A DNA stretch of 64,000 bases, from NCBI RefSeq assembly GCF_011397635.1, contig NC_064759.1, forward strand, positions 23,832,428 through 23,896,427, read 5' to 3'. Every line of letters starts with the position of its first letter. Position 1 is the first letter of the stretch. The notes below the pieces were generated by a model that searched no databases, was not told the origin of the DNA, and saw nothing but the letters and a program-made list of their open reading frames with translations. Shown here in pieces: positions 1 through 64,000 of the stretch. The position numbers and the translations under genes were made by a program. The stretch is from Epinephelus fuscoguttatus (Eukaryota; Chordata; Actinopteri; Perciformes; Serranidae).

Positions 1-2640
1 TGTCAATCAAATAATTATTTCAACTATACTAAAATACACAACCCACCAGTTGGGAACCACTGATTTAGAGCATGTGCATTTGTTCCCACCAATGAAAACA
101 TGCAAGTAACAGAGAACTTTTTTACACCACAAACTGATGCAAATTTATATTTTTGTATTAAGGTGCATTTATGTTAAAGAAATTTCAGATTTTTTTTCTG
201 ATTATTAAGTGAAATCAAATTAAACAAAGTGAAATCTAAAAGAACAGGCGATGTTGAAATGAAATCTACGCCCCTGGTTTGTATGTAAAAATCTTAATTC
301 GTAAAATAACTAGAAACTAAAAAATTGTACTGCTGTAAAAAAAAGTACAATATTTCCTCCTGACTTGTAGTGGAGTGTAGGTATAAGGTGGCAAGGAAGA
401 AAACTATTCAAGTTAAGTACATGAACCTCAGATTTGTACTTAAAGTATGGAGAAAATGTAGTGTGTTATATTCCACTGCTGCTTGCCAGACAGTAAGTGG
501 ATGACTGACAATGTAACCATTAATCATTTCTTTATGTCTAATCTAACAGTGTTTAAATAAAAAAAAACACTTCATAATGTTTGAAAATCCGTTTGTATTT
601 GTATGATTGGTTGGAGCTTTGACTAGATGCCTAAATGTTGAGATAATTATTTGAAATGGCGACACAGCAACAGAAAGCACAAACATTTGCTCTTTTATGT
701 CTTTCCAAATAGTGTGATTCAGTTTGCTGTACTGGTTTGATTTAGCTTTTCTGCTGAATATATATTTTTTTTTTTACCTTTTTTTTCTGTTACTGGCAGC
801 AAAGGATCTGAGAGGGGTCTCTGTACTCAACGCAACCCCCCTCAAAGCTACCCCCCTGCTTACTTAACATCTGCAAGGTAAGGGAGAAGGTAGAGGGGGA
901 GTGGTTTGGGGTTAGCACAGTGCATACACATAAAGTGGCATAACAGTCTGCACGTAAGACTGGCTCATTTGCCCCCTGGTGGAGTTACACAATGACAGGA
1001 ATTTGGATCAATCATCACCTCATAAGGATAAAAGCACTTTATTAGCTCTAAAGAGCCTCTTCTCAAATGTGCTCTACCTAAAAACATGCTGCAGGAGTTA
1101 CTCAGTGCAATTATATAATACATGTTGAGTCGTGGGTGATGCTGAGAGAGGTAATGGGAGAAAACGGGGGGTATTGGGAGGGAGTCATGAAGCAGGAGTA
1201 GGAGGGAGGCATGGGTGGAGAGGCGAGGAACAAGCAAGGGCTTATGTGCTTATATTATTCTAATCTCTCAGGCCTGGTCCAATGTAAGCAACACGGGAGT
1301 ACTGACCATCACTTCAATCACAGCCGGATCAATGCCTGCACTGTTTCAGCCTTTGCCATTAGACATTTCATTAAATTTGAATCAATAAAGGGTAAATAAA
1401 TACGCAGACTTCAGCATCACACATTTTCATCTTGGGATTACTTTAGTGCGGCATCATGGGCCAACAGCAACAGCACACTCAAAAAAGCGGTCTTCTTTTT
1501 ACTGAAGCCCTCTCAAGGTAATCAATGGCTTGTCATGACTAAGCAGTGTAGACTTGTGCTTTGGTTAGACTCACAATCAATCAACAGTAGTCGTAGTTAT
1601 TGCTCAGGCTGTCTGTGCAACATAATAAATTACAAATATTCTCTTAACAAAGAGACTGGCAATGGCGAGTGAATGCAAGATTTATATTTTGTTTTATATT
1701 TTTGATGTGTGGATTGCCAAAAGAGATTTACCATAAATACAGATATTCCATGAGTATGCACTCACCTACTGTGACCCACCAAATATACTTGAGCATCAAC
1801 TGTGAAATTGTCTGGGGAGTTGTGAAATGTGTTCGTATGACCAGGTGTATTTTCTTAGGTGTGCAGCAGCCTTAGTTGTTGAAGGTGTGTCTCCAGCCAT
1901 TTTTCCAAAGGCCACGACAGGGTCAGCGGTTTGAGGGTGGTCTACGGTGCCGAAAGGAGCACAGTGAGGGCGGAGCTGTTCCTGGAGGCTGCCAGCAGAT
2001 GGAGGCACTGATGGAGTGGGACCACCCACTCGGGAGTCCACACTAAACTGACAGTTAATCTTTGTTTTTCATCTCAAGGTCAAGGTATCGTTACGATTTT
2101 TGACGGGGGACATTTTGACATGTCACAGTAGGAAAAACACAGATGCAAATGATAAATTATTGATGGCTGAATATCATTTAGCTGCCTCAGTTTTGGGTCA
2201 CTGTCGCACTGTCATGGCTTACTGGAACTCTTGAAAGTAATGTCATCATTAATCTTATTAGCAACATCTGTGCTTTCTTACTGCGACAATTCAAAATATC
2301 TGCTGTGAAAAAAAGCCTGTTGGCCAAATCTAAGGATATATACAGATACAGGTATGTATGTGACTGAGTGTGGTGTGCATGCATGCAAGGCTAATTGTCT
2401 TGCAAAGAGGTATACCATGTGCTTCCATGCAAAGTACTAAGTGGTATAAATTTATATACGGTATGAGGTAGTTTAGCTGTTCATTATCATCCATGTGTGC
2501 CTCAAGATTTGTTAGCTGATTGTTATTTACATTTGAATTATGTCTGATTTAAATGTTATGGGTTTGTGAATGGGATTATTTAGTTTTTAATGATGTTAGC
2601 TCCTTTTTATCTTAAGCAGTTTTCTTGGTTTGTCCAGATG
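1..2640. other. Intergenic stretch without a recognised gene
   Basis: This stretch is AT-rich, with short poly-A and poly-T runs. Open frames on both strands are short, lack plausible splice partners and match no family I recognise. The part near 1860-2040 is richer in G+C but shows no convincing splice sites. I see nothing here that I would annotate as a gene. Confidence 0.5.
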
Positions 2641-2649
2641 AGCATCATT

Positions 2650-3695
2650 AAAGGGATACTTTGCTGATTTTCAACCAGCTTTGTATCAAAACAGTGTACG
2701 AAGTATGTGTAAATGAACTATGGTAAACTTCCTTCCATCTAACCAGTGCCTAACTATCCCTCCTGGCCCCCCAGTGAAACTCTGCCAGATGACGCAATTT
2801 ACATCATCCAGCGGAGTTTTGCTGACAGCCAGCAAAACTCCGCTGGATTGCTTGAACTACAGGCTATACTTCCACATTTTCATATTGTCCACCACCCATG
2901 CTGCCACTGCGGACACAGAGTATAGAAGCAGATCAAGAGACTCTCTCTCGCCCTCTCTCAAACCAGATATCTGATCAGACGGTAAAACTAGGCAGTGCTG
3001 ATCAAATATATATCAAGATTATATTACTGCATTGCCTTTAGTTTAGTTTAGTTGATTTATAAAGGGACAGTGTGCAATGACATTAATCATTTACAAGAAA
3101 TTAAAACATGGTTGCACCGGATTTAGCAAAACACTAATTTCCATCTGTAGTCCTACACGTAACAAGTAGACACAACAAATAAAAATAAAATTCAAGGTGC
3201 ACATGCCTAAAATGTTTTAGAAACATATTTTATTGCCGTGTTTAGCTGTAATAACGAGAGTTTTTAAAGAAGAAGAGGCCACCATACTGTTTCCTGCACA
3301 GTGAAAACAGAGGCCTAAAAACGTAGATCAAATGGTAAAACTAGGAAGCGCTAATCAATACACCAAGTTTCTGTGACCGTGTTGCATATTTCTCGCCTTA
3401 AATATTTTAAGAAACATGTTTTAGCTTACCATTTAACTGTAATACAGGATCGTTTCTTGCCATCTGGCCATCACTGTTTAAAACAGACAAGTTCACTTTA
3501 CGTCACCCACCAACTGAAGCGACTATTGGTCTGGTGCGGCACAGTTGTAGGTTTTCTACCTCTTGAGCAAAAGTGTCCCTTTTCTCTGTTTTCTTTGGTT
3601 CTGTAGCATTTACACTTAAAGTATTTGCATCTTTCTACTGCACGGACATCCTAGTTTATTAAAAGGTCATCTTTCCAGTGGTGACGTACCTCTTT
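2650..3695. repeat. Interspersed repeat, MITE-like, with short terminal inverted repeats
   Basis: The left end reads AAAGGGATACTTTG and the right end reads GACGTACCTCTTT, which is a partial inverted match. Two internal segments resemble each other: the one starting near 2984 (TAAAACTAGGCAGTGCTGATC) and the one near 3337 (TAAAACTAGGAAGCGCTAATC). I recognise this only as a repeat common in fish genomes; the family is not assigned and the borders are approximate. Confidence 0.4.
2807..2847. repeat. Short perfect hairpin, 18-bp arms
   Basis: Arms 2807-2824 and 2830-2847 are exact reverse complements around a five-base spacer. It lies inside the larger repeat at 2650-3695 and probably belongs to it. 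Confidence 0.8.
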
Positions 3696-3701
3696 AAATA
3701 C

Positions 3702-4385
3702 GTTTACATGCACACTATTATTCTGAAGATGACAACATTCTGAATTTCATTCTGGTCATGTAAATAACATATTTCATTTGGATATTCTGAATTTTGCCTT
3801 TTTCTGAATGAAGCATTTTCAGATAAAGTCATAGGATATGCTGGCATTATTCAGGTTTTAGGAGCCTTCTTTGGACATGTACACAGTACAGTCAGAATAT
3901 GCATCTCAACTGGGGTGATTTTAAACACAGTTTGTGACACTTGACCTCTTACCTGTAGATGGTCAGCTCTGTGCGTTGTGATGAATGCACTGTACACAAA
4001 CAAACTAGCTAACAGTTTGCAAGGCTGGGGTAGAGATACATGCCCAAAAGAACAGCCTACATTTCTTGTCAGAATGAGAAATACAACTACTTTTAAACAT
4101 GATGTGATGAAAGAGTTGGACAGTTTCTTTAAAATGCGCAAATATCGCAACACCGACCTTTTAATTAAGATGGCTGAAGGAATGAAAGAGGGAGGCTGTG
4201 TTTGCAAAGTCAAACAAACCCGCCACTACTTTTTTGATGCAAAGAAGCAAAACAACAAGTTGCTCCAGCTGACCCACTTTTCTACATTTTATGTGATAAA
4301 CCACATGTGAGGGAATGTTAATCTGAGTATGAAAGGCTGCGTGTAAACGGGAATATTAGTGGAATAGCCTTGGCCGTGTAAACAG
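3702..4385. mobile_element. Non-autonomous DNA transposon with a Myb/SANT-like open frame
   Basis: The ends are inverted: the left begins GTTTACATGCACAC and the right closes with GGCCGTGTAAAC, with TATTC/GAATATTAG motifs just inside. An internal forward frame (3978-4310) contains the stretch KYRNTDLLIKMAEGMKEGG, which looks like the second half of a Myb/SANT-like DNA-binding domain of the sort carried by PIF/Harbinger elements. That family assignment is inference. No transposase is visible. Confidence 0.45.
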
Positions 4386-4390
4386 CTTAG

Positions 4391-5300
4391 TAGGAACACT
4401 GTCTTTTTCGGAGTAAGGGTAAAAACAGAGATATTTTGTGTATGTTAAGGTAGTCAGTTTCTACTTCCAGTATGACTGTCTTTGTCACCTGCCTTCTCTA
4501 ACTGCATCCACTAACTGATTAATCCATCACTGGTCCAGCTTTGACACAAATCCAGCTGTAAATCAGTCATTTTGTGAGAGAGAACATTCATACACAACCT
4601 ACCTCAAGCAACAGTCACTTCAAAAGCAAGCAGCAACTATCTCCTTAGCTGCACAGTCTCGTGGTGCCGACTGGCTCAATGTGCCACATCAGCTGTTCAT
4701 ATGACATTTGCAAATGCCTGGAAGAACCACAACAACTACAATAATCACCAATCTGTTCTCTGCTACATTGCAATGTTGCAGTAATGTACTGTAGGTAAGT
4801 TGTCCTTCAGTATCAGAACATGGCGTACTTGCCAAGAAAAGCATGTTAGCTCTAAACATTTGCAACTAAAATATCTACAGGTAAATATATGTTTTTACTG
4901 TGAGGGTTTTTACATACCCACACTGCAACATATATAGCGTGAGTACATGCAACAGTAATGGAATATGAGAGCACGGTTTCTTCAGCTTTGGCCAGAGTCT
5001 CACAGCTGTTATGCAAAGTGGTTTTGCATGCTCACTGTAAACACTGATGGCAAAAATACATTTCATCATGTATAGAGTAAACAATCCTAACTACACATTA
5101 GATTTAGGCAGGGTGAGGGACCATCACGTACTGTAGAGCATACCCAATGTATTCATCTGAGCAAGCACTTTTTCTTAAAGGCATGGCACATACTGTATAT
5201 GTGATGTTAGAAGGTGATGTAACCAAAGCTTTTGACCATAATCAGAATGGCTTTTTTTCTGTAATATCAATTTTAAATTAAAACTATTTTGGTGTTTGAA
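4391..5300. other. Intergenic stretch, nothing recognised
   Basis: No coding region, RNA gene or clear repeat border can be supported here. Open frames are short and unsupported by splice signals. Confidence 0.4.
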
Positions 5301-5304
5301 GATT

Positions 5305-6130
5305 TATTAGGGTTGAATTCTGGATGGACTATGGCTTGTATTGGGTGAATATACTGAAATCGCAATCTGTTGTGGTATGACTTGACAGAAAGACCAGTGT
5401 ATCAAGACTGGTGGTGCTTTCAGACCTAGAGTTGCCTTGCTTTGGTCCGAATCAGGGACTGATTTTGTTACAAAGTTGCGCAATTGCCAAAGTTGGTTTG
5501 TGTTCTCACGGCAGCATTTACAAGTGGAACAGATAAAATGCCTTGCACGAGAACACTGCTCTTGATTGGTGAGAATTTTCATGAGAGAAAAATCCAAGAA
5601 GTAAACAAAACGTTGAAGAAGAGTACATTTGCAAGATAAATGCGACACTTTCTAATTTCACAATGACAGAACAACTTTGCAGGTTGATGATAGCGCTGGT
5701 CATCGTGGACAACGTTGCTTGCATTGCTCATTTCAAGCAAACCATACAGTTTGAAAACGAGGCGCGGCTCCGACTAGAAAACAATATTTTGATACGCTAG
5801 ATGAGCCGAATGTGCATGTTAAGGCAGTGCAGGAGGAGGCGCACATTAATAATCCTCCAGGACTGTAACATGTTCATGCTTGTTTAACCCAAATAATGCA
5901 TAATGTGACTGCAGTTGGTCCAGATCGAGGTTGGAACACGTTCTCACCACAAACGAACCGCACCGAGACCACCTCTTCAAGAAGATCCTTGTTTGGTTGT
6001 TTTGGTCTGTACCAGACTGCAATTGCTGTGTTCTTACCTGCTCAAACCAACTGCATATAGGGCGCAAACGAACTCGAGCTCGATTGAACCAAACCAAAAA
6101 GGGCTGGTGTGATACAATGTGGAACATGCA
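5305..6130. repeat. Interspersed repeat of unassigned family
   Basis: The segment has a base composition distinct from its flanks and phrases I associate with a dispersed fish repeat (around 5400-5720 and again 5940-6110). Overlapping open frames on both strands in 5846-6216 arise from this repeat and are not treated as genes. Borders are approximate. Confidence 0.3.
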
Positions 6131-7560
6131 AACCGTTGGCACTCCTCAACCTGATTTGAAAGATCCACATTCCAATAAAAAACACCAAGCAGAATGACAT
6201 TTAGATTCCTCTTCATTCACCCCTTTTATTGCCATACTGTATATATGTGTGCATGAGCAATGTCTTGAAGTAAGTAATCAAAAGGCATTGCAGAGGTGAA
6301 TTTTATGTGTAGGAATTTTACTTTGTTTTCTACAAGCAAACAAATACACCCACTAAGTAGCTGAAATCAATTTAACTATCTTGATTCCACACTCCTTTTC
6401 TGCACAAGCAATTTAATCATGTCCCCTCAGTTGGGGGTCTCTTAAAATAAAATCCTGAGCCCTCTTTGAGACCGTGACAAGTCCGGTCTAGTCTGAGACA
6501 AGACCAGGACCTTAAAGTGGTCTCGAGAATAAGACTGATCTTGAGTACTTCAACACTGGCTCATACAAAAAATAAATTAAAAAAATCAACACATTTTTAC
6601 TGTTTTACAAACAGTTTTTCATAAAATAGCTACATCCTAATGGATGGCAGCGTATTGTACATTATCTTTGGATATGTATAAAAGCTCCAATATATACTTT
6701 TGTTTTTGCTCTCCTGTAAAATTAGGAAAATGTCACTTGTGCCCTGTTTGCTCTAGACCCTTGATATACTTGTCTTCATGTGGTTTACAAAAGGTGGGAT
6801 GGTGGGTGGCCATTTGGTCAAAGATTCAGAGCCCTCACAGAGCATTCCTTAAATCTGGTGGATACTTGGTCACTTACATAACTCCCACGTAGTTACATCT
6901 CATTACTTCCAACAAACGGCCAATTCATATAGCCAGAGGTTCCTGTCCCCCAGAGTGTGCACTGAATACCTGCAGTGTTATGCTATGTATTCCAGCTGAA
7001 TCATGATTCTCAGACCAGGGCTTTATTCAATCAGAGCTGTGTCTAGGTGTGAGCAATGTCTGGTATAAGTCAAGTTACGTTCAGCAGACAGTGGAATAAC
7101 TGTCATCAGCCATGCAAAGCTGAAACATGCAGGCTGTTTTTGTGTTACAGTACATGAAAGAACACAAAACATGTCCTAGCATGTGTTGTGTTCAGTTTGA
7201 GCAAAACAACGATTTCAGTATGCTCACTATAGTCTGACAACGTTTCATGTAAGATTACACACAAAAAGTTGCAGCCACAGGGATTTACTAAGTTATGTGT
7301 TGACCAAATAAATGTACCTGCTAAATTTATAGAAACGTTACAGGAAGATGTAAGAGCAGAAAAACAGAATACAAGAGAGTATTTGATGATATTTGATGCA
7401 CTAATCTGTTTTTAAAAATGCCACTCTTTTTGGAAGTCCAATACAAATATTTTCCATGGTGGTTGAGAGAGTGGGACCACTAGGCGTGGAGGAAGAGGGG
7501 GGGTCCTTAAGTAGGAGCAGACTTTATCACTCTCCTCCTTTCTAGTGGTGGTCCTTTCTC
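6131..7560. other. Intergenic region upstream of tnxb
   Basis: A short stretch at 6430-6560 rich in GTCTCGAG/GAGACC-type words resembles a dispersed fish repeat. The rest shows no gene. The last 120 bases, around 7440-7560, are purine- and pyrimidine-rich and probably hold the tnxb core promoter, although I see no clear TATA box. Confidence 0.35.
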
Positions 7561-7569
7561 TCACCTCTT

Positions 7570-7671
7570 TCCTCCCAGATCACATCCAGCGAGTCTGTGT
7601 GAGCTTTTCCAGTCAGATGGAGAGAGCAACACAAAGACAGAGATAAAGACAAGAACTAAGTCATTATTCTG
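7570..7671 (+). other. Probable non-coding first exon of tnxb
   Basis: The sequence ends in a strong donor (TTCTG followed by GTAAGTTC at 7672). The next good acceptor downstream on this strand is at 9207-9208, just before the exon that carries the tnxb start codon. No ATG with a long open frame is present, so this would be 5' untranslated. The transcription start is a guess; cDNA would be needed to fix it. Confidence 0.4.
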
Positions 7672-8409
7672 GTAAGTTCTTTTTTTTCATTAGCCTAATT
7701 TATCAGAGTTGTAAATGCAGTCATTTGAATGATTGGATTCATATCTGTCACGTTGGTGTCTGTTTGCATTCCTTTAAATTAAATTGCCTTTATGGTGCAG
7801 AGCTGATTTATTCTCAGGGTTTAACAAGTGCATTTGTAGGAAAAGGCCATGTTGTAAAATACTATGTTTTAGATGATAAAAAGACCTTAAACAGTAAACT
7901 GCAAAAGCTGCTTTGAGTGGTGAACATAATTTGTCATTTTTAGTGTGCACACATAATGTGGCATGGTTATACCTGCTATTATTAACCTTTAACTATCTTT
8001 TTTTTCCACTCTATCAGAATGAATACTGGGCTGGTATGATCATTTATCATTTTTGAGTAAGAGTAGCCACTAATTCAGTTATACTGCATAAATTAAGAAG
8101 TTAATTCATGCCCTCCAGTGCAACATTTGAAAATTGGCTTCCTGTGCAGCAAAGCATCCTAATGTGTTTACATGCTGCACGATTTATTTGATTTTCTGCA
8201 GATTTAAAGCCAAGGCTGGACATATTTCTTTTAGCGGTTTTATGAGCTGTGGGTGCAGCGGATTATGTAACCTTCTGTGTATAGTGAAAGACGTACAGTG
8301 TCCCACAGTTCTATACAGTAACGCTCTGTTACCTCTCTGCATAGTCTCTCCAGCAGACTCTCCCGCTCGAGTCACCTTCTCCCTTCCTGTCCAAAATCAG
8401 CTAATTTAG

Positions 8410-8641
8410 ATTTTACTTAGTTTGGCAAGTCATTGAATTAACGGTTATGTCTGATTCCAACAGTGCTGCAATTCTTCAACTTCTATTTGTTGGAATCAGA
8501 CATAACCGTTAATTCAATGACTTGCCAAACTAAGTAAAATACTGAGCTGACATATTAAACTAAGTATAATGTTTTTGAAAATTGATACTACTTTTTTCAA
8601 AACTGTGCCTAGTGATGCACTTTTAAAATGTCAGCTCAGTA
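8410..8641. repeat. Perfect 53-bp palindrome plus overlapping second inverted repeat in tnxb intron 1
   Basis: Arms 8410-8462 and 8488-8540 are identical reverse complements over all 53 bases, separated by a 25-base loop. The end of the right arm overlaps a second inverted repeat: about 8536-8559 pairs with 8622-8645 (core ACTGAGCTGACAT / ATGTCAGCTCAGT) with one mismatch. The lack of divergence in the first palindrome implies a recent origin or gene conversion between arms. It may be the fold-back terminus of a MITE. Confidence 0.85.
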
Positions 8642-9338
8642 TTTTTTTTTTTCCATGATGCTTACTCTGTTTCTAATGTCTTGTACTGGTGCTCAGGGAA
8701 AACTGGAAACAAGTATGTGTAGTCAGATTCAAAACTGTATCTTAGAAAGATTTTGATATGCTTTTATGCATTTGACCACTGTGAATGATTTGGCTCAGTG
8801 AACCTTCTCAAATGTCAGATCACAGCCTATAACTTTTAATGAACCTGTGACCTGAAATTTCGACAACATGACAATCTACCAAGACTGAAAGGTTTATAAA
8901 ATAAGTTTCTCAAACTGAATGGAAGAAGCAAGTAATAAAATCTCTTGATTGAGCCATTGCTGTCAGGTCATTTGAGCGAAGTACAAAACCTGATATTGCT
9001 CCAAGTGTAGTGTCCTAATAGCCTGTAGAAGGTTGTTCAAGTGAGTATCAAAGTCTTAATGGGAACGGTGTGAATGTGAAGCTGGCAAAAAAAGAGCAAG
9101 TATGCTCAGCAAAACCTTTCTTGGAATTAGAAAATGTATTTAGCACTAAAATTTCATGCATTAAACTCAATTATAACTCAGCTCTTTCATGTTTGTTTTC
9201 ATTTCTAGGAGAAACCTGACATAATCTCCTTAACAAGTGGTCAAAGAAATATAGAGGAAGGAGTTCATAATTTTACAGTAACATACATACAGATCGACTA
9301 AAGGCAATACCATCTCTGGCTACTGCTGCTGGCTCACA

Positions 9339-12300
9339 ATGCTGTTTACTCTAGGGCTTCTCCTCCTTCTCACCCCATTTCCCTCCTTTCAATCCCCAAC
9401 CAATGAGAGGAGAAACTCCACAGGAAGCGATGTGACCAGACCCAATGCCATTCTCACCCTGTCGAAACCAAAAACCACTGCTGCTCTCGCCAAACAGACC
9501 ATTCGCCCAACCCCAAAGCCAAACACAGTTAATCAGACGGTTTCATCCACTCCGGCCACAGCAGCAGTAAAGGCCTCTACAGTCACTGAGGTGAAGGCTA
9601 CCAAAGACAAGCCTGCCCCCACTGTAGTTCAAAACATTCAGTCAACAGCCCCAAAGTCTGCTCCCGCCAGTGGAGCTAAAACCACCAAAAACAAGCCCAC
9701 AGCCTCCGTCAATCAGACTGTTGTAACTAAATCTCCCTCTACCAAAGACAAGCCTGCCCCCACAGTGGTTCAAACTGCCCTGTCGACATCAGCAAAGGCC
9801 AATCAGAGTGCCGTAATCAAAACTCCCGCCACTACCACCACCACCACCACCACCAGAGAAAAGCCTGCCGCTGTTCAGCCACTCAAGGTGGTCATAAGCG
9901 ATGGCTGTGACTCAAACAACGCCAAGGAGCAGGAAGTGAAGCTGAAGCCTGGTGCTCCTCTGGTGATGACGCATAAGATCAGCTTGTTGCCTGGTGGCTG
10001 CACCGGGGGATGTGAGGCCGAGATGGCTGCGCTGAAAGGTCGTGTGGCCCGACTGGAAAGAGAGATGTCTGCCCTCAAAGACAAATGTATGATTCTGTCA
10101 TATTCACCAGAATATTATCTTTGACACCACTCATTAAAGATATGGATTTAGTAATTTTGGTTATTTTTGTTGCTGCCCAGGTCCATGTTCTGCAAACTGT
10201 CCAAATGACTGTAATGGCAATGGGGAATGTGAGAAGGGTAAATGTGTCTGCCAGCAGGGATTCATGGGTCCAGACTGCAGTAAGTGTGCACAAGGAGCTG
10301 AGTGTGCTAGGAGTAAGTGAGATTGTACACTATTTGGATATGTTAGCATTAGAGACATATTTCTAAAGGTCTGGTATGTAGGATTTCGGAGGATATATTG
10401 GCAGAAATAGAATATAAAATAAAAAGTATGTTTTCTTTAGCATCTCCATGTTTCTACTGTGGCTCAGAACGGACAAACCAAACACTGGCTCTAGATAGGG
10501 CCATTTGCACTTTTGCGTCGACCTCCGTAGTTAACAGCCCCTCCCCTGATGAGAGCGACAGAAAAACTGATTTTTTTTTTTTAACATGAAACTGTTTAAT
10601 GCCGTGTTTATACTGGTTTAAATCACTGGATCCATTTGTTTTGGAAAGGAAGAGACCTCTGCACATAATTTGGCTCCCGGTAAAAACATTCTGAATGTCT
10701 TGATCAGAAAAAAGGTGAGCACACATTAAGTTATTGGAGAACATAGGTGAGCACACATTTGCAGGTAACTGGGCGAGCAGGCATCTGCATGTCAGGAGAT
10801 GATTTGTAATTTAAAGCTGTTTTAGTCAGTGTTTTTAATGGACCTCTGTGAATAATTTGGCTCCTGGTAAAAACCTTCTGAACAATAAACATTAGAGGAA
10901 ATCTAACTGGGGGAAGTTTCAGCTGGTTGCAATCTGCAATCCTCACTGCTAGAGGCCACTAAATATCCCCTAAATCTTACGCACAGTTCCTTTAAGTGAG
11001 AGAAAGTTGTTTTTATTTGATTATCTCATTTATATTTTGCTTGTAACCTCTACTCTGGTATTTCAGAAGCTGCCAAAGGAAAGGCCAAGGTGACCGTGGA
11101 AACAGTGACCCTGCAGGTGAACAAAGACAAGGAAAACATGCAGGAGAGAACCACCAGAGTAGAGCAAACTCTCTTCCAGAGGAGGGAGCAGAAGAAAGAG
11201 ACTGACACTAAGTCTAAAGTGGCTACTAATGCTAGAGTGGGTCTTGTTAAAACCCAAACAAAACAAGATTCTATAAAGAAAATAACAACTAAAGACTCTT
11301 CAAGTGCCGCAAAGACCAGTCGCCCAAATGTGGGTCAAGTTCTGCTGAGACATGAGGGAAGGAAGCAGGAAGAGGCCCGCAAAGGCAAAACAACAGTCCT
11401 GACCTCTAAAAAGGTCCTCCAAAAACCTGACCTCAGACTTGTTAAGGAAGGAACTGCCGGTAAAACAAATCCTAAAGCTGACCAACTGAAAGACGAACCT
11501 CAAACCAATGTAACTCAGAGTAATGTGAAGAAATCTAACGGCACAGCTAAAATTGTGACCATTCTGACCAAGATCGTGGAAACGAACAAAACCAGAACAG
11601 GGAAGGAGAATATGGAGCAGTCCACACTGGCTGAGAAACGCACCAAGAAGGTCAAAGTAGACACTACAAATGTGCAGTCTGTTGACAACAGAAACACTGA
11701 AGCTGGAAAAACTGGAAAGGCCATACAGAGGAGTCAGTACCTGGTTAATACAACCATTGCGGCAACATCAGGCGAGGGTCGAAGTGTGCAGAATAAAACA
11801 ACCATCCATGGCTCTGGGAGTGCAAGGAGGATGGGAGGAACTGGATTAGGTTCTGTAAGGGTTGTAAACACCTCCTCCTACAGCTTCACTGTCACATGGT
11901 CAGCACCACAAGGGATGTTCAAGAACTTCACCGTGATCAGGAGAGAGCCACGCGCAGAGGGTGATGAAGACGACCTTGAGGAGTTTGAAGAGGAAACTCT
12001 TGAAGTCGAAAAGTTCTCTACAGCTAAGAACGCAACTGAAGTGCACGTACAGGTTGAGAGCACCAACACAACTGCCGCCTTCGGTAGAGCTGCTGGATCT
12101 AGAGGCAGAGCTGAAACAAAGAGGATCTCTATGGTGGTCCCTGGCAGCGTGCGCTCTGTGGAGTTCAGTAACCTCCGGGCAAACACAGGCTATGTTCTGC
12201 ATGTGTATGGCACTACTGCTGAGAAGAGATCAAAGATTCATAGAGTAACTGCAATGACAGGTAATTAAAGTTGCACTAATTTTTTATTTAATTCCTCTAC

Positions 12301-15300
12301 TATCACCAGAGACAAGATCAGTACTAGGAGCAGCAACATGTCAATTAAAATTTCTGTTTTCTTTCATCAGGCCCTGAGCCAGCCACAGAGATGGTTTTCA
12401 GCAATGTTACAGAGTCTTCTCTCACTGTTTCCTGGTCCAAACCAAAGACCACATTCTCAGGCGTCAGGGTCACGTACACCAACATCATCACAGGTTTGTC
12501 AAAGGCCTGCCTTTATCAGTCAGTGTCTTTTTTTGTTTGGGTGTTAACTGTATCATTGTGATATTTGTGTTGTATCATCCTGCCAGGGGAGAGTCGCTTT
12601 GTGACCTTGGAGTCTCAGCAATCTTATGTGGTTCTGTCCAAACTGTCTGCTGGATCCTCCTACATTATCACTGTAACTACTACATACGGCAGAGCCCAGA
12701 GTGATGCTCTCACATCAGTCATCACCACAGGTATGCACCAAAATAAGCTCACTGTTATGTACAGCTGCCTTTTTTATTTAAGAATGTGAAAATACCAATA
12801 TAAGACCATATAAATTGTCTTTTCATGTAGTGCCCGCCCCTCCAACACATCTCCAAGTTGTCAATGTGACTGATACAAGAGCTTTGCTGCAATGGACACC
12901 CAGTCTGGGGAAAGTAGACCGCTTCATCATCAGCTACGAGTCCTCCAAGAGTGAGTGTGGCAACTTAACCTCATACCTACAGCACTAGTTAGGGCCTGTC
13001 ACAGTAATTATGTTATGAACAAACATGACAGAGGTCATGTCCATATATCATACGATACCGCTTGTTTACATAAGAATGCCACCAAAATTTTAGCCAACAT
13101 GATGCCAGAGTAAACAGCAGGGTTTGGCAATACTTTGTTGATGGAATGACTCTATCAGAGTCTGATTATCAACACCCACTCTTAAACGAGAACCGTGATG
13201 TGCAATACCAAACCCTTCCTGCACAAATGACCTCTTAGTTACTCAGCCTGACCAAGCAACACAGATCCATGACCTGACCCGAAACTGCATATCCTATAAT
13301 AAGCATGTGCTGCCCAAATAATTCAGTTAGGCAGCATGTTTAAGGTGATCCTTTTAGTACATGTCATACATGGCAAACTATGATAATATATTTTAAATCA
13401 AAGGTGAATCAGGAAAAACAATCTAAAAGAATATTTTTTGCTTATTCTCACATTATTCAGCAACACATCTCCACAGTTAGGGTGTCTATTAGTACCACAC
13501 ATGACTGAAGTGGCTCTCATATTCCAGCTGATGCAGAACACAGAGTTGACACGCAAAGTCAGCAGTCAGAGGATTAAAATGTTCATACATTAAATTATCA
13601 TTCTTTTCATTTTAATATACTTATTATCAAACACCCATGATCTGACACACATGTTCATTTTTAAACCTAGAACCAAACACACAAATAAAATTAAGACAAA
13701 ATACCACACACAAATGACTTTTTTTTGTGGATCACCTGCCAGATACTGGTCCGCATGTGGGATCTGCTCTCTATGCCCCTGTGTCAAATGTTTAATATTT
13801 ACTAAAGTGCAGATTTTGTTGACAGAGCCTAAGAGTTGCTTTTATTTATTGTTTTGTTTGTGTGGTTTTACTTTATTTGTGTTTAATTTATTTCAGATAT
13901 TTTCTTTTTTTTCCAATTCCTACATTTAAATCCTCTAAAGACTTAAAAGTTCATTATTCTTTGAAAGGGCATGCTAACATTATTAAAATACTATATGATC
14001 ATTATACCAGTGACATTAAGTGTTCTTAAAATGACAAAAACATACCAGTTATTTCTGGGACAATATATAAAAGTTGTTTTCATGACAGGTCAAGTGCTCA
14101 TGACTAAGCTAAGCATTCTCTCCTTCGTGCCACAGCTCCTAATGTGACAGTGACAGTGATGCTGTCTGGAAACTCAGTGGAACACCAGCTGAGAGGCCTG
14201 CAGAGAGGCACACTGTACACAGTCAAAGTCCTGAGCCAGAAGGACAGTCTCCAGAGCATGGCCATCTCAACCACATTTACTACCGCTAATGGTAAGTAGA
14301 GAGGGAGATAGAAAGTGAGATCAGGCTTGTTTATGTGCTGCAGAGTTTGTGTGGAAAGTGTGTGAACTAATTACTTGTGGATTTTTGTGCCTCTCAGTGG
14401 CTAAAGCCAACGAGGTGGGCGCTCGTTCTGCAGTGATCACATGGAGGACTTCCAGTGTTGTCTATTACAGCTACAGACTGATCTACCAGGTGGTAGGAGA
14501 GGAGGCAAAGGTGAGTAATATTCCCTCATCACTGGCACATACAGTACAAAGAGAGTGCAGATATTTACGGAGTTGCCTAATTTTGTGTGTTTTTCCGTGA
14601 ACACATTAGGAGGTGATCCTGGACCAATCAATCACAGAGTATAAGCTGACAGGGCTGTTGCCAATGTCACGCTATTATGTTCTGGTACAAGGCGAGAGAG
14701 AGGGACACTACACATCTATTGTTACCACAGAATTCATCACAGGTGTTGTATTTCATCTGACACAGTCCCTGCTTATTTATCTGCCCTACCAGTACTTTAT
14801 CACAACTAAGTCATTCTTTATTTGTCATCCCTTAGGCAAACTGCGTTTCCCCTACCCTACTGAGTGCTCTCAGGAGCTGCTGAATGGAGCTCTGGAGTCA
14901 GGAGAAGTGGATATCTACCCGCAAGGAAAAGAGGGAGGAGCGGTCAGAGTCTACTGTGACATGGAGACTGATGGAGGTGGCTGGACGGTGAGAAAAACTA
15001 CTGTTATCTGAAAGCTCTGAAAGTGGTATGGACATGAGTCACAAATTTGATGACTTTGGACTTGACTAGGCAAAACTGGACTTGGACTTGAACACCAATG
15101 ACTTATAACTCAACTGGACTTGAACCCTGTGACTTGAAAATGCTAGTAAGCCTCCCCCCAAGAGATTATAAAGATTACAAAGATTATAAAGTATGGTATC
15201 TAAAATCTTCGAATCATTCCAAATCCCTTCATTTCCTGAATCAACTAACACTAACACTAGGGATGCACCGAATATTCGGTAACCGAATATATTCGGCCGA

Positions 15301-17765
15301 ATATTGCAAAAAAACACACATTCGGTATTCGGTGGAATAAGTTAAAAGCAAGGCCGAATAATAGCAGCGAGTTTTGATAACGCAATCAAACAGCGTGCCG
15401 TGACGCACGGAGTAAAATGTCGGCAGTGTGGCAATCTGTCCCTCACTGCACTCACATTTTCGACTAAAAATAGTTTTGAGCGAGCGAAATAGGCAAACTC
15501 CGTCTTCTGTTATTGTTTTGGTTTGAGACCCCTAGCGGCAGAAACTTACATATTGCACATTTAAATCATTCAGCACGTTGCGCGAGCAGCCTACAGATTT
15601 CAACCAGCAGCAGAAACGAAAGGCGAATCCCACCGATTGTGGGTTGAACGGGGGTCACAGACACAGACAGTAATGTATTCCTGTCAAATACGGCGGCCAT
15701 CGGCTTACCGGCGACGGATAAGTCGGCTCCAATAATATCCTCTTCTTGGTGTGTGGACTGCCCAGAAGTACCTACATGAACAGCCGAGCCAGCCGAACAC
15801 AGGTATGTGACGTGTCAGAGGAGAAATGAGCCGTTCACGGCCCACAAACCTCACCGCACTTTAGGGACTGTTCTTTACTTATGAAGGGGAGGAGGGTGGC
15901 TGGTTGATTCTTATTTTATTAATTTATTTTAGTTTGATCCCCCCTATGTTTATCACTCATTGATGCTGCTTTTGAAGTATGAATAAGTCAATAAGTAATT
16001 TATTCCATTGAAATATCATTGATGTATTATAGAAAAGTGGTTTATCTTTTTATAAATGACAAAAGGCACATCTGCCTCATTTTCGCTGTGGTATTGTGAT
16101 ACTAATCAGAACCATGGTATTTTCATTGGTATCGTACAGTGGGATCCAATTTTGGTACTGTGACAACACTAATCTGGAGGGGGTTCATCTGCAAAAACTA
16201 ATGAAAAACTAAACAACGATATTCAGTATTCGGCACTCGGTATTCGGCCAAGCGTTTAATAATATTCGGCTTTGGCTTCGGCCACAAATTTTCATTTCGG
16301 TGCATCCCTAATTAACACTACTAATTCCTAACAAGTTGTGACTTAATACCCAAGATTCACTTTGTATGAACCAATCGCACAGCATGAAACTCAAAGTTAA
16401 GAATTTGGGACTTGTCAGTCCAGAGGATAGACTGTCTAATGAAGATGGACGATATGACAGCTCCCCAAAAGTGAAGCCAAAACATTTCAATTGCCCCCTA
16501 GTGGCTGGGTGCAGTAAATGTCATAAACCCCACCCCCTCCATGTTAGCAGGCAGTGCACATCAATTCATTTTTTTCTGTCAATTTAGGTAGTTCTTATCT
16601 CGCTGATGTATGTCCAAGTGTTTCACATCATAATTGACAGATGTGTGCTAGCAATGGTACTGCTCGTGGTCAGACAGGTGTCTGGACAGGAACTCAATAC
16701 CGCAGAGGTCGCTACTGTGTACACTCTAGCTCCAAATGACGTCACCAACTCAAGATGGCAGCAGCCATATCTGAATATTTTGGCTTTATTTTTGTACAGT
16801 GGGAGGAAATGCAGACACGTTGTCCATCTTTATATACAGTATGTGGTCCTGACTTGGGACTTGACTCGAAGCATGTCTTGACTTGAAACTTACTTATGAC
16901 TTACAAAACAGTGACTTGATCCCACATCTGAAAGACAATCTGATGTGTGTGTTTTAGGTGTTCCAGAGGAGAATGAATGGAAAGACAGATTTCTACAGAA
17001 CCTGGAGTGAATATAGCGCCGGCTTCGGAAACCTCAGCGAAGACTTCTGGCTCGGTACAGATGAAACAAGTTCTTGTCATCATCTGATCTGCATCAATAT
17101 GTAGAGATATTTTTAACAAATCAGCCTCAATCTTCATTTCTACCACTACCAGGAAATGAGCTTCTTCACAACCTGACCAGTGTCGGCCCTGTGAGTCTGA
17201 GAGTGGATATGCGATCTGGAAACGACACCGCTTACGCTCACTACGCCAACTTCTCCATTGATTCAGAGGAGAGGCACTATACTATCACCGTGTCTGGCTA
17301 CACTGGAACTGCAGGTGAAAACTTTACCAAACATACGCAGCATTATAGTACAGTAAATACCTGACTATTCATACCTCAATGTCACTATTTCTCTGTCAGG
17401 CGACTCCATGAGGTACCATACTGGACGTCCATTCTCAACCCGAGACAAGAACCCTGATCCTCTGGGGATCCACTGTGCCAGGGCCTACATGGGAGGCTGG
17501 TGGTACAAGAACTGCTACAAGACCAACCTCAACGGTCTTTTCGGCATCAACAGTAATAACCAGGTACAATTCCTCTCTCTACCTAATGGACCTAAACACA
17601 TTTTATCTTCAGTGAAACAGCACACTAACCAAATACCATCACGTTTATGTTTCTGTTCTGATACAGGGAATAGTCTGGATAGACTGGAAAGGAAAAGACT
17701 CCTCCATTCCCTTCACCGAGATGAAATTCAGACCATCCAGGTTCTCTCCTGCAACTCATGGCTAA
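9339..17765 (+). CDS. tnxb: Tenascin-X-like extracellular matrix protein (1167 aa, 14 coding exons)
   Basis: Coding exons: 9339-10086 (exon opens at 9209), 10181-10279, 11067-12260, 12371-12493, 12587-12730, 12831-12950, 14136-14291, 14398-14510, 14610-14742, 14836-14987, 16958-17054, 17153-17314, 17400-17563, 17667-17765. The phases join and total 3504 nt. Visible in order: a signal peptide ([19 protein letters not shown]), a Thr/Pro/Lys-rich stretch, one EGF-like tenascin repeat ([18 protein letters not shown]), a long Lys/Thr-rich region, four FN3 domains, and a C-terminal fibrinogen-like globe ([33 protein letters not shown]). Tenascins are secreted matrix glycoproteins, and tenascin-X organises collagen. 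This version is unusual: one EGF repeat and four FN3 domains, against many of each in mammalian TNXB. Assignment to X rests on the fibrinogen tail plus the adjacent cyp21a2. Tenascin-R, -C or -N are less likely because they carry longer EGF arrays. Confidence 0.85.
10366..10992. repeat. MITE-like repeat in tnxb intron
   Basis: The left end AAGGTCTGGTATGTAGGATTT is inverted at the right end (AAATCTTACGCACAGTTCCTT) with mismatches. Inside, a segment near 10640-10695 (ACCTCTGCACATAATTTGGC) is repeated near 10840-10885, so the element carries an internal duplication. It is a dispersed fish repeat of unassigned superfamily. Confidence 0.5.
15030..16915. repeat. Older GACTTG-rich repeat and other repeats, split by a hAT-like insertion
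   Basis: Words such as GACTTGACTTGGAC recur at 15050-15150 and again at 16850-16915, on either side of the hAT-like element, as if one older repeat had been interrupted. A further dispersed repeat appears to lie at about 16425-16850. Both sit in the intron that splits the fibrinogen domain of tnxb. Confidence 0.45.
15258..16310. mobile_element. Non-autonomous hAT-like DNA transposon (1053 bp)
   Basis: Terminal inverted repeats TAGGGATGCACCGAA and TTCGGTGCATCCCTA are perfect over 15 bases and continue as imperfect ATTCGG-rich subterminal repeats. The flanks ACTAACAC (15250-15257) and ATTAACAC (16311-16318) match at 7 of 8 positions, giving the 8-bp target duplication typical of hAT elements. 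There is no transposase frame, so it needs a partner element to move. Confidence 0.85.
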
Positions 17766-18147
17766 AGATACAGTCTTCATACGTCTGACAGAGAATTTAA
17801 GTGCCAGAAATCCACAAAACAGTGGATCTCACAGTTGCTGCATGTAGCTTTCCAACTGAATTGCATGTACAGTGGTTTTGATAGTTGTAACAACAGCTAT
17901 CAGTACATTTGATTCAAGATTGTGTACGATTTTTTTTTCTGATTTTTTTTCTGTTTCTTTTTTTTTCTGGAAATATACCAAAAGAGTGGAGAAATGTTTT
18001 ATTGCAACTTTTTGTATCTTACTGTTCTGCCTGACCCGTCTATTTCAACACAGTTTGTTTTTTGACTCAAATACCTTCTTGTGCACCACCATGGTATGCC
18101 ACACCCACTACTACTGTAATTGAATATGCACTGTCTCACTCCATTGG

Positions 18148-18153
18148 AATAAA
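18148..18153 (+). other. Polyadenylation signal of tnxb
   Basis: AATAAA lies 380 bases after the tnxb stop codon and about 340 bases before the TATA-like box of cyp21a2. The spacing puts the two genes head-to-tail on the same strand. Confidence 0.6.
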
Positions 18154-18487
18154 TGTGGCTAATGTGGGTCTGAAGTGTCGTTCTTTTCGTTTTGTAAAAG
18201 CGAATTAAAACAACCAAATCCTTTGACGGGAAACAGTTTCTTCATTCCCTGCGCTACAAGATAAACTAATGGCTGCATGACTGATCGTCGTGTCAGCTGT
18301 GACGTGTTATCCTGTTATCATGCCCTTCTACAAGTTTTAGCCATGTTTATCACTCTGTCTCTTGTTATATGTGTTGCAGTCATCACAGTATCAGATATGT
18401 TGACCTACAAAATATTTAGACGTCCTTGAATTTAGTGGAAACACCAACACTGTGTCAAGCTGATGGGCAAAGAGACTGATGTGAAGA

Positions 18488-18497
18488 CTATAAATGG
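18488..18497 (+). promoter_or_regulatory. TATA-like box of cyp21a2
   Basis: CTATAAATGG lies about 60 bases upstream of the proposed start codon. A TCAAGC word at 18457-18462 is a loose match to half sites for SF-1, the usual activator of steroidogenic genes; that match is weak and is inference only. Confidence 0.45.
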
Positions 18498-18553
18498 GGC
18501 AGGCAGTGTGCTGACCAACTTTCTGAAGGGGGGAACTAGCAAGACAACACAAA

Positions 18554-21500
18554 ATGGCAATAGAAATATCAGTGATCACTGTGGGAGCTGTGTTGCTAGT
18601 TGCGCTGCTGTTGATTTGCATTTTGGGTCAGAGAGACAAATCTTTAAAAGAAGATCGCAAGGGAGGCAAGTCTAAAGGTAATTATTTGTCGTCTTTAAAT
18701 ATGTATATCTGAAAATAGTGCTGTCCCAAATACTATAATAATAATTCTGGGCATAGAAGTTTAAGTGTGAAATGTGAAAGCACTTAAAATATTGTGTCAA
18801 TCAGCAACTTTCTTAGCATGCAGGTAGCAGTAACATTAGCCATAATAGCTCAAAAAATAATAATACTTTGCAATACGAGTCCGCTGTTACTTACAGCTTT
18901 CAGGTGATTTGCCAAAATAGTTGTAGATTTGTGATACGCCAGTTTCCCTTTGGCTTATCTGGCACTCAAATTTTAGGGGGTCGTCTTTTGCAAATGTTGA
19001 TACTACTCCAGGCACTTGAATTTCTTGGTATCTTGCTAGCTTATAGGGTGTGGTCAAACTGTCCCAGTTTCAGTAGTGCTGGACTGATATTAGAAAAGCA
19101 TCGGTCTGAATCAAAAAAATATCACTAAGTTTAAATGTCCTTGTCTGAAAATAACTACAAATAATTCATGTTAATGCAAAATGAATAATGAAGGAGAAGT
19201 ATTTTTTAATTTATGGGGTATTTGAGATGTTCTGGGTAATATGATATCCAATACACTGAGCTGTAGTATAACTATAACCATGGCAACAACTGAAGCTTCG
19301 AAGCATTCAGGTCAGCCCCAAATAACAATATAATGATTAATGAATGGGACATTTTGCCAACACATGAAAAACTAGTACACCACTGAACCTGATTACTTCA
19401 TCTCATGGATTACTGTGATTACTGCTCATTCTTTCTGTGTTTTACCTTTCTCTTTCTCAACTCTTTCTTCCAGTAGTTGAATCTGGACTGCTGCAGTACG
19501 TCTATCAGTTCCTTCCCTGCTCCTCTTCTCCTTCCCTCCCAGGTCCTCCCAGTCTCCTCCTCATAGGCAATATGATGGAGCTGACACACGACCATCTGCC
19601 AATTCACCTGACTGATCTGGCACGGCGGTACGGAAACATCTACCGCCTGAAATGCGGAAACACAAGTAATCATCTCATTTTGGATTCATCATTTTGAATA
19701 ACTCTTACCATAATACATGTTGATACAAAAACAAAAACTTTTTTGTAGAAGGTACAAAACTTGGTTGCGTTTTTCAGCCATGGTGGTACTTAACAGTACT
19801 GAAGTCATAAGAGAAGCACTGGTGAAAAAATGGTCAGACTTTGCTGGGAGACCAGTTTCATACACAGGTAAACAACTCAAATGTCTTTTGCAATAATAGT
19901 ATGCATACATATATTATGTACTTATTACTTCTCCTGACTCGTATCAGGTAATATTGTGTCTGGGGGAGGACACACCATCTCTCTGGGGGACTATAATGAG
20001 GAGTGGAGGGCACATCGTCGTCTCGTCCACAGTGCTCTGCAGCGTTGCTGCCATCAATCGTTGCAAGAAGTGATTGAGAGACAGGCACTGCATCTGAGAC
20101 AGGTACAGGACACTAGTGGACAATATAGTGATTTATCTTAATAACATAATGGCCTGTAATGTGAGAGCAGAGATCCATCCAAATGTTGGGGTATTTCCAG
20201 AGCGATTACATGAAGAGATAAAGCATGGTTTGTTCACTGTTTAGGTTTTGATGGACTATCAGGGCGATGCTGTAGATCTCTCAGAGGATTTCACAGTGGC
20301 AGCCAGTAATGTCATCACCACTTTGGCTTTTGGGAAAGAAGTGAGTATCTTTCCTCCCACAGCTCAGTCTGTGCCTCTGACTATCTGAGACTGATTGCAT
20401 AATCTGCTTCCTGTCAATGTTGTGGTTGTGGTAGACCAGTGCTTGGTTGCCTATTTATGTTGGGAACTGGGCATGTTTACAGTTTAAGTTGCCCTTTTTC
20501 AAGGCGTGCATTACATAAGGGCATTCATAATATGCCATTCTGTTACTGGACAGCGTGTTTCATTGGCTAAAATATAAAACTCTGTGTTTTCTAGTATGAC
20601 AAGAGCTCTCTGGAGCTGCAGCAGCTGCACAGCTGTCTGAATGAGATTGTTGGTCTGTGGGGCTCCTCCTGGATTTCTGCTCTGGACTCCTTCCCACTGC
20701 TAAGAGTCAGTAAATATTCACTCTCTGGACTGTAGATCACAGAATTAAATTTCACAAATTAAAGGAGCACTACATCCACAGAATTACCATTTGTATAACC
20801 TTGAATTTATGAAGAAAACTTTTTGTATGTTTGTTTTTCAACAGCAAAAATATATCAAAACATCAGTTTACAAACTCTCATACAACTTGTGCAGTATAAT
20901 CCAAGTCTCGTTTATCCAGTCATATACTCAGTACTTTCCAAACACATGACTTTTCTCTGAAAAAGCTTTGTATTGGAGTCTGGTTTTGAAGAACGCAGTT
21001 AAGTTTTACTTTCAGTTCATTTTTAAACAGTGAGGTTTTAGCAAAAGTGAACGTTTGTGCTAAGCGTTCAACTTGATAAATGAGTCTTGGACTATACTGC
21101 ACAAGTTTTATGAGAGTTTGGAACAAATGTTTTGATATATTTTTGTTGCTGCTAAACATGGTCTCCAATCAATCAATAAATCAATATATTTGGCAACCTC
21201 CATGGAAACATGAGAGAAACATTTTTTTCACGAATTCAAGATAACGCAGCATAATGAAGTGATATTCTAATGGTCCCTCTGCGGGTGAAGTATTCCTGGA
21301 ACTCATTTGTTCTCTTGTAGAAATTACCCAATCCTGTGTTTTCCCGTCTCCTAAAAGAAGTGGCCAAGAGGGATGAAATTATAAGAGAACACCTCAACAC
21401 TTACAAGGTGAGAAAAGGAAACGCCAAAGAATAAAAAGTTATGAAAAATTTACACAGAGGTCTAATTATGCTAAGTGCTCAGGTCACACGTAACAAAAAA

Positions 21501-23172
21501 TGACAAAATCACACAAGATAAATCAAGCAGTTATGATTATAAGCCCAACACATAAACAGTCTGCTCGGATATATTTTGTACCCCAAGATAGATATTATGA
21601 AGAATAAATTTACATCACAGACACCTTTCAAAACCACGTTAATTTTATGTGTGTGCATCCAGAAAAGTGGATGAATCTCAGCTGTATTTTCCTACATTGT
21701 TGATTTTAATCATCTGCTTTATTATCTGTGCAGTCACAGGACAAAAAAAATGAGGATGCCATCACAGGATCCCTCCTCCATGGCCTCGACAAACAGAACA
21801 CAGAACATGGAGTGGTAAGCGCATAGAAAAGTAATACCAGGGGATCAATTTGAAATATACTGGGAGTCTATCTAATTTAACGCAAGACTAGAACTGGCAC
21901 TGAAAATGTAGTCTACTAAATGAAATGTCTTTGTGTCTCCAGCTCCTGACAGATGTTCATGTTCACATGGCCACTGTGGACCTCCTCATCGGGGGAACAG
22001 AGACTGCTGCAGCCTGGCTGAACTGGACTGTGGCGTTCCTCTTACACAGACCAGAGGCAAGGAATATCACTTAACATTAAAAAACATATTTACACATATG
22101 GAAGTTTATCTCAGTGTGTCTCTCCTCTCTTACTTCCATCTTCAGGTGCAGACAAAGGTGTATGAGGAGCTGTGCACAGTGCTTGAGGGACAATACCCCA
22201 AGTACAGTGACAGGCACAGACTTCCTGTCCTGTGCGCTCTAATTAGCGAGGTGCTCAGACTCAGGCCTGTTGCCCCGTTGGCGGTGCCGCACAGAGCCGT
22301 CAGAGACAGCAGGTCAGCTGAACGACAATATGCAGGATCCCTGGGGTTTTTAACCAGAAGTCTGGGGAACCCTAGGGATCCTTGAGAGTTTTCGGGCAAC
22401 ACAAGAAAAAGAGAAACAGTTTATTTTCGCTATTAAACTCACTACAGAAGTGAAACCATTGTGAGCAAGAGTCAAAAGAGTAACTATTCTGATCACAGGT
22501 TTCAAGTAGATACACTAGAAAGCACCAAATGTGTCTAAAGGTGTTGTTTTCAGAGTTTCTTATTTGCATCTGAATCCAGATCTGCAAAAAAGGAGTATAT
22601 AATAGTTCTATCATATAAAGTGTGTAGCTATATTGATAAACTTGGGTCCTGTCAGTCAGCAAGTATACACAAAAGCCATTTGTATGGACGCTAACACTGT
22701 TTTTATGACCCTCACGTGCCTTAAGTATTGCAGGTTACTTCATCCCTAAGAACACAGTCATCATTCCTAATCTTTTTGGAGCTCACCATGACCCTGCAGT
22801 TTGGTCTGACCCGTACAGCTTCAAACCAGGTATACTGCTCTGACTGTGAGGTGAAGTGCATTCCTTTCACTTGGCTCAGCAGATCTCAAACACAGTAGCT
22901 ACTTTCTCTCTCTTTCAGAGCGCTTTCTGGAAGGAGGAGGAGGCTCCACTCGTGCCCTGATCCCTTTCGGAGGGGGGGCTCGGCTCTGCTTGGGGGAGTC
23001 TGTCGCCAAAATGGAGCTCTTTCTGTTCACTGCCTACTTGCTGAGAGATTTCAAGTTTGTCCTTCCGGAGAGCGAGGCCTCTCTGCCAGACCTGAGAGGA
23101 GTTGCTAGTGTTGTACTAAAGGTCAAGTCCTACGCAGTTGTAGCACTACCAAGACCTGTGGCTAATCCCTGA
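18554..23172 (+). CDS. cyp21a2: Steroid 21-hydroxylase, cytochrome P450 family 21 (524 aa, 12 exons)
   Basis: Exons: 18554-18677, 19474-19665, 19778-19867, 19948-20102, 20245-20340, 20595-20705, 21321-21407, 21734-21814, 21943-22056, 22146-22312, 22726-22829, 22919-23172; 1575 nt in frame. P450 21 hydroxylates progesterone and 17-hydroxyprogesterone at C21 in the ER for corticosteroid synthesis. Visible: an N-terminal membrane anchor ([14 protein letters not shown]), a proline hinge ([11 protein letters not shown]), the I-helix oxygen-binding motif (LIGGTETAA), the K-helix ExxR (EVLRLRP), a segment close to human CYP21 (SIAGY..P..TVIIPNL) and the heme-cysteine loop [10 protein letters not shown]. 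The length is close to the mammalian 495 plus a longer N-terminus. Intron 9 appears to use a GC donor (CCAGAG, then GCAAGG). CYP17 is the nearest alternative; the SIAGY segment and the tnxb neighbour favour CYP21. Confidence 0.9.
20843..21150. mobile_element. Palindromic MITE in cyp21a2 intron 6
   Basis: The left arm (AGCAAAAATATATCAAAACA onward) is matched in reverse by the right arm ending TTTTGATATATTTTTGTTGCT. The arms are roughly 75-80 bases long with scattered mismatches. The element has no coding capacity and is a typical fold-back MITE of unassigned superfamily. Confidence 0.7.
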
Positions 23173-24889
23173 ACCACAGAGGGTTTACTGCCTGTTGCTT
23201 AAAATCTATGCAAGATTTTTTTTACTTTTATATGTGCAAATAATAACAAAACCTTCGTGTGTGTGTTTCTCATCAATATTTCTTCTATGTTCTATTCTAA
23301 TTAAAATGGGCTGTTAATTGTTTCATAATGCTGAATTTATGACAGCTATTTCTTTGATTATCTCTAAATAAACCCAGGACAGACCCTTGATTTATTTATT
23401 TCTTATATAGAGGCAAAGCAAACTTTTTAAAGTTACATATATGAAAATATGAGCCTCAAGGTAACCACTGAAGGGGGGATTTACAAGAATGGTCAATCAG
23501 ATGATGTGATTTCTCCAGAATGGAAAGAGAAAGTGTGGAGCCGTCAGAAGGAAAGCATTAACCAAACAAATGCTGTTCAAGTGGAGCTGCCTGCAAATCA
23601 AAACCTGGGTTTGTAGTTAGTTAGTACACTGAAACTGATCAAGTACTTGGTAGTTTATGAGAAGAAGCATATCTGTCCGACAGCACCACCCAGTGGACAA
23701 ACACTGAACATGCTACAGAAAGCGACAACTACCCTCCTGCGTAAATGTTCCACAGACCTTCGGGTTATCACTCTTCATCAGTGGGTTAGAGACACTTCTT
23801 GTAAAGGTGTTTGTATTAATACTATAAATAGCCATCTGATGATAGATACAAGTGATAACTGGTGCTTCTAGAAGGTGTTAATTCAACATGTGGCAGTGGC
23901 AGAAAATGTCACATAAAAGGCACAGAGTGTAGGCTATAGTGCACATGATGCATTCATTTGTGCAGAGGCCACAGTTTTGTACAAAGTTGAAGAGTTTACA
24001 TGAGGAGAAGAACGTGGGCCTCTCATGAGTTTCCTTCATGTCATTTCCTGAACATGTGTTTTTAGATACATGCATTTGGAGGATTTAGCAATAAGTGAGG
24101 GAATCAGTGAGAGGACATATTGTGAGAGAAGGATGGTTTTCATTTCAGTGTTAAGACTCTGTCTTCTTTGTCTCACGCAGGCAGCAGCTGGACTTCAGTC
24201 ATTTGGTAATTATACAAAAATAGAAAATCTTGTTAATCTGTTGTATATTTGTTTTGGGTTCTGACTTAAATAACTCTAAGCTCTCTAACCTTTTTAACAA
24301 AAGCTGACGTGAAAGATTAAATTTCCACCCATTCAAAATAATCTGATTAAACTAAATGCTTACAGCAAAAATGTGAAAATAAAGTCTGAATATCAAGTGT
24401 GGCATTAAACAAGGCTGGACAGAGAGCTAGTATTAAAATTAAGTAAAATACTGGGGTTTTACTCAAGTTCAAGTACAGGTAAACTTATTTTGGAAAAAAA
24501 TGCACTTAGATAAAAGTAAATAGTAGGTTTATTAAAATGTACTCCAAGTAAATAGTACTGTGTTAGAGTTTTAAAAAGTCAAGGGGGGCAATGAAATAAT
24601 TGTATATGATAATGTGATGTGATAGATCTATTACAGTAAAAAACACATTTAGGCTACAAAGTAGGCTACAGTGCATTAAGATGACCACAAACACCTTAGA
24701 CCACAGTGCAGTCATGTTCAAGCAGTAAATGTCTTTTCTATAGACAGCACTTTGCTGCCTGCGTATACACCTGATATCAATTACACCACCACCTTCCTGT
24801 GGGAATGTTTGCAGAGAAGGGGACAAAACTCTATTAAACAAATAACAGGCAGTAAATGACAACTGGATACCTCAGTGGGTGCAACATTA
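23173..24889. other. cyp21a2 3' untranslated region and intergenic DNA
   Basis: AATAAA at 23367-23372 is a likely polyadenylation signal for cyp21a2. After about 23400 I see no supported gene; short frames on either strand lack splice partners. Confidence 0.45.
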
Positions 24890-24891
24890 CG

Positions 24892-25311
24892 GGGGAACTA
24901 CACCCATTTTCACAATGTATACATGTTATTCCTAGGGTCTACAACAGTCCAAAAATATAAGTAGCTATGACCAACTGTCTTCCAAATCCAAAAATGCTAA
25001 AACTCAGATTTGTGATGTAATGAGGGTTAAAGGTGTGTATAAAGTCTGGAGCTGCTTCATCGACAATTAAGTGGGAAAGCTGTTAGAGATTAAACTGAGA
25101 GTATCCAGGAGAATGTTCTGAGTATATGGGTACATTTTTTGTTTCAGGACTGAGAACATTACAATAGAATAAAGTTCATTTGGGTATAAAATAGAAAATC
25201 ATTCTGCACGTCCATTCATTGTCCATGGAAACTCCAGACTTTATACATGGCGACATCCCAGCTTTGAGACTGCTTATTTGGTTTCTGGCTTTGAGATAGA
25301 GAAGCTCATAG
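24892..25311 (+). repeat. Interspersed repeat, copy 1 of a two-copy family
   Basis: It begins GGGGAACTACACC and shares long collinear stretches with 38012-38404, for example GTATATGGGTACATTTT and the ending TGGCTTTGAGA(T/G)AGA. The two copies have diverged by substitutions and small indels, so this is an old dispersed repeat. The family is not assigned. Confidence 0.65.
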
Positions 25312-25347
25312 AAACTAGGCCTTGGAAATAACATTGGAGTTTTAATT

Positions 25348-26432
25348 TACTGTAAAACTTCAGTTAATAGCCCGTGCTATTATTTGCTTAAATCACTGAA
25401 ATCAACAGACCTATATTTGGGTCAGGCCTTTAATTCCTTTCAGACAAAACTGTTGCTCAGTAAAGATGGGAAAATTGTTTATTTAAAACAGTATGAATAT
25501 TACTTGTCTAAAAAGTAGGCTTCAGATAATCAGTTATGAATCATTCATGTGATCTAGCACCAACAGACAGCGCATCAGAGAGAGAGTTACAACACTTTGG
25601 AGGATTATGGCACCCAGCATACTGACACAACACCACTTTATCCTGTTAAAACAATACTCACAACTGGGATTCATTTTTTTGAAAAACTCTTTTGATTCTG
25701 TTGATCTGAGGACCCTTACAGACTAAAGGAATATGAATAACTTACAGGGTAATTTCACGAAGTCTGACCTCCTGTCCTTTCCCTGACCCAGTATATTTTG
25801 AGCGTAACAGAGTGTCATTGTGCACGCAAGGCGCTGTCCTCTTCTCATTGGCAGTTCCACTTCCTCCTTCACCACACCATGCCCCTGCCTCGTGTTAATC
25901 TGACTCCTTCCCGCTGGCGGTGGGGGCGTGGTTCCTGTTTTGAAAGACAAGAGAACAACACAACTCCCTACACGTGCTGTACCTTACTATCTGTACATCA
26001 CTTTCTATTCTTTTTACCATATATGAAACTAATTATCTAAGCATTGCGGTATGTGCTCCTCAGACTTCATGTCTCTTCCTCTCCTGTACTTCTCCACTTC
26101 TGCAAAGCAAACACATTCAGATCAGCTGAAATCATCTCAGTATTCTCATTGTTCACATATCTAAAACTTATATAGTGAAACACAACTGATAGTAAAACAC
26201 ATAAAATCATTCTATTCCCAACAGTAATTAAGGAATGGACACATAATTAACAGGTAGCCTACGACCTGATTTTATACATCCGAAGAATTTCAACCAAAAA
26301 AAACAAAAGCTGCTTGGCACCAGACCAGGCGTCTACTTGAGACAGTAATTTATTTGTCAAAATATGAAGTCACACCAGGCTAGTAAAAGGAACACGGCAT
26401 TTAATTGGGACTAGGCTTTTAATTTAAGTTTA
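25348..26432. mobile_element. TIR element, long copy of a two-copy family
   Basis: The left end TACTGTAAAACTTCAGTTAA is inverted at the right end (TTTAATTTAAGTTTA). It is collinear with the element at 30261-30868 over both flanking parts, but carries about 480 extra internal bases (roughly 25770-26260). The extra part gives a short open frame on the minus strand (25723-25950) that I do not regard as a gene. Confidence 0.6.
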
Positions 26433-26480
26433 ATGGTAGGTGGTGTTCCCCTTTAAGCTACAAAAACAGTCTGATGCTAG

Positions 26481-26762
26481 GATATGGAGAAAATCAAATA
26501 TCACAATGTTTTAGATCAAATACCTTGATATCAATATTGCAATACTGATAAATTATTATCAGCAATGCTGTTATAATGACTAAGTGGGTAAAGGCAAATA
26601 ACATAACAGCTGGAACAGTCTGGTAAGTTCAGAAAACTATATCACTTTGTTGTAATGCAGTCTTTAAATCCAAGAAAACACAACACTTGAGATATTACCA
26701 CATCAAAAACCTAAGACGATACATATCGCGATACCTCTATAGTATTGATATATCACCCAGCT
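26481..26762. repeat. Dispersed repeat rich in ATCGATATC-type words
   Basis: The segment runs from TATGGAGAAAATCAAATATC to TATTGATATATCACCCAGCTC. I recognise the general pattern of a very common fish repeat in which imperfect 'GATATCG' words flank a conserved middle (CTAAGTGGGTAAAGGCAAAT). No coding capacity. Confidence 0.5.
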
Positions 26763-27001
26763 CCTTATAAAGAATTATCAGCATACTAAAACATCACCAG
26801 CTTCATCAGGCTGCACATATATGTATGAACAATGTGAACTCTTCAGTGGCTGCAGCCAACAACAAACAGCAATCAGACAGCTGCACAGTTTTTGTATCAC
26901 ATGTAGCCAAACCGCAAAGGCGCACTTAATGCCAGGCGACGTGCGCTAGCGAGTTTACATTATCCTCTGGAAACAGTTAATTTATTTGTTAATGTACTCA
27001 C

Positions 27002-27300
27002 CTGTCTTCACAGCTTTTTTTGAGTCTTGTTTACTGCGGTCCAGGCTGAACTTCTCAACTCCTTCCTTGAAGCATAAACCAGTTTAATCTGCCTCTCTGG
27101 TCCCACTGAAACCAGCTCTGTCCCAATTAGCTCCTCGGAGGTTTCAAACATTTGAGCTAAATGAGACCCAGCGGTCACTGTGACGGAGTATTTTCATAAA
27201 CAGCAGAAATTTAAGTCCTTACACACTTAACTGAAAGAAGCAGCTCCCAAATTGATGAAGTCGTGGTCTCCGAACGACCGTTATAGCATGCTAGCACTTT
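27002..27300 (-). other. Candidate unannotated first exon on the minus strand
   Basis: Read on the minus strand, a long stretch without repeats ends in a strong donor (GAAGACAG, then GTGAGTAC, with the exon ending at 27002). It contains an ATG at 27151 and a 47-codon frame closing in TGA at 27008, just before the donor, so if transcribed it is more likely a 5' untranslated or non-coding exon than coding. The 5' border is unknown. I could not find a downstream partner exon with confidence. Confidence 0.3.
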
Positions 27301-27363
27301 AGCCGATATGTGTTAGCCACACCCAGCATGCACCTGTTCACGCAATAACGTCGTTTGATATAG

Positions 27364-27373
27364 GTCACGTGAC
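27364..27373. promoter_or_regulatory. Palindromic E-box GTCACGTGAC
   Basis: This is the full CLEAR-type/USF palindrome, followed at once by a further ACGTG. It lies in the most CpG-rich stretch of the intergenic region and about 65-360 bases upstream of the candidate minus-strand exon. The motif identity is seen; any binding by TFEB or USF factors is inference. Confidence 0.5.
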
Positions 27374-27479
27374 GTGCTGGCCAGGTGGTGCGTTTAATTA
27401 CTGCTTAATTAAGTAGATGCAACCCGCAACCTTCGTATTTACCTATGGTATTTACGGAGGCTACTATGCCGAGGTAATA

Positions 27480-28522
27480 ATGCTCACTTTACCCTATAAT
27501 GATGGAATTCTTTATGATATTGCTTTTTTTTTCTCTATAATGTTGCTATAATTGTGACAATAACAATTATTAAATTAACAATATAAGTAAAATCACTGAT
27601 TATTTTAATTTCTCAAAAAGTGCAAGTACACAAAAATACTTTGTCACTTCCCTTGTTATAATTGTGCAAGGGCGTAGGTCAGGGGCATAAATATTGACAT
27701 TACAGGCAGTGCAATTGCAGGGGGCACCTGGGGTGGAGGGGCCTGTAGAAAGGGTGCAAGTGATTCAGATTGCCACTTTGGAAATATACCCCTGTTCAAA
27801 GATGAATGATAAAAAAAAATAATATTATTAACTTAGAAACGGTGCCATTTATTACATGTCAGTAGCCATGTAGAACAAAATTATTTCCTTTTTTTATATA
27901 AGCTAGAAAATCTATAAATATACTATGAAACGCTTCAATAAAATTATTAATTTCTTACTTTCTTTGGTATTTTTGTTACATATGCCATGATGACAGCTTG
28001 GTTATGTATGATGATGTCCAATGTCAAGTCTCTATCTGTGTCAGGACATTACATGCATTAAAAGCATGCACTAGGGCCCATCGTAACTTTGTTTATGCCA
28101 CTGAGGTAGGTTTTGTTTCAATATTGAAGAAACACATATAAAGTCAGGGGTTTTCCAGGAAATTCTGAGCATTAAAAAGTTATTTCCTGGATTTTGGTGA
28201 GTTTTTAAGCACCATTGGTGCATTTTCTGCATCAGTTTATGGTGTAAATGTATTTTATTTTGTCAAAATAAAAGTCCTCTGCTATTTTCATGTTTTTATT
28301 TGGGGGAGAACAAATTCACATGCTCTGAATATTGAGGGGGACGTCTGTGTCCTTCTCAATATCTACATGTATTTGAATATGTTCAGTTCATGATGGAGGG
28401 CCACCAACGTCCCATACCTTTAGCTTTCAGTTATATTAGTTAACTTGCTCTGATGAAGTGAATGAGATCTTCAACAGAACTATGACTTGGAGAATGAAAT
28501 GCTTTTCTGTCTTCTCCATCAG
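27480..28522. other. Intergenic or 5' intronic stretch before the plus-strand Ig receptor
   Basis: AT-rich sequence with no clear exon. The missing signal-peptide exon of the receptor should lie here or further upstream; I searched for an ATG-hydrophobic-GT pattern in the right phase and found none that I trust. Confidence 0.35.
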
Positions 28523-31060
28523 ATCATTCAGTGATGTTTGCCTTACTAGGAGGTGATATTACTTTGCCATGTGGCATACCCTCTCTTAAATCCTGCTCCT
28601 CTGTTAACTGGAACATGTCCGGAGAGTTTGGATCAGCCACTGAGATGGTGAAAGCTGGAAGAGTGGCAGCTCCGAACGCCCTCAGGCTTGGCCTGCAAAC
28701 GGATTGCTCTCTAGAGATTAATGACCTGGAGCTCAATGATGCACGACTTTACTCCTGTGGCAGTGGAACACTCAATTCAAGTGTTTCGCTTCAGATTCTT
28801 GAACGTAAGTCACTCAAAATGTTCCTGAATATGTAATGTCAATATCACAATAGTCACATGATGTTTTTTTTACATTCACCAGTCATCGAGAGGTCAACTC
28901 CTGCAGACGGCACCATAGAGCTTCACTGTTTCCTCAATATGTTTAAAGGATACGTCCCTTGTAACAACAAAGGCATACATATCAAGTGGAGCACTGAAGA
29001 CAATACACCATTAAACGGGAAAAGATTTCGCTTTGAAAATCCCTCTGAATGCTTCTCTAAACTGATCATCACTAAAAAACTGACAGATCATCACAGAAAA
29101 TGGAAATGCCAGCTGACTCAAAACAGCACAGTTAAAGCCGCCATCACTTATACAACAACACTACAAGGTAGGCTAAACTCCACTTTAGTGTACTCTAAAT
29201 GAACGATAAGACGTGCAAAGTTTGACCAGAGCTCCTCTTTTCCTCAGATGGCATAGAGGAAGTGTTTGCTGCAGTGGGTGAGTCAGTGTCACTTTCTTGT
29301 AGCAACACTTCCTCTCTTGTGGGCGGCCGCATGAAGTGGGCTGTGGGTGAAAGGATGTTGACAGATGATGCATCGCCTTATAAAGGCCAAACTGAGGCTT
29401 ATCATGTCAATAAAGACTCATCACTGGTTATTAGCAAAGTGAGTGCTGTGCATGCTGGGGACTACCAGTGTTCAGAGTCCTCTGGTCAGCAAACGGTGTT
29501 AAACAGAATCAGACTGCACACCCTCGATGGTGAGTGTTAACAATCTAAGTGCCAGAACACAGCATGAATCATGCTATATATTTGTGTTTAATTATTTCCT
29601 CTCATGTTTGCCTTTACAGTCTCTACAGAGCACGGACCAGCAGATGATAATCTCACTTTGACTTGTGTGCTTACCTGCACTACAGAATGTGGAAAAGACT
29701 TAAATTTAACCTGGTCTGGAGGTAGCCAGAACAGCTGGCAGAGCACCTTAATGAATGTGGACAACACGCTTATAAACAGCCTATTTCTCCCAGTTTCTCC
29801 AAAAAATGACGAATTAACCTGTTTTGTGCATAGAGAGGGTGAAGTGATGGCATCAAAGAAGTGGCACACTGTTAATTGTAAGTATGCCTATTGTTGCCTT
29901 TCTCCTAAATTAAACCCACACATAAGAGAAAATGCACTCTTGGATCTGAGTAAACAGAGAGAAAGTGATCGTTATTTAATGTCTACAGCTCTGCAAACAC
30001 CTGCATGGGTAGTCCTCCCTCTAGCCCTCCTGATATGTATAACCGCTGGTGGTCTTTACATTTTCATGAAGAGGAAGCACAACAAGGATGCAGGTACTGA
30101 CTCTGGTTAAGTAGCCATACAATCTGCAGAACAACTGTTACGTGAAAATGTTTCAAGAGCCTTGATGAATATGAAATAATACCTGTATGGCTGCTGTTTT
30201 CCTTCTTTTCTGTTTGCAGGAAATGAGCAGTCAAGTATTGGAATGGTAAGAGACAAAACGTATTGTAAAACTTCAATTAATAGCCCCAGCTATGAATCAC
30301 TGAAATGTACAGACCTATATTTGGGACAGGAGTCTACACGGGACAGGCCTTTAATTCCTTTCACACAAAACTGTTGCTCAGCAAACATCAGGAAATATAA
30401 TCAAATTGTTTGTTTAAACCAGTATGAATATTACTTGTATAAAAAGGCTTAAGATAACATAACAATTATGAGTCATTCATTTTATCTAGCACCAACTGAC
30501 AGCGCATCAGAGAGAGAGTAACAGCACATGTGGATTATGGCACCTGGCATATCGACATAACACCACTTTATCCAGTTAAAACAACACTCACAACTTGGAT
30601 TGATTTTTATGAAAAACCCTTTTGATTCTTCTGATCTGAGGACCCTTACAGACTAAAGGAATATGAATAACTTATAGAGTAATTGCAGAATGGACAAGTT
30701 GAGGCACCCAACAAAGCGCTTCTATACATCCGAATATCTTCCATTAAAAAATGAACTGCTTAGCAACCAGACCAGGCGTCTAATTGAGATAGACTTTAAT
30801 TTGTCAAAATGTGTAGCCACACCAGGCTAGAAAAAGAGACTGGGCCTTTAGTTGAAGTTTTACAGTGACTGTGCTACAAGTAACTTTTGTCGGCCTGATT
30901 TACCAAAATGCTATAACTGCAGTATTCCTCTCCACAGACTCATGTATATGAAGTCATCCAGGATGCACATAATGAGGAACTACACCAGCAAAGACAAAAC
31001 AAAGGAGCAGCCGCTACCACCACTGACAGTTTCTATGATTTGTTACAGGCTGTTAACTAA
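28523..31060 (+). CDS. Four-Ig-domain transmembrane receptor with ITIM-like tail (5' end missing from model)
   Basis: Exons: 28523-28804, 28883-29167, 29248-29529, 29620-29877, 29989-30093, 30220-30245, 30938-31060; at least 453 codons. The first five are in phase 1-1, one Ig domain each for the first four. Domain cores: D1 ITLPCG...LYSCG, D2 IELHCF...WKCQLT, D3 VSLSCS...DYQCSE, D4 LTLTCV...LTCFVH. The fifth exon encodes a single transmembrane helix (WVVLPLALLICITAGGLYIF) and a basic stop. The tail has VYEVI and SFYDLL; the second fits the ITIM consensus SxYxxL. Mammalian receptors with the V-C2-V-C2 plan include CD4, LAG3 and SLAMF3/Ly9; I cannot tell which, if any, is the orthologue. The likely role is an inhibitory leukocyte surface receptor. 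The signal-peptide exon was not found. The stop codon TAA at 31058 overlaps an AATAAA at 31060. Confidence 0.75.
30261..30868. mobile_element. TIR element, short copy, in the last intron of the plus-strand Ig receptor
   Basis: The ends TATTGTAAAACTTCAATTAA and TTTAGTTGAAGTTTTACAGT are inverted. The body is collinear with 25348-26432, sharing for example ACCCTTACAGACTAAAGGAA, but lacks that copy's central 480 bases. It has no coding capacity. Confidence 0.65.
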
Positions 31061-31149
31061 ATAAAAGTGTTCTCTTAAAATATTACTTGTATATGGCTCC
31101 TTCGTCATGATCATTTATCACCCTACAGATGAATTCATATTGGATTAAA

Positions 31150-31155
31150 GGTTTT
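31150..31155 (-). other. Polyadenylation signal of the minus-strand Ig receptor
   Basis: AATAAA on the minus strand (TTTATT on plus) lies about 310 bases after the stop of the minus-strand receptor. The plus-strand receptor's own signal is at 31060-31065, so the two transcripts end within about 100 bases of each other, tail to tail. Confidence 0.5.
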
Positions 31156-31461
31156 ATTGACAGATTGTAAACATGTCTCCATTTCACAACAAAATAATAC
31201 AGATGATTAGATATATTAACACAAAGAGGGTAACAAGGAAGAGTCTTTTCAACATCTTAAAACAGGGGCTAGTCTCTTCCATGTTGCAGTAGAGCACACT
31301 TTTTCCATGTTCCTTTACACAAAACACACTCTGCAACACTTTACAGGTTAGTAGATGTTACATGTTTTGACATGATGCATGATTGATCAGGTAGTCCAGA
31401 TTAGACAGTGAGGACCTCAATTTAACGAGGAAAATCTTCGTCTTGAGAAGACTGAAAAAGA

Positions 31462-33112
31462 CTAATACCGGACTGCAATGAAGAAGAGACATTAGTTACT
31501 TGGCTATTCTGATATAATGAAAATAAAAGTAGGATTTTATAATAGTACTTACAAGTGCACGGGCCTTCTTCCGGGACTTCTTGGTATATGCTGTTGACTC
31601 GGTTTGAACGATCTGTGAGATAGAAAGTCATCCATAAGCAAGAGAGGTCACAGTGGCTTGACTGAAGAAGTTAGAGAATAGCACGGTGCATTGCTCACCT
31701 TCTGAAAGTGTAAGACTCACAATCTCATAACCACCAAGAGTACCTGATCGAAGACAAGAGAACATGAAGCTACGATAACACTTCACTGCAGCCATTTGCT
31801 TTCAACATTAATGAAGACATAGATCAAACCTCCTGGGTAGCTCAGGGTCTGCTGTGGCACTCTGGGGGTGTTACATCTGCGGTAAATGAACAGTCCTATC
31901 AGTGCAGCCATTATGGCAATCCCAATAATGACTGAAGCTACCACTGCAATAAATGCTCCACTGCTCTCCTCTTTCTCGGGTTCTGAAATAATCTCAGTGT
32001 TTGTCAGTGTTGTCAGTGCTAGGGAAGACAGGAAACAGATCTCAGTGATAAAAACACCATTTAATTGCAGCTTAATTAAGATGTACAGTATTTTTGGAAT
32101 ACCTGGAGCAGTTGTGGTCACAGCAACATCTTCCACTTCTTACAGGAAATAGAAAAGTTACATAAGAGTTATGCATATTGTCATTTGCTGTCAGATTTAC
32201 CAAATAGTTTAGAATCTTACCTTGAACCAGTAGCTTAATGTCAAAGCAGCGCCGAGTTTGTCTAAGCATGTACTCACATCTGTACCACTGACTGTCACTG
32301 TAATTCACAGACTGGAAAGCTAATGCGGTCTCATTAACTACAACCCCCTTAGAGGTGATAGGTACAGGCTTGCCTCCTATTAGCATTGCCCAGGAGATAT
32401 TTTGGGGTCCTTGTTGTTTTGATGTTATTTCCACTGGACAGTTAAGGTTAAAGGGTGTGCTGGGTGCTGCTGTCACTGCTGCTGGCACTTTGCAGTCTGA
32501 AAGAGGCAAATTTATGTTATAGTACATGAGTGGGATTTATTTATAAAAGAGCAAGAATAAAGAGAATATAATGTGTAGTATTACCTCTTACTCTTAAAGA
32601 TATGTTTTTCACAAGAATGCATTCCCAGCCTTGCCAGATTTCACATCTGTACAGTCCCTCATCAGATTTTCGTGACTTTGTCAGAGTGACAGACATTTGT
32701 CCATTTGCATCAGCCTTCAATTTTACACGTTCGGCATCCTGGAATTCAGGCGTTTCCGGCCTGGCAAAGATAACCTTCATCCGGCTGGCATTTGTGGCAT
32801 TAATCAGTTTGAATCTGAGGCAGCTCTTTGGATCCATTACATTAGAATCAGCACAAGGGAGAGCTACATCTTCTTCTTGAGAAACAACCACAGGCATAGA
32901 TGGGCGCTCTTTAAGAAATAAAGATTAGACTCAGAGCAGATATTGTATGTAGGGATTTGAGAAAGCGTACACCAAATACTTCCTCTGTCACAGAAAAAAC
33001 ATAAAATACACACTGAATGTGGTAAAAAAGATTCAGCCTACTCACCTTTGCACGCTGATATGACTGTCAACAGAACTGACAGCAGGAGAACCTGTGGATT
33101 ACAATGTGCCAT
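31462..33112 (-). CDS. Two-Ig-domain transmembrane receptor with ITIM-like tail (335 aa, 8 exons)
   Basis: Exons on the minus strand: 33112-33046, 32908-32585, 32496-32221, 32138-32103, 32018-31830, 31743-31699, 31612-31553, 31472-31462; 1008 nt in frame. Residues 1-22 form a signal peptide (MAHCNPQVLLLSVLLTVISA). Ig domain 1 has VALPCAD...GLYRCEIW; Ig domain 2 has FNLNCPV...WYRCEYM. A short Thr-rich stalk follows, then one transmembrane helix (FIAVVASVIIGIAIMAALIG). The tail contains YEIV and SIYQEV; the latter fits the ITIM consensus SxYxxV. The last exon adds only FRY before the stop. The gene is tail-to-tail with the four-Ig receptor, which also has an ITIM-like tail. A leukocyte inhibitory receptor is the likely role, by inference from architecture. 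I do not recognise the gene. The exon 5 donor (GTTTGA) is weak, so tail splicing may vary. Confidence 0.75.
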
Positions 33113-33489
33113 TTTCTTTGCAACATAGCAGTGTGAAGTGACACTTAATCTCCTCTGTACTTGATTGTTCTCCACATATTCTCAGTTCTCTAAGTCACAC
33201 AGAAGTCTCAATGTGAAACTACCTGCAAATACCAGCATTAGTTTTTGTTCTGTTTATTTAATGATGTGGCCAAAAGAGCCACCGTGTGGCCAGAAAAAGA
33301 CACTACATCAAATTGACAAATGGACGTTTGTTAACCCATTGACACAAACAAATACAACATTTGGGTGCAAATATTTTTTGGAATATGTTCATTTGAATAC
33401 AGAACAAATACAAGGTAAATATACATTAATTCTGAATTTGATGCCTGCAACATATTTGTAAAAAGTTGGGACAAGTGCATATATACCTC

Positions 33490-33720
33490 TGTGTTACATC
33501 ACTTTGTCTTTTGCCAGCACTCACTCAAGAGTTTGGAACCGATTGAGGATTTGAAAGTGAAATATCTTTCTCAAGATTTACAAGCAGGCCTCCCAGAATA
33601 TTTAAGATTTAAAGACTGTCTGTCTGTGGAAGAATGGGCCAGAATCCAACTGGAACACAGGAAGTATTCTGAAGTTGGCATTGCAAACAAAGGCTTCAGT
33701 ATTAAATACATTTTATTAAC
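33490..33720 (+). pseudogene. Degraded Tc1/mariner-like transposase tail (DNA transposon remnant)
   Basis: A forward frame reads SVEEWARIQLEH...VGIANKGFSIKY, which resembles the C-terminal end of Tc1/mariner transposases (an EEW motif followed later by an A(N/K)xG..TKY end). The preceding 33430-33500 also looks repetitive. It is too short and broken to be a gene; the family call is tentative. Confidence 0.35.
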
Positions 33721-33799
33721 AAATGTATTAATAATTATAATACATATTAGATACACATCATGTAACACCGCTTTGGTGTCAAACAAGTTTGAAATATGA

Positions 33800-34440
33800 A
33801 ATTCAGGCTTGTTAATTTATGATTTACGTTTTTTGAGGAACAGGAAACATTCTCCCAGATGATTCAGAGCAGTTCTTATACCAAATTGCTCAAATTGTCG
33901 AGGTGCCCTTGAGCAGCTGACACTGACTGTGGCTGCACTGGGCAGCCTCCAAGTGTGCATGAGTGTGAACAGTGCATTTCTGAAAAAGGGAACATCACTC
34001 ACAGTGAGAGTTTCCTGAGTAATGACAGCTTACAAAAATAGATGTATCTTTAATTCAAACATGCCGTATAAGCAGATTATTTCTGCAGAGTAACGCGTAT
34101 TGCTCTCTTTTTCCATATACAGTTCTCCTTGCTGTATCACTCTTACTTCCTTATTTACAATGTCAGAGAGCAACACACACATATTTAAACTGTTGGATGT
34201 TGAATGCATCACTTTTCTGCATAGAGTGTGTTAGAGCTTATTAATTTGAATGACCACTTCCTGGCCATTACACAGCAGGTATTCTATATGCAAACTCCTC
34301 GTAGTGAGCAATTCAGCAGCGCCTTGTCTTTCTGTGTCTTGTCAAATTTAGACTATGTGAGTATTACCATGTGCATTCTCCTGTTGACCTCAGTTTTACT
34401 GCAGCCCTAAATACTACAGAGGAACCTCACTAATGCTAAC
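33800..34440. other. Intergenic DNA upstream of aif1
   Basis: AT-rich sequence with no coding region that I can support. Short frames on both strands have no splice context. Confidence 0.4.
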
Positions 34441-34456
34441 TGAAACTTTGTGACTC

Positions 34457-34467
34457 CACTTCCTCTT
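34457..34467 (-). promoter_or_regulatory. PU.1/ETS-like site upstream of aif1
   Basis: On the minus strand the bases read AAGAGGAAGTG, a close match to the PU.1 consensus. It lies about 80 bases upstream of the aif1 start codon. PU.1 drives many macrophage genes, which fits aif1; function here is inference. Confidence 0.45.
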
Positions 34468-34544
34468 GTGGCTCCATTTAGAGAAACACCATCATAGCTT
34501 TTCACACTCACTGTGTTCACAAGCTCTCAGCACAGTGCATAGAA

Positions 34545-34622
34545 ATGGACAGCTCTGCTCAAGGTTAGTTTGCCATACCTCTCCTATACAAGTCTGATTG
34601 TCATTTGACTATTTTTTATTTA

Positions 34623-34653
<31 letters not shown>

Positions 34654-35728
34654 CAAATTGTCTTGTGTATTATTTCACAGGAGGTAAAGCATATGGTATC
34701 CTCAAGTCTCAACAGGAAGAAAGACTGAACGCCATCAATGAGGTGAGTTGATATCTTTAGACAAAGATCTCCATTTTGGGATCATTTTCTACACACGGGG
34801 GCTTTGAACAAAAACATGACACCTGTGTGATACCAATAATAAAATGTCTGATTTTCTGGTGTCATTTACTTATCACTCCCCTAGGCATTTATCTCAGATC
34901 CCAAGTATGTTGATGAGGAGGACCTTGGCTCAAAGCTTGAAATGTTTAAAAGTGAGTATTCAACGGTTCAGTTGATTTGTTTTACTACTTAGGACGCAGC
35001 CAGGCATTTTGAAATGACATTGTAATATTTTCTTTACAGAGAAGTACATGGAGTTTGATCTTAACGACAAAGGAGACATAGGTAAAAATACACCAGTCTT
35101 AAAGCCCTTGAATATCTTTAGCTTTGCAACAGCTTTACAAATTATAATATAGGCACTTTTTACTTATTTGCTTTCTTTTAACTACCAACTTTACAGATTT
35201 TATGGGGTTGAAACGAATGCTGGAAAAACTCGGATTGGCCAAGACTCACTTAGAGCTGAAAAAGATGATGTCAGAGGTTGTTGGAGGGACATCAAAAGAA
35301 ACCATCAGTTACAGCGACTTCCTGAATATGATGCTGGGAAAAAGGAATGCAATTCTAAAACTGTGAGTACATACTGGGCAATTCAGAGGATGGGTGGAGA
35401 TCCAAAGTTAGGTCACATGAGGATTAAAGTTTAGGGGAGAATAAGTCCCCAAATGATTAAGAAAAGATAAATTTGTATGAAGGTATAGTTGGTGATGATG
35501 GCCTTGAGCCTATAAGTCTAGCTGATAAGTTTGTTTCTCAATCCATAAAGGTATGATAATTTTTTGATGTAAAATAGTATTTTCTACAGTCTAAGGTAAT
35601 GTCTTGTATAGCAGCTTATATGTATTTGTATTCTTTTAAGGATCTTGATGTTTGAAGGCATGGGAAAGGAACAGGAGCCCAAAGATACTGCACCACCTTC
35701 TCGCAAAACCTTTTCAGACCTGCCCTGA
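34545..35728 (+). CDS. aif1: Allograft inflammatory factor 1 (IBA1), EF-hand protein (147 aa, 6 exons)
   Basis: Exons: 34545-34563, 34681-34742, 34885-34951, 35040-35081, 35197-35362, 35641-35728; 444 nt in frame. AIF1 is a small cytoplasmic calcium- and actin-binding protein of macrophages and microglia, acting in membrane ruffling and phagocytosis. Visible: the N-terminal GGKAYG motif; the first EF-hand region [14 protein letters not shown] with [12 protein letters not shown]; the segment [13 protein letters not shown]; the second degenerate EF-hand [15 protein letters not shown]; and the end [10 protein letters not shown]. The length equals mammalian AIF1. The paralogue AIF1L has much the same layout; the csnk2b, tnxb and cyp21a2 neighbours favour aif1 proper. 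The start follows GTGCATAGAA, and the first coding exon is short, as in the family. Confidence 0.92.
34613..34652. repeat. ATT/ATTT microsatellite in aif1 intron 1
   Basis: A run of ATT repeats passing into ATTT repeats, lying close before the exon 2 acceptor of aif1. Confidence 0.85.
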
Positions 35729-36311
35729 AGGAGCGAGCCCATCCCACGAATGGACTGTTTTCAGATTGAAACATCAACTAAATGCTTTGAAATTCATGTC
35801 AATAGGAAAAACATAAACATAATGTGAAATATGCAGCTTTTTTTAAGTATTTGAATTGACTTAAAAAAAGAAGTTTTGTATGAATCCAACCACAGTACAG
35901 ATTTCTCACTTTATAGCCAACTTAATGTTTTATAAGTGCTGTAGTACCATAGTCAGTTGAATATACATGTATTGCTTTAGTTGCTTGCTTAAACACATCA
36001 CATATTCTACTGATGTATGGACTCTACGTGTGAGTGGCTATTATCACATCAGACGAAATACCCTACTGTTGTTGTAAAAATATAGGAACATCATTGTGCA
36101 TGATACAAGGTGTAGCCCATCTTTTTGAAACATGTAGGCCTAATGTTTAAACATATTTATTAAAACAAATGCTCCACAACAAGACAGTCATAAATCCTCT
36201 TTTTGTTGGACATTCATTTAAAATGTAAATGGAAAGCAAAATGTATTTTGTTCCTTCCTTTTTTTTTTTTTTTTTTAATTAAAATGTGTTTTAATAAATC
36301 AACATTTTACA

Positions 36312-36461
36312 CACTTCCTGTTTCTGACCACGACAACATGCATCATGAGGAACTTTATTTTGAAAAGTCGTTCTAACCGGAAGACATATTTGTCATAAGG
36401 GAAGCGAGGAGGGATAAACTAGCTAAGCTTGCAGTTGATGTGTTAACTAAGATAGAGAAGG
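36312..36461 (+). promoter_or_regulatory. csnk2b promoter and non-coding exon 1
   Basis: Two ETS-type sites are visible: CACTTCCTGT at 36312-36321 and ACCGGAAG at 36376-36383. A likely first exon ends at 36461 before GTGAGTAAA and contains no ATG with a long frame. ETS sites and a TATA-less start suit a housekeeping gene. The transcription start is not fixed by the sequence. Confidence 0.5.
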
Positions 36462-36876
36462 GTGAGTAAAAGTACCTGAGTGTAAACAGTTCTGCACATG
36501 CAGGAGACATTACCTCTGAATATATAATGCAGTTAAAATAATTTATTACTACATTATTTATCTGTAACTAAATGTGTTAACGCCGGCTAACGTTAGCAAG
36601 CAGCTAGCTAGTAATCGCCAGCTAATAACGTAGGTAGCGTTAGCAGGTTAGAGACGCAAACTCAGAATAAATTCAAGATTACATGCTATAAAATTAAATA
36701 TTTATTCAAAGTGTCTGAGATTACAGATTCAGATTGTTGCTTCTGTGGTGGAATAAAATGTTAAATCTGTGTTTGTAAAGTTACCATCCCAAGAAAATGA
36801 ACTGCCGGTGTTAGCTTTAGCCACAGTTATAAAATGAATGTTGGTCCATCACAGCTCTGTCGTGTTTGTCAGGAGG

Positions 36877-39800
36877 ATGAGCAGCTCAGAGGAGGTGTCC
36901 TGGATATCCTGGTTTTGTGGACTCAGAGGCAATGAGTTCTTCTGTGAGGTTAGTCCCCCTGGTTATTTTTAGATTAGAGCCTCGATTGCAATTTACAACC
37001 AGTTTGCATGTGACAACATTACGTTTTCTAACATTCACAGGTACACAAAGGAAAACCATTTACAGGGTTCCCACACAATTACATGGACAGAATGTCAAAA
37101 AATTTCCCATGGCTTTTCAAGGACCCATAGTAACATTTTACTAGACCATTCACAACCTGTAACAGGAACAGAACTTTACAGTATACACATATTATACACT
37201 TTAAACTACAGGCACAGTCAACACACTGCTTTAGAAGCACTTTGGTACAATCCATGGATATCCTTTTAATTAACATACCCAGCAAGCCGTTCAGTATAGC
37301 CAACATGGGCAGAAAATTAAGAAACATACATGATGGTGAACAAAATGTTAACAGTTAAAAGAAAAAAAATAATCTGCCATTATGTTACAGGAAGATTACT
37401 GTAACAATTTAATTATGTGCTACAAAATTCCATAACTTTTCCAAAACTTTAAAAAATGTTCTAATTTCATGAGTTTTCCTGGCTTGGAAAATAAAATTGT
37501 GAAATTCCATGAGTTTTCCAGGTTTTCCATGATAGTGGGACCCCTGCACAGACTTTTTACCACATTCTGAAACATTGAGTCTAAAATCATCTTCTTGCCA
37601 CAGGCTGTCAGACTGCTGCAGGCCTTACAGACACCTTGCTCAACACAAACATACTCCTACATTTAAAGATTTCATAATTGTATATGGTTTATGCTGTATA
37701 TTGTTGATACTATATTGACAATATTTTATTTATTATGTTTGATGCACCCTTGGACTTTCAGTGTTTATGTTTTTACCCTGTTTGTTTTCCCTGGTCCGTA
37801 AGAATCCAGGTTTCATTTCAGCTGTATTTTTATGGTTGAAATGACAAATAAATGTACATGTTCTTGCACTGTCGGTGTAACAGCACATCTCACATTTCTA
37901 TAGCCATGAACACACACCTGCAGATGGCAACTATGTTTTACACAAGTTATTTTTTTGGGTCAATAGTGATGTGTGTCATTTGATGGTTTCACATTAAGAC
38001 CTATATTTGAAGGGGAACTACATCTGTTTTCAAAATTCATATGTTATTCACCATGATCTGGGACAGTCCAAAAAATTTGTAAAATGAACAACTCAAATCC
38101 AAAAGCTGGAGTGTTAAATCTTAAATGTCTAATGTCACAGGGTATAAAGTCTGAAGCTGCTCCACTGACAAGGAATTGGGGAAGATGTTATAAATGACAC
38201 TGAGAGCACCCAGAGGAATGTTCTGGGTATATGGGTACATTTTCTGTTTCAGAACAGAGAACACTACAATACAGTAAAGCTCATTTAGGTATTAAAAAAA
38301 GAAAAACATTTTATGGGTCCACAAAAACAGGCTCCCATTCATTGTCGATGGATTGAGACTTACTTCTCTGGTTTTTGGCTTTGAGAGAGAGTAGCTCGTT
38401 CAAGTATTGATCGAATTGACTAAAAAATATGCATACAGGTTTTATTTCTTATATATTGCTGCTTTTGCTTTGCAATGGGGGATGCGATTTAAAATTGCTG
38501 TGTCAAGTGTCAAAGCTAAACAATTCAGTTCAATGCAAACAACCGTTCAGTCAGCACTTCCCTGTTACAGCCACTTCCCTCTGCTGTTTGTTACTTATCT
38601 GTTCCACTGAAGCACATGAGGCCTTCTCACTCAAAAAGCACCTGAGGGAGACATGTGAAAGGAAAAACACTTTAAATAAAAATACTCTGAATTGTATGGT
38701 AAATGTAGGCATCAATGTGAATTACTCTGGTTTGTCTGATTAGCACTCACACAATCCAATTCTAATTTTAACTCCTTGCTTTCTTCATTGGCAGCATCTA
38801 AGTAATCCCGTTAAGCTCTTGCGTAATGCTTCCTTACCAGTGTGCTGTGGCAATGTGCTGCTGCTTGCAAGAGTAATTAATGCCATTAATAGCCTTTCAT
38901 TGTCTTCAATCGTGTGTTACAGGTTGATGAAGACTACATACAGGACAAGTTTAACCTGACAGGTTTGAACGAGCAGGTGCCTCACTATCGCCAGGCCTTG
39001 GACATGATTCTTGACCTGGAGCCAGGTGAGAATATCAAGGAAGTAGCTGCTCCAATATGAAATAAAATAAAAGCTCAACTCTTTAACTGCCTAAATCATT
39101 TTAATTTGACAGATGAGGAGCTTGAAGACAACCCCAATCAGAGTGACTTGATAGAGCAGGCAGCGGAGATGCTCTACGGGCTCATTCATGCACGTTACAT
39201 CCTCACAAACAGAGGCATTGCACAGATGGTAGGTTATTACTTCATAATCTCACATTCTTACATACTCCATGACGTGAGTCAACAGTGATTTCTAAATGTG
39301 GTGTTCTCCACAGTTGGAAAAGTATCAGCAAGGGGATTTTGGCTATTGCCCCAGAGTCTATTGTGAGAATCAGCCAATGCTTCCTATTGGTAAGTCTGAC
39401 TTTTGTTTAACCTTTACATTGAAAAAAGTCTCCCTGACACAAAACCCATGCTGCACCTTTGACCTTTGTCAGTGGCTACGAAGACATAGGGCTGTTTTTA
39501 CTTCTCTATTTTGTGCCTCCTCGTCTCCTTCGTCTTCCTGCCTGTGACGCGGATAATCAATTGACCCTTGCACACAATTGATCGCACTATCTTGAGGGAT
39601 GTATGGGGGTCAACGGTGCGGGACATACTGAACCGACTAGGGCGGGACATGCTGACCAACTGCCGACAGTCGGCTTGGCGTGTCAGGGCCTTTAGTCACC
39701 TCCTCTGCTCGCATCATAGGTGGGAGGGACTAAGATGCAAACAGAAGAGGCAAGGAAAATAACTGATTATGTGCAAACTGAAATTTCAATATAGGTCCGC

Positions 39801-41147
39801 TTCGAAGTCCCTTCTTTACGCTGCCTTTGCTTTTTACACAAACCAGACAATGCTGGCACAATGCTGCCTTATTGTGTGATTTTTATACAGCATGGCGGCA
39901 TTCCAGAAGCAAAAGAGGTGTGATTGGCGTGGCCGGTAACACAACAGCCTTGACCTCATGTGGCATGTAACATATGCATCAGCAGCATTTAATAAACAAT
40001 ATCAATGGCGTAACATTGATAGAACAATTATTTACCGTTACTATTACATGGCAGCTGATCTTGTCCTCTGCTCAGAGTGTGAAGAGCTCCTGGGCTTCAT
40101 TGTTTTCCCAATTTGCATACAATTTCAGCTGCTGTTCTTCTCCTTCGAGTTAGCTGCTAACTGGTGTTAGCTGCTTTTTAAATGTACCGAGGGTGGGTCG
40201 TACAAATTACATGTCGTCAAAATGTCGTACCAGTCCCATCCATGGTCCTGTCCTCCTGGCTGTCACATTTATACAGACATCAATTCAGTGATCTTACAAC
40301 CTCTACGGCCGGCTTAAAGGCGAGACAACTCTGTACCCCCAATTAGCAATTGTACATTTTATAAAGAACGGTGAGGCAGAATAATGGCACAACACTCCCG
40401 CCTTGAACAGGCAGTGTAAAAGGTGCTTGAGAAATAAGAAGAGGGGATACTCACCAATCTCTTCTCCGCTGTAGGTTTGTCAGACATCCCTGGAGAAGCC
40501 ATGGTGAAGCTTTATTGCCCAAAGTGCATGGATGTTTACACCCCCAAATCCTCCAGACACCACCACACAGATGGAGCCTACTTTGGGACAGGGTTCCCCC
40601 ACATGCTGTTCATGGTGCACCCCGAGTATCGTCCAAAGCGACCAGCCAACCAGTTTGTGCCAAGGTGTGTTTGGCCTGACACTGATGTTATTTATTGATA
40701 GCATTTACTTTAACTAGCATTAGCACTTTTAGCACTTTTATTAGTATGCTGCGACTAGCAACCAAAAGACAAATTTCCCTCAGAATGCAGTACAGCTATA
40801 TATTTAACCTATTTCATATTTTTTTGATACCAACTAAAATGTATTGTCTAGTACTAAAAGTTGACACTATTTAATTGGTCAGATTTGTCTTATGTCATGA
40901 TTTAAATTTAAGTTTGTTTTAATACCCATACTGAAACTTGTTTCGTCAGTGGTATCAAAAGATTTCAAACAGTACTCAGCCCTTGACCGCAGCAGTAAAA
41001 AGAAATTGCCTTCTTCCCAGGAAGTGATTGTAATTCAAGTTTGTTTGTATTTTCAGGCTATATGGTTTCAAAATTCACCCGATGGCTTATCAACTCCAAC
41101 TTCAGGCTGCGTCGAGTTTCAAGAGCCCAGTCAAGACAATTCGCTAG
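36877..41147 (+). CDS. csnk2b: Casein kinase 2 regulatory subunit beta (215 aa, 6 coding exons)
   Basis: Exons: 36877-36948, 38923-39025, 39113-39228, 39314-39389, 40475-40664, 41057-41147; 648 nt in frame. CK2 beta forms the dimeric core of the CK2 holoenzyme and docks two catalytic alpha subunits. The protein opens [20 protein letters not shown], with the N-terminal autophosphorylation serines, then the acidic loop [12 protein letters not shown], the zinc-ribbon cysteines ([10 protein letters not shown] and [10 protein letters not shown]), the [10 protein letters not shown] segment and the end FKSPVKTIR. It matches human CK2 beta over the whole length as I recall it, with a serine for asparagine near the C-terminus. 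Likely polyadenylation signals are ATTAAA near 41692 and AATAAA at 42037. Introns 1 and 4 hold transposon copies. Confidence 0.97.
37063..37546. mobile_element. MITE with CAGGGTTCCCAC ends in csnk2b intron 1
   Basis: The ends CAGGGTTCCCAC and GTGGGACCCCTG match inversely at 11 of 12 positions. The interior contains repeated words built on ATGGCTTTTC and AGTTTTCC. The end sequence suggests a hAT-related family, but no clear 8-bp target duplication is visible. Confidence 0.6.
38012..38404 (+). repeat. Interspersed repeat, copy 2 of a two-copy family
   Basis: It begins AGGGGAACTACATC and is collinear with 24892-25311, in the same orientation. It lies in csnk2b intron 1. The roughly equal length and scattered differences show old dispersal rather than a local duplication. 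Confidence 0.65.
39480..40440. repeat. Probable transposon-derived insertion in csnk2b intron 4
   Basis: This intron is far longer than its neighbours, and its middle differs in composition, with G+C-rich stretches near 39580-39720 and 40180-40330. No transposase frame is visible. I recognise parts (around 40255-40370) as repeat-like but cannot fix borders or a family. Confidence 0.35.
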
Positions 41148-41699
41148 AACTCCACTTTAACGAACACAGTGGACTTAAAAGACTTTGTTGTTTACTACTT
41201 GTTTGAAGGAATGGATTAAATATTCCCACTGAATGCCTGTACAGTTTCCCCAGCTCCCCTCTGTGTTGATAGACCCTCAGATTCATTTCTTCTCATTTAG
41301 TAAAACACTGTTACAGTTGAGCAGGTTAGTTTTTCTGCATTAAACACGTACTCCTGATACAATGTTTGACTTTAATTGATGTCAGTCCATCTTCTCACAT
41401 TTTAGGGGTTGTTTCTCTGAAACAGAAAAGTGGCTTTAACTCGATGATAACGAAGGCTACAGTGTGCTTTGTGGCTTAATCACAGGTGATTGAATGTAAC
41501 AGTGAATCTCGCCACCAGCCAGACAGGTTTGCCTTATCAATGATACAGTCGGTCAGTACTTTGGAAAGTTGATCAGATCATATGAACTTGTGCTGCAGAA
41601 CAGATTTTGGAATGTGCATTAGATTTTATTTGAATACAGCAATATGTGTAAATATGATCAGGTGCTATTTCCAAGAGACAACAGATACCAAATTAAAGC

Positions 41700-43740
41700 T
41701 AGAGAGCAAGAACTTATCTTAAAAATGGACCTATGCTTGATTTTATTATTACGCTGTTCAGTTTTCTTGAAGTTCAGTGGCTGTGTGTGTACTTTATTGT
41801 TTATGCAACTGTAACAATATTTTCCTGATAAGCCTGTGTTTGTAGTTTCATCATGTTTACATTATTATGGTATTTACAATCTTGACAGATGAGACTTTTT
41901 TTCCTCTCTACAGTTTGGTGTTGATTGAATATGTGGCGACATCTACGGGGAAGCAAGTGAATGCCATTAAATATTTATTTCTTACCCAGATCTCTTTCTT
42001 ACTTTTCAAGTCGTACGCTTCACAAACAGACAGCCCAATAAAATGCAAAATAATGCATATTTTATTTTTTCATAAAAAGACAGGGATAAGTCACAAAGCA
42101 ACAATATTTTCCATTTTCTAAAAACTATTTTCTTCATGTGAAATTCTACATTTTTCTTCCAGGAGAGGTTTCTGTTGTTGTCCATGTAGCTACAATACCA
42201 ATGGCTTTTTTTGGGTTAAAAAAGTTTGCTAACAAACATGCTATCTAAAAAGGGATTCGTATATATTTTAAGCATTTTCTCTTCTATGGAAAAAAGCACA
42301 GGAAACAGCAAGTGAGAGCAATCTACTTCGACTATGTGGTAAAAAGGCTTTACAAACTTGGTTGATAATTAATGCAATTATTTCACATTGTGACATCTCT
42401 AGTTGGAAGCCTGGAAACCAGCTTGTGTTGAAACATCACAGTACATCAAATCACACGAGACGGTTCCTACTTTACAAATAAATTACTGTATAGTAGAACA
42501 TGTAAAAAAGACAACTTGTGCTCCTATGAGAGAAAAGCCACATATACTGGGACAGCTGCCTTCACCTCTTACATGTGTGGTTACTGTGACAGACAAGCTT
42601 TGCATTTATTGACCTCACTTGGCTGAACATAAATGTACATTTAAAGTCGGGATGGATATACATATATATGGACATTCCTCGTACAATCATATGGAGGTCT
42701 GTAGTCTTACAAAGAATATCAAAACCTGAGATAAACAGACCGAAGCGTGTGAAACTTTTCTTGTCAACCAAATATATTCAAAGCTTTAATGACATCTATG
42801 CTACTGAACAAAAACAGGGCTGAGGGAAGCACTCCATTGAAATCGTGAAAGGTGTCATAAACTTGGTGGACTACAAGAGGAAACGAGTAAGAATGATTCA
42901 GGGTGTCAGGCAAGACAGGTAAGCTTAAGTAGAGACCTCAAAGTTCCGTGAACAGCACAATGGTAACCTACAATTTATAATGAGCAGATGGATGAATAAC
43001 TTAAAAACCTCAAATTTTGTACAAATACTATAAAAGCATCAATTCTATAAAATAGAGAAATATTTCAAAATAGATCCATATTTAATTCAAACTTTACAAC
43101 AATGTTTAGGCTACTGGTTCCTGGCTGGTTAGGGAAGAAATGATTTTTTATGTTTTTCTTTTTGTACCTGAGCAGTGAACTACGCCAAACAACTGTCCAA
43201 ATTTGAGCACAGAATATCTTTGTTCACATATCGATGTGAGGTATGTCATTTTTAAGAAAGACGTCGCTCCTGAATTAAATAGACAAGTAAACAACGACAA
43301 AAAGAATTCCCTTGAATGTAGTCTTAACGTTCCCCGAGCAGCACCAAGGGAATAAATGCTGATGATGGTGTCTAAACTACAGTGGAAACAGTGCATTTGT
43401 ATAAAATCAACAACGTAAAAACCACTAGGAAAATAAAAGCATTTAAAAGCAAACGTAACTGAGATCACTCAACTGAAAATGCTGTTTTTTTTGTTGATTT
43501 TTCTTACCGATAAAAGTCTTTTCACTAAGCTTTTCTTAACACCTGGATGAGTATTTGTGCAGCCCTCCTCTACCTACAACTGAAAAACAAAAATAAACAA
43601 AGAGGATCTACTAAGATTTATCTACTCAGTTAGGTGCAGATTTATGAGATATTTCCTTTTGGATATGTGTGCGCAGATAGAGCTGGTCAGAGTGTGTCTG
43701 AGGTGGAGACTCAAAGGAATAAATGCAGGTGGTGATTCAG
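41700..43740. other. 3' untranslated and intergenic DNA between convergent csnk2b and epb41
   Basis: No coding region can be supported. The left part should be the csnk2b 3' UTR, ending near the AATAAA at 42037-42042. The right part probably holds the 3' UTR of the protein 4.1 gene on the other strand. The sequence is AT-rich. Confidence 0.45.
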
Positions 43741-43770
43741 TTACAATGCTGATGCTCCGCCGTCTTTCCC
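43741..43770 (-). CDS. Doubtful last coding exon of epb41
   Basis: After the CTD exon ending DIDQDK (phase 0), the next reasonable acceptor (TCTTGCAG) opens GKDGGASAL and a TAA stop. Mammalian 4.1 proteins continue here with a conserved tail of the form QAIKEAKEQHPDMSV. I did not find that tail, so either this short exon replaces it or the true exon escaped me. Confidence 0.3.
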   Translation of the reverse strand, partial: GKDGGASAL

Positions 43771-46700
43771 CTGCAAGACAGACATTATGTGCACTTGTAT
43801 TAGTCTTAATTTCAACAGATGGTACTTCATGAAAACTTTGGACACAGCTAGGAAAGATGTTTTTTCCCCATTTCCAGTCTTTATGCTAAGCTAAGCTAAC
43901 GGTTTCTTGGCTGTAGCTTTGTATTTACTGGATGGGATGAGATCTGGATGGGATGGATATAAGAGTGGTACCAATCTTCTCATTTAAGTCTTAGCAAGAA
44001 AGCAAGTTAGGGTATTTCCCAAAATGTCAGACTCTTGCTTTAATCAGGGTTTCTAAACATTTTTCATTTCAAATTAACATACTTTTCTAGACTCAAATTC
44101 CTAGACTTGTTGGTAGATTTTTCATAAGATATTTGACATTTGAGTACAAATAGCTAGATGTTTATTAAGTAAATAAATGGTTTTAAATTAAAAAAAATCA
44201 GCTGTTAAACTTAATGTTTACACACACAGCTATGAAGGTACAGTTTCCTTACACAGAAAAGACAGTCTATTTACTTTTCTGATAATTACATCAATGAATA
44301 AATAATAAATGTTCAGACAAACTTAGTATTTGGATTTTTGTGATGCTGTCAGTCTATGCAATTCAAACATTTTTCCGCCTTTTTTTTTTCAAAATAATTT
44401 GGCCATGGATGTCCCGATTTGGTACAGTTATAGAGGCAGAGCTCTTTTGCAGGCCGTGATGTATAGGTGTAGAGGCATAGGAGAGCGCGTTCAGTTGCAG
44501 CTTGCTTATGATAACATCAAGCTCACTCTGGCCTGCACTCTCTCACACAGTGGTAAACATCTTGGCTGCACTGGCTGCCTCCTTCAGACGCCATGAAAAA
44601 CACTCTGCTTGTGTGATCATTTTACTTTTTAGAAATTCTGAACTTCATATTTTAAAAAAAAAAACAAAATAGGGTAAATAGTCTGGAAACACAAATTTTA
44701 ACATGCTCCCCTTTGTTTTCTTCCAAAATTACCCAGACCTGGAAATGACTGAAATCAAATCCCATATTTTTCCATACTGCGTAGGGGCAAGGGTTGTTCC
44801 TAACGACTTAAACTTAGAAGTTTAACAGACTAGTCGACTAGTCTGGAAGTAAGAAAACACTCATGCTGACTTTCCTTTAGTTATCTTAACAATAAGTTTA
44901 ACTGACTGGTATTTCTGGCGCCGACTAGTTGATTAAAAATTGCTATCCCTGCTGATCTGGCACATCCTTAGTAGGAAACCTGGTTTAATATTCTGTATAT
45001 TACGGTTCTATGTCATGAGCTGAGGGTTTGTACCTTGTCTTGGTCGATGTCAGAGTCCGCAGTTATGACAATCCTCTTCTCCACACGAGTCTCTGTAGAT
45101 CCACTTTTCACTACCTGGTGGAGAGAAGAAAAATTGAGAGGCAAATAAAATAAAAGGCAAATAAAATAAAATAAAATGAAATCAATATAACACAGATCAA
45201 AGTTTGTCCTGCTGACCTTTGAGATGTGAGTGGTAGTGGTGGTGACTGTGGTGCCACTGGTGGTCTCTGAGCTAACAGTCTTGGAGCTGGACACAGTTGT
45301 GTTATCTTTGTCCTCGTCTGTCCCATCAACTGCCACCTGAGGAAAAAAAAAAAAAAAAAGACCAAAACAGGTAGACTGAGTGATCATTTTTAGATAATGC
45401 GACCCTGAGCTTCAGCCAGGGAAGGTGCAGTGCTGTCTCATGCTCATTTTGGAGCCCCTGGCCTGGTCCTCCCTGCACTGCTTGCTCTGTAGTGTTGATA
45501 TCTCCTCCATGCATACAGACTGCCTCCAGCTGAGACATCTGGGCTGAGCAGGTGCTGGAGCCCCTACCTTTGAAGACTCATAGATGAAGGTCTTGGTTGG
45601 GACGATAGGGACCTCTGTGGTGGTGATGCCACTGGGTGAAGAATTGGAGACAGCTGTGATGGTGATTGTCTGAGTCTGCACCAGAGGGGGCTGTGGATGG
45701 GAGCATAGCCCCATGAGTGGCTGTTTAACCAGACACTTTTCACCTCACCGCAACCAATTTGTTTCACACCATGCGTTCCCTGATAAGCCGTTGCCTGTGT
45801 GGAGTGATTGTCACCACAACAGCCCTTTTTTCCCCTCACCAGATTTGTTAAGGATTTTTGGAAATAACAGAATCACCTTGTTATTTCCCTTTCCCACCAC
45901 CAACAAAAGAAACGGGGAGACAGAAAGCCATCATAGGCTGGAAAGTTCATGAAAGTTAATGTGTACATTTTGTGGTGGAGAACAAAGCGCTAGTGTTACA
46001 GCAACCCATCACCATAGCTGAGAACACACCCCTGTGCAACACCTCTGCAGCAACCAAACTGATATCCGAATGAGGCGGATACTTCACTAGGCACTTAACA
46101 GATTCACAAGTTTTATAGCGGTGCTGCAGAGGAGTGAGCGAGTGTGGCAGTGTTGAAATCACACAGAGGCCAAGCAGAGACAGAATCAGCGTCACCCTGA
46201 GGAGGCTACCTGGAAGCAGCGTACGACCTGTGGACCATCGCTCCTGAAATAAGAAGCTGGGGAAGATCCAACTATCTTTCCAGAGCCCTCTGACGCGTCT
46301 GGATATGATTCTTCTTCCTCCTGGATCCCATCTAAAGCTCTACAGCAGGGGTCGAAGGGGGGAGGCAGCTGCGCCATCTCCACCTCTACGATGGGCACCA
46401 AGGAGGTCTCAAAAACTACAACCTCTTCCTGATCACATGACTCTTCCTCAAGTGGAGCACCGGGGGCTTCAACACTATCAGGCTCACTCTTGTGGCTCAC
46501 AGCGGGACTTGGCACGCCTGAAAAGCCCAAATTGCTGCTGGTTTCCTCGTGTGCAGTCTTTGTCTCTGCACCACTGCAAAGGGGACTAAGGCACACACTC
46601 TAAAAAAGACACAACACAGTCACTACGTGATCATGGGCACTACTTACACAGATTATAATGCATGCATGTTAAAAATATACAACTGTATGGTATGTACAGT

Positions 46701-49700
46701 GCAGTATCCATTTCATGAGGTGCTACAGCTTTTCTTTGGCTTGTATTAAAATCTATATGACAGAAACAACAATTTTTAATGCCACAGCTTTATGGGTAAC
46801 TTTAGTATGTTTCAAGCTGGACTCTTTTTTACCATGTTTTTGTGTACTGTCGAGGTGACTAATGGGAGCAACAACTTTTGAAACTGGTCCAGGAAAGCCC
46901 CAAAATTACAACAGCCAAACCCACCATTCAAATTCCATTCAAATAAACAGCAATTTTGGCGTGTTTCTGGTTACACAAAAATGATTTTCACCCTTTAACA
47001 AAAAGGTCTATCTTGGTGGGGATCCTTTCCACAATGTTGTTAGACACTTCAAATAATAATCTGAGCCCGTCAGTAGTAAAAACAAGCACTTCTAGTGGAC
47101 ATAAGTTGACAGTGCTCAGTTGTCTGCATTGGAGCCTGTTTCGTCTCGCTTAACCCTGGACCCATTTTTAAATACTGTTGTTCTGATTAGTCACTTAGAC
47201 AAAAAAACAGGGAAACACAGCATTAAAAAAGAAACAAAGTTGACCCTTTAACACAATCTTATTGCAGACCATGTCCATATTCCTTCATGACCACAGTGTG
47301 CCCTTTTCCTAACTGCTCCACATGACGCATGCTGATAAGTCACCAAATAACATGGATACTGAATACAGGTGTTGCTCCATATTCTTTATTTCATCTGTGA
47401 ATAAAACTCAGCATGCATCAGAATGAAAGAGATGTTGTTGTTTTTTTGCTTGAATATTCTTTCAGTCAGGAGGGACTGCATAAACGACACGCCACTCACA
47501 CTACTTTTGTTCGACAGTCATCCCCTAAAACATGATTTAATATCATTTAAATAAAATCATAAACTTGAGTAACAATTTCAAGGAGCAAACAATCGTATCA
47601 ACTGTATATGGAATGCCTTTTATTCTTTGGTCAAAGTTGATTGTCAAAAACATCATGCAACAAGGAATCTCTTGCAGTTGCTACATACTGCCTCGCCAAA
47701 TACTGGTGAAGGACAAAGAGGTTAATAGGTATTACAATAAAGCTGCCTCGAGGTCTCCCATCACAGGAAATACCATACTGTGACAAAGAAAGTTTCCCAG
47801 TAACTTGACTGCCATCTTCTAGTGCTTACTTAATGTGGAATCAGGAAAAAAGTTTGTGTATCCAAAAAGTCACATCACAGTGATCAGCTTAGACATTATC
47901 TTTTAACAACCGACAATATAAACGTACCTCAAATTGTGTATAAAAGCAGGCTCAAAGTGATATGCTCAGACATTGAAAGCCTTTGGATAAAAGTCAGTTG
48001 TTACGCTGTATTGGTTGATTTAAAGTCCAAAAAACAACACAGAAAATGCAAAAGAGTGGTGGCTTGATTGTCATTTCCAGTCCTAATCAACGAGTCTTTG
48101 GAGAACAGGTCTGTTTCTGGCTGGAGAAACCAGGTCAATTGTGCAGCAGTGGGAAACAGAAGCAATGAAAATCTTGTCCCAGAGAGGCCAGAAAAAAAGG
48201 GGCAGCTTCTCAAGTGGAGCAGAGGATGAGAGATGAAGAATGCTACGGTGATGTTGAAGAGGAGGCGAAGGAAGGAGAGGAGGAGAAGAGAAAGCTAGAG
48301 GTTGATGGGTAGATGGATTAGGTGCGGTCTCCGCAGGTCACACTCACACCTGTGTGGGATTTCCGCAGGGTCGAGACGGCCCCTCAGCTGCGTTTGGAGT
48401 AGAAGTCGAGCAGGGGGCCGCGAGGGAGGCGGATGACAAACTGAGGGGGAGGAGGAGGAGGAGGAGGGAAGAGAGATGACAGGAAGGACTTTTGAAATGT
48501 TTGCAATGGCCGAAAATTAACTGAAACTTGTAAAAGCTAGAGCTGTACAATAACTGATTACTGAAAACTACAAAATGTGATTTTTTTCAGGAATTTATGT
48601 TGTCCAGAGCACGGAAATGTTAGCGGCACATGCATTTTAACATGCATCTTTGCATTGTTTCATGTCCAACATCATTTTTTTTTTATAAGAAGACAGAAAG
48701 CCATCCACACTTGTAGTATCTTTTTTAAAAGGGGTGCATTCCATACATTTTTAGATGAATCTCAGTAGCTGATGTCAACAGTGTCAGTGCAGCTACAATG
48801 ATTTGGGCCTCTAGCTCGAGGATTTCAGACTGGTGAAGACTAGCACCGACTCTGACCTGCCTGTATTTTATAATTTTTAAAAAATAATTTTTCTATGGTT
48901 TGGATATTCCTAGGCACAGCGTGCAGGTGAGGTCGAGAATTAATAAAAAGATAGCAACCATGTGCCAGACCATAAGCAGCCCGCATCCCACAGGAAGCTA
49001 CAAAAATCGCACTGAAAACACAGCACTGACACAGCACTGAAAACTAAAATTACTGGCATGCAGTTGTCGTCTCTGCGAGCCAATCAAGTTGCAGTTACAA
49101 TTTACATGCAAAGACGCAAAGATGCTACATATTCTAAAACATGGATGCTTTATACACATCTTCAACCCATCAGCACAGAAGATCTAAACAATCAGCACAA
49201 TTTTAATTTGGGCAACCTACATTAGTATCACTAATTCAGTATCTGACTTAATGTCTCCCCTTCTGTTCCTGATATATAAAGGTGTTTTTGCAGAACAATA
49301 TGATGTCACAGTGAAGCTGACCTCATGACCTTTGGGATATAAAATGCCATCACTTCATTTTTTATTCTATGTCATTTGTGCGAAACTTTGTCACAATTAG
49401 CGTGAATTCTTGAGTTAGTGCCATAAAACAGTTCAACTGCTGAGTCCAGTTGGACGTTTGTGCCAAATTTGAGGAAATTCCTTCAAGGCCTTCTAGAGAT
49501 ATTGTATTCACGAGAATGAGACGTACGTACATATGTGCCTGTGTGGACAAACATGGATGGACAACCCAAAAACATAATGCCTCCGGCCACAGCTGTCGCT
49601 GACATGAAGGCATAAAAACACAAAAGCAGATAGTCGAAACACCCATCAGACAAAGCTTGTTCCCAAATGAGAGTGAATCTGGGGTTGGCTTTTGCTTGTA

Positions 49701-51581
49701 CTTTTGCTGGCGAGCATTTTTTTTTTTTTCTTAACAATAACTAACAATGCCTGCACAGTAGACCTTTAACTACCCAGTGCAGTATTGTGTTTGAGTGGTA
49801 AGTGTATTTTATCTGTCTGAAGGCTGCTGCATAGCAGTTATGAAATGAAAACTTCACTAATTTGAAGTAACAGGTCAGGAAGTAGCTGGACCAGTTCTGC
49901 TGCTGCATGTCAAATGTGCAAACCAGCGATATTATCAGTGTTTACTCTTCTCACAGTTGGGTCAATACATGATTGAAGGTTAAGTACAATGACAAACTGG
50001 CTTGTAAAACTGAGCACGAACAGTATTGTGTCCACTCCACTGGGCAAACAACATTTGACCGGTGTCATATTGTTGAATGCTTACATCAAAAATGTTGTAC
50101 AATTGTTCTGATTCATCTCCTCACTACAGACGCTAAGCTGTCAGATTTGCTTTGCTTTGATTTTAACTCTAATGCATCCTGACAATATGATTTACTTGGG
50201 GCCATTTATCTCCAACTGTAAAAATGCTTTGTGTCCCAACAGTTAAGCTGCAGTTGTTAATCTCTCGCCAAAAGGCATGTGAAATGAACCTCGGTAGATT
50301 ACACTTACACTTACATAGATTACTATGCAATTATATTAGTTTTATTGTGTGATCCTGTGATAGCTACATTATTTTTTAAAATAGGGAGAGTGGGACAAAA
50401 ACTGCTGATACAACTGTGAATGAGGCCTTGTCTCTTTATGAGAAAACAAATGTGACTTGGAGGGAGCAGCAGCCAAAAAAGGTCAAAGCAGTGTGAAAAG
50501 AAAGGTGAGCAAAGCATAAAGTATTGAAAGCAGAAAGGAAGCTCATCAGTGAAGGTGGGACAGAGGAGAGGGGGAAAAGGTAAATTCTGCTCATTGTCAG
50601 CAGAACGTGCAGAAATTAATCGCAGAGTCATGCGGTAAATTTTCAATGTCAGGTCTGTCAGTCATGCAATACAAACACGTCAGGGTTCAGAGGCATCCGA
50701 GGCAGATGACATGAACCAAAGTGAGTTCTCAGAGAGTGGACAACCTGTCCCAAAGATGCCTCGCCCACATCAGTCTTTCAGTGACAGAACAAAAGTACAG
50801 ACCCTATTCACAACAAGTCCAACAGCATTCTTCATACACATGCATGTGCTGCATACCACATGCTATCTCCTTGAATAGGTCCGTACATGCACACACGATC
50901 CACTGCACTCAGACTGTAAGAGAACCAAGAATGACAACTGGAAGAGCCTGATCCCTTCTTCTACCAATTTCTCTTGTATGAATATATTCATCATGTAAAA
51001 GAATAGAATCCAATGCACATATTCAAAGTTCAAAATTAAACAAACGTTTACAAATTACTATCAAACAAGACGTTAGCAAGAATTTCAGGTTCTTCTGTTC
51101 CATCATGAATCCATGCACACTGCTCATACCAGTGCATTGTTTTCCAATCGAGTACAATAATCTCTGAGCCATGGAAAACAAACATGATAACGCAAGTATA
51201 AACACAGCTTTAACCTAGTCAGCTCAGGAATTGTTAGTCTCCATGATAATTTTCTAATTCAGTTTAAATTAAAAATGTTTTGCTCGGTTAGCTCCAACTC
51301 CTGAACAGGCAGACTCAGGTTAAACCAATTAAAAAGGATTTGGTGGCGAGTGGTTTTTGTAGGAGACTTACCCCATCTGCACTGGGCAGAGGTTGACCAT
51401 TGATGCCCAGGGTGCGGAACGGAGAGTGCGTGGAGAGGCGCTTGTCCCACTCACTGGGCCTGCTCTCCGGTGCGGCTTCCATGAAGTTCCTCTTCAGCTC
51501 GCTGATGTTGGCGTGATGCCTGAGCAGGTCCTCCTGAGGCTTTTCGAAATCCTATACAGAGGAAAGTCAAGAGGGGAAAGA

Positions 51582-51622
<41 letters not shown>

Positions 51623-53652
51623 GGGGGGGGGGGGTGTAATTGGAGTACAAAAACAATAAAGGGAGAAAAAATAAGAAGTCAAGCGAAGATGGAGGGTGAA
51701 AGTTGGATGGGGAAGGGAAGGGAAGATGAAGGAGATGTTTGTAGGTGGGAGAGATTAACAAACAAGAGGACAAAGACAAGTGGAGAAAAAGTTAGATCAT
51801 GTTTTCTGTTGTTTTTGTACATTTTGTGTTGACTTATTTCTGATTAAATAAACAAGCGGAAGCAGGATTAATTGGTGATTCTAAAGGAATATAAATTAGA
51901 AGGGCCCATTAATCGTGATGACCACATTTAGTAATTTCTTGAGAGATTATCAACAACTCCTTTTCAAAATGAAAATCAAGTCTGGTGGCTGATTCATGAG
52001 ACCAGACTTTGGTTTATAAAGGGAAGATTCAGAAGAGCCGGTGTCGTGATTTTTGGAGTTTGGACAGGAAGGAGCTATAAGTTACACAGCACAGCATTAG
52101 CCCTCTGAGACCTGTGGGGCCACCGATGATCCCAAATGACATTCCTTGTCAGTAGCGTTTAAGAGTCTGTCTAAAGCTAGAGTTATGATACTGGTATCAT
52201 ATGAAACTAGTAGACCTAGCCCGATGGGGCGTACCCCATAGTGAGATACCTAACTCATGTTATCAGAGAACCGGGGTTACGTTTGTAACCTAAAGATTTT
52301 TGCATGCAGTAAATGACATGTTATTTTTGCCTATTGCCAAAAAATGTGATTACTTCACAAAAACCACAGCATGCATTTCTCTACGGAGTTCCTCAAGGTC
52401 TTGGGCCTTAATGTGGTCATTTGCGGGATTTTTTTTCTACAATTTTCATCAATGCTCGAGTGGCAAAAAATGCTTATGTTTGCAACCAAAATACTGAATC
52501 GCCACCATATTGTTCTAAGTCCTAACACAGTCTTAACTTTAGATGTTCAAATAAACTCATGACGTAAACGCAATGTTTATAACAAATTTGTGACATGCAG
52601 TTCTGAGCTGCATCTTAAATTAATCTTGCTATCTGCTATCTTCCCTTAAAAAAGAAAAAAATGGGTCTGTGGTGGGTCTCAGAGGGTTAGTGGTCTACTA
52701 TCGCATAGCATGTGGCCTGTAGCGAAACATGTTGTGAAAACAGGCTGCAAATCAAAGAGCAGGAGAGGTGATGAGAGTAGACATGGAACAAGTTGTCAAA
52801 GATGAAGCCTCAGTAGAAATGGAAACCTGTTCATTTAACACAAATGAACAAAAGCAACAGAAGCAGCACTCATTTGGCAACATTTAGCACCAAGTTGATC
52901 TTTTTAGAAATCTGCAAGATACCGACTCCCATTTTACCAAACATGCTGCAGACAATGATTCTAGTCAACGAACAGAAGAGTTGACTGTTAATTATGGCTT
53001 ACTGTGGTGCTAAAGAGCAACTTAATGATAAGTGTTTATCCAAATGTCATTTCTTTCACATACAACAGCAAAGATGTATAATTATTTTAATTTTAAACTA
53101 CTATGGTCAGAAGATTTTATCAGCATAACTGCTGAGAAAGTGCAATGCGTTACTGGCAAGTTAGAAAATGAGACGGAGGTAAAAGAGCAAAAGCAGGAAC
53201 AGGAGAATACTGATGATCTGGAAAAACAATTATAGAAAAATGGAGCTGCTTATGAACTAGGGCTGCACGATATGCAGTGACATTAATTGTTGTGTTAATG
53301 ATATTACTTGTGATAAATAAAGATATTAAAGTTGCTGGTTGAGTTATTTCCAACACTAAAAAAAGAATATTTATATTTCAAAGTGCAGTTTTCTACAATA
53401 CTCTCTTTCAACTAACCAAAAAAGTCCCTGAGTGCAGTATCGCTATCTTTGACATCACGATAATGATAAAAAATGATATATTGTGCAGCCCTAATGTGAA
53501 CAGTGACAGTTTAAGGAAGCTATGAACGGCAGCTTCCTTAACATTTTCTTATATACCAATGTAAGTGGAAGAATACCTGTACATAACCAAATACTTGTTT
53601 GTTGTACATTCAACAGCACTCTCCTGAAACAACTGGATTAGAGTTACGTTGC

Positions 53653-53690
<38 letters not shown>

Positions 53691-56600
53691 TTTATCATGT
53701 CATCTAAAGCCACTCATTAACGCTGGTGCAAAAAGTGTGAATCATGCCACATGCAAGCGTGATATTAAACAGCGGCCGTTGTGCCAAAGAGCAAGAAAAT
53801 ACAGACAGAGACTGACGTCTCCAAAAGGGATACAAACCTCCAACATTAAAAGGCTATGTCTTATATAAATTGAGTCACCCTCAATTTTCTTAGCTCTTTT
53901 CTGTGAAAAATGAAAAGAAAAAAAAAGTGTGGGTTTGTTTCAGTTCCCCTGTGTGCTGGCATTGAGCTGCCATACGTTGGACATGCATACTATGAAATTC
54001 ACTCAGTGTTAATACAACAGACAAACAGAGCTGTGAGGAGTCTGCATGCAAAATAGTCTAAGACAAAGTGACCATAAAGGCCAATCTGCAACGTACTAAC
54101 AAAACAATAAACCTAAGACTAAAGAGGACTGACGTAAGATTTCTACTCTCATAACGAAAAAGAAAAACGAACAGTGGAGTGACAGAAATGTGATAAAACA
54201 CCAGTTATCATGCCACCTTTTTTTAGTAAAGTGCACAAATCTATAGTCATGCATGTGTGCATTCCAGGGTTTACAACAACAGCAAGCAATGAGAGGAAAT
54301 GAATGCCTTTCCAACAGCTTATGTGTAAAAGCATAGTCTCTTTATATTAATGTCGTATTATTCTATTAACACCAGGTACTCAATGTTTACATATTCCATT
54401 TATTCATTTCTCTACCTCTTAAAATATATTTTATGTGCATCGAACCTGATGTGGATTTCATTTAAGACCTAGCCGTATGGAAGCACAACATGAGAAGAGG
54501 GTGAGATTAGTCTTTTGGATGAGAAGCTCGACATCATCAGAATGGAGGTGGAGAAATGGCTGCGGAAACGTATACGAGGCTAAAGAGTCTGACCTTTCGC
54601 ATTCGCACCACCTCCGTGATCGACACCTCAGACTCGTGCTAGCCCGGGGAGGAGAGAGGGACACGAGTTAGCATCCTCTGCTTGTCGGCTTTACATCTCA
54701 GCCATAGTGGAAACAAGTCTTCTACAAAGGGGCCACATGCAAGAGGCCAGCGTCTGACACTAACCTGAATGTCCCCATTGATGGTGGATATCAGTGAAGA
54801 GTCTACTTCTCTCTGGTCCCTCCACACTGCTGGCTACAGCAGCAAGAGACACAGTTCACACTCAGACACAGAGAACAATCTCTGCTCCCTTCTTAAGCAT
54901 ATTTTATCATCAAAGACTATGAAGCAATATCATTTAAAACAGGTCTTCATATTTTATCATTATCTACAATCAAACTACCCAGGCAATCACTATGAGGACA
55001 CATTATAAATAATTTGTTGGTGTTTCACTGGCACCAGCTATCCTATTAGGCATGTATGGTTTACACACACATATGATGCCACATTTTTCCTGCACATTAA
55101 CATTTAGATTGAAATTACAGCACAAACATGTAAAAGATTGATCAGAGTGAAATTGAATACCTTGACCTCAGACACAGCCTCGATTTTGGAAGGCTCCACC
55201 GCTTCTACGGTAACCTCCAGCTTTCTGTCCTCTTGGCGGCTGGTCTTGATTGGAGTGGAGGTCTGGGGTTGATCGAGAGGAGCCATGGGGATCCCTGCCT
55301 CGGCCAGAGCAGCCTGGGAGAAGACCGGAGCACTGACAGGACGGGTGCCCCTCTGTGTGCTCACCACTAGGCCAAAAACAGACGGAACAGAAATGTAAAT
55401 AAAAGGAAATATGTTTCAGTACAGTGCGTTATGGTTGGATAAGATTGTATGCAGATGATCAAATCCCCTAAGTGAGTAAAAGCACAGTGAAAAAGTTAAA
55501 CATACAAATACAGTTAACACACAATAGCGCATCTTCGCAACATCATACTTACAGTCTCACGTCTCGATGTGATCAGAAAAATGCACACACTGCAGGGTAT
55601 ACCTACCTCAATTGTTGTGTTTAGTCTCTTTTAAAAGGACAAGCGCAAGTCAGAACCTGAGGTGGGCCAGAAGCAAATATCCAAAAAGTGGTATGAGAGC
55701 AAAAGCATGGATTAGTTCTTGTTGCAATCCGATGATAAATGCAAAGGCAGATGACGTTAGGCTGCAAAAGAGCTGCCAGCTCCATGTGGCTGAACTGGTG
55801 AAATGCTGAGATTCTGCAAAACAAAGCACGGCAAGAGGTTCTTGAATGATGCCGAATGTGCATCTCTGCTCACATTCACTTGTGGAGCAAAAGTCATTGT
55901 ATCCTATAAACAGGCTGCAAATGTTGCCAAGCGTTTCATGGAGCAAGGAAAGTGCAACCACACGTGTGAGAAGCTCATCTGCAAAAAAGATAACAAACCC
56001 AAACAGGTGAGAAATACCTGACTCCTTGAGGCCACCATCTAGTAGAACAAACCAATCAGCGTTGACATGCGTCTGTGTGACTGGACGTCTTTCCTCTAGG
56101 ATCCGTTTCTCAAAATATGGTCTCTGCTCAGAAATAGCAATCCTCGTTTTGGCCACAGCAGTTGGAGCTCTCACTGCTGCTGGGAACTGGACACGTTGAG
56201 GGGCGGCGACTAATACAAATACACAACCAGGTGTTATTGTGGAAATAAAGTACAAAATACTGGGACATTTGCGTTTATAGTGAAACAGATTACCCTGCTC
56301 AGTCGAAGTAAAACTGTTACCTAAATTTAACAAACTCAAATAAAAATGTTTGCATGTAAAGGCTGGCTAAATAATTTTTTATTATACCTGATTTCTTAGC
56401 GGCCACATCCAGAAGAATAAACCAATCATCGTCCACCTCTCTCACTACTGGACGTGGCTTCTGCTGCACCACCTTCTCCTGTTGCCACCTCTCCTCCACT
56501 ACGGTAACTCTGTTCTGCACTCTCTGCTCTACAGCTGCAAACTCTTTAGCTGGTCTTACTTCAGGATATGTACGGATACGCTGATCCACAGCCACTAATG

Positions 56601-59600
56601 CAGAATACACACAAAGCTTTCTCAGTCAGATCACAATTTTTCTTAAAGGTAATGAACATGGTAAGATATGTAGTAAAACTGCAGTGAAAACACAGACACC
56701 ATGTTGTTGTCTGATTCTGTCTCACAGTAGCAGCCGCACAAAAACAGCAGAATACCTGGAACTTTTGCTGCAACATCTAGCAGCACAAACCAGTCATCAT
56801 CCACCTGTCTCGGCTGCGGTGGTTTAATCTCCACCAACTTCACAGAGGGCCTCACATCTTCTATGATGACTGGTTTTGGTTTAGTAGCTGGCATCACATC
56901 CACAATACGCCTAACCACAGCAACTAACACAGAGAAATAAGGGTAAATAAACCTGATGCAAAATTATTTGATATATTTAATACCTCTATCATTTTTAATA
57001 TCACATGAAATTTCATATTGTGATATTATTTTAGGCCATATCTCCCACCCCCAGTTCAGTCACCACTCAACTAAACTTTTTAGCACAGTGTATGCAGACA
57101 TGTGGCAATGAAAGGTACCTGGCGGTATGACAACAGGCTTTTCACGGATGATGTCAAACAGGACAAACCAATCATCTCCTCCTTCTCTCTCGGACGGCGG
57201 TGCAACTTGTGAAGGTCTAATTTGAGACAGACGTGTCTCATCTTGCCTGCTGTCCACACCAATTATCATCTTCTTCCATGTTGTGGTCTCTGTGGTTGTC
57301 ACCTCAAGATCAAACATCTTCCTCTTATCCGGAATAATCTCAACAGGAGTAACTGGCACAAACAGACAGAGTCAATGAAGCTGAGCGACACAAGTATATC
57401 TGCTGAACATAGCAAGTTACAAGCTGCAGAAATTGGCAAAGGGTAAAGTCTTTAAATATAACGCTTCAGAGTGAATTCTGATGGGGTGCAAACAAAAGCC
57501 CCTTTCACACATGCGCTGCAAACCTGAAATTATCTAGAAATCACATGGAGGAGCTGTATGTGAGGACGCAAATGTCCAAAACAGTTGGATCGGACATTAA
57601 ACAGACTTTACATTGCCCGCTCTTTCGTAAAATAAGTGTAATGTCTGACTGACGAGTGAATAGAGCAGGTAATTGTCCGGAGAATTCACAGCTAACGAAT
57701 GGACATGTTGATGATATTTCTATCATGTGGCTTGAGTAAAATTGGAAGAAAGCAAACATCCAAGGGTGAAGAACAAGGGTCATTTTCTCGAACATGACAA
57801 CGAAAATGTCTAACTGGAGAGATGACGAGATTCTGGAACTTCTGTTGTCAAGGGCCGTAGGCAAAATCTTCAGACAAATTAAAGAAATGGCAAGAGACTC
57901 TGCTGTGTATGACCAAATTACGAACCAGCTATGGGACCGAAGTGTAATCCGTATCACGTCATGCCTCCTGCACGCTCTACCCAGGCACCACCCCTCACCT
58001 AAACCAAACAGAGCATTCCCAGGAAATGAGAATAGAAAATTTCCTGTCGTGTGCTACATGTGTGAAAGGGAAACTCGGGACAATGTCCAGACCTGCTTCA
58101 CCGGATATTGTCCGGAGTTCATATGAGAAAACGGCTGTATATTATATACCTGATGGTGCTATGACTGCCTCTTCACGAACGGCATCAAACCACACAAACC
58201 AGTCATCATCTCTCTCTGGCAGCGGCTGGGAAGGCTGCAGTCTAATCTGGTCAAGATCAACCTGCTGCGGCTTCTGCTTTATGCTTATCACTTCAACTCG
58301 AGGTTGAACACTTGGATAAATTTGGCTTGGTTTTGCCGGAGGAACTGAAAGCAAACAAATTATACTCAAGCTTCAGAAAAAGTGAAGAAAGACCTCCTAT
58401 TTATACAGTTTAACAACAGAACTAATCTCTGAATCGTCTGAGTGACACCCAGTTCACTTGTAAGATAATCTGCTTTGGTGTGATAATATGTGTGAAGAAA
58501 AACCAAAGAAGGCTGTGGGTACCTGGAGGTACGTAGGCAGTTCCTCTGGGAACAACATCCAGCAAAAGAAACCAGTCGTCATCTCTTTCGATGACTGGCT
58601 GGGATATTTTCTGCTGTGCTCTTTCCTCTGTCTGCACCACCATGTCTTCAACTACGACCTCCTTCCTGGACTCTACCGTTCTCATTTCAGCCACAGTAGA
58701 AATTCTTTCTTCAGGATAAACCTGAACATACTCGGCCTTTGTAACTAATGACAAACAGAATTATGAATGAGTATTGTAAGACATTTATAACAAGCTTGCA
58801 AGTCTTAATGGTGGGTCTTGAGTGAAAGTTGCCAATACCTGGTGGCACATATGATGGTTCTCTAGTGGGAACATCCAGCAGCACAAACCAGTCATCTTCT
58901 ATCTCTCTCACAGCCGGTGGCAGTGCTACTACTTGCTTCACATCCAGCACTTGATCTATTTTTGTGTCTACCACCACCTTCACTCTTTCTTCTCTCTGCT
59001 CAATGGTTGTAATTTCAACTACAGAGACATGTTCTTCTGGGGACACTTCAACACGCTCTGCAGCAGCAACTAAGACAAAAGGGATGAAAATCTTCAGATG
59101 CTTTGGACAGTACAGGGGATTTAAGGATAAGAGCATCTGCAGAGCTCAGGATAATTGCTTGCTTTGATACAGCTGTGTAGCAGTATGAGGGATTTTCACA
59201 ATACCTGGTGGTACGTATGGAGTTTCTCTGGGAACAACATCCAGCAACACAAACCAGTCATCATCTCTGTTTATCACTGGCTGTTGTGGGATTTCTTGTA
59301 GGTATCTTGGTGCCTCTTGTACAACTTCTACCTCTCTAATCTCCTCCTTGGTTGCAATTTGAGCCACAGAGACAAAACTTTCTGCCTCTATCTGGTCACT
59401 TTCCTTCAGGGTAACTGCTATGAGTAAAGTCAGGAGAGATTCTTTTAACACAAGCAGTGATACACACTTCCTGTATGCGCAGAATTAAGTACAACAGAGC
59501 CAGCATTTTAGCAATACCTGGAGGTACATATGGAGCTTCTCTGGGAACAACATCCAGCAACACAAACCAGTCATCATCTCTGTTTATCACTGGCTGTTGT

Positions 59601-62600
59601 GGGATTTCTTGTAGATATCTTGGCACCTCCTCTATTATCTTTCTCTCTTCAGCTACTGCTTCTCTAATCTCCTCCTCGGTTGCAGTTTGAGCCACAGAGA
59701 CATATACTTCTGTATCAATCTGGTCTCCTTCCTTCCAGGTAACTGATATGAGTAAAGTTGGGAGAAAGTCTTTTAACACAAGCAGTAATACACACTTCCT
59801 GTATATTCGCAAGCAAGCTCAAAATACAGCACAGGACAGCCAAAGTTTTGAAAAGCAGTACAGGTTTTTTTTTCAGCAGTACCTGGTGGTACATATGATG
59901 TTTCTCTGGGAACGGCATCCCATAACAAAAACCAGTCGTCATCTCTTTCAATGAGAATCTGTGGGGGTGGGATCTCTGGTATACGCCATACTTCCTCTTC
60001 TCTTGTTTGTGTCTCTTCTACTGTATTCTCAGTTTTCTCCTGAACTGTTGTAATCTCAGTGTCTGAGGAGAAATACTTGCCTTCATCCACCTGAGCACGT
60101 TCCACCCTGGTAACTAATGATGACAGTAAAGACACAGAATCTTTGAACATGGGAGCAAACATGCAGTGTAAAAAAGCTCACGGTAAAGCTGTAATTCCAC
60201 TGCATGGTACAGCTGACTGACCCACTTCTTTTGGTACCAGGTACTTTTTTTTACGTTATAGTAACCCCTTAGTGTGGGTGGAATTGTTAGCTGATTGTCA
60301 AAGTGGCGCCGCATGAAACTGCTATGACACAATCTTGCACGTGACACAAACATACAAAAAATGGAGGATATCAAAGGGATTGTGTTCTTGATCCTCAGCA
60401 TGTGTCTGTTTGTCACAGCAAGGAGAAAGACTTTGTATCAGAAAAGGCTGAGGGCAGTATTTCTTTTAAATGTTTAAAATGTCAATCAGTTGACAACAAA
60501 AGCTTGGCTATTCAAAATGATGGGTTTGTACAGGACAGTGTTGTGCAAATGGCAATTCAGTGGTGTTTTAGCTCCACCTTTTACCAGGTACTATCCACAA
60601 CTTCTGCTAATGGAAAACGAGTTGAGTCGAGTAAAGCTGAGTTGTACCATGGTGGTATAAGTGAAGCGGGACAGGGTGTGCAAGAAACTTTTTCCAAAGT
60701 ATAGATATTACTAAGACTGCAAATCCGTCGTCAAGCATCAAAAACACCTCACTGCAGCGGGTGACAAACCCATTTTCAGGAAAAGCACAACAAACTAGTT
60801 GGTTATGTTGGTGTTTTGGTGCACACAGGCACACGAGTTACATGGTTATGAGTGAGGTTTCAGGTTTGAGAGGAGTGCTCTTTGTGGGTTAGTCTGTTCA
60901 TCTGATGACTGAAAAACAACCCTTTAAATTCCCACAAACGTTCTGTATGTACCTGAAAAATAAAGGCTACGGTTGTTTGCTATGATACCCATATTTTCAC
61001 CCCTTCTGCAAAATTAGGACATCTACATCGACCAAATTTGCTGTCTGCTACACTGCCATTACTTTCTCTCCACTGTTTCTGCCTGAGTATAACCCAGAAT
61101 TAAACCGAGCACAGACCGACCTTTCACAAATGTCAAATGACATTTATAAGAGAAAGGGAAGGGCAATCAAAACAAACCTGTTAACTTCTCCTTTCATTGA
61201 AAAGAAAAGAGGGTTTTATAAACAGCAGCTGATTTCTCACTTGTTAATGTACACAGCACACAAAAAGTATTCGAGAGGAAAATGGTAGTGATATTAGCAA
61301 GATTAGCAGAAGTCTGAAGCTGTTTGCACAATGCCATACTGTACCTGGTGGCGTGAAAACAGCTTTGTACGGAGGGCGGTCAAAAACTATGTACCAGATG
61401 TCCTCATCTGCCACCTGAGATTGATCCTCAGCCTGACGCCTCTCTGTAACTTCTCCCTCAGTAATCTCCTCCAGTGTTTCTGTCTTACGCCATGTCCCCA
61501 CTGTTTCTAGCCTCTCCTCTGACATTACACTGCGCTGTACCTGCACATCTTCCACAGCTTCCTGCTTCTGCCCTCTCTCCTCTACAATAGTCACCCTCTT
61601 CTTAATCCTACGCTCCACCTTCTGGTATGTAACAACAGAAGTGGTAGTGGCAACATCTGAAGATCCTGACTTCAGCTCCTCCATCACCTTGTCTGTCCAT
61701 TCCTTTTCCATCTGACGTAGCTTTTCTCTCATGCTATCATCTGAAAGACTCTCTTCTGTCACTTCTTTTTCACTCTCCTGCTTCACCACGACTTTCCATT
61801 CCTTTTCTATCTGACCTTGCCTTTCTCCCAAGCCATCATCTGACAGACTCTCTTCTGTCACTTCTTTTTCACTCTCCTGCTTCACCTCGACTTCTTCCTC
61901 CTCTGGCAACAAGCCCTTCAAAAACACCTGCTTTATCTGCTCTTCCAATTCATCTACTTCATCCTCTTTTGTCTCGACCGTGCTCACAGATTTCCTCAAG
62001 ACGTTTTCTGCGATACGTGCAGCTTGTATTTGTTGTTGCTGCTCCAATTCTCTCTCTTCCTCTTTTAACTTCTCTACCTCTTCCTTACCCAACTCCACTT
62101 CTATTACTTCCTGAAGTCTTTCTGCCATCTCATCCACTTCTTGGAGCCTTTCCTCTAAATCCTTAACTTCTTTCAGCCTCTTTTCCAAAACAACTGCCTC
62201 TTTCAGCTTGTCTACCATGGTCACAGTTTCCTGCAGCCTCTCAATGACCTCCACATTGGTCAGGTTCTGCTCTGTGACAAGCATGCCCTGCTCATCCTCC
62301 TCCTGGAGCTGGAACTGAGTTTGGGGAGGGACTGGGAGGGAAAGCAAAACAATAAGCCATGAAAGGAACTAAAATGTGATTCAATTTACAGGCTGTTCAT
62401 TTGTTTTTGTACCAACAGTGCTCAAACTCCATACGTCATATTTCCACACAAAGAAACTCACATGGTTTCTCAACACGCTCGAATGAAGATAGGCTGAAGA
62501 ATCGGTCAAAGTAAAGGTACCAGTCATCTTGCTGTGTCAGTGCTGGGAACAACAGCCGGTCCAAAGAGCTTGTTTTTGCCAAGCTGAGCTTAGCTGACAA

Positions 62601-64000
62601 CATCAGAGAAACAACACTGAATAATTTTGTACCAGATAAGCACACACACACAAATCTCAAATTGTAATACGGGGCAGAGTAGCACCCCATGCTCAGTTTT
62701 TGTAATAGCCTTTGAAAATAATGCAGTGTACATGTAGTGTTATCATTCATTAGGTGCACGCTGGTCACAATAAAATAACATTTAGATGCAAGATCTTTAA
62801 AAGCCAAGCCAAAATGAGAGATAGAGAATCTGGGTTCAGATTTAAAAGTGCAAATACCTGGCTGTTTCACAGAATCAAAAGATGGGACAAAGGGAAAAGG
62901 AGTTTGACGATGGAACAGAACGGACCACTCATCTTCATTTCTCATCTGCTGTTGTACATCAGATGCCAGCTCCTGCCACGGCTGACTGACTGTCTGGGTG
63001 GTGGTGGTTTGAGAGCCAGTCTGCCCAGCCTCAGTGTCCTGCCAGGTTACTGTGACTGTGTGAACAGACTGCCCTTCCTCCCTGGACTCAATGAAAGTCT
63101 GCTCAGACTCCCCTCTGGCTGTGAAGAGATGACGAGTTGACGGCAATTATGTAATGGTAGTGCTGTAGAGATGACAGCCACTGTGAAGGCTTCACAGTGC
63201 TTCAAGCGTATTTTTGACCAAGCCAGACGCCAGGCACTTGTGCCAGACTATTGTGAGTCCACTAAGCCGAGGTTAGTACAAAGCTGAATGAAAGATGCCT
63301 TTCATCCTTTACAACAAGAACAGATGCAAAGGACAAATGAATGCAACTGTGCAACACACAACTTCTGAAAAAGCCAAAAAAAATCTGAAACAGCAGCCTC
63401 AAGACTGGCAATGCCTGTGTGTACTTAAGCATGTGAGGAACCTATTTTTCCTTTCAGAGTGACCGGAGATACCCTGGGATCATGCCAGGGAAAGTATAAG
63501 GAGGGTGACATTACCCTCGTGCCAGAGTAGGTCAGCATTCTGACAAGTAAACCATCTGTGCCGCAGCTGACAATGTTTTCAAAAGGATTACAGACATGAA
63601 AGCAAACGAGCCAGAACGGATGAGCACGTTAGATGATTTGAAAAGGCTGTTTGCAAGCGAGAATAAATGTTGAAAATATGCCAAAAAGCGCTGGTGCGGC
63701 TCCACACAGTTCCTGGTACCTTGGAATTCAGGAGAATGCTGAGGTTTGTCAGATGTCAGCTGCAGCGACAAATCATCAACCTCAGAGCTGGTTGATGCTG
63801 AGAATTGCTGCGGGTACTGGAGAGTTTCATCTCCAGCTGCAAGAGCGAAACAAGCCAGAGAGTAGTTTATCGAACTCGTGCCTTTTATACAATGATTCCA
63901 ACACGGGTTCACACACATACACATGGACATACCTCCATCTAGGTTACGGGACAGCCTCTTGCTAGCAGAGCGTGTGAAGCGAGGGGCCGGGCGGTCAATC
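43741..64000 (-). CDS. epb41: Protein 4.1 (4.1R type), 3' part of the gene; partial, FERM exons lie beyond the window
   Basis: Protein 4.1 links spectrin-actin to membrane proteins through FERM, spectrin-actin-binding (SAB) and C-terminal (CTD) domains. Exons on the minus strand, 5' to 3': 64000-63933 (partial), 63836-63720, thirteen module exons 63118-56018 (listed separately), 55366-55161, 54833-54765, optional 54638-54594, 51551-51372, optional terminal 48440-48384, 46599-46210, 45690-45568, 45336-45217, 45114-45034, and a doubtful last exon 43770-43741. Conserved marks: RPAPRF...SKRLSRNLDG after FERM; RPVSAP; NISELKRNFME and RPSEWDKRLSTHSPFRT in the SAB-CTD linker; VQTQTIT, EVPIVPTKTF and ETRVEKRIVITADSDID in the CTD. 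The wording STHSPFRTL points to 4.1R rather than 4.1N. A 1187-residue insertion is made of module exons. The symbol is for the family; which teleost paralogue (a or b) is not determined. Confidence 0.85.
43838..44043 (-). repeat. Dispersed teleost repeat
   Basis: It contains CTTTATGCTAAGCTAAGCTA and ends with TTTCCCAAAATGTCAGACTC before TTGCTTTAA. I recognise it as a very common fish repeat in reverse orientation (normally opening with a word like TTTGACATTTTGGGAAATA). No coding capacity. Confidence 0.6.
44796..44965. repeat. Possible hAT-like MITE remnant
   Basis: CTAGTCGACTAGTC at 44831-44844 and CGACTAGTTGATTAAAAATT near 44923 give inverted words around a short core. The ends are unclear. 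Confidence 0.3.
45034..45690 (-). CDS. epb41 C-terminal domain exons (three exons, 41 + 40 + 27 aa)
   Basis: Exons 45690-45568, 45336-45217 and 45114-45034 are all phase 0. They encode PPLVQTQTITITAV, EVPIVPTKTFIYESSK, SSETTSGTTVTTTTTHISK and STETRVEKRIVITADSDID. This is the CTD that in mammals binds NuMA and membrane partners. Relative to mammals the core EVPIV(H/P)T and ETR(I/V)EKRIVIT are kept, while the linker VAVDGTDEDKDN is diverged. Simple TTTTA/AAAAT repeats (45140-45180) and an A/T homopolymer (45343-45358) flank the exons. Confidence 0.85.
46210..46599 (-). CDS. epb41 acidic exon before the CTD (130 aa)
   Basis: The exon opens after TTTTTTAG and ends CFQ before GTAGCC, phase 0 to 0, so it joins cleanly to the PPLVQTQ exon. 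It is rich in Glu and Pro (LEEESCDQEEVVVFE, IQEEEESYPD) with no known fold. Mammalian 4.1G and 4.1B have acidic inserts at this place, which I take as the closest comparison. It is likely to be an optional exon. Confidence 0.65.
48384..48440 (-). CDS. Possible alternative terminal exon of epb41 (18 aa)
   Basis: A pyrimidine-rich CCTCCTCCCCCTCAG acceptor opens a phase-0 frame FVIRLPRGPLLDFYSKRS followed by TGA. It would follow the SAB-linker exon ending PLPSADG and give a protein without CTD. A donor-like CACAG/GTGTGAG occurs 36 bases after the stop. No homologue is known to me; support rests on the splice signals and clean phase. Confidence 0.4.
   Translation of the reverse strand, partial: FVIRLPRGPLLDFYSKRS
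49290..49615 (-). repeat. Dispersed teleost repeat in epb41 intron
   Basis: It contains TTTGTGCCAAATTTGAGGAA, GAGATATTGTATTCACGAGA and AACCCAAAAACATAATGCCT, words I associate with an abundant fish repeat. The minus-strand frames over it are not genes. Confidence 0.5.
51372..51551 (-). CDS. epb41 SAB-to-CTD linker exon (60 aa)
   Basis: Phase 0 to 0. It encodes DFEKPQEDLLRHHANISEL, then KRNFMEAAPESRPSEWDKRL and STHSPFRTLGINGQPLP. In mammalian 4.1R the equivalent reads D(L)DK.QEEIKKHHANISEL and so on, one of the best conserved parts of the SAB region. This exon is the key evidence that the gene is 4.1R-like. A TG repeat sits 32 bases upstream of its acceptor. Confidence 0.93.
51583..51635. repeat. 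TG microsatellite with G run
   Basis: About 19 GT units pass into a run of 12 G. On the minus strand this is a C-run and (CA)n just upstream of the acceptor of the exon at 51551, a position where CA repeats are known to influence splicing through hnRNP L. Confidence 0.9.
52098..52690. mobile_element. MITE with CTCTGAGACC inverted ends
   Basis: The left end TTAGCCCTCTGAGACCTGTG is inverted at the right end (GGTGGGTCTCAGAGGGTTAG). A different repeat word block (52250-52292, with CCGGGGTTACGTTTGTAACC) seems inserted or carried inside. Superfamily not assigned. Confidence 0.65.
53258..53493. mobile_element. Short hAT-like MITE (236 bp)
   Basis: The ends TAGGGCTGCACGATAT and ATATTGTGCAGCCCTA are inverted repeats. 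The flanking octamers TTATGAAC and ATGTGAAC match at 6 of 8 positions, compatible with an aged hAT target duplication. Confidence 0.75.
53653..53686. repeat. CA microsatellite
   Basis: Seventeen CA units in an epb41 intron. Confidence 0.95.
54594..54638 (-). CDS. Possible 15-aa microexon of epb41
   Basis: An acceptor CCCGGGCTAG opens HESEVSITEVVRMRK, phase 0, followed by the donor GTCAGA. It falls between the two SAB-region exons, where mammalian 4.1R has its regulated 21-residue exon, but the sequence is not alike. The frame and length (45 nt) allow optional inclusion. Confidence 0.4.
54765..54833 (-). CDS. epb41 SAB-region exon (23 aa)
   Basis: It encodes PAVWRDQREVDSSLISTING and DIQ, phase 0 to 0. 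The end (V....EV...IS.INGDIQ) lines up with the mammalian 4.1R exon that ends TSNGDQTQ. Placement before the NISELKR exon agrees with that. Confidence 0.65.
55161..55366 (-). CDS. epb41 exon after the module array (69 aa)
   Basis: Phase 1 at the start and 0 at the end. It encodes RGTRPVSAPVFSQAALAEAG and a Lys/Glu-rich end. In mammalian 4.1R a comparable stretch (RPTSAP...GQVAEGG) directly follows the SLDG exon. Here fourteen extra exons separate the two, which dates the array as an insertion between formerly adjacent exons. Confidence 0.8.
56018..56209 (-). CDS. epb41 module exon 13 (64 aa)
   Basis: The final module. Its end motif is VNADWFVLLDGGLKESG, in which the first acidic residues are altered and the PPG end is lost. 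It opens VAAPQRVQFPAAV. Confidence 0.8.
56388..56594 (-). CDS. epb41 module exon 12 (69 aa)
   Basis: The end motif is REVDDDWFILLDVAAKKSG. Its middle, RVTVVEERWQQE, resembles part of the giant exon 3 (RVTIVEERGQKQE), linking that exon to the array. Confidence 0.82.
56756..56923 (-). CDS. epb41 module exon 11 (56 aa)
   Basis: The second shortest module after exon 2. Its end motif is QVDDDWFVLLDVAAKVPG, and the DVAAK ending is shared only with exon 12, so 11 and 12 look like sister copies. Confidence 0.82.
57119..57352 (-). CDS. epb41 module exon 10 (78 aa)
   Basis: The end motif is EGGDDWFVLFDIIREKPVV then IPPG. Its N-terminal half (VTTTETTTWKK) is Thr-rich. A Harbinger-like element lies in the intron before it. 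Confidence 0.82.
57497..58136 (+). mobile_element. Harbinger-like non-autonomous element with Myb/SANT-like frame
   Basis: The ends AGCCCCTTTCACACATG and CATATGAGAAAACGGCT are inverted at 13 of 17 positions, and TTGTCCGGAG occurs near both ends. An internal frame at 57794-58126 reads MSNWRDDEILELL, FRQIKEMARDSAVYDQI and LWDRSVIRIT, the layout of Myb/SANT-like proteins carried by PIF/Harbinger transposons. There is no transposase. The element ends only 13 bases from the splice donor of module exon 9. Confidence 0.65.
58150..58344 (-). CDS. epb41 module exon 9 (65 aa)
   Basis: The end motif is ERDDDWFVWFDAVREEAVI then APSG. The N-terminal half is Gln/Pro-rich (LDQIRLQPSQPLP) rather than acidic. 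Confidence 0.82.
58523..58744 (-). CDS. epb41 module exon 8 (74 aa)
   Basis: The end motif is ERDDDWFLLLDVVPRGTAY then VPPG. The middle is VEDMVVQTEERAQQKISQPV. Confidence 0.83.
58839..59069 (-). CDS. epb41 module exon 7 (77 aa)
   Basis: The end motif is EIEDDWFVLLDVPTREPSY then VPPG. The front, VEVSPEEHVSVVEITTIEQR, shows the recurring E(E/K)xxSVxEIxT pattern best. Confidence 0.83.
59205..59414 (-). CDS. epb41 module exon 6 (70 aa)
   Basis: Nearly identical at its end to exon 5 (RYLQEIPQQPVINRDDDWFV), with the following intron also alike. A 15-base in-frame length difference in the middle separates the two. Confidence 0.85.
59518..59742 (-). CDS. epb41 module exon 5 (75 aa)
   Basis: The end motif is NRDDDWFVLLDVVPREAPY then VPPG. 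The front, VSVAQTATEEEIREAV, matches exon 6 closely. It is part of the youngest duplication in the array. Confidence 0.85.
59883..60113 (-). CDS. epb41 module exon 4 (77 aa)
   Basis: The end motif is ERDDDWFLLWDAVPRETSY then VPPG. It opens VTRVERAQVDEGKYFSSD. It is the first of the regularly spaced modules. Confidence 0.83.
60195..60656. mobile_element. MITE-like repeat between module exons 3 and 4
   Basis: The left end TTCCACTGCATGGTACAGCT is matched inversely near the right end (AGCTGAGTTGTACCATGG), imperfectly. The forward frame over its right half is not a gene. Borders are approximate. Confidence 0.45.
61345..62331 (-). CDS. epb41 module exon 3, giant charged exon (329 aa)
   Basis: It opens PPQTQFQLQEEDEQG, then about 100 residues of Leu/Glu/Lys/Gln heptad-like sequence (ERLQEV, EKRLKEVKDLEERL), probably coiled coil. 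It holds a 33-residue tandem duplication (units share VKQESEKEVTEESLSDD; 99-bp period near 61700-61895). It ends with a diverged module motif DEDIWYIVFDRPPYKAVFTP then PG. It is phase 1-1 like the rest. Confidence 0.82.
62462..62542 (-). CDS. epb41 module exon 2, short (27 aa)
   Basis: It encodes little more than the end motif: ALTQQDDWYLYFDRFFSLSS and FERVEKP. The acceptor chosen (GTTCCCAG) keeps phase 1; a nearer AG would break the phase. The donor is CCAT then GTGAG. Confidence 0.65.
62858..63118 (-). CDS. epb41 module exon 1 (87 aa)
   Basis: It opens ARGESEQTFIESREEGQSV, with a Thr/Gln-rich middle, and ends with the most diverged motif NEDEWSVLFHRQTPFPFVPS before KQPG. The acceptor is TCTCTTCACAG and the donor CCAG then GTATTTG. 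Confidence 0.78.
63720..63836 (-). CDS. epb41 extra exon before the array (39 aa)
   Basis: Phase 1-1. It encodes AGDETLQYPQQFSASTSSEV, then LQLTSDKPQHSPEF. It lacks the DDWF motif, but follows the SLDG exon and shares the phase, so it is probably the ancestral entry point or an unrelated optional exon. Confidence 0.65.
63933..64000 (-). CDS. epb41 exon after the FERM domain (cut by the window edge)
   Basis: It encodes DRPAPRFTRSASKRLSRNL then DG, ending in phase 1. This matches the FERM-adjacent segment RPAP.F.R..SKR.SRSLDG shared by 4.1R, 4.1G, 4.1B and 4.1N. The rest of the exon and the FERM domain lie to the right of the window. Confidence 0.88.

Follow-up and report, generated by a model that had tools for sequence, protein, structure and literature searches.

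In mammals, the 4.1R exon that ends in SRNLDG and the exon with RPVSAP are adjacent, and we know of no W motif in canonical human 4.1R. The PEVK array of titin is made of many small in-frame exons and is disordered and rich in P, E, V and K, and in the ankyrins the LIR is acidic and lies in a disordered tail. The main mammalian 4.1R forms are described as proteins of 80 and 135 kDa, and the role of exon 16 is treated in the same source (PMC10887211). In camelids, a disordered insert together with exon 14, located in the same region of 4.1R that is considered here, is reported to stabilize the skeleton (PMC9926112). The LIR rule, as given in PMC7564214, is an aromatic residue followed by two residues and L, I or V, with a W in the aromatic place and preceding acidic residues helping, and the W1989R variant of ankyrin-G is reported there to fail to bind GABARAP. 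Among fishes, epb41b serves to mark erythroid cells in zebrafish (PMC8790037; PMC10493226), is placed in a catfish spleen cluster beside erythroid genes (PMC11426453), and is given as the merlot/chablis gene (PMC10245139), the mutants of which are described as having elliptical, poorly deformable red cells (PMC6765189); it also appears in the gene list of a hair-cell study (PMC5939014), so that its expression need not be erythroid only. Two zebrafish 4.1R papers, one of them on cardiac isoforms with unique structures (PMID 17569566, 20887560), are cited in PMC3166722 and may cover part of what is reported here; among the fish 4.1R papers listed in our searches, none describes the array in its title or abstract, and no paper with DDDWFVLLD or DDWFVLL was found in the texts searched.

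We analyzed a window of 64,000 nt (the whole stretch of DNA presented) from Epinephelus fuscoguttatus, in which the SRNLDG and RPVSAP exons of a 4.1R gene flank 14 array exons on the minus strand (56018-63836; Table 1). The first-pass annotation had placed 14 extra exons between these same outer borders, all of phase 1-1 and with lengths that are multiples of three, and on these points it was confirmed: all 14 carry an AG acceptor and a GT donor, and one open frame runs through them when they are joined. Its description of 13 exons ending in variants of DDDWFVLLD...PPG stood in part, i.e., a W motif lies near the end of 13 of the 14 exons, but PP before the split G codon closes only seven of them (exons 4-9 and 11), exons 2, 3, 10 and 12-14 having other endings. 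The exon sizes could likewise be kept for all but exon 3, which had been given as 81 nt. This short form (62462-62542) is possible, but 132 nt is more likely because the residues encoded by 62543-62593 are present in the Epinephelus lanceolatus protein P0001, and similar ones in Myripristis and Osmerus; therefore the array more likely encodes 1204 residues than the 1187 first counted. Exon 1 reads EVDDLSLQL in the window, EVDDWFMML in Myripristis and EDDDWFFML in Salmo (P0065 and P0124), so that all 14 exons look like modules, the window copy showing that the W can be lost. Exon 4 contains a 99-bp tandem repeat in two copies (61696-61893), with further copies in P0001, and P, E, V and K make up 41.7% of the residues of window modules 5-14, the ones counted. 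In the exon-4 region, stretches of the GGHFYKEGQLM type separate the coil from the W modules in salmon (Salmo, P0124) and in pike (Esox, P0144), the latter having two of them. A plus-strand ORF of 118 residues (57770-58126), in the intron that follows array exon 10, looks by eye like a transposon remnant and has no Pfam match.

Table 1. Exons of the 4.1R gene and of its array in the window (module cores in one-letter code)
Feature	Position	Strand	Remark
Upstream 4.1R exon ending SRNLDG	63933..64000	-	cut by window end; donor GAG|gtatgt
Array exon 1, 117 nt	63720..63836	-	worn module, W absent here
Array exon 2, 261 nt	62858..63118	-	EDEWSVLFH
Array exon 3, 132 nt	62462..62593	-	QDDWYLYFD; 132-nt form by P0001
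Array exon 4, 987 nt	61345..62331	-	EDIWYIVFD; Glu-rich, coiled-coil-like by eye
Array exon 5, 231 nt	59883..60113	-	DDDWFLLWD
Array exon 6, 225 nt	59518..59742	-	DDDWFVLLD
Array exon 7, 210 nt	59205..59414	-	DDDWFVLLD; tandem copy related to exon 6
Array exon 8, 231 nt	58839..59069	-	EDDWFVLLD
Array exon 9, 222 nt	58523..58744	-	DDDWFLLLD
Array exon 10, 195 nt	58150..58344	-	DDDWFVWFD
Array exon 11, 234 nt	57119..57352	-	GDDWFVLFD
Array exon 12, 168 nt	56756..56923	-	DDDWFVLLD
Array exon 13, 207 nt	56388..56594	-	DDDWFILLD
Array exon 14, 192 nt	56018..56209	-	NADWFVLLD
Downstream 4.1R exon with RPVSAP	55161..55366	-	sequence read
Stretch coding QKRAKKIEGDSIYIRHSLLMLE	53838..53903	-	21-residue exon at SAB start, like mammalian exon 16
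SAB exon	51372..51551	-	DFEKP...PLPSADG

The FERM part of the gene lies outside the window, and the host gene was identified with P0001, the closest protein among the matches listed (97% identity over the region searched) and a model of 2027 residues with the FERM domain at its start. In a structure-sequence comparison, the P0001 FERM scored 523 bits against 4.1R (1gg3) and 445 bits against 4.1B, no chain named 4.1G or 4.1N being among the 60 matches listed. Furthermore, P0001 matched 53903-53838, 51551-51336 and 45693-45562, which places SAB and C-terminal domain exons downstream in the window; the 21-residue exon that opens SAB is absent from some relatives' isoforms. Both the assignment to protein 4.1 and the position of the array between the FERM/FA and SAB parts, as first proposed, are thereby upheld, and by sequence comparison the host is a fish 4.1R. 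It is probably the teleost epb41b, to judge from the names of ostariophysan relatives: the array proteins P0156 and P0160 carry the name protein 4.1b. In these two proteins the FERM appeared much diverged by eye, with the W modules kept. Elsewhere in the window, a tenascin-like gene (fn3, fibrinogen C; 11021-17785, plus strand) is followed by P450 exons (21924-23169, plus strand), an arrangement that we take to be reminiscent of the TNXB-CYP21A2 neighbourhood, and immunoglobulin V-set domains, perhaps of receptor genes, are found at 28498-28833 (plus) and 32544-32924 (minus).

Two protein searches gave 259 and 263 matches, and every named protein among the best 120 listed from each was from a fish; many of those listed were named titin-like, protein 4.1 or uncharacterized. 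A titin identity was rejected, since no titin domain was found in the array at the Pfam cut-offs and the matches listed mostly carry 4.1 domains. A third search, with a short profile and with proteins of moderate length as the only candidates, gave 26 matches, of which 20 have 4.1 domains (Pfam) and all 24 named ones are from fishes, including Xyrauchen, Triplophysa, Labeo, Hoplias and three sturgeon records. When 63 proteins (62 species, of which rainbow trout contributed two loci) chosen from the 151 collected were tallied, the array was present in the same gene in 62 of 62 teleost species, with 7 to 13 modules per protein and 728 modules overall. Motifs of the same type occur in four ostariophysan fishes and in the three sturgeon records, P0161-P0163, each of which has four motifs in an insert of 161 residues at the corresponding position (SRSLDG/RPVSAP); the sturgeon matches are weak (E-values of 0.004, 0.06 and 0.4) and were assigned by motif and site, read by eye, P0162 being flagged by its source as unverified contamination. 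No tetrapod was among the named matches listed, in searches that would be likely to miss a protein with one module only. The motif that the first-pass annotation had proposed to look for in teleost paralogues and other vertebrates was thus found in many teleost homologues and in the sturgeon insert, and the reading frame, the loss of which in relatives it had taken as a sign of disuse, is kept together with module order and core in many teleosts. As read from these proteins, which are already in public databases, the array is a tandem motif-exon array of 4.1R; it is not a grouper peculiarity and is widespread in teleosts.

Across the 728 modules the core reads D-D-W-F-[VIL]-L-[LF]-D, with D-2 in 95%, D-1 in 82%, F+1 in 85%, L+3 in 83%, L or F at +4 in 96% and D+5 in 84%; because the modules were collected by a profile of the window motifs and by patterns that require W with acidic and hydrophobic neighbours, these percentages are upper bounds, biased upward, and the 100% at W largely follows from that choice. 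Mean column identity, which depends less on how the modules were collected, was calculated on 40 of 45 aligned proteins, without salmonids, pike and smelt and with core columns taken from the 12 P0001 cores; it was 0.903 in the core (96 columns), 0.704 in the linkers (1078 of 1183 columns) and 0.957 in the FERM, and misaligned repeats may have lowered the linker value. The order of the modules, assigned by best match to the window exons, was free of inversions in 50 of the 63 proteins; five showed a single inversion, and eight (salmonids, pike, smelt and medaka) two or three. The core looks like a candidate short linear docking motif, apparently more conserved than its linkers.

Predicted structures pointed in the same direction as the docking-peptide look noted at first pass. 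AlphaFold models had no folded domain in the array and no structure at the cores: one module, for which the nine others of modules 5-14 served as the alignment, reached a pLDDT of 57, and in a 937-residue stickleback model (modules, SAB and C-terminal domain; 45 sequences) the array was mostly below 50. The exception was a linker helix at residues 545-570, where block means rose as high as 76; the SAB part, beyond the array, has a predicted helix at 767-788. The arm is therefore modelled as mostly disordered, with a pLDDT below 50 around the stickleback cores that places the candidate motifs in predicted disorder, as is asked of a LIR. A Pfam search of the array returned no family at the cut-offs, and an Rfam search of the window was empty. 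Against solved structures, one module gave chance-level matches only (E 3 to 9), the core profile and the core peptide gave none, and a scan of viral contigs with one module found no relative.

The array would have grown by exon duplication to about a dozen related in-frame exons. Exons 6 and 7 are 85% similar over a stretch of 301 bp that takes in some of the intron upstream of each, and hence derive from a recent tandem exon duplication; with a dN of 0.11 and a dS of 0.27 over 70 codons, the pair gives a weak sign of constraint. The few sturgeon motifs fit a growth from a shorter array, and loss in sturgeon would account for them as well.

In order to compare isoforms, which are database models, 22 gene groups were used. 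Whole modules are absent in frame from some predicted isoforms: Larimichthys X9 has no counterpart of two exon-6/7-type modules and Larimichthys X8 none of exons 12+13, exon 14 is absent from Perca flavescens X6 and exon 1 from Micropterus X4, and blocks of two to four modules are absent in Plectropomus, Sphaeramia, Toxotes and Salmo. For 7 of the 22 groups, no difference within the array was seen among the listed isoforms, and small skips are undercounted because the database merges sequences at 90% identity. A junction survey of 129 proteins with both flanks (of 163 collected), in which single-isoform entries cannot separate loss from skipping, found the SRNLDG-type end joined straight to exon 5 in four species (P0025, P0064, P0093 and P0109) and exon 1 joined to exon 5 in four others (P0013, P0017, P0080 and P0105). 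The first-pass annotation had stated that any combination of exons can be spliced in or out. The frame would permit this, but the skips seen are either blocks (exons 1-4, 2-4, two to four neighbouring modules, or 12+13) or confined to one exon at an end of the array (exon 1 or exon 14), so that free combination is not supported by the predicted isoforms. Thirteen of the 14 array donors are without G at +5, and their mean score is 1.1; seven other exon ends of the gene, scored at the best GT nearby, ranged from 0.0 to 5.4, three of them being as low as those of the array (0.0, 0.2 and 0.6), and weak donors may have been inherited by all copies. In the array introns (56018-63836, minus strand), TGCATG was seen once against 3.0 expected and TGTGTG 13 times against 3.7 expected, the latter perhaps in simple repeats.

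The reading that we prefer, with a probability of about 0.7 whatever the partner, is that the array forms a multivalent docking arm between the FERM/FA part and the spectrin-actin-binding domain. The V2/U2 linker of fish 4.1R would encode a long, mostly disordered arm, each core would dock on a partner that has a hydrophobic groove bordered by basic residues, and the many copies would provide avidity; whole-module splicing would set the number of docking sites and presumably the reach.

As to the partner, odds not far from even go to something other than the ATG8 proteins, namely a protein that reads the core as an amphipathic-helix motif (W-F-x-L-L), an endocytic adaptor/clathrin site or an intramolecular FERM ligand, a share that is the remainder of the figure for the docking arm and is not added to it. 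Hydrophobic residues at positions 0, 1, 3 and 4 with a freer +2 would suit a helix face, and in 11 of the 38 modules from ostariophysans and sturgeons +2 is taken by Q, T, E or N; V or I at +2 in the teleosts favours a strand instead, and the models are without a helix at the core. A clathrin-box-like pattern, with other hydrophobic residues allowed in first place, is present in 526 of the 728 modules and W...[FYL] in 696. The clathrin box proper (L-Phi-x-Phi-D/E) was discarded as a candidate, with 5 of 728 modules and none of the 13 in the window, and LxxIxE (27), SIM (12) and the kinesin W-acidic pattern (0) also argue against such partners among the 728. The ATG8 proteins (LC3/GABARAP) as main partner are our leading guess, because the core obeys the LIR rule and ankyrin-G and ankyrin-B bind GABARAP in that way, and we regard it as tentative, with the odds against it. 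A LIR core with an acidic neighbour was found in 617 of the 728 teleost modules and in 11 of the 13 of the window; the 35 of 38 ostariophysan and sturgeon modules (six proteins) with a LIR core say little, since they were picked by a filter that requires a hydrophobic +3. The stricter xLIR pattern was matched by 11 of 728, 2 of 38 and 0 of 13 window modules, mostly because F is fixed at +1. The putative motif has +4 more strictly hydrophobic than +3, and F+1, L/F+4 and D+5, which are not LIR requirements, speak for a longer or different motif. A further and unlikely proposal is that about a dozen ATG8-binding motifs, their number set by splicing, would make 4.1R of the fish red-cell skeleton a multivalent platform for LC3/GABARAP beneath the membrane, through which receptor trafficking or organelle clearance would be linked to spectrin and actin.

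The docking arm was also weighed against other readings of the array. The array might directly tune the strength of the spectrin-actin-4.1 complex, as the camelid Pro/Glu plus exon-14 insert does; it lies in the same linker region and is likewise disordered and spliced, and epb41b serves as an erythroid marker in zebrafish. The alpaca insert is reported to raise ternary complex formation, but according to the same source PE alone is inactive and e14 is needed (PMC9926112), and we consider this quite unlikely. Less probable again is that the arm serves chiefly as an entropic spacer or spring of the PEVK type, with motifs that matter little or only stick to themselves: the predicted disorder, the P/E/V/K content and the titin-like names in the source records would agree with it, but an eight-residue W core at 90% identity against 70% in the linkers, and the same core in sturgeon and grouper, would be unexpected. 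Passive expansion, with functionless exon duplicates that are spliced out or tolerated, draws on the recent exon 6/7 duplication and on the models without exons 1-4 or 2-4, and is very improbable against the maintenance of frame, order and core in many teleosts and the weak sign of constraint on that exon pair.

With close to 2000 residues, the fish 4.1R would contain a long unexplored section of a protein central to the skeleton, in which a docking-like motif recurs about a dozen times and which has a putative four-motif forerunner in sturgeon. A docking arm of this kind can be tested in a standard animal, because zebrafish epb41b marks erythroid cells and the merlot/chablis mutants have a red-cell disease.

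When compared with known systems, the grouper gene resembles 4.1R in that FERM, FA, SAB and C-terminal domains are all present in the E. lanceolatus protein (Pfam), and differs from it by the addition of about 1200 residues in the V2 linker. With the titin PEVK array it shares the many small in-frame exons, the predicted disorder and the richness in P, E, V and K, but nearly every fish module has a W core and the host is a 4.1 protein. The camelid 4.1R90 PE-e14 insert is, similarly, a disordered and spliced addition between FERM and SAB; it is of about 30 residues, however, and the passages that describe it in PMC9926112 mention no W motif. The giant ankyrins, in which AnkG and AnkB bind GABARAP, provide the likeness of a membrane-skeleton adaptor with a W-centred LIR (PMC7564214), but there the LIR has a helical extension, whereas the fish 4.1R array would offer about a dozen motifs with F fixed at +1 as candidate binding sites.
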